Source of the DNA: Ulota crispa | Taxonomy: Eukaryota > Streptophyta > Bryopsida > Orthotrichales > Orthotrichaceae | Length of the DNA: 64,000 nucleotides | NCBI GenBank assembly: GCA_963920765.1 | Contig: OY987250.1 | Span: forward strand, 3,720,001-3,784,000 | Direction of reading: 5' to 3' | In this document: piece by piece, positions 1 through 64,000 of the stretch | Layout of the letters: every line of letters starts with the position of its first letter | Numbering within the stretch: position 1 is the first letter of the stretch | Made by a program: the position numbers and the translations under genes | The notes under the pieces: generated by a model | What the model saw: only the letters and a program-made list of their open reading frames with translations | What the model was told of the DNA's origin: nothing | The model's database searches: none

Positions 1-654
1 CCATAAACGTGACCTATGAATGCACCCATAAACGCTACTTTCTGACCCCAATTTCACAATTTTGAAAATTTGACGGTTGAAGGTGATATTTGACGGTGTT
101 TAAGTGATAATTGGGGATGGACACGGGGACAGGAAGTGATGAATTCTGTGTGCATTAAAATGAGAGAGAAGGTGGTTAGCATGCGGTTTAGTAGTTTAAG
201 TTTGATGCCTTTGAAGACATTTAATATGGGTCAGTAGCACTCTTTGGTGGCTGCTCTATCAATATGCAGTGAATACAAAATCCTCTAGAACAATTTTTGG
301 TGCAGTCTGTGGCATTAATATAACCTTGTTTGGTGGCTAAGGCATCTAGTTCTCTCTAAGTCAAGGGGAATAAGTAGCAGTTTATATGTGCAAGCTTTTC
401 CTTTAGCTCAAATGTGCAGCACTCACGTAGTAGAACAAATATTGTGCTTCAGAATTTGCTAGACATTGTTGATCATGAGTACTGCAATGAGGGATAACAA
501 GTAGGAGTTTGAGGGAGAAGTTGGGCTAGAAAGGTGGACACTAGAGCTGCAAGTGTATGGATTTTTGCATATTGGTGGATGGTCCCCATATTGTCAAAAT
601 AGCAGTAATGCAAATGTTACAAGAGATTCATTTTAGGTAACAAGACCTGCCCCG
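1..654. other. Non-coding 5' part of pogo-like element
   Basis: No credible gene is seen. The first 40 bases contain the motif CACCCATAAACG, which recurs near 4430-4440 and, inverted (TATGGGTG), near 4411 and 5347. It may therefore mark the left end of the pogo-like element whose transposase follows. The exact terminus and a TA target duplication could not be fixed here, and the true end may lie upstream of the window. Confidence 0.35.
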
Positions 655-3600
655 ATGCATGGAGGAGAGGTGAATTTCTGTGAGTGGTCGAGGTCAGTAG
701 GTGGAGCTGGCACTTACAGCTACAGCACTAAATTAGATAATCTGCTGAGATCGGGCGGAGCTGCACGAAGGCTAAGCGACGAGTTGCGGTGGGCCAACGG
801 TGACTTCAAGAGGCCGATAGAGAACTTGCAAGCAGACAGTGCAAGGAGAACTGCAAACGATAGAGGCAACTCTGACCTGCATAGACCTATCCAGCACTTG
901 CAAAGGGCAGTTGATATTGTTCAGCAGCGCATTGACAATGTACATGGAGGAAGTGACAACATGCAAGCAATACAAGAGCACTTCCCAAGGCCCAAGGAGT
1001 TGCTGCACAACCTCACAAACGACTTGCCAAGGTGTGCAGATGATCCCAAGGTTCATGAGCAACCTCAGCCGTTTGGAGTTTGGGAGGCCTTTTGCCAAGA
1101 GGGGCAGATCTCAGCAACAATTTGTGACCGGCAAGAGGAGAATTTTAGAAGTATACGCGGGAGCATTGATTGGCAGATGTTCAACTACAATTGATGTAGG
1201 AGTCAAGACTAAAGCCACATCTACACAAGGCAAGAGGGAGAGATCACAAAGTCTTTGAATAAGATCGGAGACTGCAATGCCAATATTTGTAGAGGAGACT
1301 CCAACGCCAACCTTGCCCACGGCGCCTAGGAACAGAGGCCACATCCTACACAGGCGCAATACAGGCACTTGGACCAATGAGCAGCTAGCGAGAGCAGTGG
1401 CAGCAGTAGACACAGAAAACAAGATTGCCATAGTAGCAAGATTCATCGGCATTCCAGCATCATCATTACATGATCACTACTTTGGCACAACACTTTAGCG
1501 TAAGAAAGGGCAATAGGAGATTCTTACTGTGGAAGAGGAGTTGGCGCTCGCAAGGTGGATGTTGGAGATGCAGGAGCACGCCCACCCTGTTTGATCTGGA
1601 AGCTTTGATGCTAGGTTACTGAAATGACACAAGAGCGTTGGACCCCATTTAAGGATGGTATCCCTGGACAGGATTGGCTGCAATGGTTTAGAAACCGTCA
1701 TCTGGAGTTGACGCTGCGCTCTGCTTGAGGCATGGAGGAGGGGCGTGCAATGGGCTTGAACTCCAAGAACATTGCATCTCTATACAAGAATCTGCAGAAG
1801 TCATATGAGCAGCATAGGTATGTGCCAAGTCACATCTGGAACTATGATAAATCAAGGGCACAGGCCAAGACAAATGGTAGAGGAAACCTAGTGTATGCTA
1901 AAAAGGGCAGTAGATCAGTAGACATAGTAATTCCAAGTAATAAAGAGCATTTAACAAGGCTTTCATTTGTAAATGCGGCTAGAGATTATGTACCAAACTT
2001 CTACATTTTTAAGGGGAAGCAGAAAATAAGGAACTACATAGTTAGATGTGAACCCCATTCATGCATGGCAATGCAACCAAATGGGTGGATGACCTCCTTC
2101 TTGTTCTCTGCATGGATGTCTCACTACATTAGTTTTATAAGAGGGAGATACGGATTATCACAGGAAAACAGGCATCTGCTACTCCTAGATGGACACGGAA
2201 GCCACGTCACTCTAGAAGTGGTCCAGAAGGCAAGATCAGAAGGACTTGATATTATCACACTCCCAAGTCACACCAATCATAGGCTGCAGCCCTTGGATGT
2301 GAGTGTATTTAAATCCTTCAAATCATCATTCAAACTTGCTAAAGATAAATGGTCTATTGAGAATAAAGGAAAAGGAGTCTAGAAAGAGGAGTTGGTTGAG
2401 TGGGTATTGACAGGACTTCAAGTAGCATTGACAAAATCAAACATCTCTAAGGGGTTTGAAACGATCAAAATCTGGCGTCTCAACCCCTTGGCAATGGATC
2501 AATATATGAAGCTCAGTTCTTGCTACATTAAGGAGGTGCAGGTTGTTCAGCCTAAAAGTGTGCCTGGCTTGAGTACTTCAAATGAGCAGCCTTGTTGTGA
2601 TCTTCCTCTTTGAGGAGTGCAGGAGCTGAGTGGCATCAACCTGAGCTAGCAGCCCTGCAACACCTTGCAGCATTGCCAAATGCAGGAGCAGACAGGCAAC
2701 GACATAGGCTCTCTTAACCCGGACCTAGCAAATTACATTGGCCGGGAGCGCCACTGCAGCAACACCAAAGACAAGCTAGACATTGATATTGGGAGCCACT
2801 TCCGCAACACACAGACGCGAGATGGAGTCTACGTTTGTGTTGAACTCTAAGGTGTGCAGCACAATCAAGTTATTGTAGGGAGGTCTAGCAACCTGATTGG
2901 AGGCACGGAAGTTGAAGGCAAGTAGGTTCAAGGCACAGACGTCCACAACACTCCAATAGCAGTAACTCCGGAGCATGATATCATCCTTGAAACACAGCAC
3001 ACGGAGCCTCAGAATCCAACAGCGCAATATTTCATGGAGTCAAGCTTTGACTTTGCCTGGAATTTTGGCAATGACTTGGATTCAGAGATCAAGGATGCAA
3101 AAGCCAACAACATGCAAAACCTATTTCCACTACCCCAAGTTCACCGTCTGGCCCGTAGACAACCGCAATTTGGGGAGCCACTAGTAGATTACACGGTCTC
3201 CATCATTGTAACTACCAAAGAATACATCAACCTAATGATAGCAAAGGCAGCAAAGAAGCAAGAGGTGGCCTAGGAAAGAGAAGAGCATAAGCACCAAGTA
3301 GAGTTGAAGAAATCGGAACGACAGCAAGAAAAGACAAGAAAAGAAGCCAAGAAGGTGATCCGCAAGATTGAAGCAGATTGGTGGAAGGCCAAACGTGAGC
3401 CTAAGAAAGCTCGGAAAGCATCTGAGAGAGGACGAGCATGGATGGGGGTCAAAACTTGACGTAGGCGTGGAGTTTGAGCCGGTCCAAATGTCAAGGGGAA
3501 CTGCAGAACCGGCAACTGATTGTCCAATTGCCAGGTGTTTGGGAAGCTGAACGGTACTTGACGAGGATCTCAAACTTGATGGCAATTTTGAAGAACAGGT

Positions 3601-3905
3601 CAATGCGCGGAAGCAATCGAACGACAGATTGAAGGGCATGAGCACTTTATGTCTACGCAGCAACCTTTGACTCGGCGGTAGCGTGAAAGCTAGGACTTGC
3701 ATCGGCGCGGCAACGACGGGGGAGGCAGTGAACGGACAAGAGCAAAATGGCTACTCCAAGTTGCCAAAAGAAGCGGCAGATTTCCAGGCAAAGCAATGTA
3801 CAAGAGTCAAGGGCCAAGCGGCCAGCTGCATCTAGATCACATGCTCGTGGCATGGAAGCTTGAAACAACTAGTTTGATAATTGTCAAGGCGCACCAGGTC
3901 CACTG
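655..3905 (+). pseudogene. Decayed pogo/Tigger-type transposase (HTH-psq plus DDE_1)
   Basis: This is a remnant of a cut-and-paste transposase. In order, 655-1258 is a poorly conserved N-terminal part in two frames. 1277-1498 matches a psq helix-turn-helix (WTNEQLARAV, then IPASSLHDHY). 1520-1720 is a CENP-B-like region (EEELALARWMLEMQ, then DWLQWFRNRH). 1732-2613 is the DDE_1 superfamily catalytic domain. Candidate acidic residues are in NYDKS, LLLDGHGSH and LQPLDVSVF, followed by the family's C-terminal GF..I.IWRLNP block. 2665-3905 is a Lys/Glu-rich coiled-coil tail. Breaks include TAG stops at 1496, 1514, 2380 and 3271, TGA at 1726, and probable single-base insertions near 1589 and 1612. 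The first catalytic motif NYDKS differs from the usual N.DE. Family assignment is fairly sure; the start codon is uncertain. Confidence 0.8.
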
Positions 3906-4429
3906 ACTATGCCCCACTAGAACAAGTGGTCTGAACATGGAACTCGTCCTTTTAGTATTAGGTGCATTTGACAATGGTTCGAGGTATTCCACGCTGTTGT
4001 GATGGGATCCACTGAAGTTGTAGTTATTTCACCTCTCAGTGCTTTTGCCATCTAACGTAGCCAGCTTTGCAGCAACATAGCTAGAGCCATATATACCCTA
4101 AGCTTGGTATTTAAGGACAGTTCCACACAATTTTGAATACCGCTTGTCACTGTTTCAATAACTCATCCACTTGGTAATAGATGAAAGTCAAGGTAGTGAA
4201 AGCTTCAGTGACTTTTTGTTTCAGCACACCCTATGAATGAGAATGGATGTTTGGTTATATTCCACTTTGAAAAATCTAAACAAATTCATAAATACAGCTA
4301 CAACTTATAAACTTTGACCAATATTTTTCATTCCCAATTGCTAACCAAGAAATATTATTTCCAAGCTTTCCTACTTGGCCTAACCACTCAGTAACGCTTA
4401 AACTCATGGTTATGGGTGTTGCTACCTTA
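3906..4429. other. Non-coding 3' flank of the pogo-like gene
   Basis: No gene is seen. It ends in a TATGGGTG motif at 4411-4418, which is inverted relative to the CACCCATAA motif at the window start and may be the right end of the pogo-like element. A TA dinucleotide at 4428-4429 is the left target duplication of the next small element. Confidence 0.35.
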
Positions 4430-4733
4430 GGAGCACCCATAAACGTCAAACTAAGGGTTTTGAACATGATGACTATCAATAAAAAACTAGCAAATTATAA
4501 GATCCCATTAGGAACAAAAAAAAAATCAGTTTGCACTTTCAAATGTATTAGTTGGATACTGTGAGAATAAGTTATGAATTTTTAAAGAGCAAATTGCCAT
4601 TGCACCTATAACCACTATTAAGATTTCATGTTCACATATTGTACATTCTTGTCATTTCATCTATTCACTTCCACAAATTTTCCAAGATTTCAAAAGTGAT
4701 GGTTATGGGGACACTGACACTTATGGGTGCTCC
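4430..4733. mobile_element. 304-bp MITE with GGAGCACCCATAA termini, TA TSD
   Basis: It begins GGAGCACCCATAA and ends TTATGGGTGCTCC, a perfect 13-bp terminal inverted repeat that extends imperfectly by another ~6 bp (CGTCA/GTGTCA). Both sides are flanked by TA (4428-4429 and 4734-4735), as expected for Tc1/mariner/pogo superfamily insertions. It has no coding capacity. The shared CACCCATAA end suggests it was mobilised by the adjacent pogo/Tigger family (inference). Confidence 0.8.
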
Positions 4734-4737
4734 TACC

Positions 4738-5365
4738 TTAAGCGTCAAACTAAGGGTTTTGAACATGATGAGTATCAATTAATAGCTAGCAAATTATAGG
4801 ATCCTATTAGGAACAAAAAAATAATGAGTTTGCACTTTCAAATGTATTATTTGGATACTGTGAAAATAATGCCCAGTTCAAACTAGCATCCGGCCGAAAA
4901 TTTCTCAACCATGATTGGTTGAAATTTGGTTTTTCTTCGCTATTGGATTCAGACTGCAAGTTTGTCTGGTACTTTTACATCCATCTTCACCGCTGTGGGG
5001 ACCACCCTATATAGCCACGTCAACGGCCAAGATAGTGAAGATTTGGGGCTTGCTCCAAGGGTGGTACCAAACTTGTCCAGCAGAGGCACACTCTTGGATG
5101 ACAAGCGACTACACGGAAAAGTTTCTATCGAGCAAAACATTGGACGGGGTGCCAATCTTCTTGTATAGACAGACTAGTAGTCTAAACCGGGCTTAAATTG
5201 TGAATTTTTAAAGAGCAAATTACCATTGCACCCATAACCACTTTTAAGATTTCATGTTCGCATGTTGTACGTCCTTGTAATTACATCTATTCATTTCCAC
5301 AATTTTCCAAGATTTCAGAGGTGATGGTTATGGGGACACTAAAGCTTATGGGTGTATATACCTTA
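4738..5365. mobile_element. Second, interrupted copy of the same MITE
   Basis: From 4740 the sequence repeats the internal sequence of the 4430-4733 element nearly base for base up to about 4870. It resumes at about 5198 and runs to TTATGGGTGTATA near 5355. The left terminal GGAGCACCCATAA is missing, so the copy is 5'-truncated or fused to its neighbour. The gap between the two matching parts is filled by another small element. Confidence 0.75.
4871..5192. mobile_element. 322-bp MITE nested inside the second MITE copy
   Basis: The intervening DNA starts GCCCAGTTCAAACTAG, and the reverse complement of its end reads GCCCGGTTTAGACTAC, an imperfect 16-bp TIR with GCCC tips. Comparing with the uninterrupted copy at 4430-4733 shows exactly where the insertion sits. 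Open frames inside are not coding-like. I could not define a clean target duplication. Confidence 0.65.
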
Positions 5366-5400
5366 CATGTACATATCTTTGCATTAACCCTAAACCTTTG

Positions 5401-5714
5401 GAGCATCTCCACCGATCTAGACTTGCTCAAAGTTTTCCATCTGGTTTAGCGAGGCCTGAAGGCTCTCAATCTCCACCCATGCTCTTTGAAAATGTGGACT
5501 TACACTGAAACACACCCCATAAAAAAGCAATTTACCACTTATCTAGCGAAGTAAAGAATAAAGCTCACTGAACTTAGGGTGAATAGTGCATGAATAGTGG
5601 TTTGGAGAGTGACTTGCTAGACTCGCCAAATAAGAGAGTTTGAGAGGGGCTTGAGAGGGGCCTGGCTACTTTTTGTCCACTTTGAACAAGCCAAAGCCAT
5701 CAGTGGAGATGCTC
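5401..5714. mobile_element. PIF/Harbinger (Tourist)-like MITE
   Basis: The termini are GAGCATCTCCAC on the left and GTGGAGATGCTC on the right, a perfect 12-bp TIR over a 314-bp element without coding capacity. The flanking trinucleotides are TTG on the left and TTA on the right. That is one mismatch from a TTA target duplication typical of PIF/Harbinger. The GAGCATCTCCA tip is common among plant Tourist-like MITEs (known family feature). Confidence 0.7.
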
Positions 5715-5967
5715 TTAACCGTTGAACGGCACCAAAGCCTTTTGCAGCCGTATGTACGGCCGTATATACAAATGTATTTGAGCTGTTTTTTAGCAAAACT
5801 GTTTGTTTTCTTATCCAAAAACATAGGAATTGCTGAAATAAAGATTTGTTGTAGTATAACAACTCTAGAATATATAAAACAGGCTAAAGAGGGACATTAA
5901 GGTTCCTATCTTAACCGGATGGGAAGCCGGAATTTTCCACTTGAGTCCAAAATAAATCGCTTCAAAT

Positions 5968-6002
5968 CACTAGTGGAAAACCTTATTTTTTTTAACGCAT
6001 CC
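5968..6002 (+). repeat. Left terminal inverted repeat of the 28-kb element
   Basis: Starts CACTAGTGGAAAACC, then a T-rich stretch, then ACGCATCC. It pairs imperfectly with 33870-33902. The CACTA tip is the diagnostic terminus of En/Spm elements. Confidence 0.65.
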
Positions 6003-8230
6003 AAAAACGCCCCTCCCTGTCATAGTTGATGTTTTTTTTATTCTACATGGATGTACAAAAAAATCCATCTGCAAAAATTGTTGAAAATGTCCAAAAAAAT
6101 GTGTTGAACGCGGGTGTGTTTTTCCTTGAACGTCTAAAAAAACATTGCCCCGTGGGAGTAAAAAAAACCTTCAAGGGGCAGCCCCTCCCAAAAATTTCAT
6201 CATGTCAGAAATTTTCTCATCTGGCCAAGTTCTGACAGAAAATCTAACATGCACACTCCTCCAAAATCTGATGTGGCAGGCTTGCACGTGGTAAAATTGA
6301 CAAAAGTTGGAACAAGAGCAAACGTCCATTTGGATGTCATTTTTGACATCTATGCCTTAATATAATACATTGTGATTGACATTTACAATGTGAATTGAAA
6401 TGTAGATTCTTCCATGTGATTGTCTACATGGATGTTTTGATGAAGGTCCTCTTTAACATTGTTCTATTTCAATAATTGTTTTATTTGTTAAATCAATGTC
6501 CAAACGGACAATTGAATGTTATTTGTGATAACTAGGGAAATGTAAGTACTAAATCTTGATGTTTTTTATAGTGCTTGATTTAACATAAAATTTTGGCCTA
6601 TAAAATCTATGTTGATCAGCAAACAAGGTTCATTGTCCTCATTGACGTCAATTAAGACAAAATCACCATCCATATGGATATCCAATTCTGTTCACTATGT
6701 TGTTAGAACTAACATGAAAAATATATTATGTGTTTTTGGCATGTCCATTACAACACATAATAATTCATTGGGACAATTTTATTGACATCCCATTTGAAAG
6801 CATATGTTTCAAAAAACATCCAACTAAACAGAATTACTATTTTTATGGATGTTTTACCCAATTTCCATGGAACTACTCCATTCTTGAAGAATGTTTGTTG
6901 TAATGTTTTAGAGCACATACATCAAAGCACAAAAAAGTCTACATAAACATCATAGATAACAATAACCCTAAACCTCACTGTTAGTGTTGACATCAATTTT
7001 TATACAATAACTGTTTACATAGATGTTTTATTTGACATCCAAGGCATTGCACTGTGTTTATAAGTGTCTACTTTGTTGTCTTTCAACATGTACACTCTAC
7101 CCTTTATTTGATTGTGAGAGCGGTCCTCTTGACAATACAAAAAAAATAGCATTTGCTCTGGTGTCCAAGAAAATGTATGAATCATCACTAAAGATGTTTA
7201 TTTTAACATCCATGATATTAAAGCATTGATTTAGGATGCATCCTCTTGTACCTGAGAGTGTAATTATGAATGCATGAAAGATCACATAAATGCCCTACAG
7301 GACAATTTATTTTACATGGGCTATTCATCTAGATAGCTCTATAAACAACCGTATTGGCGTATTAAACATATAATGATGTTCCAAATGGACATCTACTCAA
7401 GCAAATTACATGTCTATTCAGACATCCTAATACCCCTCCTCATACATTTAGGACAAATTAGCAAGAGGAATATAAGACTAATGAAGTGTCTGATGCTAGT
7501 GAAGATGTTGAAAGCAACGTCCGCTTTGATGAAATACATGTGCCTCACATGCTGCACATGACATCCACGGTAACAACAACCATGTCAAGGTTGATGTATA
7601 TAAGAACACATAAACGTTACTCATAGCATTTGCACACATCACGCATTGAGTTTGTCACTCACCTAATTCCAAAAATCAGATGTTCTTCATTTTTGCTTTG
7701 ATGCCTTTGCCCTTGCTATTGCAACTCCAACCTATACGTCTACAATCATTGCATCATGTCCTATGCTTTAGCCATTTTTTGTTATCAAAATTCAATGCAT
7801 AATGTACAACTTCCTAACCTTTGGTTTTGCTTCCAAGTCTTCAAAAAATTGGTTGGCCTTGAAGGCTTGAAGTACTTACATTTACCAGAGATGAAACATT
7901 AGTTGTCTTTTATTGTTGCCCTAGTTACTTTTAGATTTTCTTGAGTACTAGTGTCAGTGTAGTGTATATGAGTCCTCAATGATTGCCTCCTGCTGTGAGA
8001 GAATGTCACTGGTCACTAAAAATACAACTCCAAAACCTTGCATACACTTGAAAATATATGTGCAAAAAATATTTATGTACTCTATGATGTCCAGTTAGGT
8101 TTAGCTTGTGTCAATTTGAACATCCAAATGAACAAAATGTAATATGTGTGGATTTTAAATAGAATGTTGTTATTGACGTCAAGTACAATGTAAAGATGTT
8201 TGATAAAACATAATAATGGACATCAACATG
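6003..8230. repeat. Left subterminal region with GATGT/ACATC motifs
   Basis: No gene is supported. The stretch is dense in short direct and inverted copies of motifs such as GATGTTTT, GACATCC and TGGACATC, often followed by related palindromic spacings. The same vocabulary recurs at the other end of the composite (32.6-33.9 kb). In CACTA elements such subterminal arrays bind the TNPA-type protein (established). That role here is inference. Confidence 0.5.
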
Positions 8231-8934
8231 TCTATAAAAATGTTGTTTAAACATATTTTACCTGCACCAACGGTATTACTCCTGCAGCCTTGCTTGCATC
8301 CTCTCTATGGTTGTTGGATTGAAATTCAAATTGTCAATTGTACCCTTTGCATCTTCCTTGCGTGCCATTCTTCTCTTCTATTTGTTAATATGATTTTGTT
8401 GCTTAAAAGAAATTAGATAAAGTGAGCAACAAAATTAAGCCCAAAAATTGAAAATTGAAATTCAACAATAGGAAACCCTAAACATGGCAAACAAACAACA
8501 GGAGATGCAAAACCTACTTGTTTTGATGCTTAAGTGCTACGGGCCACTCCTCTTGTGCAAGTTGACATCTTAGCAAACCGGCCGTCACAATAGATGAGTT
8601 ACAAACTCAAGCATTATACTTGAAGGTGACAAACAAGGCGCTCATTAGTGAGGTTGCATTGTTGTTTCCATTGCTAGCACCCAAACTAGAAGGGTAAGTA
8701 TACATACACAACCCCGCTGCTATAGAGCGCGGAGAAGCTAGGCGACAAGAAGGTGTGCAATACCTGAGAGGTGCAAGGATTAGTCTCCATAGCTAGTGCA
8801 AGAGCCTCAACAAGCGCAACCTCCGGTGAACTATGAACTTCGGATCTGGCAAGCTTTGAGAACCCTCCCTCCCAAGTCCTGACTTTGTCAACTCCTGCTC
8901 AGGCTCCCATGAACCATCGCTGCCAAACACTCTC
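8231..8934. other. No gene seen; C-rich toward the end
   Basis: No coding region could be supported. Composition shifts from AT-rich to C/T-rich around 8.7-8.9 kb, leading into a minisatellite. AGGGTTTCC-like plant leader motifs occur near 8470 on the minus strand, but no gene could be attached to them. Confidence 0.3.
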
Positions 8935-9036
8935 ATTGCCAACCTTGCTCATTGCCGACCTTGCTCGTTGTCAACCTGGCTCGTTGCCAACCTCGCTCAT
9001 TGCCAACCTTGCTTGTTGCCAACCTTGCTTGTTGCC
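8935..9036 (+). repeat. 16-bp minisatellite, about 6.4 copies
   Basis: Six consecutive 16-bp units follow the consensus GTTGCCAACCTTGCTC with one to three substitutions each, then a partial unit GTTGCC. Open frames crossing it give repetitive peptides and are not credible genes. Confidence 0.85.
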
Positions 9037-10476
9037 TTGACATGAACCCTTGCTGCCGACTCCACTCACCTGCTGCCTCAAACCCTGAGCCCGTCGACGT
9101 CTGGCTCAGCCGGTGCCTCAAATCCCAACCTCGTCAATATTTGCTCAACTATTGTCTCAAACCGTAGAGGTGGTGCCGTAAACCCTTGTTGAGCAATGCT
9201 CTTCATGCCATGCGCGCTATCTGCTCAGCCATCATCTTGGCCTTGCTCACAGACCACCTTTTCACCGTCCCTCACACCTGCACAGCCGCTAGACTCATGC
9301 TGGGCTTGGCCTTTGAAATTAGGTTTGCTTTGTTGACATTAGGTTTGCTCTATTGGGTATATGACAAGAAAAGAGGTTTAGGGTGCACAAGACTTAAAAA
9401 TCTCAAACCTTTTGGGCTTGGTAACTTACCTTGTTTGTTTACTGGAATTTTGAGCCAATTTTGCTTTAAAATAGACCCTTGTTCTAATTTGTTAGTTTGT
9501 CTTGGCTCAAATTTCAACAACGCTAGCATGCAAGCCTCGAGCGGCGTTCTTGAAATCCATGAGCAGGGAGCCTTAACTCACAATTTGAGTGACACATTTG
9601 ACATTTTCCATGTATGATTAATAATGTTTTTCCTTTGGGAGTGGAATTTGTTGTAAAAAAAGATTGAGAACCTATTACCAAGGATTAGGGGTTGGACCCA
9701 AGACCATGGAAAACTCTAGATTGAGGGTAAATGACTTGGTTTAGGGGGACTTAGGGTCCAGTCAAGCGTACAACTACTTTGGTTTAGGGTTCTACACTGT
9801 CAAGAAATATTTAAAGGAGTTAGGGAACGGGTTAATCTATATAGTGAGGAAATGGAATTGACATGTGCAGCTCCAAAACAATTTAAGGGTTAGGGTATTC
9901 CAATACATTGTTGAAGGGGTAGTTCATGGGTTTAGGGTATAGGGTTTAGGGGTATTTGAAACAGAGATAATAAGGGTTCATGTTAGGATTTAGGATTTAG
10001 GGTGGCAAATACAGAACATTTAAATGAAGAGATACATACAAGCAAATATAGTTGACAGACACACGAGATAGTGGACACCTCAAAGTTATATTGAATATTG
10101 CAATGCCAAAAAGGCATACAATTCAAGATTTAGGGGTGTCAACAAAGAAGTAGATGTGCAATTCAGAGTTCATGCAAAAATCCTAGCGCCTGTGATGCTA
10201 ATAGGAGAGAAAATGCAAACTAACGGAAATTCTTTGTTACAAAATACCTAATACATATATTATCCTTAAACTTATTGCAGTACAAGATGCTACAATATGT
10301 AGAAATTCCTTTGAATTAATTAGCGTTGACAACATTCTAATAATCTAAGGGTCTATGGTCATCTATTTTGTGATCTTGATGATCCTTGCCTATATGAGTA
10401 GAATTTTAATCTCTGAGAAGCTGAAGGTAGGGGCATGAATAAATTTATCCTTCTGAATATCCATCCTGCATACATA
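9037..10476. other. No gene seen; degenerate telomere-like motifs
   Basis: A 143-codon open frame at 9186-9617 has no recognisable domain or coding bias and is not called. Between about 9690 and 10010 the sequence holds many scattered GTTTAGGG/TTAGGG-like words, for example GGTATAGGGTTTAGGGG near 9936. This resembles decayed interstitial plant telomere repeats. The rest is AT-rich. Confidence 0.4.
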
Positions 10477-12110
10477 TCAAAAAAGATAATAAAGATGCTT
10501 GCAATTTACGTATTGATGTTGACCTCCAATAGAAGAAATAGCCATATTCAAATAATCCGAACAAGTACATGACAAAAAGTTGCCAACAGTAATCTTGTAC
10601 ACATTTCTTTGCTGCTCAGATCCCTTTTCAAGGGATACAATTGCACCTAAACTTGGCACAGGCAGCAACATCACTCCAAGTATTATGTTTGTAGCACTCC
10701 CCCATTTATTACATTGCTTAGTTGTGAGGACATTCGTGATACGGCGCACAGAACAACTCTGCCTCTTTGTTAGGAATGAGTCTAGATTAGAGGGAGTCAC
10801 TTTGTTATACAAAGTGCATTCAAAGGTAGCTAAGATCCCAAACAATTGACGTGGAGATAATGTTGGTTTCTCTTGTAACAAAAACCACCGTGTTGCAACT
10901 AAAATGATTCTTCACATGTAAGGTTTGTACCTGATAGGACCGGCCAAACCTCTAGAACCATCGGCCAATCAATGACCCAATTCTATTTATTGCCTTTCAC
11001 ACAATGCTGGATGTTATTAGCACAAAACCAAAACTGTGTCATAACTTCATTCTGGGAGTGGTAATCTAATTTTCTTCCATGGTATGTTGGGGCAGAAGTA
11101 CCCTTTGATCCTTTTGCTATCTTTGCAATGCACTTGACCTTTGTAATGAATTGGTGTGCATGGCACTTCACACTTGACTTAGATTTTAGCCGTGCAATGT
11201 GCCACTTGGAGGTGTTGCAGTCACTTTCGTGAGGGACTGCTACATAGGATGATCCTTGAACAGTTGGCAAAGCACTTGGTCCTCCTTGAACATCTATAGC
11301 AGGTGTAGTTGATCTTCTCTTCACTTGTGGTTTGGAGAAATTGACCTTATATGGACGATGGGAGTCTCCTTCATCTCCAATAGGAGTACCTGGTTTTCTT
11401 TTGGAACTACCAAAAACCTCTTCACCCTCTAAATGCGGAATGTGGTTCCCAAAATTCTCAGCTCCTGGCAAATTGTTTAATGCATCTGCAATTTTCTTGG
11501 GATCACTACTTTGCATAGCAGCCTTAAGTCTCAATTCATCCATATTTGGACCAGATCCAAGAGCCCAACCTTGTAAGTACGCTTTGAAATTTGTCATCTG
11601 CTGCCACGCTTTGATGTTGTTGTTGCATGTGACTTCAAACAAATTTTTCCCCCAATTTCCCAACATTTGCAGCCACTTGTTGTGTACAATTTCTAACAAA
11701 TTATAGGTAGGCATACTTGCCAACTCATTTAAGCTCAAGTTTTGCAAATGAACACCCAAAAAAAATATTCAATGATCATACATCTCACGTGGCCCAAAAA
11801 ATGAAATCACATTTCATAAGTACTGAAGCTACTGGAGAATATTGAGTCAATGTAAATATTATGGTCACAAGAACATTAAAAAAGAAAGCATATAGTTCCT
11901 CTACATTCCTATTATTTGTCAACAATCACTAAAGCCATGTAAATAGTTCTGTTCAAAGAATATCAATCAACTGAGTAAATATCACTTTGTGAAGAACATC
12001 TAGTCCAGTTGCTGATGATATATAAAGGTACAAATGCTACACAACCATGTGACTCCAAGATGGATTCTCATTGAAACCAGATTATGTTAACAGTTACAGA
12101 AGGAGCAACT

Positions 12111-12134
12111 AGCACCTTTGGCCACAAAGGTGCT
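12111..12134. repeat. AGCACCTTTGG hairpin in the MULE-like gene intron
   Basis: A perfect 10-bp inverted repeat AGCACCTTTG / CAAAGGTGCT with a 4-nt loop. The same hairpin recurs at 12511 and four times at 20.8-21.2 kb. Confidence 0.7.
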
Positions 12135-12510
12135 TTGACAAGGACACAACACCGACACGTAATCATGACCACAAAACCAGTAATTTTTTAAAAATGAACT
12201 TTTGGTAGGGCTCTACATTAGCTACCCACATAAGGAAAGGTTAGGAGGTCGTCAAACCTCTTTGAGAAGGTACTTTCAGTGATAAGAGTATTACTACCAA
12301 GTTTTGTATCATGCGCCGTCCTGTGGATTAAAATAATGGAGCTTGATAATATCACAGATGCAATAATATGGAAAACCAGTTTTTGAATAAAAGTTGTGGA
12401 TAAATAAAGGGTATTCTAACTTACAATGAATTCCCAAAAAATCAAAAATTCTAGCAAAAGCCTGCAACCTTTAAAAAATACTAAAAAAGAAATATGTTGG
12501 CAGGCCGTAG

Positions 12511-12534
12511 AGCACCTTTGGAGACGAAGGTGCT
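12511..12534. repeat. Second AGCACCTTTGG hairpin in the same intron
   Basis: AGCACCTTTG / CGAAGGTGCT with a 4-nt loop and one mismatch. It is the same motif as at 12111-12134. Confidence 0.65.
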
Positions 12535-14985
12535 CCGATTGAGAGTCCAGACTAAAAAAAAAACTAAATTTTCTCAAAAAAACAGTAGTGAAACCAAAAA
12601 ATAAACCATTTTGGACCTAAAAATATTCAGTATGCAGGTGTTAAAAGTTTGTTATGTATTCATTATGAAACCTTAAAATTAAGCTCAACCAATGAAAAAT
12701 TCCTCTACCAAAAGAACTATATCTATTAAAAAAGGATGACCAAAATTAGCAAGAATTGAAAACGTCTAAAGAACAATAAGTACCAGAAACACAAATCTAA
12801 GAGTGAAGTAATGTACATGCATACATACCATTTACAAGGGGCCTCCCCATTGCCAATACCGAAAGTGCTAGAATGCCAACCAGTGCCCTAGATGCAATAA
12901 AGCATCCTTTGATGCAGCTCCGAATGATAACCACCATGAACAAATAGCAAGGTAGCGTGAGTTTGCATCATCCATTGTCTTGGCACCCTTATACTTCTTG
13001 CACAACTTCATATGCTGCTATTGAAATGTTTCTTTGATATACTTTTGTATATGCTTCACCATAGAAGTGCTCCAATGAAGAAGGCACGTCCTCTCCTTAT
13101 TATGCATGACTTTGTCCAAGTTTCCAGACCTGAATACAATATGCACAGCTTTCCAATTAACCATAGCACTATCTGCCATAAACCCCTTGAAGTTTGGTCG
13201 GTCAATCCCAAATTGAGCCATCACTGCACACAATGACCTCCAGAACTGCACTTGGATTTTGGTATTCTCCGATTGCATATCACAAGTAGCAATAGTCATC
13301 ACCTTTTTATAATCTGTGTCATATATGACATGCCATAGTTGTCCAGTCTAGTAGGCGTTTCACATGATCAAACATGATCCATTCCAGCTGCAAATCACCC
13401 CCAACTTGCATCCTCTTCACTAGATCAACTCTACTGCTAGAACCCTCAGTTAACATCTTAAATGAATATACCTTCTTCTTTCCTTGACCCGGAAAGACGT
13501 TGTCATGTATAAACTCAAACAAAGACAATCTTTTCATGGTCATGATGTTATCAATAACACCTCTTTGGTTATGTGACCTCAATGATGAGATCACATTCCA
13601 AATGTTGGAGCTACTAAGGTACTTGAATCTATTCATTATGTCGTTCCTACCATTTGCATCAAGCATTGATTTGTCGCCGTTGCCACTATGGTATAAGTGA
13701 GTAGTTAGGAAGTGTTCAACAGCTGCCAAAGCAATAGCTAAATTGGTTGCTTTAGGAGTTCTTGCTACTTCTGCAGCTAAGAGATTCTAAATTTGTTTTG
13801 TAGAGTCTCTATACAACCTTTAGCCAGAGGATGACTGTGGCATCCTAAAGGTATAGCTGCCCTTGTCATACTATTACTGTCACTGTAAACATGGTATATC
13901 CGGGCGGAGCATAAATTCACGCTGGTAGGAGATTGTTTGCAGACCATACAAACAATTGTACAATCTTTAGGCGGTTCAGTTCCAATTGCAAAAGCAAAAG
14001 TTGTGCTCCCAAACTACTCTGTCTCATTCCAATGGGTGGCCCTCTCTAAGTAATTATAGTCATGGTTGTCACGTGCAAGATGACCAACACAAATAGCCTT
14101 CCAAAACTTCAAAATATTCTCATTGTGTATATTGGTAGTTACCAACTTACACCAAAAGTGACCGTCATACCGTTTGTCCATGCCTTCCAAATTCCTTGCA
14201 GCTGTCGCAAGTGCACTAGATTGGCATGGAGGGAGTTCAAGGATCACGTCTCCATCAGATGCGAGAGGAAGGTAATCAACGCGGTGATGGCTAACTGACA
14301 AATAATCAAGCAAAGACAACTCGTTCCTACTCCGGTGCATGACTGATAATGTCCTTGGGTAATCTGTTATGCTTAGTTGATTAATAGATGATGGATAAAC
14401 AGGAGGGCGTGAACTTCTAGAAGCTGTTCCACTTCTTGGCACACTCATTTGCTCACGCGGACGAACACCCATACTGTGATTCTCGCTCAACGATGGTATC
14501 ACTCTAATACATTTACCCTTTAGTGACGCGTCTTTGTTTGATCCACTTGAAAATTCTAGGATTGGACTCAGATTCTCTACTTTTACGATTCTAAGAGGGA
14601 ACGTAATAAGTGTATGGTGTTTGATCAAATCAATAGGAATAACAACAGGTGAAATTAGAATGTCTAGCATGTTGACACTAGACATGCTCGAGTGATGATG
14701 CGCTCTAGGATTTGATGTAGTGAGATTCTAAAATGGAAGACCATAAACCCGGAATGAACCAACGTATAGATTCCAAAAATTGTCGGCAACGTCTATAGAT
14801 TTCACAACCAAAATGCATTGGACCAAATTCCCTTCCTTTGAACTTCTCTCCTCCTCAATATAAACCGACAACTTAGTGAAACGGAAGCAAACATGCAAGA
14901 GATCATTGGATACTTTAGTGTGACCCTTGCTGTTTAAGGGAAGAACTAAAGAGACTTCATTCCCACTTGCACAAACAAAAGCCAT

Positions 14986-16986
14986 GGCAACATGGATAGA
15001 AGGCAGTAGAATTGCAGCAAGAACTACACCTATGCATAAGAACACCAGGATCACAAGAGAAATGCATAGCAAACAAAGTGGACACTGCAGAAGAAGTGTG
15101 ATGGAAAGGGAATAGAACTAGAGAGAGACAAAGCATTGAAATTCACAGGATGGCTACGGAGCCATTACAAGCCTAGCTTGTACAGGCCAGCAGCAAATGT
15201 AAAGGCTAATAACATTTGTACCTCTACAGAGAATTAATGACAATGTAATGGCGAGGAGGTGGTAGGAAGGTTACTTACAAATGTTGGTGAGTTATTACTT
15301 CAAACTATAATCTAAATCAACAGAATAAATCTCATATTTGATATAGGCCGTCATTGTAGTAGCCGTAAATAGAAAACAAAAATCGATAAATTGAGCAATT
15401 CGGCAATTTTTGGAGCAGTAAACTACAGTAACTAATTCAAACTGATTAGACATGATATTATTACGTTTTGGTGGTTACATAAATAAACTGCGTGGTATGA
15501 ATAGAAATTGACAACTACTAGAGGTGTAAAGAGATCTAACAGCGATACATATCAAATCAGCATTGCAGAGAATAAGGGGTGATGGCATGGTGGACAGTTG
15601 GTCCCTGAAACTGCCGTTAGTTAGTGACCCAAACTCTAAAAGCTGACACTACAAAGCATATTTTAACATGGCATTTTTTTCTGGCGACAAAAACACACTT
15701 GTCACTAGTGGATTTGTTTAAAAATGGAGGGACTGCTTCTGGTTTGTTTAGGATTGGCAGTGTCGTCAGAAAAGAATGCCCTTATTTGAATAAGGTGTTA
15801 ATGCAGAATGAAATCATGGTCTTCACTTGAACCAAAAATGTTTATGTGCAATTCAAGTTACTCATTAGTCAATAATTGGAATATCAAATCAAAATTACAT
15901 GAAGGGATTTTAGGAGGCACATTATGAATTTGATGAATTAACATAAATGAGGTTCAGGTCAGGCATTATCATCTCAGCACATTTCCAAAACCGCTCGCTT
16001 TAATGAATTCATTGTAGTAGCCAAGATGTTGACATCCAGAGCAATCACCACAAATCTCACTAGATCCAATGAGTGGCTTCCAAGTATGACGGTTCAAAAG
16101 GTTTCTTTGTAATGATTGAATTTCTTAGTATTCATAAATACAACCTCAACAACAAAGGGAAGTAGAGGTCCAACAGGAAGATAGTCATTTTTACAGTGCA
16201 TCATGGTAATGCTAGATAATGAAGAGACGCACAAAGCTGCTGTTTAAGATTTTAGAGACTAGCAAGAGAGTACAAGAGGTTTTGTTTTTTGACAAACGAG
16301 AAGGTGAAATAGGGGATGCATTGCAACTTCTAGGAGCAAAAAGTCCAAAGAAATCTTTGATCTGTGACTATTTTACATTAACCTCTAGCTGCTCAAGTTT
16401 GGAGAAACAAAAATTATTGGTATGTTATGCTCATTGTTATTATCTTGCTTGGCTTTGACATTGTTGTAGTACTTTGAATTTGACTAAACGGGTAGTTTGT
16501 TCTTGATTGCTTAAACTTTACATAGCAATGCACATTGACTTGATTAAATTAGAAGTATCACATTCTAAGTCATTTAAAAAAAAAATAGAAACAATAATGT
16601 GTATGTATAGCTTATTACCGGAACTAATTAGAAAGCACTTAAGAACCTACAAAATGAGAAAAATTGTGTATCTAATAAATAATAATAAATTCAACATTTC
16701 AAGTGGATTAAGAAAGACAAAGGGCCTTCAAATACTAGTTAAATTGTACCAATGAATTGTAGGATACTTTTCTTACTATAAACGAGCATGTAAATGAGAC
16801 TCTTGATTTCACAATTCACCAATTTCACGTAAATTGGAAAGACCTCCATGTTGTGATTATATAAGGCTTACAGTACGGTATGTGTCACCAAATAAGAATA
16901 TTTCAAAATAAAACCTCAAATGTATGTAGAGTTTCCATGACATTCCTGGATACAAAGTGAAAAATTCAAACTTATTTTATACTAAC
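14986..16986. other. Mostly gene-free; one exon-like minus segment
   Basis: The only coding-like stretch on the minus strand is about 16125-15975. It reads NRHTWKPLIGSSEICGDC and continues with SGCQHLGYYNEF and KASGFGNVLR, giving a C-x2-C-x2-C cluster, and it ends at a stop. On the plus strand 16219-16430 is weakly exon-like (VQEVLFFDKREGEIGDALQ) and is followed by a GTATGT donor. I recognise neither. They may be displaced exons of the neighbouring transposon genes. Confidence 0.3.
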
Positions 16987-19169
16987 ATGACCATGCGTTG
17001 TTGGATTGAGAGGAGCGCGTCTTAGGAACACGTAGGGTGTCTCACTGCGATTATGCGTCGCTGACTAAAATTGTTGTCAATCTTGATCTTCACTCTTCAA
17101 ATCTTCAATCTTCAGTCTTCCGTTGGCATATCCTGTGACAGGCTCCAGGGATATAAAGGTCAAGGTAGGGATAAGAGCCCACTGGATACGGAACGGGTAG
17201 ATTAGGACAGCAGACACAAACAGCCGTTCGTAAGACGAGATTCTAAAATCAAATTCATGATCTGCTAACCAAAACTCCAAATCGTAAAAACACAGTTGGT
17301 CTTGACCACGTGGGTGATCAATTCCACTTCGTCACCACGACAATAAATGAGATTAAATTTGGTTTAACTCAAACTGTCCGCAACAAGGTTTACAAAACAA
17401 AATAGAAATAAATTGACAAACAAGCTTCCAAAACTGGCAAAGAATAATAAAGCTCCATCCTATACATATTTAAAAAATAAATCTAAAATTTTCCTTTCAA
17501 AGTCTTTATATTTTTAGATCTTTAAGTTTTCTTATATTCAAATCTTCATATCTTCAAGTCGTCATATTTTAATAAAATCAATGAGAAAAATCACAAATAA
17601 CAAGTCCTAAAAAGAGTGCGACCTTCTATTTAGTGCCACAAATGTTTCAAAGATCCAAATGCTAAGTGTAATAGCAATTTGAAAAGCTCTTCTAACTTTT
17701 TAACATCCCTCTACATTTCAACTCAATCTAAGCTATTGTCCAAAAGTTATGCAAGTTCAAAGTAGAGGCTCTTCTTTCTCCTTGCAAACTAAACACTACC
17801 TCTATAAACCTCTATAACTTTTGTTCTACACATCATCCATAAAAACGTAATATCAATTTGAAAAAATGATACCACTGGCTACAATTTGTAAAATTTTCAC
17901 TTCAAAATAAAACTTTGTCCATAAGTTCTAATCAATCAAAGTGTGGGTCTCAATTTTTTAGAGAGCACCTAAACCCCCAATTTCTACACTCTATAACTTT
18001 TTTAATAAGACTCCAAATGAAATGATTAAAGACAAATTAGAAAGCTATGACAACAATATATTAGTTCTAAAATTTTTAGAAGAAAATTTCATAATTTTCA
18101 AAACTTGTAGCTCTTCAAAGTTTTGGCCTTCTCTTAACAAAAATGCAGCCACCTTCAATCCTTCACACCTCTATAACTTTCTCTTCCAAGCTTTAAATCT
18201 TGGTTTTAAAGACATTCTAGAGAGCTAAGACTAAAATGAACACTCTCTCTAAACCTTGTTGCAAAATAATATGCAGATTATAAGCTATGGCTTGTCAAAG
18301 TCTCAACCTTTTTTCAAAGTTTGGCTTTTTGATTTCAAAATTCAAATACTCATAACTTTTGCATCACAACTCTAAATCAAACTCATAAACTCATTTTGGA
18401 AAGATAATCACACAAAAAATAACTCTTTCAAACTTCAATTCAAAATCATGTATACACAAAAAGCTCTCTTCCTTTAAAGTTTCGGAATTTCTTCTTTCTT
18501 CTTACCAACACTCATATATTAATTTCTAACATACTAAAGAATCTCTCCTCCTTAATTTTGACCCTATCTAGGGTAGGGAGGTGAGGCACATCAGCCCATG
18601 CTCCTCTCTATCCTAATCTCACTATAGATGCCAAACCCCTTTTCCTTTCATATCTTTCCCATTCACTTTTAAATTCTTAGTATTTTTTATTCAAACAAAG
18701 GCAAAATATATGAGTCTTTCAAAACATCTAGATAAACATATAAAAATGATTAAATTATAAAATAAATACTACTGTAAAATAGTCCCGTGCCCTTGCAAGT
18801 ATATAATAGCGTCAAACGCTTATTTTTAATTGTCAAGTCATGGATTTGGTTGGCTAGTGAAGCGGTTGTTTCTGGCCGCCTGCCGATCTGGATTCAAATT
18901 TCATCAGACTTGTCGAGCGATGATAGCGGCCCACGGCTTGGTAGCTAATGAGGTAGGAAATTAGCCCAGCCAACCCGCTACCTATCCTCCTAAGCTGTGC
19001 ATGTGACAAGACGGCGCAGCGCACTGGAATCGATGGCCGCTGCATTATCACCAAATGGTGGTTCTCACCACAACCATTTTTTTTCCCTTAATTGTTGATT
19101 TATTGAAATCAACACAAATATAAATAAATAATAAGTATCTACATGATGGAGGGATTTCTATCAAGACAA
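16987..19169 (+). repeat. Left arm of a large palindrome
   Basis: From about 17530 to 19169 the sequence is essentially the reverse complement of 23959-25580. Two spurious open frames of 66 and 68 codons are identical in both arms. Further out (16987-17100) similarity persists but is clearly lower. The left arm contains about 430 bp (17100-17530) with no counterpart on the right. The arm is non-coding, AT-rich, and made of loose ~150-bp variations on CTCTATAACTTTT. The inner boundary is sharp, at TCAAGACAA. Confidence 0.9.
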
Positions 19170-19609
19170 TGGTAGTGTAAATCTTAAGTTGGTTCTTTGT
19201 AAACATATAATTAAAAGAAGTGCAATCAAGCTAAGTAGTCAAAAGGAGAGATAAGGAGCTGCGGTTGATAGTCCCTTTCCCAAGAAGCTCATGCTTGAAG
19301 TATTTAATCTACAAGACACTAGAAATTAATTAGAATGCATAGTTAGAAATCCCTTAAACTAGAGCAATTGCTTCTACAATTGGATTACTACCTATGCTTT
19401 AAGTTGAACAAGGTCATTACAAAGAACAAAAGCTTTGTTAAGTTGAAGAGAAAATCTGAACAAGTGCCAGAAGCAGCACTCAAATAAACTCATGACACTG
19501 AGCAACAGTCACAGCAATGTATGTATATTGAACAGGAATATTAGAAATGCACATGCAAGAATGGAAGAATGTTATCAGCATTTCTACCTAAACAATAGTC
19601 ATCAAACAG

Positions 19610-22600
19610 CCTACTTTGAGCCCTCAAAATTGTTGAAATTATCTCCATTCTTGAAAGTATTTGCTCCCTTTACATATGGTAAAAAGCCTTGGTCCTAAAT
19701 CTTCCGACGCCATCTTTCAATATACTTAGAAAAGGTCTCTACTTCCAATGATACAGTCATATCAATTTTTGTATTGTCTTTCTTGAGCACATCGTTGTAA
19801 TAAGCAACCGCAGCATCTTTGATCTACATTAATTGATGAGAATACACATAAGAAAGGGACAATTTAATTCACAAAAAGAGTGCATTGATAATATAGACCA
19901 AACAAGTCAAAGAAAACAATAGCTGCAAATTGAATGATTAAACTCACCCTTAAGTACCAAACGCACTTTCCTCAAAAAGATTTTAGTGGATCCTCAATAG
20001 CAAGTGGAGGCGGAAAGTGCCTGGCTTCACGAGAGGGCAAGGATGAATTCCACCACTTTAAGAATTTAGTTTTGTGGTAGCCAGTAGTATGACACGTTGC
20101 CACAATCTGAAGTTTTTCTAAACTCGTCTCCACCTCTTTGTTTGAGCTATAGTGCTTTTCAATCTGAAATGCAAAAACCTATATGTTAGAAAAGGATACA
20201 AGTAGTATAGCTAAACCGGAATACAGAAGGATGCAGCAAAATTTTACCACCTGAATGAAGTCCATCTTGTTGGAAGGATTAGCAATAGACAAGAGCTTCA
20301 TCATTTTTGGTACAAGGCTTCGTTCCTTTTCTTTTGCACTTGCTTGCATGGCATCTACCATGGCTTTGGAGGTTCTATCTTCTAAAAGCATGGCCTCATT
20401 GCATTTCCGCAAAGCACAATCCGAAGCAATAGAAACATCTTGCTGCCATAAGCCCAAAATAAAACACCAACTAATTATGGAACTGGAAGTATAATAATAA
20501 GCCTATATATATCACATTTAGGGTAACACCAACTAAACATCTGCCACACGTTATACATTGAATAATCAAAAAAATAAGCAAAAATCATATCAAATATAAA
20601 AGCAGAGCACATGGCGAGGAATGCCTAATCAATCACAGCAATTCACTACCAATGGTGGCAGTGGAAATATGGGCAATTGACCACCCTCATCTTTTACTAT
20701 GTAACTTAGCAAACCAAAAATTAGAGGTAGCAATGCGAAGTAGAATACAGTGCAACTCTGAAAACCAGATCTCCTTGGGCATAATCCCAACTACCATATC
20801 CCGTTACATCCTTGTTAAGATAACACAATGGTTGCTGTGTCTGCCATGAGTACCTTAGGGGCCGAAGGTGCTCGAAGGGGATGCAATTGCCGCGCCACAG
20901 TTTCTCTTGTTTGAAGGTGGAGGTGTGGCAATTGCATCCCCCTTGAGCACCTTTGGGGGCAAAGGTGCTCGCAGGGGATGCAGTCGCCGCGCCACATCCC
21001 CATGCGACTCACAATGCTTGTTGTTGTGGCGCTGCGACTACATCCCCGCGAGCACCTTTGGAGTCAAAGGTGCTTGCGCGGATGCAGTTGCCGCGCTATT
21101 CTTATGTATCATATGGATTTCAGTTTGTGTTTGATATGGTTACTGCATCCCTTGAGAGCTCTTTTGCCTCTAAAGGTGCTCACAGGGGATTCAGTTGTCA
21201 TGCAACTTCATTTTGGTATCGGAAATTAGTACGTCCGATGTGCACTTCCTTGACAACAAAGTGCAGAGACCCGCGCACAATTATTCTTGAAACTTGAGCT
21301 TATATTGGAAAGAGTGATATGATATTCACACAAAAAATAAATGATGCCAAGACCTCTACAAGAGTTGTGTACCAAGTCTTGTTAGTCAATGTCTTCACAT
21401 ATTGTTTCATCTCCCCAGGTCGCAAAAGCTCCTTGAACTTTTCAATGGGTAAGAGGCTGTATTTCTGTACCCTATATAATGTGTGCTCAAGATTGGTCTT
21501 GACATGGGAGTCTTCAATGTGCCTGCATATAAATTGCATCAATATTCATGAGCAAGATTGTATCAGCTCAAACTTATTCAATAGTCACAAGCAATGTTTC
21601 ATTTTGCAATTCACCAGTTGTTATGAATACGTTGTTTACTTGTTGATATCATGCATCACTTCCATAAGAACCTCATTGCGCCCCTTTGTTTCTAGTATTA
21701 TGCTGTCCACCAATATATACTAAGAGGGATCAAGCAGATGATGGGTTTGGATGTGGTTCATCCATGCTATGCGCTTATGGTTCCCGTCACGTACAAATAG
21801 TTTCTAGGTCTGTAAATACAACAGTTCTGGATGATAAGCAATTGCTTGGAGGAATGAGTTGTTTTCTTCATGCCATAGTTTCTCCCATATTCTCATCTCT
21901 TCTTTACTAAAATTTGCTATCTCTCCCTCCTCATTTGTTGTTGATAAGTACAACATGGGCGATCCATCGCAATAACCGTGTGCAAACTTGTGTTCCAGCA
22001 ATAGTAAGTCACACGAAAGTGTTGGCCTCACCATAGGCAACGGCACAAGTCGGATGAGTGGCACTCTCAGTCGGTATAGGAACTTTGGTTTCATTTGCAA
22101 GCTCATAATCGTTTTCATTGCATCTACTTTTTGCAGCATGCGCAAGTCATGCTCCAAAAGTTTTGCATCCTCTTTGTTGTTTGTATTAGCAGGCATATCC
22201 TCATCACCTCCCTAGACAATGTCAGGTTGGATACTACTGTCAGTCCCTGCTGTCTTTGTAATTGACTGTGCCTAGTTGCCTAGATTCACCGAAGACATCT
22301 GCAAAATCCATTGTAGCAAATATTAGCAAATGAGGTCTTCCAAAGTAACTGATACTTGGTTTTAGCACTCACAATTTCAAGTCTCTGCTAGTGTGTAAGT
22401 GTTTTAATAGAATATTTTGAATTCATGCAATGACTAATCTCTTCCATGTTGGCCAAACTCGTGGATTTGTTGCTTGGGGCTGTTGAAGTGATGCTATCAG
22501 TCCCTTGAATGGTCTCCATAGCTATTGCCATTTCTTGATTGACTGAGTTGAATATATTGTCGTAAGGTGTGCTAGACGAGGATGCGGGTGCAATAAACAC

Positions 22601-23481
22601 TTGCAGTGGTGGGTGCTTCAACTATAAGTACAAAATTCTCACGCTATACAAAATGTAAAGTCCTCAGTAATCGGCACTTTGAATTTGACAAGTTCCAGTT
22701 AGCCATTGTTTATTATATTGTAAGCGGTTGAAACTCACCTCAAAGTCATGATGGATAGCACCATTATTGCCTGCGACTCTGTCGTGACTGATTCAATTGG
22801 TAATTTGTGTCCAATATGTAATTTAGTTTAGGATTTCACAGAAATTATTATAATTTCAATGGGCAAGCACTTCCAATGTGTTATACAATATTTGTATATC
22901 TACTTAATCTAAATAAGTATTAGATGCTTCAACTCATCACAATACTTTCAGAAATTGTTGGGTCACGCTACGGTCAGTCTTCCTCCAACTCTGATGGGGG
23001 AACCACGTTCCTCCTTGATCTCCACGTACCTGCCATTTCAGATGGCATCTTGGGTATTTGCATATATCTTCAAACATTCAGCATTGCTAGACCACTACAA
23101 TGGAATCATGGTATCACTGTAATTAGAATTGCAGCAATTCCACCTTCTACAGCATATCGGATGAAAGTCTCAAACTTCTACAATTTCAACGAATCCAAAT
23201 TTCTAAAGTACGCAAAAATCCTCTAGTAACGTTGCGCTTATGAATGCAAAAGAATGCAATCCGCTTGCAGCAAAAAATCACATCTAAAACACGGCTCTTA
23301 GAAGATTTTCCAATGTTAATCCCAATGATAAGCTACAAACAGAGAATTGTAAACGAAAGAGTAAAGGTGCGTTTTTAAAATTACCATTTTACTTGCAAGC
23401 TGATTTTTTCTTCCTGTATAGACGTTTAGGATTTTCTTCCGATTTGATAAATGAGCTATCTGCGTCGGCAGCGGTGGACAT
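19610..23481 (-). pseudogene. N-terminal half of a ParB-like/methyltransferase-type TE gene
   Basis: Multi-exon gene in the palindrome loop. Exon-like blocks are 23481-23390 (MSTAADADSSF), a stop-broken block at about 23130-22970, about 22790-22740 ending at a GTGAGT donor, 22621-22390 (Ser/Thr-rich), 22298-21645, 21526-21300, 20445-20252 (ends MDFIQ before GT), 20162-19948 (GYHKTKFLKWWN, acceptor TTTCAG, donor GTGAGT) and 19823-19690 (IKDAAVAYYNDVLKK). The 22298 exon carries KLFVRDGNHKRIAW near 21803-21765. DGNH[KR] resembles the ParB/sulfiredoxin-fold DGxHR motif, so a ParB-like domain is suggested but unproven. TAG stops lie at 22274, 22214, 21806 and 21722. When flipped, the gene runs straight into the exons at 25.7-27.9 kb. 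Confidence 0.5.
20848..21181. repeat. GC-rich array of four GAGCACCTTTGG hairpins
   Basis: Hairpins GAGCACCTTTGG...CAAAGGTGCTC occur at 20848-20873 (degenerate left arm), 20945-20970, 21050-21075 and 21154-21181 (degenerate). Each is followed by a block like AGGGGATGCAATTGCCGCG. Between successive hairpins these blocks recur in inverted form (TGTGGCAATTGCATCCCC), so the array also folds into longer alternating hairpins. It lies in an intron of the loop gene and is much richer in GC than its surroundings. Confidence 0.75.
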
Positions 23482-23958
23482 TTCTACTGCACAACAAAAA
23501 AATTGTCTACTGTACAATTAATTTGCGTATGTAATAGTGCCTCAACATTCGGACATAAGCAACTTCTACTCTCAAAACTTAAAGCACGGCAAACAACAAA
23601 TGAAACGGCAGTTTCACAAGAGAGAGGATTTCAAAGGGAGCAAAGTAGGTTGCTGATGGCGTTGTGCAAGAGTGTAGAGAGGTGGTCACCTATCTCTTAT
23701 AGCCGCCAAACTAGCCAAACCAAAACTCTGCAGCCAAACAAACCCTAGAAGCAATATGCTCTGCTATAGCACTACACATCAGGCTTCTCTACTTTATAAA
23801 TGTACTGCTTAGAGTTGACGTTGGCGATTAGTACGTTCCGGCTGGGCTCGGCTCAGTATGGAAGTTTGGAATCCTTGTCATCTTTATTTCCACAATAGGG
23901 AACAATAATTGGCAGCACCGTTCACAAACTACAACTTTCCTTGCCAATATAAGCCACG

Positions 23959-25708
23959 TTGTCTTGATAGAAATCCCTCCATCATGTAGATACTTATTAT
24001 TTATTTATATTTGTGTTGATTTCAATAAATCAACAATTAAGGGAAAAAAAATGGTTGTGGTGAGAACCACCATTTGGTGATAATGCAGCGGCCATCGATT
24101 CCAGTGCGCTGCGCCGTCTTGTCACATGCACAGCTTAGGAGGATAGGTAGCGGGTTGGCTGGGCTAATTTCCTACCTCATTAGCTACCAAGCCGTGGGCC
24201 GCTATCATCGCTCGACAAGTCTGATGAAATTTGAATCCAGATCGGCAGGCGGCCAGAAACAACCGCTTCACTAGCCAACCAAATCCATGACTTGACAATT
24301 AAAAATAAGCGTTTGACGCTATTATATACTTGCAAGGGCACGGGACTATTTTACAGTAGTATTTATTTTATAATTTAATCATTTTTATATGTTTATCTAG
24401 ATGTTTTGAAAGACTCATATATTTTGCCTTTGTTTGAATAAAAAATACTAAGAATTTAAAAGTGAATGGGAAAGATATGAAAGGAAAAGGGGTTTGGCAT
24501 CTATAGTGAGATTAGGATAGAGAGGAGCATGGGCTGATGTGCCTCACCTCCCTACCCTAGATAGGGTCAAAATTAAGGAGGAGAGATTCTTTAGTATGTT
24601 AGAAATTAATATATGAGTGTTGGTAAGAAGAAAGAAGAAATTCCGAAACTTTAAAGGAAGAGAGCTTTTTGTGTATACATGATTTTGAATTGAAGTTTGA
24701 AAGAGTTATTTTTTGTGTGATTATCTTTCCAAAATGAGTTTATGAGTTTGATTTAGAGTTGTGATGCAAAAGTTATGAGTATTTGAATTTTGAAATCAAA
24801 AAGCCAAACTTTGAAAAAAGGTTGAGACTTTGACAAGCCATAGCTTATAATCTGCATATTATTTTGCAACAAGGTTTAGAGAGAGTGTTCATTTTAGTCT
24901 TAGCTCTCTAGAATGTCTTTAAAACCAAGATTTAAAGCTTGGAAGAGAAAGTTATAGAGGTGTGAAGGATTGAAGGTGGCTGCATTTTTGTTAAGAGAAG
25001 GCCAAAACTTTGAAGAGCTACAAGTTTTGAAAATTATGAAATTTTCTTCTAAAAATTTTAGAACTAATATATTGTTGTCATAGCTTTCTAATTTGTCTTT
25101 AATCATTTCATTTGGAGTCTTATTAAAAAAGTTATAGAGTGTAGAAATTGGGGGTTTAGGTGCTCTCTAAAAAATTGAGACCCACACTTTGATTGATTAG
25201 AACTTATGGACAAAGTTTTATTTTGAAGTGAAAATTTTACAAATTGTAGCCAGTGGTATCATTTTTTCAAATTGATATTACGTTTTTATGGATGATGTGT
25301 AGAACAAAAGTTATAGAGGTTTATAGAGGTAGTGTTTAGTTTGCAAGGAGAAAGAAGAGCCTCTACTTTGAACTTGCATAACTTTTGGACAATAGCTTAG
25401 ATTGAGTTGAAATGTAGAGGGATGTTAAAAAGTTAGAAGAGCTTTTCAAATTGCTATTACACTTAGCATTTGGATCTTTGAAACATTTGTGGCACTAAAT
25501 AGAAGGTCGCACTCTTTTTAGGACTTGTTATTTGTGATTTTTCTCATTGATTTTATTAAAATATGACGACTTGAAGATATGAAAACGAAAGATCTGAATA
25601 GTGAAGATCAAGACCAAAGACAATTTTAGTCAGCAATGCATGATTGCAGCAAGTCATCCTGCGTGTTTCCAAGGCGCGCTTCTCTCAATCCGCCACCGCT
25701 TAGTTAGA
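23959..25708 (-). repeat. Right arm of the large palindrome
   Basis: Inverted copy of the left arm. It lacks ~430 bp between two CTTCA-rich words, where the left arm has unique DNA. Its outer edge lies directly against a plus-strand exon (LDIDGWFLDCK from about 25710). The loop between the arms is about 4.8 kb (19170-23958) and carries a minus-strand gene. Confidence 0.9.
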
Positions 25709-27905
25709 TATTGACGGTTGGTTCTTAGATTGCAAGATAGAGTTCACTCACCCTTCTAAAGTGGCTCTGCGTAAATTACTAGAAGAAAAAGGGGTGATTA
25801 ATATGGATGTGCACAAGTTTGCTGGTATGGATAATGAAATAAGGACTAAAGCTATTAAAAAGCGAGCCACTGCTGATACAATGAAGGGGCTGAAGGAAGC
25901 TAACATAATTAAGCAAAAGGCTTTGAAGGAGGTCAAAAAGAAAAAGAAAGCGGTTGAGCAGGCTGCCAAGAAGGAGAAAGGCCTTAAAAGTCAAGGTAAA
26001 ACTTCAAAGGCACCTAGTGCTGCAACTCTTGATCCCTCGCTCCCTTCACCGTCTTCTGGATCCCACATGCAAACAAGCTCCTAGTAGGCACTGAAGAGGA
26101 AGAGCATTGTCAGCAAGCTCACTAATGAGGAGGAAAACATCCTCCAATGTTTCAATATTGTCCCGTCAAACGCTATTGCTGATGCAGACGTCTAGGAGAT
26201 GATTGTGAACATGTCTATGTGCAATGTGGTGGACGATATGGAACTAGTTGGTTCCAACAATTGTAGTGAAGTGTTAGACTTTCTAAAAAAGGTGTAGTTG
26301 TATTCTTTCTATTTTTTCTTCAACTATCACTTTAATGTCTACTTTATGTTTCAATGTCTTAATGTTGTTTCAAGTTGGGAATTTTCTCAAATATGTAAGG
26401 TTGCATGTGCAAGTTGTTGGAACCAAAGAGCAGCATTTAGATGGGGAGTTGGACGCCAACACTGTTGTTGATTTGGTACTTCTAGATTGCCCAAAGAATC
26501 TTCCAGTACCAATGATCTCAACGTCTGATACAGATATTCCTTCGTGGAACTTGGACAAGACTCATGAGCTTATCAATGCAGCATTTGCTTTCGCCAAAGA
26601 ACATGTGCATGATGATAGGGTGTTGATAGTTTTTCATTCATTTAGCACAGACTCCAAGTCTTATATTGCAAGACTTTGCAAAATTTATGATATGAATGTG
26701 AGGAAAGAGTAGCAAAGAACTAACAGACTACATGTGACTTTTGCTATTAACCCATCAAAGACTGTGAGTCTTTTCTTTCTTGAACCCTTCTTCACAATTT
26801 TTGGTTCTTCTGAAATTAGTAGTCTCTCCAACTTCTAACGCCTTTTTTTTGTTCATTTCAGACATAGAAATTTGGAGTTACGTTGTTGGTGAGAACCTTA
26901 GGAAAGGAAGGCAATCAAACTTTTTTTTCATAACACAAAGTCAATGCAAAAGATGGGTTCTGATATTGGGCAGGATGACACGCTTCTTAATCTTGTTGGT
27001 TTGAACAATTTGGCAAAACATGGCTCCATCCCATGGAGAGGACCGCGACAGAAGGGAGCCCGTTTTTATCAACTGCTTATTGAAGCCGCTTCAATGTATG
27101 AGGATGTGGTCATTGATTGTACTGCGTCCACTGCCTAGTGTTTACTTCAATCCAGCGTTTTTCATGCCATCCGTGATGTTAGTTTGATTCTTAATTTCTA
27201 GGATTTCAGTTTGTCTTTTTAGGATCGTCCATTCTGCAATTCAATCCTCAGTTTGTCGCTACATCCATTTAGTCATTTTGATTTTTCTTTTTGATGCTCT
27301 GGGTTATTGTTTTCAGGAGCGTCCATTGCAGCTTGCCATGCTAGTGGGCGCAACATCCTTGCAATGGAGGCGCAAGATGCTCTTTTTGAGGCTATGCTTT
27401 GGCTAATGATTTGGGTTTCACATGGTGCACCTCCTCCGATTGAGGCACATCCACTTTCCATGATACCTATATTTCAAGATCCAGATGCAGCTGTTATAGT
27501 TCCAATGGAGTTCGTTCGCAAAACTAAAGCTAAAGCTAGTAAATAAGTGTTTTTTGTAACCTATGTCTTTTTTTGGTATTCATTTTTATTGGACTTGCTC
27601 TAACATTAATGATGATCTGTATGTTTGATTTGTTCAACAAAATGGAGATGAAGCGTAGGAAGAAGTCCAGAGGCAAGACCATTTCTGATGTATGGGTTAG
27701 CCCAGATAAGACATACTTCTATCCATCTTATGCACAAAAAATGGGAAACGCGTTTGAAAAATTTGGTATAAAGAAGTCTTTTGTGAAACCTCCTAAGTTT
27801 TCTAAGGATATATTAGAGTTTATGGATGTAATGGCAACTAAAGAACGTACAGTATCTTTGGACCATAGTTCAAGTGACTCTAGTGCTGAGACTAGTGGGA
27901 CTTAG
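25709..27905 (+). pseudogene. Beta-class DNA amino-methyltransferase-like C-terminal half
   Basis: Exons run in the plus direction just outside the palindrome. 25709-26292 reads DIDGWFLDCKIEF, then a Lys-rich coiled coil around KKKKKAVEQAAKK, with TAG at 26082 and 26193. 26370-26763 holds NTVVDLVLLDCPKN (26470-26500), at the place of the motif IV NPPY-type tetrad, with TAG at 26710. 26863-27126 holds HGSIPWRGPRQKGARFYQ and VVIDCTAST. 27319-27543 holds GASIAACHASGRNILAME. 27650-27905 is a basic/Ser-rich tail. The order IV, then the S/T-rich D.F.GSG-like motif I, then GR..L..E, matches beta-class N4C/N6A methyltransferases. DCPK for DPPY and DCTASTGAS for D.FAGSGTT suggest an inactive or very divergent enzyme. 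The donor after DCTAST appears destroyed. Confidence 0.5.
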
Positions 27906-28467
27906 CATTTTGGACTTTTCATACATGAAGAGTAGTTACCTACCTACTTCGATTTATTTCTTTTATTGAGGTTTGTATGTCTTTGTTTTATTTTATGAAC
28001 ACCCTATCTTTTTGCTATTCTCTTATTTCATTATTTAGATATTTGGTAAACTTTTTTATGTACAGGTGCATGTTTATAACATGTTTCTAATCCCTAAACT
28101 TTATACCCTAAACCACCTTATTTCCACGGTCATAGGTACCCGCATCTAATTTTCAACAAAAAAATTTCCCACTCATAGGCTCATAGGCTCATGCTCACAG
28201 GCTCGCTTGCTAGCAACCCTAGCTCAAATTTTGACTAGAAATTGGTTAAAAATTACAAAGCCGCTTGAAGTCCTTCTCTTTAGTATAATTAAGTGTTCAA
28301 AAGTAGCTCTTTTATACTTATAAGAGTAAAAATCAACCTTTTAGAATGTCTCAAGGGAGTTTTTATAATTCTTGAATCAAAAACAAAACTATATACTACA
28401 AAAAAAGCATATCAAAGCAATAATTTTATGTTGGTTTGGACCACTTCATTTCAACAAGGGAACTAAA
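27906..28467. other. No gene seen
   Basis: AT-rich DNA with a short CCCTAAA-like word cluster near 28092-28115. Nothing else was recognised. Confidence 0.4.
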
Positions 28468-28937
28468 ATGTGCACACTCGGGATTTGAGATATGCACACT
28501 CGGGGTTTGAGATATGCACACTCGGGGTTTGAGATATGCACACTCGGGGTTTGAGATATGCACACTCGGGGTTTGAGATATGCACACCAAGGGGGATAAA
28601 TTTTTAATATTTACCATCAACAAGTTGAATTCAAATAACTTGAATTCAAATTTGGATTTAAAGCCCTTGATTTTGTCTAGAAGTATAAACGGGGTTACAA
28701 TTGAACAATTCCTAGTGGAAAAGCTTAGCTAGGGAACAAATTATTACTTTTATTTTTGTTTATAAAAAAAAACTAAACTTTTCCATTGGAAGTTGTTTAA
28801 TTATAATCTCCTTTCTAAATGAAGGTTTATAAATCCAAATTTGATTTCAATTTCCCAAATTCAACTTGTTGATGGTAAAAATCTATAATTTACCCCCCCT
28901 CTTGGTGTGCATATCTCAAACTTGGGTGTGCACATGT
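28468..28937. mobile_element. Foldback MITE with TIR-derived minisatellite
   Basis: Left side reads ATGTGCACACTCGGG, then GAGATATGCACACCAAG and TTTACCATCAACAAGTTGAA. The right side, reverse-complemented, reads ATGTGCACACCCAAG, GAGATATGCACACCAAG and TTTACCATCAACAAGTTGAA. Imperfect pairing extends about 200 bp on each side, giving a near-palindromic non-coding element. In the left arm the terminal motif has expanded into a tandem array. Confidence 0.75.
28471..28580 (+). repeat. 22-bp minisatellite, five copies
   Basis: Five near-perfect units of TGCACACTCGGGGTTTGAGA plus TA, followed by a diverged sixth TGCACACCAAG. The first unit differs by one base. The unit corresponds to the terminal repeat of the surrounding foldback element, which has only one such unit on its right side. 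Confidence 0.9.
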
Positions 28938-29015
28938 CACTCATTCATTTAAACAAAGCCAATAAAGTTCCACCACAACATTTTAAAAAATCTATTTAAA
29001 TCAATAATTATATTT

Positions 29016-30456
29016 AACATCATATTAATTAAATTGGGAAAATAGTACATTTGGGGACTTTTGAAGATTAAGGTGATCACCTTAATCCAAGCTCCAACTT
29101 TTTTTTTGGTACACATGCCCTCACTTGAGAGGAGGAATTTGGGAGGGAAAAAATCTTAGTGGCTCAAATTGAATTTGATACCTTCAAATCTGGTTTAAGG
29201 TAACTTTTTGGGTTTAAGGTGGAGTACAAAATGTAACCCCTATTATTCCCAATTAACTAATACGGTGTTATTTAAATTGGGGTAAGTTTTTGGAAGTGAC
29301 CTTGTATTTTTGAAAAATTAGAATTTCTTAAAGTTTATGAAATTATTTTTTAGTTTCAAAAATGAACTTTTTATTTTTGTTATGATGAGTAGGGGGTAAT
29401 CCCTTATACTAAATTTTCAAAAATGAAATATTTAGTTGTTTAACCCCTAAACGCCCAAAGGGACAAAAATTGTTCCTTCACTATCTAAAAATATGTTGCA
29501 AAATGGGGAAAAAGCTCTTATGGCATTCAATCTTTTCTTAGAAGTGATCAAGGAGATGTGTTCCATCATGTATTGTCAAAAAAAACCTCATAAAATGCCC
29601 CTATATTTATAAAAAATTCATTTTGTGAGAAGATTTACAAATACAATGTTAAATATTTTGTTGTCTTTTTGGCAATTTTTATGAGGACAACATGCACTAT
29701 TGACTCTTACAACTTTTAAGGACAATAAAATATTGTGTGGACATATGCCACACCATTATAGAGCAAATATAGCAAGGCAGTCATAGGGACCAGCTAGCGG
29801 TTAAATGAAAATAGTAACACAATCAAATCAAAGGATCAAAAAAATTGAGCTTTATTAGCCTCCAATCTCAATCTTGCATCACAATGGAGGTTACTTTATC
29901 TTTTTCAAATTTATTTCTTCTCTCATGTAAAAAACACAATCTCTAATTGCAGAAACAATTAAAAATGGTTATATTTTAAGCTGTAAAAATGAAAAATAAA
30001 TTCTTTTAAAAATTTCAAGGAAGACAAACAATAACAAACTAAAGAAATAAAATACCCACACGTGTTTTCCATTTTTTGAAAGGTGAAAGCAACTTTTGAA
30101 AATTTTTATGAAGAAAATTAAGCTTTCAAAGAGGCCTTTCCTTAATATTTGATTCAAGCATTCACATTATTGATTTTGATGCTGCCATTTAAAAGCGGAT
30201 AACACCATATTAATTAAACTAGGAATAACAGGGGTCCCATTTTGTACTCCACCTTAAACCCAAAAAGTTACCTTAAAGCAAATTCGAAGGTATCGTATTC
30301 AATTTGAGCCACTAAGATTATTTCCCTCCTAAATTCCTCCTCTTAGGTGAGGGCACGTGTACTCAAAAAAATATTGGAGCTTGGATTAAGGTGATCACCT
30401 TAATCTTCAAAAGTCCACAAATGTATTGTTTTTCCCAATTTAATTAATATGATGTT
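29016..30456. mobile_element. 1.44-kb element with ~256-bp terminal inverted repeats
   Basis: Arms 29016-29271 and 30199-30456 are imperfect inverted copies. They share AACATCATATTAATTAAATT at the tip, AAGGTGATCACCTTAATC internally and GGTTTAAGGT further in. The ~930-bp middle (29272-30198) is AT-rich, with no supported gene. This fits a long-TIR non-autonomous DNA transposon. The target duplication was not determined. Confidence 0.8.
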
Positions 30457-31449
30457 GGATTCAATTTGGAAGCAATTTAAAATTTGGAACTTTAAATTTG
30501 TAATTAGAATCAAGAATTTTTATGGCCACAGATTTAAAGATTGTGGTATTGTACAATATTATGCCTGAAATAAATCTCAAAATTGACACTCTTTGTTGAC
30601 ATACTTACCAATGAGAGTGTGTTAGCACTCAATGCATGCATGTTAATTAGCAGATTTATAGAATAATCCACATGGATGATCTTTTCACATTACTTAACTC
30701 CTAAATGCCTAAGGCACCAGATTTTGGAGTTTAGAAGTTTCAAGAAACTCTGAAACCATGTTGAAGGCAGAAATTTGATTTTCTTAAGGGTTTTGTTTTT
30801 GAGAAGTTGCGGGCTGAAGTTAGCTTCAGCATTCAATTTTAATTTCCTCCACACTTTATTCCAATTCTTTTTTGTGGAAGCTAAAGTGCATGTGTACTTT
30901 TTGTGTCATGCATAATGTTGAGTCTATATCAAGTTGCTACATTGAAAAGACAAGCATCAAGTTGAGAAAAAACGGAGGATTTCCCTTAGGCACTTCCTTG
31001 GGCAATAAGGGTCCTTTTATTGAAATGTTGACATTTAACAAAATCTAAAAGTGCTTTTGGATTAATTTCAATTAGAATGTCTTTGTTTTAGAAGATAGAA
31101 TTCATTTGTTGTTGTATTTTCTTTCATTTATAATGATTTTTGGACAATAATTGAAACTAAAAAAATTATTTGTATTAGGCAGTTGGCCCGAACCAATGTT
31201 TATGGAAATGTTTGTGATTTTAATTATAGAAAATCCATGTCATTGTTTTAGAGTTTTTTGCAACAAAATTACCATATGTTATAGCCAAAATGAATCTTTA
31301 TTATTTGTAAGGTCTACGTCAAAATTGAAATTTTGAAAATTTGCAAATGTTTTGTCAAAACAATCAATCTTCTATAAACATTTCATTTTTTGATGTAATT
31401 ATAAGTTTTAATTTATTTTACATCAAAATTGTTTATTACAACTTGAAAT
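30457..31449. other. No gene seen
   Basis: AT-rich. Short open frames here lack domains or splice context. Confidence 0.4.
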
Positions 31450-31771
31450 AAGGGAAATTCCAAATAAGGGCACAAAAATGAAAAATATTACAGCTAGGGG
31501 CACAGTTTCAAAATAATTACAAATAGGGGCACAATTTTAGAACCCTTTTCTAAATTTCCTTATTCAAGCTAGATTTGGAGGGACCTTTAAGTTTTTTGGA
31601 AGTTAACTAACATTTGATGTGATGTACTAAGTCAGCCAATGTCCAAATCAAAAGTTTACAAGAGTTTACAAAAAAAAACTTGAAAGTGTGCCCCTATTTG
31701 TAATTATTTTGAAACTATGCTCGTATTTGTAATATTTTTCATTTTTGTGCCCCTATTTGCAATTTCCCCTT
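31450..31771. mobile_element. MITE with ~95-bp terminal inverted repeats
   Basis: The left arm begins AAGGGAAATTCC and carries GGGGCACA words separated by AAAATGAAAAATATTACA and TTTCAAAATAATTACAAAT. The right arm (about 31680-31771) is its inverted copy with a few substitutions. There is no coding capacity. Confidence 0.8.
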
Positions 31772-32639
31772 TAAAATATCAAATGAAGAAAATTTTAATT
31801 TAGGTTATTATTTATTAATGATTAAAAAAATTGTTGAAAAAAACAAGAAAGAAAGTCAAAATTAATATGTTTTTTTCTATTTTTTTTCTCATGAAAAGTA
31901 TTATTGTAAATTTTATTTTTTTAATGTTTGTTTGAAAATCCCTTTTACATTGGGCGGTTTGGTGTATTAATAATTTTACTCTAATATAAATAAAGGGAGT
32001 TGGTTTACCATAATGAATGTTTTTATATACAATTTTAAAAAATTGATTATTGATAAATTCTTGGTCAAAACCAAAATATTGCATTTTTTCTTTTCTTATG
32101 AATTTGAATTGTTGTTTTATTATTTATATTGAAAAATGTTAATTAAATATATTCTAATATTCATTAAAGTAAAACTTTGAAATTTAGGAGCATTTTTTTA
32201 TGCTCAAAAACCTATTTACTAGTTTGTTATTGTTTGCTTATTCCACCACAAAGTATGCTTTTAGTTCAAAATAATTAACAAATTGAATAAATAAATAAAA
32301 TCCCTTTTTATTTTGTGGTTTAGTCAATGTTTTATTAACATTGAAAGCACATTATTTTTTTCTAATATACTTACACTTGTCACAATTATGTAAGTTTCTT
32401 TTTAATAATCAAAATACAATTTTTTGTAAATTACTTCAAGATATTGCAATGTTTGTTTAGTGCTTTTGGTTATTGTTATTGTTATTTTACAAACCTTTCC
32501 AGTAGTATATAATCCATAATTAAAATGTACACACTAGCAAATTTTCATGCTTTAATGGACTAAAATAAAATAAAAATGAATCTCAAGAGCTCGAAGCATT
32601 TGAATTAATAGTTAATGGTTTCTTCTTTGGATACAACCA
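31772..32639. other. No gene seen; very AT-rich
   Basis: Long T and A runs. No coding, RNA or clear repeat feature could be supported. Confidence 0.4.
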
Positions 32640-33720
32640 TATCCCTCCTATAATGATTTTTACAATAGCGAGCATTATCACCTCAACCTCCATAGTAACT
32701 TGTAAGCAGTTTCACTACCTTGCCTTTTTTTTATTAAAGTAGAAATTATGTTTATTATGACATCTAACTAGATGTCTTATTAGACATTTCGATTAACACA
32801 AAATTGCAATTTTTACAGTGGACAATTTTTTCACCTAAATCTGCAAAGTAACTTCCAAAAGTTATCTGTAGTGAAACCAAGTCCCTCTTGCCAACTTGGC
32901 AGCCATGTTTATTTTGATGTCTAAGTGAATGTCTCAGCAAACGTCTTCATTTTTACAACCAAGATTTTTACAATAAGCTATTTTTTCACCTCAACCTACA
33001 AAGTAACTTCCACATAGTTACCTACGATGAAACCATCACATTTTTGCCAACATGGCACCAATGTTTCTTTTGACGTCTAACCAAATGTCTCAATAGATGT
33101 CAACATATTTACAATCCAAGTTTTTACAATGGGCAATTTTTTCACCTCAACTTGGAAAGCTACTTTCAAATAGTTACCTGTGGTGAAATTGTCACATTAT
33201 TGCCAACTTGCCACTTATGTTTATTTGGACGTTTATGCAAACATACAAATGGACGTCCAAAAATATTAAACCCAGTTTTTTTCAATGGGCAAGTTTTCCA
33301 CCTAATCTTGCAAAGTAACTTCCAAATAGTTACTTGCAGTGAAAACGTCCCATTCTTGCAAGCCTGGCACAAATGTCTCTTTTGACGTCTAATAGAATGT
33401 TTAGACAGACATCACAGTTTTTAAACCCAATATTTTTATACAAAGCTCAGTTTTCACCTAATCATGCACGATAACTTTGCATAAGTTACATGTGGTTAAA
33501 ATAATTTCCTCTTGCCAGCATGGCAAAACCGTTAATACTGATGTCTAATTAAACATCTACTTGGACATTGACATTTTTATAGTCTAATTTTTTTATATTG
33601 GGCAGTTTTTGATTCCAAATTGTTGGAGTAACTTCCAAAAAGTTACCCTTAGTAAATCCGCCCCCCATTGTCAAGGTGTCAATGACATTCACCTTGACAT
33701 CTTTTTTGATGTTCTAGAAA
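32640..33720 (+). repeat. ~156-bp tandem repeats, about seven copies (right subterminal)
   Basis: The anchor word TAACTTCC(A)AA.AGTTA recurs at 32849, 33004, 33160, 33316, 33472 and 33629, spaced 155-157 bp, with a more diverged copy near 32694. Each unit also contains GGGCAATTTTTTCACCT, TTGCCAACTTGGCA and GATGTCTAA...GACAT. Units are imperfect. The array lies just inside the right end of the 28-kb element and carries the same GATGT/ACATC motifs as its left end. Confidence 0.85.
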
Positions 33721-33869
33721 ACATGAATGTCTAAGAAGACATATTCGTGATTTTTTTAGACATTTGCACGTTTGACACACGTTTGCAAGTTGAATGTGCA
33801 AAAATTTGGAGGATTTTCTTAGAATGGTTTTGGCATAAAAACGTCTAGAAAACATGGATGTCCAAGTTT

Positions 33870-33902
33870 GGATGTACTAAAAAACAGGGGTTTCTACTAG
33901 TG
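33870..33902 (-). repeat. Right terminal inverted repeat of the 28-kb element
   Basis: The reverse complement starts CACTAGTAGAAACCCCTG and ends TACATCC, an imperfect match to 5968-6002. Confidence 0.65.
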
Positions 33903-34211
33903 GATAGAGGGGATGATGCCGGAGACAAGCTGGAGGCAACTTGGACGCTAAGTAATGCCAACAAAATCTTAAACGGAAATCAAAGACGGTGTTAAAACCT
34001 CATGAGTAAGTGCAACAGTCCTGAACGGCTGTAATTATGGGTTTGGACAGTAATAACAAGAAGGTAGGCGGGAATGAACTTATCTTCCCCCTTTTTCTTC
34101 TCTCAATCCTATCTTCTCTTATGCCCTTTGTGGTAATCCTTTTTAGTGTTGCAGTGTGTTAGCTGAGCAAGTTAGTATTTCGTAGTTCCGATTTCTGGTC
34201 TATCAGGAATA
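33903..34211. other. Leader-like sequence before a decayed ORF
   Basis: Non-coding. It is C/T-rich around 34085-34140, consistent with an untranslated leader for the ORF beginning at the ATG at 34212. No motif beyond this was recognised. Confidence 0.3.
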
Positions 34212-36126
34212 ATGGTGAAGACAAAACAAGAGGAGGAGGTAGCGGCCATAGCTCTTAGATTCATTCATCTAGGTATACCTAAAGATCCCGCAAAGAGACA
34301 ATTTTTGGAGCAGGATTTAAAGAAGATGGGATGCCATGGCTTGATCAAAGTACCTTGGAACATGAAAGATGAGGAGTTGGTAAGGGAACTGTTGTGAAAA
34401 CCCTTTGGTGAGTGGCATGGGAATATAAGAGCTAGTTCGGACAGCTAGATTAAGGAAGTTTGGATTGAGGTTTACAGTCTTGGCCAAGAAGATGAGGGAC
34501 TAGCAAGCCAGACCGCCAAGTTTTGCAAGGGGAAGTTCTCTAGTGTTGCCCATTCAAAGAACGGCTATTCTGTTACTGATTGCAGGACCCGGAGGGAGAT
34601 GCAAGTGTTGGAGTTCTTGGTCCCAATTCTACTTCCGAAACACCCAACCTATCTCACACTCACCTTTGCAAATACTATCTTTGGTTTGCTGTCAAGAGAG
34701 TGGAAAGTGAGTTAGGGAGTAGTGATCCGAGATCTACTGGACCGACTATTCCGGGCACTAGGAAACACCAAGCCATCTGAGATTAGCCATTTCCTTTCCA
34801 TCTCTATTCTTCTTTAGATCTGTTGAGGGATAGAGAACGACTAGAATACCAAATGGCAAAGGTGATGCAACAGCACAATATTACTCCAGAACCGGAACCA
34901 AAAGTGGAAGACAATGTAGAGGAATTAGAAGATGAGTCACCAGCTTTAGCGGTGATAGGGGAGATCTAAAGTAAAGGAAAGGAGCCCGCTGAGCATGCAA
35001 AACCCTCAGAGGAATTCAATCTTGTAATAACCGAGAAGAGTAAGGGCAATTTCATTACCGGAATTATAAAGGAATTGGAGGTAGTCCAGAAGGTGATACG
35101 CTGCCAGCAGGAGCACAACTGGAAGTTGTATAAACTATTGGGAGCCGCTTTGCAAGAAGCTTTGTTTAGAGAGGTGAAGAGTCTTGTTGAACTCAAAACC
35201 TTACAGCAAGTGAAGGTAGACAATTTGACCAGACAGGTAAAAGACCTGCAGATCACATTGAAGGAAAAGGCCAAAGAGGACAAAGCAGCTCGCAAAGCCA
35301 ACATCAGAATTGCCCGGCTTAGGCACTTTATGGGGAATTCGGGCAACATGGTGAACAAGACCAAGCTTAATGACGCTGAGGTGTTGTAAGCCAGAATGCA
35401 GGTGGGGGCCATGGTGGTGGGTGTTGTGGTCAAATATGAGGAGAAGATGGAAAGGATGCTATAGAAGATGATGACCATCTTGATTACTCTTTGACCCAGA
35501 CCGGATGCAAGCAAAGGTTCTGAGCAAGGTAAGGATGTTACACTTGCCCGGAGGTTACCTTCCCTCCAATCACCAAAGTTGACCACATCATAAGGGAAGG
35601 AGATAGTGAATTATTTGACCTTTGTTCAGTAACCCAACAAAATTGACTTGGGAACCGGAGGCAACGAGCCTACACTCGGATCCTAGGGCCAGAGTCAGGA
35701 CCTCACAACCTCAGTGGATCAAGGCGCAATAAAATTATCCAGTCTAATAAAGAGGAAGTTGACAGCAAAGAAGGCAAGGGAGTTGACCTCTCCAATCAAG
35801 ATTGACCTTTTGGGTGATTCTCCTTCAGAACCATCAGCAAGCAATGGAGAGACTTCATATTCATCTTATGGCTCGGAGAGTTTGGATTGATCTGGTGACA
35901 TTGAACCAGAAGCAATTTGGCTTGCCGAGCAAGGTACTTGAAAGAAGAAAGGAGCGGCTCCTGCCAAGGATAAGTCAGCGAGTAGTAGCTGGAGGCAACC
36001 AATGCAGAAGAAGGCGAGCATAACCCAGAAGAAGAAGGAAAAACACCTAGTAATACAGTGTTGGTAAAAGCTATAGAAACTAGGGTAAATAGAATGAAGT
36101 TTGTTAAACCCAAGGATACAAAGTAG
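34212..36126 (+). pseudogene. TE-associated ORF of unknown family
   Basis: Coding-like sequence continues across frames. It starts MVKTKQEEEVAAIALRFIH, with TGA near 34395 and TAG near 34447. A block follows around 34540-34780 with NGYSVTDCRTRREMQ, TIFGLLSREWKV and RLFRALGNTKPSEISHFL. That block resembles the N-terminal domain of plant transposon proteins, but I cannot name the family. A coiled coil runs at 35075-35389 (VDNLTRQVKDLQITLKE). A Ser/Glu-rich tail around 35770-36126 includes SPIKIDLLGDSPSEPSAS and ends ETRVNRMKFVKPKDTK, then TAG. No reverse transcriptase, integrase or transposase domain is visible. At least three stops and several frameshifts make it non-functional. Confidence 0.45.
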
Positions 36127-39100
36127 TTGTTTCTTGGTTAAATGAATGTAGACGCTTGGATCTGGGTTTATAGGTTTCAAGATCCGCTAATTGCAAAACT
36201 TTGTAATAAGGAAGGGAGACCACAACTTTTTGGATATGGGAATGACACTTGTCATTCGTTTATCAGTAGCTTTTCAAAAAAGGACTTTTAAGAGTTCTTC
36301 AATGATTAGCTATTACGGGCAGATTTGAGATTATTGCCTCGGGTGATGGGTAGTTGCAAGAAACACTTCACAATTTTGTCTCAAACACCCTTAACACTAG
36401 CAGTACTAAGTAGTACTATGAGCTTTTGAAATAACTTTTTTTTAAATAAAATAAAATGTGGATAATTTGTAAAGCACTTAAAATAGCTTATTTGTGAAAA
36501 TTCAGATTTAAAAAATATATATTCTAAAAGTTATGCACAAAAATAGAGGGACAAATATTACCCACAAAAAGACAATTTTCTTTTTGCTTTTTAGAAAATA
36601 GTAAAATCATTCAAAAAAATAAAATAAAAAATGGCCATTTTTGCTGTATTCAAGATATTTGTTTGGTGGAATTGCTTTTTTGGAGAAAATTGTATTCTTT
36701 CTCTAATCATTGACCAAAGGATGCCCACTTTGAGAGCATGTGGAAGGCAAAAATTTCACAATTTCCTAAAGCCCTTATATGGTTCCATGTAATGCTCTAT
36801 GATAAACCCTACAACCCTAATTTGTGGCATGAGATTTGCTGTTTTGGACCCAAAATAGTACTAAAAACCGCCAAAATGGCCAAGGTAGACACCTATTTGG
36901 GGCTTTTAAAAAATAGTAAAATAACTTAAAACAAACCACAAAAATTACGGAAGGTATGTCAATATGACATGTAACTTCCTCTGAAATTTCAGCTCAAAAG
37001 AACTTTCTAAGAAAAAGTTACAAGCCAAAAAGCACCCACAAGAGGTGAGGGGGACAAAAATAGTACAAGTGTTTTTTGCAATCCCCCTGATTTTGTATTC
37101 TCGATTCTCCTAATGCAAACAAAGTTTCAAAATTGTACTGTAGAAATATGAATTGATCACTTAGTGTGCTAGGTGTAATGAGAATGTAAGTGTTAGAGAA
37201 GAGAGAGAGAGAAGTAACCACTGGATCCTGTCTGATCCAGTTTCTGGAGTGAATTCAAGGTGGTTGAAAATTGTGTGTATTGAAGGGTAGTTCTTGCTTG
37301 GGTTTATGATCCGGGGACCCATGTGAAGAATAACCTTCTTTAAACTAGGTGCAATCCAAATAGCAATCCCAATGCATGCTAGTTGACAGCTGAAGAGGTT
37401 CCACTACAATCAGGAGTGATCGTAAACAAAAAAAATATGGATCCTCTAGTTATCTGATTACCAACTTAGCAAAGGGGACTGGGTCATGAAGGGTCTATTG
37501 TTATAGTAATTTGAGGGTGTAGGGGTTTCCTGCGTGACCTATTAGTTTGGATTTGTTTCCGGACTAGTTGTGAGGGAGTACTTGCATCTTGTTGTGTTTG
37601 TGTTCTTTGTGTTGATTTTGTGTTCAGTGACACTTCAATCACTCTAATCTCTCAAAGGGTAGGATTTCACGCAGCCTTCTTTAAGCTCAAATAGCGGAAT
37701 CCTCCGATATAGAGGCTAAACTTCTATAACTTGTTAATTATTGTGTAATCGGATTCAGAAGAGGTACAGGGTTTGGACACTCCTTGGATTCTCGATTGTT
37801 TGTGTGAACAGGAGAACATAATTAGGAGTCCAATCTGTTGATTAGAAAATTTCCAGTTATTTTTCCTGTGTGTGTGTGTTTGCAACTTACAAACATGATT
37901 TCTTCATCTTGTTATAGCTAATCTTTAGGATCTACAAACTAAATCTTTGTGGAACAAAAACAATTCATCTTCTTGGTGTTTTAAGTCACTTTTAATGCCA
38001 ACAGGAGGATAAGTACTTTCTTGTGCTACGACATTTGTTTAGAAAGTCAGAAAATTCCCTTATCATGGAAAAGTTCATAGGTTGATTTCCGATAGTTTCA
38101 AATTTCATTCGGCCCATTTCTCCATCTACAAGTGCACATTTGGCTAAATTTCCTACAAATAAAATTGTAACTTGGCTGATTTTCTAAAGCCATGTTTTTA
38201 TGGTTGGAAGCAAATCCGCCAACTTTCATATTTTTTGGCAATCCTCAAAAAAAGTTGGCTAACTTGTAACTAAGACTCAGTTCTCCACAGACATTGCTTG
38301 CCACCATGTCCCTATTGCTCAAATCAAATCTCTTGCAACGCTTGTACAACAATTTGATTTTTATCATCATTATTCTATTGACATGGACAACATGAATGCC
38401 TTCATAATTGTAGTTTGTAGCAAGACCAAAAAATTAGATCCAATACCTCAAAACAAGGCTTTAAATAAGGAGAGGTGATATATGGGGAGCTGAAGTGTTC
38501 ATGGGTTAATTTGGACACTTTTAATTTTGTTACTGCGTTGTGCGCACAGTTTGGAAAGTTGATTGAGCTCAATCAGCCAATATCTGACATTCTCTTGGGC
38601 TTGTGAGTGCTCAAATCTCCCCCTTAAGAAGTAAGCGCAAGCACAACTAGGTTCTAATAGAAATTGGGAAATGAGCTAAACGTGAAAGAATAGCAAGAGG
38701 GTGGGTTTCCAAGCAATGGATCTTCATAATGAGTTTACAACACACAATGATGAACAAAATAGGGTGTTGCTTAAGAAATTGAACATCTAAATGAAGGGGA
38801 TTAATCAAAATAAGGGGCGCAAGAGATCATACCTCGTCATGGGGTCCCACATATTCTACCGCTTAATCGTGAATGGCCTCCATTTGCCCTTGAATGCAAT
38901 GCTTGGGGATGTAAAAAAATTTGCATGTTACTCTATTCTATGGACAAATAATCACAACACATTAAAAGGGTTGGTGATCAACCCCCATAAACAGAGCGGC
39001 TTACCCTCTAGGTGCGTGACAAATAATCACAACATAACCCATGTACCGGGAAATGACTAGGGGTGGAGTTACTCACCTTTAAGTGACCCAAAATAGTATT

Positions 39101-39290
39101 TGAAGGTGCAAGGTCACCACTAATCTAGATAGTGGCCAAAAGATGACGGGTTCACTATCCCAAATACCAAACTTATGACGCAAATGAAAAATAACAAGAT
39201 GGAAATAATCCAAAGGAGTTTAGGAATCAATATTTAACCCCAACACTTAATGACTCTTGTGAAATATCCTCTTAAGCCAAAAAGTTGGTG
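36127..39290. other. No convincing gene
   Basis: AT-rich intergenic DNA. The 89-codon frame at 38791-39060 contains two copies of an AATAATCACAAC word but no recognised domain. Around 37.2-38.0 kb the base composition resembles a leader or LTR-like region (CT-rich, a short GT run at 37870), but no primer-binding site, polypurine tract or paired LTR was found. Confidence 0.35.
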
Positions 39291-39529
39291 AGAAATATTT
39301 ATGGCTTATGCTTTTATTTCCCTTCCGTCTTTTTCTCTCTTCTGTTTTGTAGTTCACCCTTGGAAATTGGGCCAGAAGGTCGGATTGATGGCATGCCTGG
39401 GCCAGCAGAGTCGAGGGTCGAAGAGGCCGAGAAGGAGCGATACCAAGATGCTGGGGATACTAGGGCGCCGGGTATGCCGGTCGCCGCGCTTGCAGTGGGG
39501 GGTCCTAGTGGCTGGCTGCTCGGAGGAGA

Positions 39530-40160
39530 ATGCTGAGGCTAGCAGCGCTGTTGATGGGATTCTAAGAGACTCATGAGCAAATTCTCAGAGGAAAATGCTG
39601 AGGCTTGCAGCGACTCTGATGGGGTTATCGAGGGACGCTGAGGCTAGCAAGCTATTGTTGAGGAGGTCTCAAGAGAACTAGTGAGCTGGTTCTCGAGGGA
39701 TGCTGAGATAGTTACCAAGCACTAATGGGATTCTGAGAGGTTCGTGAGCAAATTCTTGAGGAAATGCTGAGGCTAGCAAGTTGGGCTACTAGAATTTGAG
39801 AGACTCGTGAGCTAAATTCTTGAGGAAATACTAAGCTGGCGAGTTGCGGCTGATGGATTCTCGAGGGAACTAGTGAGCTGACTTTCAAGGGAGGCCAAGG
39901 CTAGCAAGCTGTCAAGGAGGGTCCTCAAGGGAACTAGTGAGCTGGTTCTCAGAGGAAATGCTGACCTAGCAAGCTGTTGATGGATTCTGAGAGACTCGTG
40001 AGCTAAATTCTCGAGGGAATTGCCAATGCTAGCAGCTACGGCTGATGGTTTTGACTTCTGAGAGATTCGTGAGCTGGTTCTCAGAGGGAACGCTGAGCTA
40101 GCAAGTTGCTGATGGATTCTAAGAGGTTTCATAAGCTGGTTCTCAGAGAGAATGCTAGTA
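39530..40160 (+). repeat. Imperfect ~80-100-bp tandem repeats, GC-richer
   Basis: Roughly seven diverged units built on GCTGATGG.ATTCT.GAGAG, then TCGTGAGCTAAATTCTCGAG, then GAAATGCTGAGGCTAGCAAG. Unit length varies. Open frames over it are repeat artefacts. It begins at the edge of a GC-richer patch at 39340-39530 that has no recognised gene. Confidence 0.8.
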
Positions 40161-40190
40161 GCGGCGGCTGATGGGGTGGCGGAAGCTAGA

Positions 40191-40260
40191 GCTCACCAAT
40201 AATTGGTCGGATGGGATTTCAAAAAAATCAAGGTTCCCATCCAACCAATTATTGATGAGC
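40191..40260. repeat. 26-bp perfect-length hairpin
   Basis: Left arm 40191-40216 (GCTCACCAATAATTGGTC...) and right arm 40235-40260 pair over 26 bp with two mismatches around an 18-nt loop. Both mismatches become G-U pairs in a minus-strand transcript. It could be a small inverted repeat or a foldback remnant. No flanking gene was found. Confidence 0.75.
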
Positions 40261-43200
40261 TACAATGAGCTTCATCCTCCACCCCCTCACATGGAAGGAT
40301 GCCCTTAGCTCACCAAAACCATGAACAATCAACAGTGATAAAAACACACATACTCTAGAAAGCTCTAAAAAATGCATATGAGGGAGATCACTCCCTCTTA
40401 CATTTTGCATACACCTGCAATGACTTTTTTAAATGGAGGCTATTGACCTTATCAAAAAGATTATAAGATATGGTATTTTTTTAAATAAAGGTAAATGTTA
40501 GTAATTAAGTGCACCATATTGGTACTTATAATTTTTCTAAGGGCTCATTTTAAGCTACCCTATATCACTTACAATCTTTTATTTTCCTTATACCCTAGTT
40601 GTTCCTTGTAAATCATTCTATTTGTTATATGCATTTTGTTTCCTAAGTTTAGTACTATCATGAAAATTTCTATTACTATAAGCCATTGTGTAATAACATA
40701 TACACAATTTCAATATAAGAAACCAAAGGCAAAGAAGAGCTGGTAGAAGCCTTGGTAATACACATGATAACATAAAAAACAATAGAATAGTATAATTTAT
40801 GTCGAAAAACACACTGAAAGATGGGAACATGTGCCCTCCATTGTTGTACATTTGTTATTCAAAGTTTGCCAATGAGTATGCAGCTCATAAGTGGGAAGTT
40901 TTTTCAAACAACTTGGACTTCCATTAGCTTCCCCAGAGCAATGAAGGCAAGTCCAGAAAGTAATACTAAAACCATTGGATATCCACTCCTCCAATGATGA
41001 CCAAGCTAGGTTGGTGACAACCATCCATCTACAAATTTTGGACAATAAAATGTACTTTCTATTCTTGTTGAATGAACCCTAAAGCCCATGGCTCCAAACC
41101 CTATACCCTAAGTACACGCTAGTCACTACTAACATTTTTCTTCCATGCTATTTTACATCTGCAACTTACATAATTCTATCAATTTTTGTCTACCCCATAT
41201 TATATATAATCATGTTTTCCACTACTCAACCACCTTATATTACAATACATGTAATTTTTTTACAAATTTTACCCAAAATTAATATAATGGACCCTATATT
41301 TTATTGCACGTAGTTTCTACTTTTTATGCAAGTGACCCCCCCCTAAGAAATGCATCAACAATTGTCCACCACTGCCATTGTGCATGCCACAATATAGTCA
41401 GGTGTATTGATCTACAAACTGCTTATTTGAGGCATTCAATTTTTTTGTGAAACATGAAGTATACTTGGTATGTTTTTGTCAAAAAATTACCACTATATGT
41501 CCCTATAACATTGAAAATCTCTATAGAAATAATTGTGATACTTATTTGGATATGCTTGTTGAAAGAATGACATGCGTATGGATGTTCTATACATATGTCG
41601 TCAATCAACTTTAAAAAATTCATCATTAGTTGTTTTTAATAAATTACCATGTAAAACCATAAAATTTCACTTTAAAAATTCACCACAAATGAAATTTTGC
41701 TTTTTTGAAATCAATATTTGGTATGCTTGATTGGGATTGCATAAGGATACATTGGTAATTTTTTGACAACAACATACCAATTAAACTCCATGCTTCACCA
41801 AAAAAATTTGAATGCCTAAAATAGGCAGTTTGTAAGATTAGCATACCCAAGTGTACATTTAGTGCCAATCCTCACTTGCATCCCAAGTTTGGATATGCAA
41901 GCCAATGTTTTTGTTATTGGCTCAATATAGCCTAAATTTGACTTTAAAAATGTGCTTCATTATCACTAAAAGAAATAAATGTGAAAAAGAGTGTCTCTAC
42001 AGCCAATGTTCACTTGTAATTGATAACCAAATGGCCAAGCCTTGATTTAGGACCATATATATACTCTCTTATTGGCATCACCAATCCAATCTCCCACCCA
42101 CCAAAATATACAAATGTCTTTATGACCACATACTTCATCTCTCACACTTTATTTGTAGTACTTTTTCAAAAGTTGTGACTAATACACTTCTTTTGTGCTA
42201 TTACTCCCTTAGCCATATGCTTAGCTTTGTAGTCTACAAGTATGGACACTTGTTTATATATGGTTTTTTAAGTTTTGCAATGTACTTACCTAAATAGTCT
42301 ATGAATATGGCCACCAATATATTGTTGCAAAATGTGTTGTATCACCTCCTTACTTCTGTAATAAAAAACCATTTTGTAATAATTAAAGTACCATTTGTAA
42401 CCAATATTTTGTCCAACTTTCTTCCTAAACAAAACATGCTTCATGCTTCTTAAAGTACTTTTTCCAAAAATAGCCACATAAGTGAATTACCATCAAAAAT
42501 CATTGCCAATATTTTCATAAGTAAAAATAAACCTTGATGCAGACCAAAAACCTTGATGTAGACCCTCCGCTACGCCTTCTAAAACTCTACAACTTTATCT
42601 TACACTTCAATATGGTACACAATAAGATAAAGTTCTAAGAAATGAAACGCGTTGACAACATTTCCATGATGTACTTGCAAAAGTGTTGACTAGGGTATTT
42701 ATGTAATTAGTAGAAACCGGTTTTTTATGCACAATCGCAAAGTATGTAAAACATGGTCACACACAAAGGATATCGAGAATCTTACTAAACTAGCCAGGGA
42801 GATTCAACGAACAACAACGGATTCTATCACTAGAAAAGAAGACATAGACGCACAAATGGCAACACAAAGTATATCACACTAATACCAGACTTCTTCAACT
42901 CCATGAAGAGTTTGACCTTCACTAGCCTAGTCCCTGCCACTAAGTGAAAGTTTGGAAACCCCCTCCATATTCACATCGCCACTAAGCACTCTTGGGTCTT
43001 GAGGGTGCTCACAGTCCTCGTAAGTACTCATTGACGATTCTTTGGAGTTTAGTGGCTGTGGCTTTCTGGCAAATCCGATGTTTGCTTGGCTAGGGAGCTA
43101 GCAATTTCATCCATCATTTTCCTCTTGGCAGCATTGATACTCCAAAATTGAGTTCTAGGGCGTATCCAATCGCATTCATATTGTGGATGAGGATACCAGT

Positions 43201-43295
43201 CTTGCTTGAGGGAGGCCAGGGAAAGACCGTCGAAGAGTCGACATCAAATATATCATAAACCACACATTAGAGGTCAAGCATTTTGAATATGCCCA
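40261..43295. other. No gene seen; weak coding-like minus segment at the end
   Basis: AT-rich. On the minus strand 43230-43060 reads coherently (QDWYPHPQYECDWIRPRTQF, then INAAKRKMMDEIASSLAKQ). I do not recognise it and it is soon interrupted by stops. It is the left flank of the CACTA insertion and does not resemble proline dehydrogenase, the right flank. Confidence 0.35.
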
Positions 43296-43326
43296 CACTA
43301 CAAGGAAAATGCCTTTTTATGACTAG
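43296..43326 (+). repeat. Left TIR of the CACTA element
   Basis: 31 bp starting CACTACAAGG and ending ATGACTAG. It pairs with 59928-59958 with two mismatches. Confidence 0.93.
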
Positions 43327-43619
43327 AGTAGTATGACTGTGTAGTCATATTTGGGTGAAATGGGCAATCCACTAGTCATTTGGTTTTGAGCTCCTAGTCA
43401 TAGTCATGCTCTAGTCATAACATTGTCAATGTGACTAAGATTTTTTGTGGACCTCAAGGGGAACGTCATTGGAAACAAGTTCTCAGGATTTTGTGAGTGG
43501 TTATGACTAGGTTTCTTGACTACATGATTGCCTCTAGTCATTTAACTTTTTGGGTGAGGAAGGGCCCAAGCCACATTGGGTTTAGGGACCTTGTAATTTA
43601 GGACTTTTCATTTATTTAG

Positions 43620-43860
43620 TGGGTTTGGAGTGGGCGCTTTAGGGGGTGGGGGTGGGGATTTAGGGGTCGTCTGGTTTAGGGACAACATTATGTGCATGTT
43701 TGGTTTATGCGTTACGGTATTGTACATATCAAAAATCTATGAGGTTTTGGGGTGTTCAGGGTTTAGGGGTTTGGTATCTTTAGATTTCATCAAGTTCAAG
43801 GTTCAGGGGTCTTATCTTTTCAGGGTTTAGGGGTTTAGGGTTTAGGGAGTATTTTGTATG
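43620..43860 (+). repeat. Telomere-like TTTAGGG tract in the CACTA left part
   Basis: Scattered GTTTAGGG words culminate at about 43818-43848 in three consecutive TTTAGGG-type units. The 66-codon open frame over it is a repeat artefact. The stretch from here to 44372 has no supported gene. Confidence 0.6.
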
Positions 43861-44372
43861 GTTATTCACATGGGCTTATACTTAAAGCTTGCTTGTCATC
43901 TATGGGTTGCACCCTATGGAATATTGACATTTGATTGATTTCCATTTACAACCTTTTACTTTCTCCCTCTACTTGTCATAAATTTAATTCTTGCTACTCA
44001 CAATGCTGGTTTGCTATGTAATATTTGTAAGTTCCAAGGCCCATTACATACATCTTGTGGAGCTCATCTCAACACTATGTTCTTGCTGCAAAAGACGGTT
44101 TGGGTTTAGCAAACCGGGTGCGGTCCAAGCTATTGGGTTTAATAATGGAAAGTGATACAACGTACACATGTGTGAAAAAACCCCTTATTGGGAGAAAAAT
44201 CCGAAAACCCGATGGGGGAAGAAAATTGGATGTATCTAATAGGAACTAAGTACGTGTACGTTCCTAATTTGATGTGAAGTGTTATATGGGATTGTAACCA
44301 TGTTCTTGCTATGGCAATATGGTTGCAAGCCCATGTAAATCATCTTGAAGTGCCTTGTCATTGGTGAATGGC

Positions 44373-47300
44373 TCATTCATAGTTGCTGTGAACATCCTTT
44401 TCGTGCGCTTCGTTGCATCCTTCATCAAAATTGCTTGCATCCCTTCTTCCCTCTTTGGCTCCCACTTCTTCATTTTCTTCTTTAGTATCTATTGTAGCTG
44501 CCATCTCTGCTCTCACTTCCTCGCTTATCAAGACCCTGCTTTCCGCCAAAGGATTTGCACTAGTACATGGCTGATGCATCTGTTCCTCTTGCGTTGTCTT
44601 TCCAAGGGCATCGCCATCACCAATGCTCAAGTGTTGAACTTCTTGGCTGTCATTCCATGCCCCCCCTATTCTCACACCTCTAGGCTCTGTATGCAAAACC
44701 ACCTTCCACCTCGCATTACCCAAGTCATCCAAAAAAAAACCTAATGTGCATGCAAGAGAAATGCAAATGAATCTGCAGAGCGGGAAATGAGACGCTCAAA
44801 CCTCACTATGGTAAACCCATACGCGTCTTTCTTCATTGTTGCATTAGGGCCTCATGTGTTCAATTTCACCCACAAGCAGTCCAACACGTTGATCTGAAAA
44901 TGGCCATAGTCAATGCCCAAAATTTGGTCTATCCACCCAATGTACTTCAAATCTGCAATTCTCATATTCTGGTCCCTGCGGCTTGATCGGCATGACTAAG
45001 AAAAAGAGGCTGATATGCCACTGTCACACGTACTCACGTCCGCCTCTGCAGATTGCATTTGGACGTGGTTCCCATACGCGTACATGGCGCGATATGACTT
45101 TGCATACATGGACAGTGGCTTTGTTAGCACCCGGATGTCCACATGCACTTCTTCTTGTGCTTGTATCTTCAACTCCATCGCCTGAGCCAGTCATGATCTA
45201 AATGTGACTTCTTCCATATCTGCAGGATGTGGGGTGGCCCTCCGCTTGTTCTCTTGCCAATGTTGCGCTCTTGCTATTCCTTGTGCTGCCATGTCCTGCA
45301 CATACTCACTAAAATTCCACGCACTAACTTCTGTTAATATGTTTGTTTTGCATTGACATTTTGAAAAGCGTTACTCCTAGTACTAACAATGACAATTACA
45401 TTCAAACTTGACTTCAAAGGAGTTATTTCCATTGAAGCAAAAAGCAAATGAAGAGGGGGTCACAGGGCATATGACTGCGTGCAGTCATAAATGGGTAGTC
45501 ATGAGTACAAAAATTGGACCCTTTGACTAGGGTGATGACTACAGGCAGTAGTATGACTATCACTAGTCATAGTTTGGGTTTATCCTTCACTACATGTAGT
45601 GAATGCCCTACTACAAGTCCTCAAATACAAAAATTCATGGTTTAGGTATATAAGGGCTTCATCATTTTACAAAACTTTGAAGGTGCAATATAGACTTGGA
45701 TATGATTGTAGGTGTTTGTAAACACATGCAAGCATGAAATCACTTACTCCCTAAACGGTTGGAGAGGCTTTGCGTTCTCTAGCACAAACTCGTGGATCCA
45801 ATCCTACATTGATGCGCTCAAGATTATACGCCGCTTGTTTCCTTCTGGCCTCTCGCTACTCATTGCAAGCTCTTCTTTGTCATCCCAAACTCTCCGTTCC
45901 GTGGCGCTGCAGTTCTGCATGTACTCCGTGCAAAATCCCAATGCCTCCTCCGTACTATATCCACCCACCATGGAACCTTTGGGTTGGGCTTGTTGTTTTA
46001 CATAGCCCTTCAGTACTTTCAAATATCATTCCATAGGATACATCCACCTTGTGTGAACCGGTCCGCATATATCCAATTGCTGTACCAAGTGGATTAGTAA
46101 GTGCGTCATGACGTCAAAGAGCGCCGGTGGAAATACTTTCTCCAACATGCACATTGCTTCACCACTCTCCTCTAGCAACGCTAGCATCAACAAAGGGTCT
46201 ACAGATTTTGCGCATAGCTACACAAATATACGGCTCACTTTCATAATGGCCAATCTAACGTCTCCATTCAGCAACGTCTTCATGCATAGTGGCAATATTT
46301 GCTATAGTAGAATGTGATGGTCATGAGACTTTAGGCCCTTTAACTCCCCATCCATGGTGACTCTCTTTGCCAACTGCCCAACGTAGTTTGTTGGCGTCTT
46401 CAAGGTTTGCAAGATATCTAGGAATGTATTCTTCTCCGCCCTAGTCAGTACGTACGGTGCAATTGGTAACACCATGAATCCAGGTGCCTTCCCCGGCATT
46501 GGGTGAAGATGAGGCCTAATCTTAGCCTCCTATATGTCCAAACAAACCTTCAAAGTGTCCTTGGATCCCCAAATGGTCTTCAATATATTCTCACACAAGT
46601 TCTTCTCGCAGTGCACGGGGTCCAGCATGTGTCTAATCAAAAGACCCTATTAAAGCAACTATGTCTCATTAGTACCACCGCATGGTACAATTGGAAAGAT
46701 ATTATGTAGTAATGTTCAAGCAACATATCCAACATGACATTATCTTTAAATTCAAACCTTAGACAATTGTCCTATGCATAAACATTGTTTAGTCATCCAC
46801 AGAATTTACAATTCTCAAGTAAATTATTTTTTACAATGAGCACTATCATTGTTTATGGATTTAGGGTTTAGAGTCATTTGGATGGAGTACATGTATTTAG
46901 GTAGTCATATCATCCATATAATTGACTCCTTGTAGTCATGGTATCCAAAACTATGACTCTTGGTAGTCATTATTATTAGGGATATGACTACGGCAAGTCA
47001 TTGAGTGATCCTCCAGTCATTCCCACCAACAATGCTATTGGTTCTAGTCACTTGCATATATTGTTGGCACTTGTGGCAATTATAATCTATAATTTTATGG
47101 TTGTCACTAGTCAGCCAAGTTCTCTACTTCATTGATGGTGACACTCTTGTGGATGCATAAGTTATTGTTCCTCTCCATGTGCCACAAGTGAACTATTAAT
47201 ATGATGACATGTTAAAGCAAAAGGTGTATTGTGCACTTATTATACATTGTCATCTTCAGCAATGTGTTCAAGAATTACCTCCCAATATGGAAGGCGGTAG

Positions 47301-49590
47301 AAGGCTGTCAACCATTTCACACCGGTGGTATGAACCGGGTCACCTGGTGCATTTGGCTTGTTTAGGATTGATGCCCTAAACCAATCGCTCCGCTGTAATG
47401 CATACTTCTTGATGTCAGCCCCTATCATGGCCTTTGGGGGTAACTCTGCCTCCTTGGTTCCATCAAAATCCCATCCCATACCTCAGTATGGATGCCCTCT
47501 TCTAAGGTACCTGCTTAGGGAAATCAACCATTCTAAGTTCAAAGTGTACAACTTAGTGAATAAGGAATTTCATCTGTGGCTGCAGATTTGACATACTACA
47601 TTTGATGTCACTATATTTTAATATAAGCGGCTATGCAAAGCATTTTTTCATTACCATATGTTTTTTTGTAACTTCACTCTTTTTGTTTCTAAGCAGAGTT
47701 ACATTATAGATGAGATACATTCTGCCAGTGTATTCCTATTTAGTTCATTCTTCAAAAACAAATCCTCATTCTATGGTGTATGGATGTACATGCTAAGATC
47801 CATGACACTCATTAATAAGCATACAAAATACATGACCATTGTCCTAGTAGCAATTGTTATGGACCAATTTCAAATACCTCCCCATTATAGGTCACGTATT
47901 TAAATCAATTTAAATAAAAGAGCAACAAGCAAGACTTTGAATCTCCACAACTCTTATTTCTCTAGGCTATTTAACTAGGGTAAATTAACTCATACTAACC
48001 AATGCTTTTAGATGCTCTGAGTTGAATATACTACAATACATGTTATTCTATGAATCTTACAATACCTGTACATATTATATAAACAGTTTCCTCCTTCACT
48101 TCAATGGTCTTTAGTTCATTAACAGTTTATTCCATAAAACATGGGCTAGTAATCTCTCCATTGGTACCTGCAATGCCCTAGGTAGACATTTTTTGCAAGG
48201 GCAGTAGATCTTCGACTCCTCACGCTAGGCCCGCACTCTGGGCAACCTTTGTACCCCTCTTTGACTTGCCCTAATGCTAGCCCATAAGCTGAGAATCGTG
48301 GATGCACCACATGAGTACAGCTTGAACTAAGAAGTCCTTCTTTGAACCAACAACAAATGTGTATTTTGCCTCAACGCCCTTCCATAGATCCGCAAGTTCC
48401 TCCAGCAGCGGCGCCAAATAGACATCAATGTTGTTAGATGTAACACTTTCCTTCTCCGAGATTATGAGCAACAACATCAAGAAGAACCTCTTTGTCACTA
48501 ACCATGGGGGCAAGTTATAGTTCAATAATATGACCGGCCAGGTCAAGTGACTAAGCAACATGTTCGAGAACGGATTCACACCATCCAACGCCAATCCAAG
48601 CCTAATGTTTCTTGGCTCTGTTGCAAACTCTGGGTACATGGTGTCTATGTGCTTGCAGGCTTTTGAATCTGGCACACACTCCACATTGCTCTCCTCCTTT
48701 GTACAAGTCGCATGCCATGTACACAACTCGGCCAATTTCTTGCACCAATACATGCGTTGCAATCAAGGGATGAGTGGAAAATGACAAAGAACCTTCCTGG
48801 GACGTCCGAGCTTGCCTAGGACGTATCTAGGTTCTCCACATGCTGGGCACTCCACTGCATCCTTCAACCCCAGTCAAAACAAACAACAACCATTTTTACA
48901 AGAATGGATGGAGACATAGAAGAGTTCTAGTTTGGACAAATATTGCATTATTTCATAATGCAATTTAGGTAAGGTGTTGTTCTCAGGAAGTAGTTCTTTC
49001 AACAATTTCAGCAATTTGTTTGCACATGCATTGGAAATTCCAAAGACTAAGAAACAGTTCAAGAGCAAGAGCGTGGTCATCGGACGATTTGACTTTGAAC
49101 CTGCGTATAAGGGAATCCTGAATTGTTTGAATAGATCCTCCGCGTCTTCGGCCTCCTCACTTGTACCCATGCTCTCTTGCACTGCCTCATGTTCTAGCTC
49201 CACTACACATTTTGGATCATTACAATCGATATCATCCTTGCGATGTGGAAGATTATCAAAGCGTTGAAAACACTTTGCAATCATTCGTATTGAGTCCACT
49301 TCATCTATGCCATTTGCATTTGAATTGCCAGGCAGCTCAGTTCCCTCTCTGATGACACCATTGACAACGTCATCCCTAGCATCTAGACTGGCCTATTCAT
49401 CCAAAATTACATTGGTGAGGATTATTCCACATATCAAAATTGTGAACATTGACAATACGATGCACTTGCATATTTGTATAATACATACACATTTATGTAC
49501 TACCTACAAGTCATAGGCATTTTCCTAACCAATAGGATTGTGCAAGTTTGCAATGAAACCACAATCATTGAGAAATTTTGGATCTATCAT
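44373..49590 (-). pseudogene. TNP2-type CACTA transposase (decayed)
   Basis: Read right to left. The first exon starts at ATG 49590 (MIDPKFLNDCGF). The main exon 49390-48280 has CP.CGEPRY, then PLIPRLQRMYW, EPRNIRLGLALDGVNPF, YNLPPW and NNIDVYLAPLLEEL, all signatures of transposase_tnp2. A frameshift near 48290 leads to YGLALGQVKEGYKGCPECG. Exon 47590-47240 has GMGWDFDGTKEAELPPKAM and FYRLPYWEV. Exon 46700-45800 holds MLDPVHCEKN, then a DUF4218-like block (LKGLKSHDHH, then CGPVHTRWMYPME). Exon 45178-44830 holds a DUF4216-like block (IDYGHFQINVLDC). An acidic tail ends at 44373. Stops include TAG at 46532 and 46304 and a TGA in MYPME.YLK, where the family has Arg. Confidence 0.88.
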
Positions 49591-49946
49591 TGCTTAATCC
49601 AATAGTCAATGCAAGTCTAATAAACTACATAGAGAACAAAAAAAAATCATTCTTTCTCCTCAATTCCCCACAATATTTTCATTTTAAAGAACTCTGTGAA
49701 AATATGCTCATAGTTATGACTAGAGTCAGTCATGTCATATGGCAAATATGACTAGTACATGAGTCTATTATCCACTTAATATGACTAAGTGTAGTCACAT
49801 AAGTTTCAAAATGTGACTACGGTGAGTCACTTCTTAGTTGAAGCAATGACTATTTGCAGTCATGTTCTACAAGGGCTTTTGCAAATTATCATGCAAAGAG
49901 GGAAAAACTCCAAACACAAATAATTTCCTAAACCCTTTACATCTAA

Positions 49947-50841
49947 TCAGTTTATAGGGTAGTGTGCAAATAGCTCCTCCCCACTAGCAATGTCCCGAGA
50001 TGCTACGATCATCGTGTATCCCCATTCGGACGTGTTCCAAGGCCTTGGCAATTCTACGTACTCCCAAATGACATTGCTAATTTCCCCACGTCCCATGGAA
50101 CTATTGATGAATCTAGCTACATTGCCATGTTCTACACCCCCATCTTTTTACACACTAGCTGTAGGTTGCATGGCATAGCGTACAAATCGTGGATCCAAGG
50201 CTTTCATGATCCTAAACTCAGACCGGGTCAACAATCGCCCCACAAATGGTAACAACTCCTCCCCTGCCTTTGCAGCACCCACGATATAGAGACCCCACCC
50301 CATGAATGGAAACGTAGATACTTTCACTATCCATTCCCAGTTCCAATGCGTAAAAGGTATTAGTCTTGGAATGCGAGAGGGGCCCCATTCCCCGTCAAGA
50401 TAGCTAGGTTTCCAATTCACCAATTGTAACTCTTGACTTGTAAAGTTGCTACGGTTGATAGAACATTGTCCAACAATACTATCTTTAAGCAAATCATCCA
50501 ATGCTGCCTTAGTTGCTACCTGTACACAAATGTCTTTGAGAATGTACAAAATCTAGACTACAATACTCAAATTTGGCATAAAGACTTAAGTAACAAATGC
50601 TGATGGAGAAGCAATGAATGCAATGCATGGAAGTGGCACGTACCAAAACAAATTTTCAAAGTAATGGGTTGCATTAATAGTCATGAAGGTGCTTGCATAT
50701 AGTATTTTGCCCTTGGATTATCCCACCCATGCACCCCTTGCAAGGACTAGGGTATCTTGGGAGGTTTTTGCGGTCTGCTTGTTCCTCTTCAATTCTCCAT
50801 AATTCCAAGTCCTCTTCTAGTACATTGGAGGGATGATCCAT
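49947..50841 (-). pseudogene. SET-domain (lysine methyltransferase-like) protein in CACTA
   Basis: Exon 1 starts at ATG 50841 (MDHPSNVLEEDLELWRIEEE) and contains PCKGCMGG. After an intron with acceptor TGTACAG, exon 2 runs from about 50521 to TGA at 49949. Its motifs follow the SET order. GWGLYIVGAAKAGEELLPFV matches the N-terminal G.G....I..GE...Y.G strand. GNVARFINSS matches the pseudoknot motif RFINHSC. MIVASRDIASGEELFAHYPI matches A.RDI..GEEL..DY. SET proteins methylate lysines, usually on histones. Here the catalytic-motif His-Ser-Cys is replaced by Ser-Ser-Met, and a TAA at 50150 interrupts the domain. It lies just upstream of TNP2 on the same strand, within the element. Substrate and activity are unknown. 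Confidence 0.75.
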
Positions 50842-51659
50842 TGATGATGCCTAGACTTTTTCATATAATTATAAAAAAATGAACTATTAGTAAGGCACAT
50901 ATTATAGCAAGTAAATTCTAATATGAAGGGTCTATGTGTCACTTTGTAGTGTGTATAACAAGACATAGTGGATAGTGGCAGTAATAGTTTGCGCAGTCAA
51001 TCTTGACCATGTGCAGTCATCTATTATTCTATTTTCACCCATTTGACTGTACATAGTCACAAAATAAACTATTTACAATTTTGTATGACTAGCTAAAGTT
51101 ATATTGCAGTATCTTCACACTCTTCGAGGTTATCACAAACATAGGTCTCGATACATATTCAAGGCATATTGTTGGGCTCATTTCTTTGTTAATTGTATTG
51201 AAAACTCTAGCATTTCCTTTAAATTTATCCTAAACTCTTACAAATAATACATAAATATTGGTTTGATACCCCACTTTGTGAGACAATTTCAATGCATTGC
51301 ATTGTTTCAGGGGAACAGTCACTCCATGCTAATAAGGTTCATTAGGTTGGACTCCTCTCCTACAACTTTGGTTAAGCTCTTAAATGCCCAAAGCCTTCCT
51401 TAGCGGTTTTAGGGATTTTCATGAAATTGATCATACAACCAAGTATTTCATAAAAAATATCATGTTTTTTCAAATTTTGTTCATGTTATTAAATTTAAGT
51501 TTAACATGTTATAGGTTCCATGGAAAAGAAAAGCACACCAATATGACTTGATGTTTCAAACATGATACTTCCTTCCCACAAAATTCTTAGAATTGTCAAG
51601 GTTACTTCGCTTATTCCAATCCTCAGTTCACATGTCAAATCTAGGAAATCTATCATTGG
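50842..51659. other. No gene seen; motif cluster
   Basis: AT-rich spacer between the element's divergent genes. It contains a TAGTCA-type cluster around 50960-51100 and probably the promoter of the minus-strand genes, but no promoter element could be assigned. Confidence 0.35.
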
Positions 51660-53450
51660 CAAAATCATAGGTTCCAGCTCATGACATGTCTAACTTTAAT
51701 CAATTCATGGTTATGATTATTTTTTTCCAATTTTTAACATGGATTTCTCTCCAAGGTCTATTGCATTTAAGACTCAATTTCAATTTCATTTAATATTAGG
51801 AAACTTAAGATTGCCATGCAGACCATGGTCTAAATATTTTAATAAAAGAATATTTAAGGTTCATTTTCAAACTCAAATTCTAGGCTTTCAAGATACCCTT
51901 CAGTGCAAACTTCTATTTGAAAATTTAGATTGAAAATTATGCTTTTGTGAGGTTCACTAAACTTCAATCCCACTTTGGGTGATTTTTAGCAGTTTCATGT
52001 TCAAACTTGTAATTCAAAGGGTTTAGGGTCACATCTTTACACGTTTACATGAAGCACTTAGAATTGTAGGCATGGAATATATGGCAAACAATACAATCAG
52101 TCTAAATTTAGGTTGTACCTAGGGGGGCGTGTGCACAAAAAGACAGAGGCGAGGAACATCACTCACATCAACTAAGCTCCCCGACGTGCCTCCATACAAC
52201 CTGTAGTAGCCAAATTTCAAAAGTCTGTCACCATCAACAATACGAGTTTGCAGTCATGGCAAACGTCACTTTAATGATTTTAGGGCTTCTAGAAGCCAAT
52301 AGTATATATATTTCACATATTTTACAATGTTGGTTTCTATCCAAGATCTACTGCCTTTAACTCTCAATTTCAAAATCTTCCAACGTCAAGAAACTGAAAT
52401 TTCTAGTGTAGACTGTTCTACAAAAAATTTAACATGCAATTATAACCCATATTTGCTTTAATTGAACCTGTAATTTTTGATTCTCAAAATAACCTTCAAT
52501 GCTGACTTTTATTAGAAAATAAGAGCTACACGTTATGATTTGATGAGGTTTAATTCAACTTCAAAATTTTGTGCACATGCACCTTTGGTACCTTTGGGCA
52601 TTAAGGGGTTAATAAGGCCTGTAATTCAGAGACTTTGGGGTTAACTTTTCTTGTGTGGACAAGACGCTCTCAAACTAGATGAAGGCATTGAATGATAGCT
52701 TTTCTTGTGTAGACAAGACTCACTCAAATTAGATGAAGGCATTGAATGACAAAGAACGCAACCAACAAGAAAAGAGGGGGCACCTAGAAAGGCGGGCCAC
52801 GCACGCAAGTAGCAACTGAGTCCCTAGAACGCCACCCACACCAATTGAGCTTCCAAGCGTGTTTGACGCCACTTGCTCCAATCAAATCTCAAAAGTTTGT
52901 CATTAGCAACAATATATGACTAGAGTCATGACATGTCTAATTTTAATGATTTTAGGGCTTCTAATTAATTAGAATAGCATGGCCATTTTATGACTGTAAG
53001 TTATGACTATTGAGAATCATGTATACCTCAAAATGACTCATGCTAGTCATAACCCAAAGTCATAAAATGCCCATTTTGTTGTTCTTATAAAAACTTTTAA
53101 AATATATTGCTTTGGATAATTTCCAATGTAGATTTCTATGAAAGATGTAGTGCTGTTAGGGCTCAATTTCAATATCATCCATCATTTGGAAAGTCAAGGT
53201 TGAAGTGGAGACCATTCTACAAAATGTTAAACAGACAATAATCCATATTCATTTTGAACTCAAATTAGTGAATCTCTAATAAACCTTCCTTCCAAAATTG
53301 TATTAAAACTTAAAAACTATTTAACGTTATAATTTGATGATATTTAATCAACTTCAAAATTTTGTACAAATTCACCTATTGCACCTTAGGGCATTTGCGG
53401 TTTAATAAAGCCCGTACTTGAAAGACTTTGGGGTTAGTTTTTCCCATACG
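51660..53450 (+). repeat. Three diverged 0.6-0.8-kb tandem copies
   Basis: Related segments start near 51740, 52332 and 53128. Each holds a CTATTGCATTTAAGACTCAATTT-like block, AACTTCAAAATTTTGT-like and GACTTTGGGGTTA-like words in the same order. Copies two and three are the most similar. A ~60-bp direct duplication (GATGAAGGCATTGAATGA) lies inside at 52675-52752. No gene is seen. Confidence 0.65.
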
Positions 53451-54599
53451 TATAAGACGCACTCATACTAGATGAAGGCATGGAATGACATGGAATGCAA
53501 CCAATGGGAAAAGAGGAGGCACTTGTGGGGTGGGCCACGCAGGCAAGGAGTGACTAAGTCCTTGGAATGCCACCCTTGAGAGCCAAGCTCCTGATCTCAA
53601 CCGTGTTGCACCGTGTTGCGCCGTCGCACGCTATACAAACTTGCGCACTCAAGGGAAGCTGGATTTCTGCAACCAAGCACGAGGAGGTTTGTGAAAGAGG
53701 TGAGGCAATTGAGAGTCATTGCAGAGATTTCTAGGTTTAGGGATTATTTCACCATGATTTTTGCTACCCGTTGGGATCGGCCTATATTTCTTCCTTGATT
53801 TGGATAGCGTTTTGCATTGGGCTTAGTGCCAAGATTATGTGTTCGTGTGCAGGGTGGATTGTGATTAGATGCACATGGGCTTTGAGGCTGAGGGACGCAG
53901 GGCCACCAAGCCTCTGAGCCAGGGAGCTGAGAAGCTGGATTGTGGATTTCATAGCCAGTACTAGTACCAGATTAGGTTGGAATCTAGCTTGGGCAGATTA
54001 GTGGAGCGGGGCACAGTCTTGAAGCTTGGCATAGCGCCACACAATCTTCAAGCTGGTTAATCTTGCTAAGCTCGGGGAAACCTCCATTTGTGAACAACTT
54101 TGCAACGCCAGCATTCAACGTAACCAGGAGAAGTTGAAGGAATCAGGGTTGCCCGGATTAAAGGAGCAACTAGGGAGCGCTGTACGTCAATGCCCAAATT
54201 GTCCTGGCCCTCTCAATTGCACACTGTAGATCCAATCTCTCTCAAACAACAATTTTCCCGTTAGAATCATTGTTTACAACTATAGCAAACCTAGAAGACA
54301 GTGATATAGTGCAAATCTTCCAAAGAATTGCTCTCCTTCCACCTATCATTGCAATCATTTTGCACAAGACTAGAGTGACTTTAGCTAATGATGTAGTTGA
54401 AGCTTCCAGGATCAAAGGAGGACTGCCACCACAAAGGAGTTCCAGGATCCAGCTCCAAGTAGAACACAACGCTCTAAAAAAGCCTCTTGCACCAGGAAGC
54501 GAGGTATGCCTACGTCTATCACTCAATTCCATTGGATTTCTTTATGAAGCCTTGAAATGTAGTCCTCACTGCCGCTCGTGAAAAGCTTGGAGGTGGAGT
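53451..54599. other. Weak coding remnants, not assignable
   Basis: GC-richer than its neighbours. Short coherent peptides occur in different frames, such as RTATTKEFQDPAPSRTQRS around 54415-54480. They suggest a decayed gene with frameshifts, but I recognise no domain and cannot define ends. Confidence 0.3.
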
Positions 54600-55750
54600 C
54601 TGGTTCATTTTATTTTATTTGGAAGTGCTGTGAGGCAAGGCCCAATGAGGCTCTCATTTTTTGTGTTTTCGGAGTGCTGGTCCATCAATTGGCTCACAAG
54701 GGAGCAAATCGTGTTTTATTTTAAATTTTGAAGTTGCTATGAAGGAAGGCCCATTAATGCTCTCATTTAATGTGTTTTTGGAATGCTGGTCCATCAGTTG
54801 GCTCACAAGGGGGCAGTTGGTGTTTTTAACTTTTAATTTTAAAGTTGCTGTGAGAGCAAGGCCCAATGAGGCTCTCATTTTCTGTACTCTCCAAGTGCTG
54901 GTCGATTAAGAGGCTCACAAGGGGCAAATTGTTGCTTTTTTGTTTAAAAATTGGAAGTTGCTATGAGGTTTTGGTCATTGAGGCTCTCATTTTTCTTTGT
55001 TTCGGAGTCTAGTCAATCAAGGTGCTCATAAGGGGGCAAATGTTGCTTTTTTTCATAAATTTGGATGTGCTGTGAGGTTTGGCCCTTTGTGGCTCTCAAT
55101 TTTTGTGCTTTTAGGATCTAGTTGATCAAAGGGCTCACAAAGGGCATTTTGTTGCTTTTTTTGTTTAAAATTTGGAAGTTGCAGTGAGGCAAGGCCATCA
55201 AGGCTCTCATTTTTGTGTTCTCAGAGTCTAGCTGATCAAGGGGCTCACAAAGGGGCAGTAGGTGTGTTTTTGAAAAAAAAAATTGGAAGTGCTGTGAGGC
55301 ATGGCCCTTTGTGGCTCTCATTTTTTGTGTTTTCAGAGTCTAATTGATGAAGGGCTCACAAGGGACAACAATTGTTTTAAAAAAAAAAAAATTAGAAGTG
55401 TTGTGAGGGCAAGGCCATCAAGGCTTTCAATTTCTGTGTTCTCCGCGTGCTGGTCAATCAAGGGGCGCACAAGGGGCAAATGTTGCTTTTTTATTTAAAA
55501 TTTTGAAGTGCTGTGAGGCAAGGCCATCGAGGCTCTCATTTCTGTGTTCTCAAAGTCTAGTTGATCAAGGGGCTCACAAGGAGGCAACGGGTGTGTTTTT
55601 TTTTTGTTTAAATTGGAAGTGCTGTGAGGCAAGGCCCATTGAGGCTCTCATATTCTGTGTTTTCAGAGTGCTGGTTGATCAAGGAGCTCACAAGGGGCAG
55701 TAAGTGTTTTTTTTTTTAATTTGGAAGTTGCTGTGGAGGCCAAGGCTCAT
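54600..55750 (+). repeat. ~110-bp tandem array, about ten copies
   Basis: The anchor GGCTCACAAGGG recurs at about 54691, 54799, 54911, 55021, 55131, 55241, 55354, 55463, 55571 and 55685 (spacing 108-114 bp). Each unit also carries TTGGAAGT.GCTGTGAGG, AAGGCCCAT.GAGGCTCTCA and GAGTGCTGGT.GATCAA. Poly-T stretches vary between units. Open frames of 60-80 codons here are repeat artefacts. Confidence 0.92.
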
Positions 55751-56267
55751 GGATGCCCCTTTTTTAGTTTTTGGTGTTGCTAGTCGACCCCAAGGGCTTA
55801 GGGGTGGGATGGATTCTTGTTCTTCAAGTTGGCATTAATGTCATGGAGAATTGACTGCTGTGGGGCCATGTTCATTGTTGATAATGGGATTTCCGTGAAT
55901 TGTATTACTTGGTGCAAGAGCGTTGCTGTCTTGATTAGGTGTAGTCATTGATTTATTTAGGCTAGTCATATGACTGGCCATAGTCATTGATTCACTTCAA
56001 AGGGCAGCCATATGACTTAGTGTGGTCATTGCTTCATTTTGGCCACCAACTTTTGGATTGTGGTTAGTCACATCTGTAGGTTGCTTAAACATTTGCTGAC
56101 CTCTTATAGTCAGTATTTAGGCATGCTGCAATGACTTTGTTGGATTGCTTTGTCTAAAGCCTAAACCATTTGATATCTTGTCACATTAAGGGAATTGTAT
56201 TTAAAAGGCTTATGTGCAGAATTCATCCAAGTTTCTAAGTGGGACATTGCAGGGGACACCAAACAAG

Positions 56268-58878
56268 ATGGGTGACAAGGAGGCGGACGAGGAATTTGAC
56301 TATGTTTAGGAGGGCATGGGATATGCGCAGCCGACAATTGCTCATCAGGTGTTTCAAGACAAGTCCTTCTTAGAGGAGGAGCATGTGGAGGTGGAGCTGC
56401 AGGATCCGGATTCCCTGGACCTTGAGATGCGATTGCTACAAAAGCAATTGGAGATTTTGCACAAACAAAAATTGCTACAGCAACGTGGAGCGCAGCAGAG
56501 GGCTCCATCGCTTGGGGGCGGAAGCATGCGGCCTTTTGGAAGAGATCAACTCGAGAAGAGGCGTAGGGCCTTGAAGGCCCAGATGGACTAAGCCGCGCAG
56601 CGAAAGAGTGCCATTGACATATGCAATACAGTGGAGATCGACGCGAGTGGGGTACCCTAGGGTGACAACCGTAATAGGTGGCTTCAATGTCTTAGAGGTC
56701 ATACCCAAGATATTGATTTCAGTGTGGATAAGTATGACCATCATAGCAAGGGCATGTTATTGGCAATGAAAGACCGCGTGGATAGCACCTTTGACTACGT
56801 GGGTGGATTAGGCCGCATCTCAAACAATGCTTTCAACTTTGAGCTAAAAGAGCAGCTCAAGACCAAGAGGTACCAGATGAAGAGGCACATGCTAGCGGGT
56901 TACAAGATGCCCGAATTGGTGCAAGCAGACCATTGGGCCAACCTTCGCACCCTTGTTGAGAGAAAAAAAAGATTCAGGAAGCCAACATGCTGAAAGCTTC
57001 CCGCTCTATGGTACAGACTCTTTTGACTAGAGGGCGCACAAAGGAGGATGTGTAGGACACCTTGGTAAGCACCTTATTCACTTTATTGTCTTAGTCTTGA
57101 AAATGTTTGGAGCTTGCCTAGTATGGCTTATAGGTCTGAAAATTGTATGAATGTTGTGCATGAATTCTTTCTACCAAGTTCCTAAACTCATTACATGGTT
57201 TTTATCATTGTAGGCCAAAGATTTGAAAAGGCCTCCCACACCCCTTGAAGTGGAATTTTAAATGGCACAGTGGAAGGGGAAGGGCAAGGGTAAAGCAAGG
57301 CGGGTGGCTAGCTTGAAGCTTTCTAAGATGTTGTCTGGCGCTAGCATGCAGGCCAAAATGTCACCGCCGAGCCTCAAGTCTAGTTACCCACCTAACAAAG
57401 ACGTAGATGCATGATTGACTGGACTGGAGAATTCTGTGAATGAAATCAATGACATTTTGAAGGAGATGAACTCATCTCATCAGAAGGACTCCAAACCCGC
57501 AAAGTCTGTAGCAAGGAGTTCAGGCAGGAGCGGCAAAGAGGAGGAGCCAGAGAAACCACCTTCTATCGTGAACCTTGACTTTAATGACGTCCCTATTTCC
57601 AAGGTGAGATTGAGTTTTGGGAGAACCGGTTTTATTCTTGTTTGCATTCAACATTGAATTGCCTCAAGGTTTAGGAATTGCACCTGCTGCAATACACGTA
57701 GATGCCAATGGCAATAAGATTTTATGTACATATGTCCTCTCACAGTCACGTTGGAGTGCGTATGACTAAGAATAGTCATCTGATTGATGTGTAAGACTGT
57801 TGATAGTCCACAAAAAATGACTACAGGTAGTGATTGCAATTGTAGTCACACCTATAACTACTATGTCTATTTGTAGTCATAGAGTTAGGTACATGACTAG
57901 GAGTAGTCAAAGGCAGGAATCATGGTTGAGTACATGTAGTTATTTTTATGTTTCTGTAGCATGACTATTGGTCTTTAGGTGGGGCTAAAGGATGACTTAG
58001 CATAGACATATCTTGTTATTGTGTGACTAAATTGAGTCATTTCAATAAGACAAATGTGAATTCCAACCATGTGCTCACTTGTTTGGTATGTACTATTGAT
58101 CTTTGCTTCTTGTAACCCTCTATTGAATGGTTTCAAACAAAGAGCTGAAGCTGTGATCAAACCAACTGGAGTTGTTGCTTTGGAGGCAATAGAGGAGGAG
58201 CAAAGGTGCTTACAAAAGACCTATTTCAGCAGAGAAGGTGACAAAGGTGGTTCACCAAGGGAAAAGCAGGTGGACACAATTGGTGGCAACGGTGGGGCAC
58301 CACTACAAAAGAAACTCTACATCAAAGAGGTCAAGAAACTCCGCCAAGACAGCGCTGGCGCGTCGAAAGTTATAGTGCAGAAGACCGGCGCGGCAAAGGG
58401 TGGAGGCCAAAAGGACGGACGAGACGATACTGCTAGCAAAAAGAAAAGGAAGGAGCCTTTGCCTATCCAGATCGTAGCCAAGAAGATAATGCCCAAGTAC
58501 ACACTTAGCGGCCATAAGATTTGGCCTATTCCACCCGATTCACTAGTTGTTCTTGGGAAGGCTAAGTTCGTCCACATACTTGTTTCCATAGTGAAACTTA
58601 TGTATGAGATCTTTAGTTACAAGGTACGCAAGGAGGGCAAGGTGATTGCTATGGGGACAATGCACAAAAACAAAAAGGAGCTCTTACACAGTAAGAAGGT
58701 ACCCCTTTAGCACGTGGCATTGGCCATAATTCAAAGCTTTGACAATAGCTCTGAGTTGTATGAGCATGTCATCCTCGATGACCCTCCGATGAAGACTATA
58801 GGTGCTGCCATTAGGCAGTTTGTGATTTGGCTTGTCCGCTTCATATACCCTGCACCCACGCCCAAAGAGGTAGCTTAG
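56268..58878 (+). pseudogene. TNPA-like second protein of the CACTA element
   Basis: Begins at ATG 56268 (MGDKEADEEFDYV, then TAG at 56307). A Gln-rich helix follows (LEMRLLQKQLEILHKQKLL), then FELKEQLKTKRYQMKRHM and MPELVQADHWANLR. That block resembles the DNA-binding part of plant transposase_24/TNPA-like proteins. A one-base indel in the A-run near 56970 restores the frame to IQEANMLKASRSMV. Exon 57214-57603 (AKDLKRPPTPLEVEF, LTGLENSVNEINDILKEM) ends at a GTGAGA donor. Exon about 58125-58878 is Lys/Gly-rich (VKKLRQDSAGASK, KKKRKEPLPIQ). Further stops are 56589 TAA, 56658 TAG, 57259 TAA, 57412 TGA and 58708 TAG. In En/Spm this protein binds the subterminal repeats. Assignment rests on position and composition more than on sequence. 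Confidence 0.6.
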
Positions 58879-59927
58879 AATTTAGGTCTTGCTTGTATGT
58901 AGAGGCATCTCACTTTGTGTTACTTCATTATTATAATGAATTAACCACCCTTTCCCCTTAAGTACAAATTTTTTATTAGTGTTAGTCACTTCAATGCATG
59001 CAAGTAGTGTCGTATAACTGAGAGTAATCACTATAGTGTGAAGATATGGTTACATGTAGTCAATACTGCAAACCTACCTTGCCATGTTTCTCATATGTGA
59101 CTACTTAGAGTAATATCCATGCAATTGTCTAAATCCTTTTAAAGATTCCCTATAATTGCACATAGTCATCTATGGATCTAAACTTCACTATCTCTAGTCA
59201 TAATCTAAATCCCAAAACCAACAAAATGCACTCCTAAACACTGCCAAAAAATGTTTAAATGACTGTCAGTAGTCATAAAATGACTCAACTATGACTATAT
59301 GTAGTCATAGTTGTTGAGACTAAATCCCCTCAACCCATGCATAATTTGGCCAAGAATGACTAAACTTAGTCTTAACTAGAATTCTATAATGACTGTCCAT
59401 AGTCATATGGCCCTAAACCACACCTCTACCCAAATGTAGTCATAAATTTCGCCCTCATGACTAGTATTAGTCACAATCAACACAAATCTGACTAGAGTAA
59501 GTCACCCTAAACCATACAATTAACTAAACCCCTAAACTCTCCTAAACTTGACTAGAACAAGTCATCATGTAATCCAAAATGACTTACCACAATCATTGAT
59601 ACACCCTAAAAAACATTGAAATTGATGACTAAAGAGAGTGAAACTATCACCTAAACCACTAGATATGACTATGTGTAGTCATAGGTTATGACTATAAATA
59701 ATCATATCAGTCAGAGAACATGACTATGCAGAGTCACAAGATTGAGAACCCCATGCCAAGTCTCCATTGAGGTCCCTAAACTTCATTGGAAACATCCCAT
59801 TGGAAACAACTGGCCCACCCAAATGACTGCCAGTCATCTGTGCATGTGACTTGACCGAGATGACTATAGCACGACTGTAGAGAGTCTAGTCAACTCCTGG
59901 TTTTTACAACTTTTTGGAGTCAAAAGC

Positions 59928-59958
59928 CTAGTCATAAAAAGGCCATTTCCTTGTAGTG
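59928..59958 (-). repeat. Right TIR of the CACTA element
   Basis: The reverse complement starts CACTACAAGGAAATGGCC and matches 43296-43326 with two mismatches. Confidence 0.93.
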
Positions 59959-60073
59959 TAAGCTTACAATTAAAGCCGTCATTGTGGTTTCTTTGTGTTT
60001 GTCTTTACAATGGTTCTATTTGCTAAAATGTTTCACTTGTGGAAGATTGACAAGCTAGAGAAGTTGTTGGATG

Positions 60074-60369
60074 ATAAGCTCTTTGAACTCTGGATATACA
60101 AGCCAAAAAGCGGCTGCTAAAGCCCAAGAGTTGGGATTTTTGAGAGGAGATCCCCAAGTTCAATTTGCACAGCTGAAGCGAATGGTTGACGTGTTATCGT
60201 TGTCGATGGCCCAGTCAGGCTTTAGAGTGAGCAAGTATCTACCTTTTGGCCCTGTTTCTGAGGTAATTCCCTATCTTGTTAGACTTGCGGAGGAGAACCG
60301 TGGTCTTCTCGGTAATAGTGTGTACAAATGCCAATTTATCAGGTGCCATGCTCTCTTTCAATTGCTCTA
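60074..60369 (+). pseudogene. Proline dehydrogenase C-terminal fragment
   Basis: The peptide SQKAAAKAQELGFLRGDP, then QVQFAQLKRMVDVLSLSMAQ and SKYLPFGPVSEVIPYLVRLAEENRG, matches the last part of plant mitochondrial proline dehydrogenase, the FAD enzyme that oxidises proline to pyrroline-5-carboxylate. The family's substrate-binding RR..EN motif reads RL..EN, so one arginine is lost. The reading ends NSVYKCQFIRCHALFQLL and stop, where two Cys sit at positions that are Arg in relatives (CGC to TGC changes). A second plausible end, GYDGARTELQRRLLRG then stop, lies at about 60645-60693. No upstream PRODH exon was found in the window. It starts only 115 bp from the CACTA right TIR, so it is a truncated or broken copy. 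Confidence 0.8.
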
Positions 60370-61401
60370 GTTGACATGGTTGCTCACATTTTCCTATGGA
60401 ATTTGGGCTAGATTGATAGATTTTCTAGTTGAAATGCTTGCACGACGCCATACCAATTATACTTCAATTCACACCAACCCCTCCATTTGATTAAGGGGGT
60501 GTTTCTTCCAAATGCAAGATTCAACAATATGTTGCTAAATACAACGTTAAGAATCAACCAAAGGGTTCATAGAAAATTGCTTTGAAAGTAACATTGCATG
60601 TGCTAATTTGTTATGGATTGCGGTTTCCTTATACTTTCTTGGGTTATGATGGGGCCAGGACTGAGCTTCAAAGACGCTTGCTGCGAGGTTAAAACCTGCG
60701 ATATAGAAGAGGCTGAACCAAGTCCAGATTATGAATGAAAAGCTATTATACATAGCTTCAGTTATGCCACTTATCTTATGTATATTGCCATTACGATAAT
60801 TTCTTGGAGAGATTGTTTTCCTTTTTCTCTTCTTGGATGTGCATATTGTACATGCATGATGCTGTAGAATAGCTGATGAGCAAAATAATCATTTTGTCAT
60901 CTCGCAGTCCATGTAAGCTATAAAAAAAAAAGGTACGGTAACAGTATTTATAGCCGGATTTCCGCTCGTTGGGGTGTCAGTAACATCATTCGGTTAATGT
61001 TGCAAAGAGCAACAGATCCATTGGTGAGATGGCTACCTGTATGCGGTTTCCATATGATTCGACTTCCGACAGTGGAATCTCAAACGTTTGGAGTTTAAAA
61101 GGTACTCCGACTTATTTTTAAGAATTGAATTTTAATTACCGCCTTTCTTTACAATCAGTGGATTTTGCTTCCAACTTGAATATTTGTAGCGTCGTCATAT
61201 TTGTGTTAACATGAGACTACGTGAAGGCAGAAAGATTAATGCTACGTCATTTATTTTGAAAATTCTTTGCAACAAGAAATGACAGAACACAGTCAGAAAC
61301 AAGCTAGGAACTCCATAGTACCATGCAGCTTGTCAAATATCTGCAAGAGCTTACTGAGGAGCCTCGACGATTTGCGTGCCATCATTTAAAATTTCTTCTA
61401 A
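60370..61401. other. 3' flank of the PRODH fragment, no other gene
   Basis: Contains the alternative PRODH-like terminal peptide near 60645-60693, then AT-rich DNA. No additional gene or RNA was recognised. Confidence 0.4.
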
Positions 61402-61732
61402 GGTAGGAGGCTCATAAATGGAGCATCTAAGGGCTGAAACTGAATTTTGGGTATTTGAAATTTCTTCAAATGACTTTCAGCAAACTTTTCTTGAAAGACA
61501 AAGACAAGAAGAATTGGCATCTAACCCAAGTTGTTTCATAATTTTTGGAACTTTGTGGAATTAATTATGAATATTTGAAGTGGAAAAGCCATATGGCTCT
61601 AAATTGGAGCTCCTCCTCAAATGTACATGATTTGTATATTGTTGGAGGGCTATGAAAAACAACATGTACAAATGGAGTACATTTGAGGATATGCTCCATT
61701 TTAGAACCTCTTCCAAATTAGAGCTTCCTACC
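61402..61732. mobile_element. 331-bp MITE-like inverted repeat
   Basis: Starts GGTAGGAGGCTC and ends GAGCTTCCTACC (one mismatch in 12). Inside, CTCCTCAAATGTACATGATT and a near-inverse ACATTTGAGGAT flank the centre. It has no coding capacity. The target duplication is unclear. Confidence 0.6.
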
Positions 61733-61862
61733 ACTATTTTTTTTTTGGGCCTCATGAGGCTGCCCTATTAGAAATTGGACCAATGCTCCTCTCTCCCTCT
61801 TGAAATTCTCCATTACTGGGAGGGCATGTGGCATGTGGTAGGTGAAAAAAAAAACCCTGCCT

Positions 61863-61934
61863 CCTACCTTACGTATCTACCAATTACCTACCTTACGTAT
61901 CTACCAGTTACCTACCTTACGTATCTACTAGTTA
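61863..61934 (+). repeat. 24-bp minisatellite, three copies
   Basis: Units start at 61863, 61887 and 61911, with the consensus CCTACCTTACGTATCTACCA plus GTTA. The third is diverged at its end. Confidence 0.9.
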
Positions 61935-64000
61935 TACATGAGATGTAATTTTCCTTTGTTTTAATGTTGCTTTTGACCCATAAGGTAGTCTGCTCAAAAA
62001 GCAACTCCTATCAAATAATGAGTCCCATAGGCAACCCAAAAATGAATATAAGGTGGTTCTTGAATGCCTGGACTCTCTTTAATCTTATAAGAAAATGTGT
62101 CTTTTATTGCATTGGCAATCACACTCCTTGATTTCACCTTGTCTCTTTATAAGTTATACGAGATGGTTTATGGAAGACCTAGAGTCACAAATAAGTGCCT
62201 ACTACAAAAAAAAACTTTGAAAATTCATCAACAATTCAATAATGATTCAAAAAACATGAAAAGAATTGTGTTACATTGAACATCCATTTCTCTTTGTCTA
62301 AAAATTAGTCAAAATATCTTCATGTCTTAAAGAGGTCATATACAAGCAGATCAACCATTAAATTGTCACTTTTCAAGTAGACTACCTTAACTACTAAATG
62401 CCCAAGGTTACTTTTCTTGTTTCAGGAAGGCATTTTGGATTTTTTTGAATTGTAGTTGTAAGATCATTATTAAACATTTAAACAAAATGGCAATTGTAGG
62501 ATCTTAAACTTCAAGGTTTCTAAATGATGATGTAAAAAAAATCTAAAAAAGCCAAAATAGTTGTGAATGAAGGTGGATGAGTACATAATGTACTGTTTTT
62601 TTGGAGCTGCACAAAGCTTGTTATGCCAATAACAACTTTTGTGTACAAAATTGAGAAACAACAACTTATGATGATTTAATATTTATTGTGATTTACTACT
62701 TCAAAATTAATAACTCCCCTTCCAAACCCATGGGCACAATTTCACAAATAAGTTTGCAATCCAAGAGTCAAAGAGCTACCACTTAATACAAAGAAAATGT
62801 TAAGCTCCATTTATTAACCAATAATCACTATGAATGAAAGAGAATTCAATGAAGCATGAATTCTAATTTGTATAACAAAAACATTCCAAGTGAAATTAGT
62901 GCAAAAGCACATTTTAATTTTTTTTAATTTTTGTAAAAGTGCATTCACTACCCAAGGAAGATCTTGACTTTATTCTCACCTTGTTGCCCATCTTTCCAAT
63001 TTGAGTTTGACAACTTGTCATAGGCTCTTTAGAGACACTATTCATCACACTTTTTGATGCACAATAAAAATGCTTGCAATTTAGCTTTTACCAAAAATAA
63101 TTAAAATATTTTAGGGAGTATATTTAAATTGATTATTGAAGCTAATTTCAAATAGGAACTTTTCCAAAAGAAAGATATTAAAAACATTGAACCTCTATTG
63201 TTAGCAAGGTCTCAAAGTTTCTTGAGCACCCAAACTTTGTGCCTTAGGCATTTAGGGGTTAAGATAATTAATCTTTTTGGAACAAGGTTTTGTTAAGATA
63301 GTTAGATAATTGAAAAGTTGGTTTGGAAATTGCGGTCCTGACTTTTTAGTAATAGATAAACATCCTTCAAGGGCAAAGAAAGATAATTATGCCAAAGATT
63401 TGCTTGTTTAGCTAGAAATGACGTAAAGATATTGTTAGAGACCTTCATTGCATTAGAATTTAGTTCAATTGCAATTCAATGAGTCACGTTAAATTTAAGT
63501 TAGAGTCTTTTTTTGTTTTGTTTATTATATCTGATCATAAAAATCCGTGTTAAGATGTGTTGAAGAAACTACTTGGTAATAAAAAATATCCAAAATAATT
63601 AGAAGTATTGTTATGATAAGGGTTGTCTTCAATTAGGCATGTGGGCCTTCTTTGAATAAGATCATTATGCACACAACGGGTATTTTGTGTTCAATAGTTT
63701 CTTGTGTATTGTACATTTGTAGAACTAGTGAATGATGAAGGTTATAAAATAGAATCACAACAATAAAAAATATAGAAGGTTGTGCATCATTTGGGAAGTA
63801 TTTGTTAGTTGGATACTATAGGTTGAGAGCAAATTTAACATGTCTGTGTCGAATCGATTATTTTTTGAAAAAAAAACTAATTTGGCATCCAATTTTGTAA
63901 TTAAACAAGATTGGGCACTTTCAAAAAAAGTTGTTATTATTTGATATTCAACCAAAATTTCTAGTAGAATTGAACCTTTTTCTAAGCATCTTTCACTTTC
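61935..64000. other. No gene seen
   Basis: AT-rich intergenic DNA to the window end. Open frames are short and lack domains or splice context. Confidence 0.4.

Follow-up and report, generated by a model that had tools for sequence, protein, structure and literature searches.

A methyltransferase-like gene split in two by an inversion between retrotransposon remnants in a DNA transposon of Ulota crispa

A large DNA transposon with two divergent genes

The window, a stretch of 64,000 nucleotides of the Ulota crispa genome (contig OY987250.1), holds an old copy of a large, multi-copy DNA transposon that carries a second, methyltransferase-like gene. The extent of the copy follows from its ends, its target duplications and its homology to the closest paralogue (C1:33744005-33759477), which covers 9503-28229 of the window at 83-90% identity.

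9505-9514: left target-site duplication, GCTCAAATTT, 10 bp
9515-28221: whole DNA transposon copy, with both genes and two LTR insertions
9515-9546, plus strand: left end, a degenerate terminal repeat (11 matches genome-wide, window included)
10477-13786, minus strand: blocks of the transposase-like gene (open reading frames)
28190-28221, minus strand: right end (41 genome matches, window included)
28222-28231: right target-site duplication, GCTCAAATTT, 10 bp

The terminal repeats are short and imperfect, with GCTAGC-N2-GC-N-AGCCT shared by both ends, and eight of the 41 right-end matches, 88-96% identical, span little beyond the final ~50 bases. Four of five copies in which both ends were examined have a target duplication of 8-11 bp; the fifth has none. 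In the genome searched (274.8 Mb, 157 contigs), each exon probe finds more than 100 loci, and the transposase-like block at 13018-13347 has 128 matches. The 10-bp duplication and the many copies bear out the suggestion, made in an initial annotation of this DNA, that the split gene is transposon-borne.

The two genes are divergent, one transposase-like and the other a methyltransferase-like fusion. Mutator-like elements (MULEs) make target duplications of ~9 bp, a size close to that seen here. A MULE identity of the transposase-like gene finds no profile support: no Pfam family matches the gene at an E value under 0.09, none of the 71 genome matches of the MULE transposase profile PF10551 lies within 5 kb of a transposase-like match, and hhalign against three MULE open reading frames, with shallow profiles, gives a probability of 0.1%.

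An accessory gene cut within an exon

The accessory gene encodes a fusion protein. A block with a ParB-like motif comes first, followed by a middle region, then a coiled-coil-like stretch and last a degenerate N4/N6-type DNA-methyltransferase domain. In the window its coding blocks lie on both strands, listed here in coding order.

22211-21639, minus strand: ParB-like coding block with two in-frame TAG stops; DGNHK lies at 21788-21774
21500-21327, minus strand: exon 3 (KTNLEHTLY..)
20439-20245, minus strand: coding block M1
20163-19975, minus strand: WWN block
19823-19614, minus strand: coding block MID, one in-frame stop
19305-19169, minus strand: 5' portion of the exon that the right LTR interrupts, with one in-frame stop
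25696-26081, plus strand: 3' part of the LTR-cut exon, lysine-rich, coiled-coil-like by eye
26413-26763, plus strand: methyltransferase-like exon, motif IV DCPK instead of DPPY, preceded in copies by a splice-acceptor-like site
26868-27132, plus strand: methyltransferase-like exon reaching motif I (DCTAST), with a broken frame in the window copy
27316-27417, plus strand: methyltransferase-like exon after motif I (GASIAACHASGRNILAMEA)
27543-27905, plus strand: probable C-terminal exon, an open frame in a region conserved at the DNA level between copies

The initial annotation placed minus-strand exons with a DGNHK motif inside a loop and methyltransferase-like exons on the plus strand beyond the right arm. 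Both are present, the former as six blocks between 22211 and 19169, the latter in plus-strand coding that begins at about 25695, directly after the right LTR. The same annotation ended the minus-strand coding near 19.69 kb; in fact it continues to the arm, where an exon is cut at 19169. The sequence on one side of the cut ends in KIYTT, that on the other begins with A-LDIDGWFLDC, and the two are contiguous in the C1 paralogue, as expected of one gene that has been split in two. Long open frames also run across the cut site in other copies (L040, 4570-5262; L037, 5266-5763), and L036 gives one alignment through it, with a stop.

It is very improbable that the two halves are neighbouring genes. 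A methionine (MNDR, MSGR or MNKR) does stand near the start of the methyltransferase exon in the four far-group copies L037-L040 and might serve as a second start, but the cut site, and with it the right LTR, lies within a single exon. In the near group the methyltransferase exon begins at an acceptor-like site and has no start codon there; splice-acceptor-like sites precede this exon in many copies.

Two solo LTRs and the inversion between them

The palindrome arms around the loop (17545-19169 and 23959-25583) are real, 1625 nt each and 100% complementary. Both are parts of longer solo LTRs of one retrotransposon family.

16995-16998: LTR target duplication 1, half GCGT
16999-19168, minus strand: left solo LTR, long type, 2170 bp
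19169-19172: LTR target duplication 2, half CCAT (minus strand)
19169-23959, minus strand: inverted loop, in the opposite orientation in the C1 copy
23956-23959: LTR target duplication 1, mate ACGT
23960-25695, plus strand: right solo LTR, short type, 1736 bp, inside a coding exon
25696-25699: LTR target duplication 2, mate CCGC

Starting at the 5' end, the LTRs agree at every one of 1624 bases, and their 3' tails differ by ~21% over 111 bp. They have TG..CA ends, match the LTRs of a two-LTR element and are accompanied by short target duplications. The related two-LTR element, C2, has 2161-bp LTRs that are 99.95% identical, with ACGT on both sides. That the arms might be the ends of a foldback transposon was ruled out, since the LTR family to which they belong has paired copies spaced 8.4 kb apart. 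Each 4-bp target duplication is now divided between the two LTRs; the second is a poor one (CCAT versus CCGC, two of four bases agreeing). With both duplications readable, the locus presents a well-resolved inversion between two solo LTRs.

Comparison with other copies points the same way. The C1 paralogue has neither arm, carries the loop in the opposite orientation, and has all its coding blocks collinear, in the order that the window would show after reversal of the loop. Matches to the methyltransferase-like, ParB-like and transposase-like blocks were linked across the genome after neighbouring matches no more than 600 bp apart had been merged (117, 130 and 128 rows becoming 115, 125 and 121). 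ParB-exon and methyltransferase-exon matches within 12 kb of each other are collinear in 62 of 63 pairs, the window being the only exception. Likewise, a transposase-like match lies upstream on the opposite strand in 82 of 83 linked pairs, again with the window as the sole exception. Such pairing is partial across the family, since 62 of the 125 ParB-block matches have no methyltransferase match within 12 kb and 42 have no transposase-like match within that distance; all three blocks were identified by eye in the match listings at 51 loci. Relatives with collinear halves, of the kind that the initial annotation had proposed to look for, are the rule among linked pairs, and its expectation that turning the loop around would make all exons collinear holds in C1 as well.

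Recombination between two LTRs would account for the inverted loop. Two solo LTRs would first have inserted into the element, one of them within an exon, and recombination between them would then have inverted the piece between them. The loop orientation and missing arms in C1, together with the divided target duplications, favor this course of events, which is in essence the recombination between inverted repeats that had been suggested from the window alone. The gene was probably already dead by then, because five blocks of the window copy contain in-frame stops and the frame of one is broken, while the LTR arms have accumulated no difference over 1624 bases; for the same reason it is unlikely that the inversion killed a live gene.

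Transposon anatomy and loop inversion together are highly probable, and the residual doubt comes mainly from the assembly. Reads misjoined through a repeat that was made or found identical would give the same picture, swapped target duplications included. The identity of the LTRs over 1624 bases despite tails that differ by ~21%, and the lack of any inversion in the other 62 of 63 copies, fit such an error. Repeat arms of 1.6 kb are, however, short for modern long reads, and real identity of the two arms in the organism itself would in any case call for gene conversion or recombination. We consider a misjoin improbable and retain the inversion between LTRs.

The loop is 80.6-86.4% identical to the C1 copy and the flanks 88.6-89.4%, so that the loop is somewhat more diverged.

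A degenerate methyltransferase domain

The relationship of the C-terminal domain to methyltransferases, proposed in the initial annotation, is supported by profile searches. PDB profiles match DpnA (5.7e-5) and CcrM (0.0012), Pfam N6_N4_Mtase (PF01555) is matched by six of 10 members (best 6.9e-6), and PHROG DNA methyltransferases by up to nine of 10; in one member the PF01555 score is 15.2 bits, below the curated cut-off of 26.7. The sequence-profile relatives are bacterial N6/N4 DNA methyltransferases (DpnA, CcrM, MboIIA). One genome_contigs scan found no bacterial relative or source of the methyltransferase, and phage tblastn searches gave weak partial matches only, none of 107 records covering 80%.

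Motif IV of N6/N4 methyltransferases is [DNS]PP[YFW], DPPY in the bacterial relatives, whereas the window family mostly has D-x-P-E/K. None of 17 copies has the consensus. Where it calls for an aromatic, at the fourth position, every copy has a charged residue instead: 10 have E, six K and one D. These copies, like those used for alignments and palindromes, are the best-scoring loci plus the four far-group loci L037-L040 from the match lists, and do not form a random sample. Six duplicate identifiers were dropped from the dN/dS, motif and coding-block counts (L001, L009 and L021 are the window; L015, L016 and L019 are L034, L033 and L035), and L002, also part of the window, was left out of the corrected stop counts.

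Judged from coding sequence, the accessory protein has been retained. Over four blocks, 146 pairs gave a usable dN/dS ratio, and for 139 it is below 0.5; the pairs share ancestry and are not independent, and the remainder of the 430 formed were saturated or undefined. For the closest pair, window and C1, the ratios range from 0.22 to 0.77.

The protein could in principle still be a methyltransferase, active or altered, with DNA or RNA of the element itself as its substrate. The domain evolves slowly, 16 of 17 copies keep the first Asp of motif IV, 12 of 16 copies with a readable motif I keep its Asp, and transposable elements that carry DNA methyltransferases are described in the available text of one report (PMC5890265). 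The loss of the motif IV aromatic in every copy weighs against catalysis, and we regard this option as improbable. Because of the charged residue in its place, we infer a non-catalytic protein.

The N-terminal block

The ParB label has fared less well. Its sole basis is the motif [VI]C[DN]GNH[RK]. Even with E values of up to 1 allowed, Pfam ParB_N (PF02195) matches none of 17 members, and it has no match in the whole U. crispa genome, with 11 of 14 control genomes positive; searches of PDB and PHROGs gave chance-level matches to other things only, and hhalign against plasmid ParBs was not significant (P 0.17). Thus, of the profile searches first suggested for the two domains, the methyltransferase part succeeded and the ParB part failed. 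A single-sequence structure model, meant to reveal a ParB/sulfiredoxin fold if there is one, has a mean pLDDT of 34.9, too low to use.

These negative searches would be expected if the motif match were due to chance and the N-terminal half were an unrelated domain, a reading to which we give almost even chances. Set against it, the best local alignment pairs CDGNHRR with LDGSRRR of plasmid ParBs and scores just above five controls (16.8 versus 13.7-16.3, not significant), and fusions of DNA methyltransferases with ParB are common in bacteria.

Palindrome arrays

Palindromes occur in non-coding parts of both genes.

12111-12134: palindromic core AGCACCTT-N8-AAGGTGCT, between transposase-like open reading frames
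12511-12534: palindromic core, between transposase-like open reading frames
20927-20988: long palindrome in the intron after exon 3, with pairing at 24 of 29 bases in each arm
21029-21096: long palindrome in the intron after exon 3, with pairing at 27 of 32 bases in each arm

In the second-gene stretches of 14 copies there are 29 palindromes, 27 of them in one intron; they occur in 11 copies and are absent from three. Control stretches of 66.5 kb, including ~17 kb from element copies or flanks (L055, L056, L058-L060), contain two, one of which lies in the transposase-like half of the C1 element. TRF found no tandem array at the palindromes. The exact core has 78 sites genome-wide (275 Mb), against one for a control pattern. 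Among the 50 of these sites listed (through C5), 40 lie within 10 kb of an element match, in zones that make up 1.97% of the genome; before left-end matches were added the figure was 31.

The arrays are putative binding sites. They may instead be produced, and their perfection maintained, by replication template switching, or be hairpins that serve as sources of small RNAs or as intron structure, which we rate somewhat below an even chance. The arms differ strongly between copies yet remain self-complementary, as template switching between them would give. The exact core is found in only 10 of 60 loci examined, all of them nearer copies, and in none of L036-L040, although three of these five (L036, L038 and L039) carry palindromes with a different sequence. 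A role in binding would better suit a core that nearer copies share in non-coding parts of both genes, and its count far above the control.

Possible function and known relatives

By analogy, the accessory protein may be a DNA-binding and probably non-catalytic factor that would act on its own transposon, as VANC does in VANDAL elements. As a pseudo-enzyme with a methyltransferase fold it would not methylate bases; its target would be DNA of the element itself, with the palindrome arrays as the likeliest sites, and it would help the element to escape silencing or act in trans. Taken jointly, transposon anatomy, LTR-mediated inversion and a non-catalytic, self-DNA-binding accessory protein form an explanation that we think likely; the binding and anti-silencing role, considered separately, is tentative. 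More speculative, and unlikely in our view, is a partition-like system, in which a ParB-like protein with a dead methyltransferase reads 'parS-like' family palindromes in the non-coding stretches of both genes and protects or mobilizes a family whose transposase belongs to a superfamily outside Pfam. In such a system the palindromes would change with the protein between subfamilies, as VANC targets do.

Few transposons with anti-silencing or DNA-modifying genes are known to us. If the proposal is true, a bacterial-type pseudo-methyltransferase joins them, and the palindrome core becomes a mapped candidate target, making the idea testable at once.

VANDAL elements, of the Mutator group in Arabidopsis, are DNA transposons that carry an additional gene, have motif arrays peculiar to each family in non-coding regions and end in degenerate terminal repeats, according to the available text (PMC10398659). 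The window element shares these three traits, with the exact core of its array confined to nearer copies. The same passages present VANC as an anti-silencing protein, a role that is only putative here, and give its targets as tandem repeats of short motifs, whereas the arrays of the window family are long palindromes. VANC is not described there as having a methyltransferase fold, in contrast to the degenerate domain of the window protein.

Genes for epigenetic enzymes occur in other DNA transposons, namely the TET/JBP-carrying elements of fungi and the SET-carrying HarbingerS and MuDR elements, which in the portion available have other enzyme folds than the degenerate N4/N6-type domain of the window element (PMC12730594). 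DNA methyltransferases encoded by transposable elements are reported for the DNMT retrotransposons of Symbiodinium and Klebsormidium and for Dam-carrying DIRS elements; for KnitGypsy-Dnmt3, the accessible sections report purifying selection and conserved key functional residues (PMC5890265). These carriers are retrotransposons with a cytosine DNMT or Dam, whereas the window element is a DNA transposon with an N4/N6-type domain.

Gene family and gene order

The coding blocks of the element's second gene, on the minus strand within the loop (~19169-23959) and, to the right of it, on the plus strand, are members of a single gene family in this genome, with at least 130 matches to the ParB-like block and at least 117 to the methyltransferase-like block. 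The initial annotation suggested looking for relatives in which both halves form one gene. Among the matches listed, 62 of the 63 ParB-block matches with a methyltransferase match within 12 kb have it downstream on the same strand, and the sole non-collinear pair is that of the window. Likewise, a transposase-like match lies upstream on the opposite strand in 82 of 83 cases with such a partner within 12 kb, the window again being the exception. These counts derive from 125 merged ParB-block matches, 62 without a methyltransferase-block match and 42 without a transposase-like match at that distance. With a 30-kb limit the figures are 68/71 (two extra exceptions, at distances of 26-29 kb) and 86/87. 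Identity to the window rises and falls together among the three blocks (Spearman 0.79-0.84 over 51 loci; 0.40-0.48 for the nearer 31 loci alone), from which we conclude that the element's genes have travelled together.

Probable inversion of the loop between two LTRs

The loop is bounded by two perfect inverted arms of 1625 nt each, both matching, at ~85%, the LTRs of a retrotransposon on contig C2. The arms are parts of two LTRs:

16999-19168, left LTR, 2170 bp, long type
23960-25695, right LTR, 1736 bp, with ~0.4 kb near the 3' end missing, as in two other loci (L041 and L045)

Because the LTRs are identical over 1624 bases from their 5' ends but differ in their tails (79% identity over 111 bp), we see a sign of homogenisation between two different types of LTR. 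It took place either in the organism, and then very recently, or during assembly. The C2 element (C2:28564k-28576k; loci L042, L043) has LTRs of 2161 bp that are 99.95% identical to each other; it is one of many paired LTR copies 8.4 kb apart in the genome, a young family.

The nearest paralogue (C1:33744005-33759477) aligns with window 9503-15896, 16628-16998, the loop reversed (23958 to 19172) and 25699-28229, in that order. It thus has the loop in the opposite orientation and lacks both arms, in agreement with the earlier proposal that the loop was turned round between inverted repeats. The 4-bp target duplications of the LTRs have been separated. The mate of GCGT, outside the left LTR, is ACGT, inside the right one (the empty site in C1 reads GCGT); a second, weak pair is CCAT inside the left LTR with CCGC outside the right. 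Recombination between the two LTRs would invert the loop in this way. A misjoin in the assembly, the less likely explanation, would produce the same arrangement, split duplications included. Against the C1 copy, the loop (19172-23958; 80.6-86.4%) is more diverged than the element flanks (88.6-89.4%).

One gene and its decay

The suggestion that a single gene has been cut in two is substantiated at the right LTR, which lies within an exon: in the C1 copy the sequence runs on from one side of the insertion site to the other without a break, and two far-group copies (L037 and L040) have long open frames through this site. Pyrimidine-rich stretches ending in AG precede the methyltransferase exon in many copies. 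The window's second gene is a pseudogene: in-frame stops interrupt the ParB-like, MID and split-exon blocks as well as the two methyltransferase blocks, and the frame of the second methyltransferase exon is broken. Over 33 loci, with the window counted once (its fragment L002 left out), there are 103 stops (64 TAG, 29 TGA, 10 TAA); for 58 of these the probe residue in the same column is W, Q or R, a spectrum that would fit C-to-T decay of methylated DNA.

The methyltransferase-like and ParB-like protein

The methyltransferase relationship proposed at the outset is significant by profile search. Against PDB, profile A1 returned four matches at E up to 10: DpnA (5.7e-5 and 6.5e-5), CcrM (0.0012) and MboIIA (0.33). 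Of 10 members, 6 have a Pfam N6_N4_Mtase match at E up to 1, and as many as 9 match DNA methyltransferases in PHROG. The ParB identity put forward with it was not corroborated, a motif being its sole support.

Selection is still acting on the protein, to judge from dN/dS below 0.5 in 59 of 61 (of 136 formed) and 53 of 57 (of 75 formed) usable pairs for the two methyltransferase blocks and 23 of 24 (of 66 formed) for the coiled-coil-like block; the ParB-like block adds little evidence, with four of four usable pairs (of 153 formed). Known enzymes require an aromatic at the fourth position of motif IV. The family aligns d-v-p-e-n opposite the DPPYN of DpnA, and 17 copies have E (10), K (6) or D (1) at that position. 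The loss of this catalytic aromatic from a domain that is otherwise maintained suggests a role in binding, not in catalysis.

Ends of the element and its transposase-like gene

The element (9515-28221) is flanked on both sides by the target duplication GCTCAAATTT; other copies have GGCCAAAT (C1), ATCCATTCTT (C6) and TTAAATTCTCA (C8), and none was seen at the ends of a copy on C2. Both ends share GCTAGC-N2-GC-N-AGCCT.

10477-13786, minus strand, transposase-like gene

By eye, this gene shows Cys/His motifs in pairs as well as conserved Asp residues; searches of Pfam and PDB gave no convincing match. The element is not filed as a MULE, a class that its target-duplication length alone would fit, because none of the 71 PF10551 matches in the genome lies within 5 kb of the 121 merged transposase-like relatives, the window's included.

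Palindromes

Second-gene stretches of 14 copies contain 29 long palindromes, of which 27 lie in the intron following exon 3. Eleven of the copies have them there (9 of the 10 nearer ones, 2 of the 4 far ones); the arms vary between copies, yet remain self-complementary.

20927-21096, palindromes within this intron of the second gene; also in the introns of C1, C6, C8, two C10 copies, L033, L034, L036, L038 and L039
12111-12134 and 12511-12534, palindromic core between transposase-like ORFs, at the opposite element end; also L056 3101-3124 and 3502-3525

Outside the element, the window's remaining 45 kb has no long palindromes, nor do shuffled sequences (three crude two-base shuffles per copy); other loci totalling 66.5 kb, roughly one quarter of it element copies or their flanks, have two.

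The core AGCACCTT-N8-AAGGTGCT has four sites in the window (0 expected), is present in 10 of 60 loci examined, and has 78 sites genome-wide versus one for the reversed control. The exact core is absent from L036-L040; palindromes of the more distant copies therefore differ in sequence. Of the 50 sites listed, 31 lie within 10 kb of element matches; with left-end matches included the number is 40, and the neighbourhoods searched then make up 1.97% of the genome. The other ten (e.g., C3:21450309-21451873, C5:15062279-15062557, C2:28653808, C4:13556415) may be traces of relatives that were not recognised or that carry internal deletions.

Relation to known systems

The second gene encodes a transposon-borne protein of methyltransferase fold that probably binds DNA. 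According to PMC10398659, the Arabidopsis Mutator-group VANDAL transposons encode a protein, the anti-silencing VANC, beside element-specific motif arrays. The present element likewise combines its own protein with element-specific arrays, here palindromes; unlike VANC as described there, the protein has a methyltransferase fold. Given the same arrangement, we propose the same kind of action: the protein would act as VANC does, with no claim of homology. The open-licence papers searched yielded no description of such an element, which may be known from the subscription literature, UniProt or Repbase.

Other repeats in the window

Immediately right of the element end, a 22-nt unit forms a direct repeat array (28446-28609). 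A nested repeat lies at 37236-38028: it is 71.5% identical to part of the C1 element copy (positions 7073-7875 in the stretch compared), a part that the window's own element lacks. A DDE_1 transposase fragment (1729-2382; Pfam 4.7e-19) is presumably of pogo/Tigger type, and a Transposase_21 (tnp2) fragment (48277-48762; Pfam 1.2e-40) is one we take to be of CACTA type.
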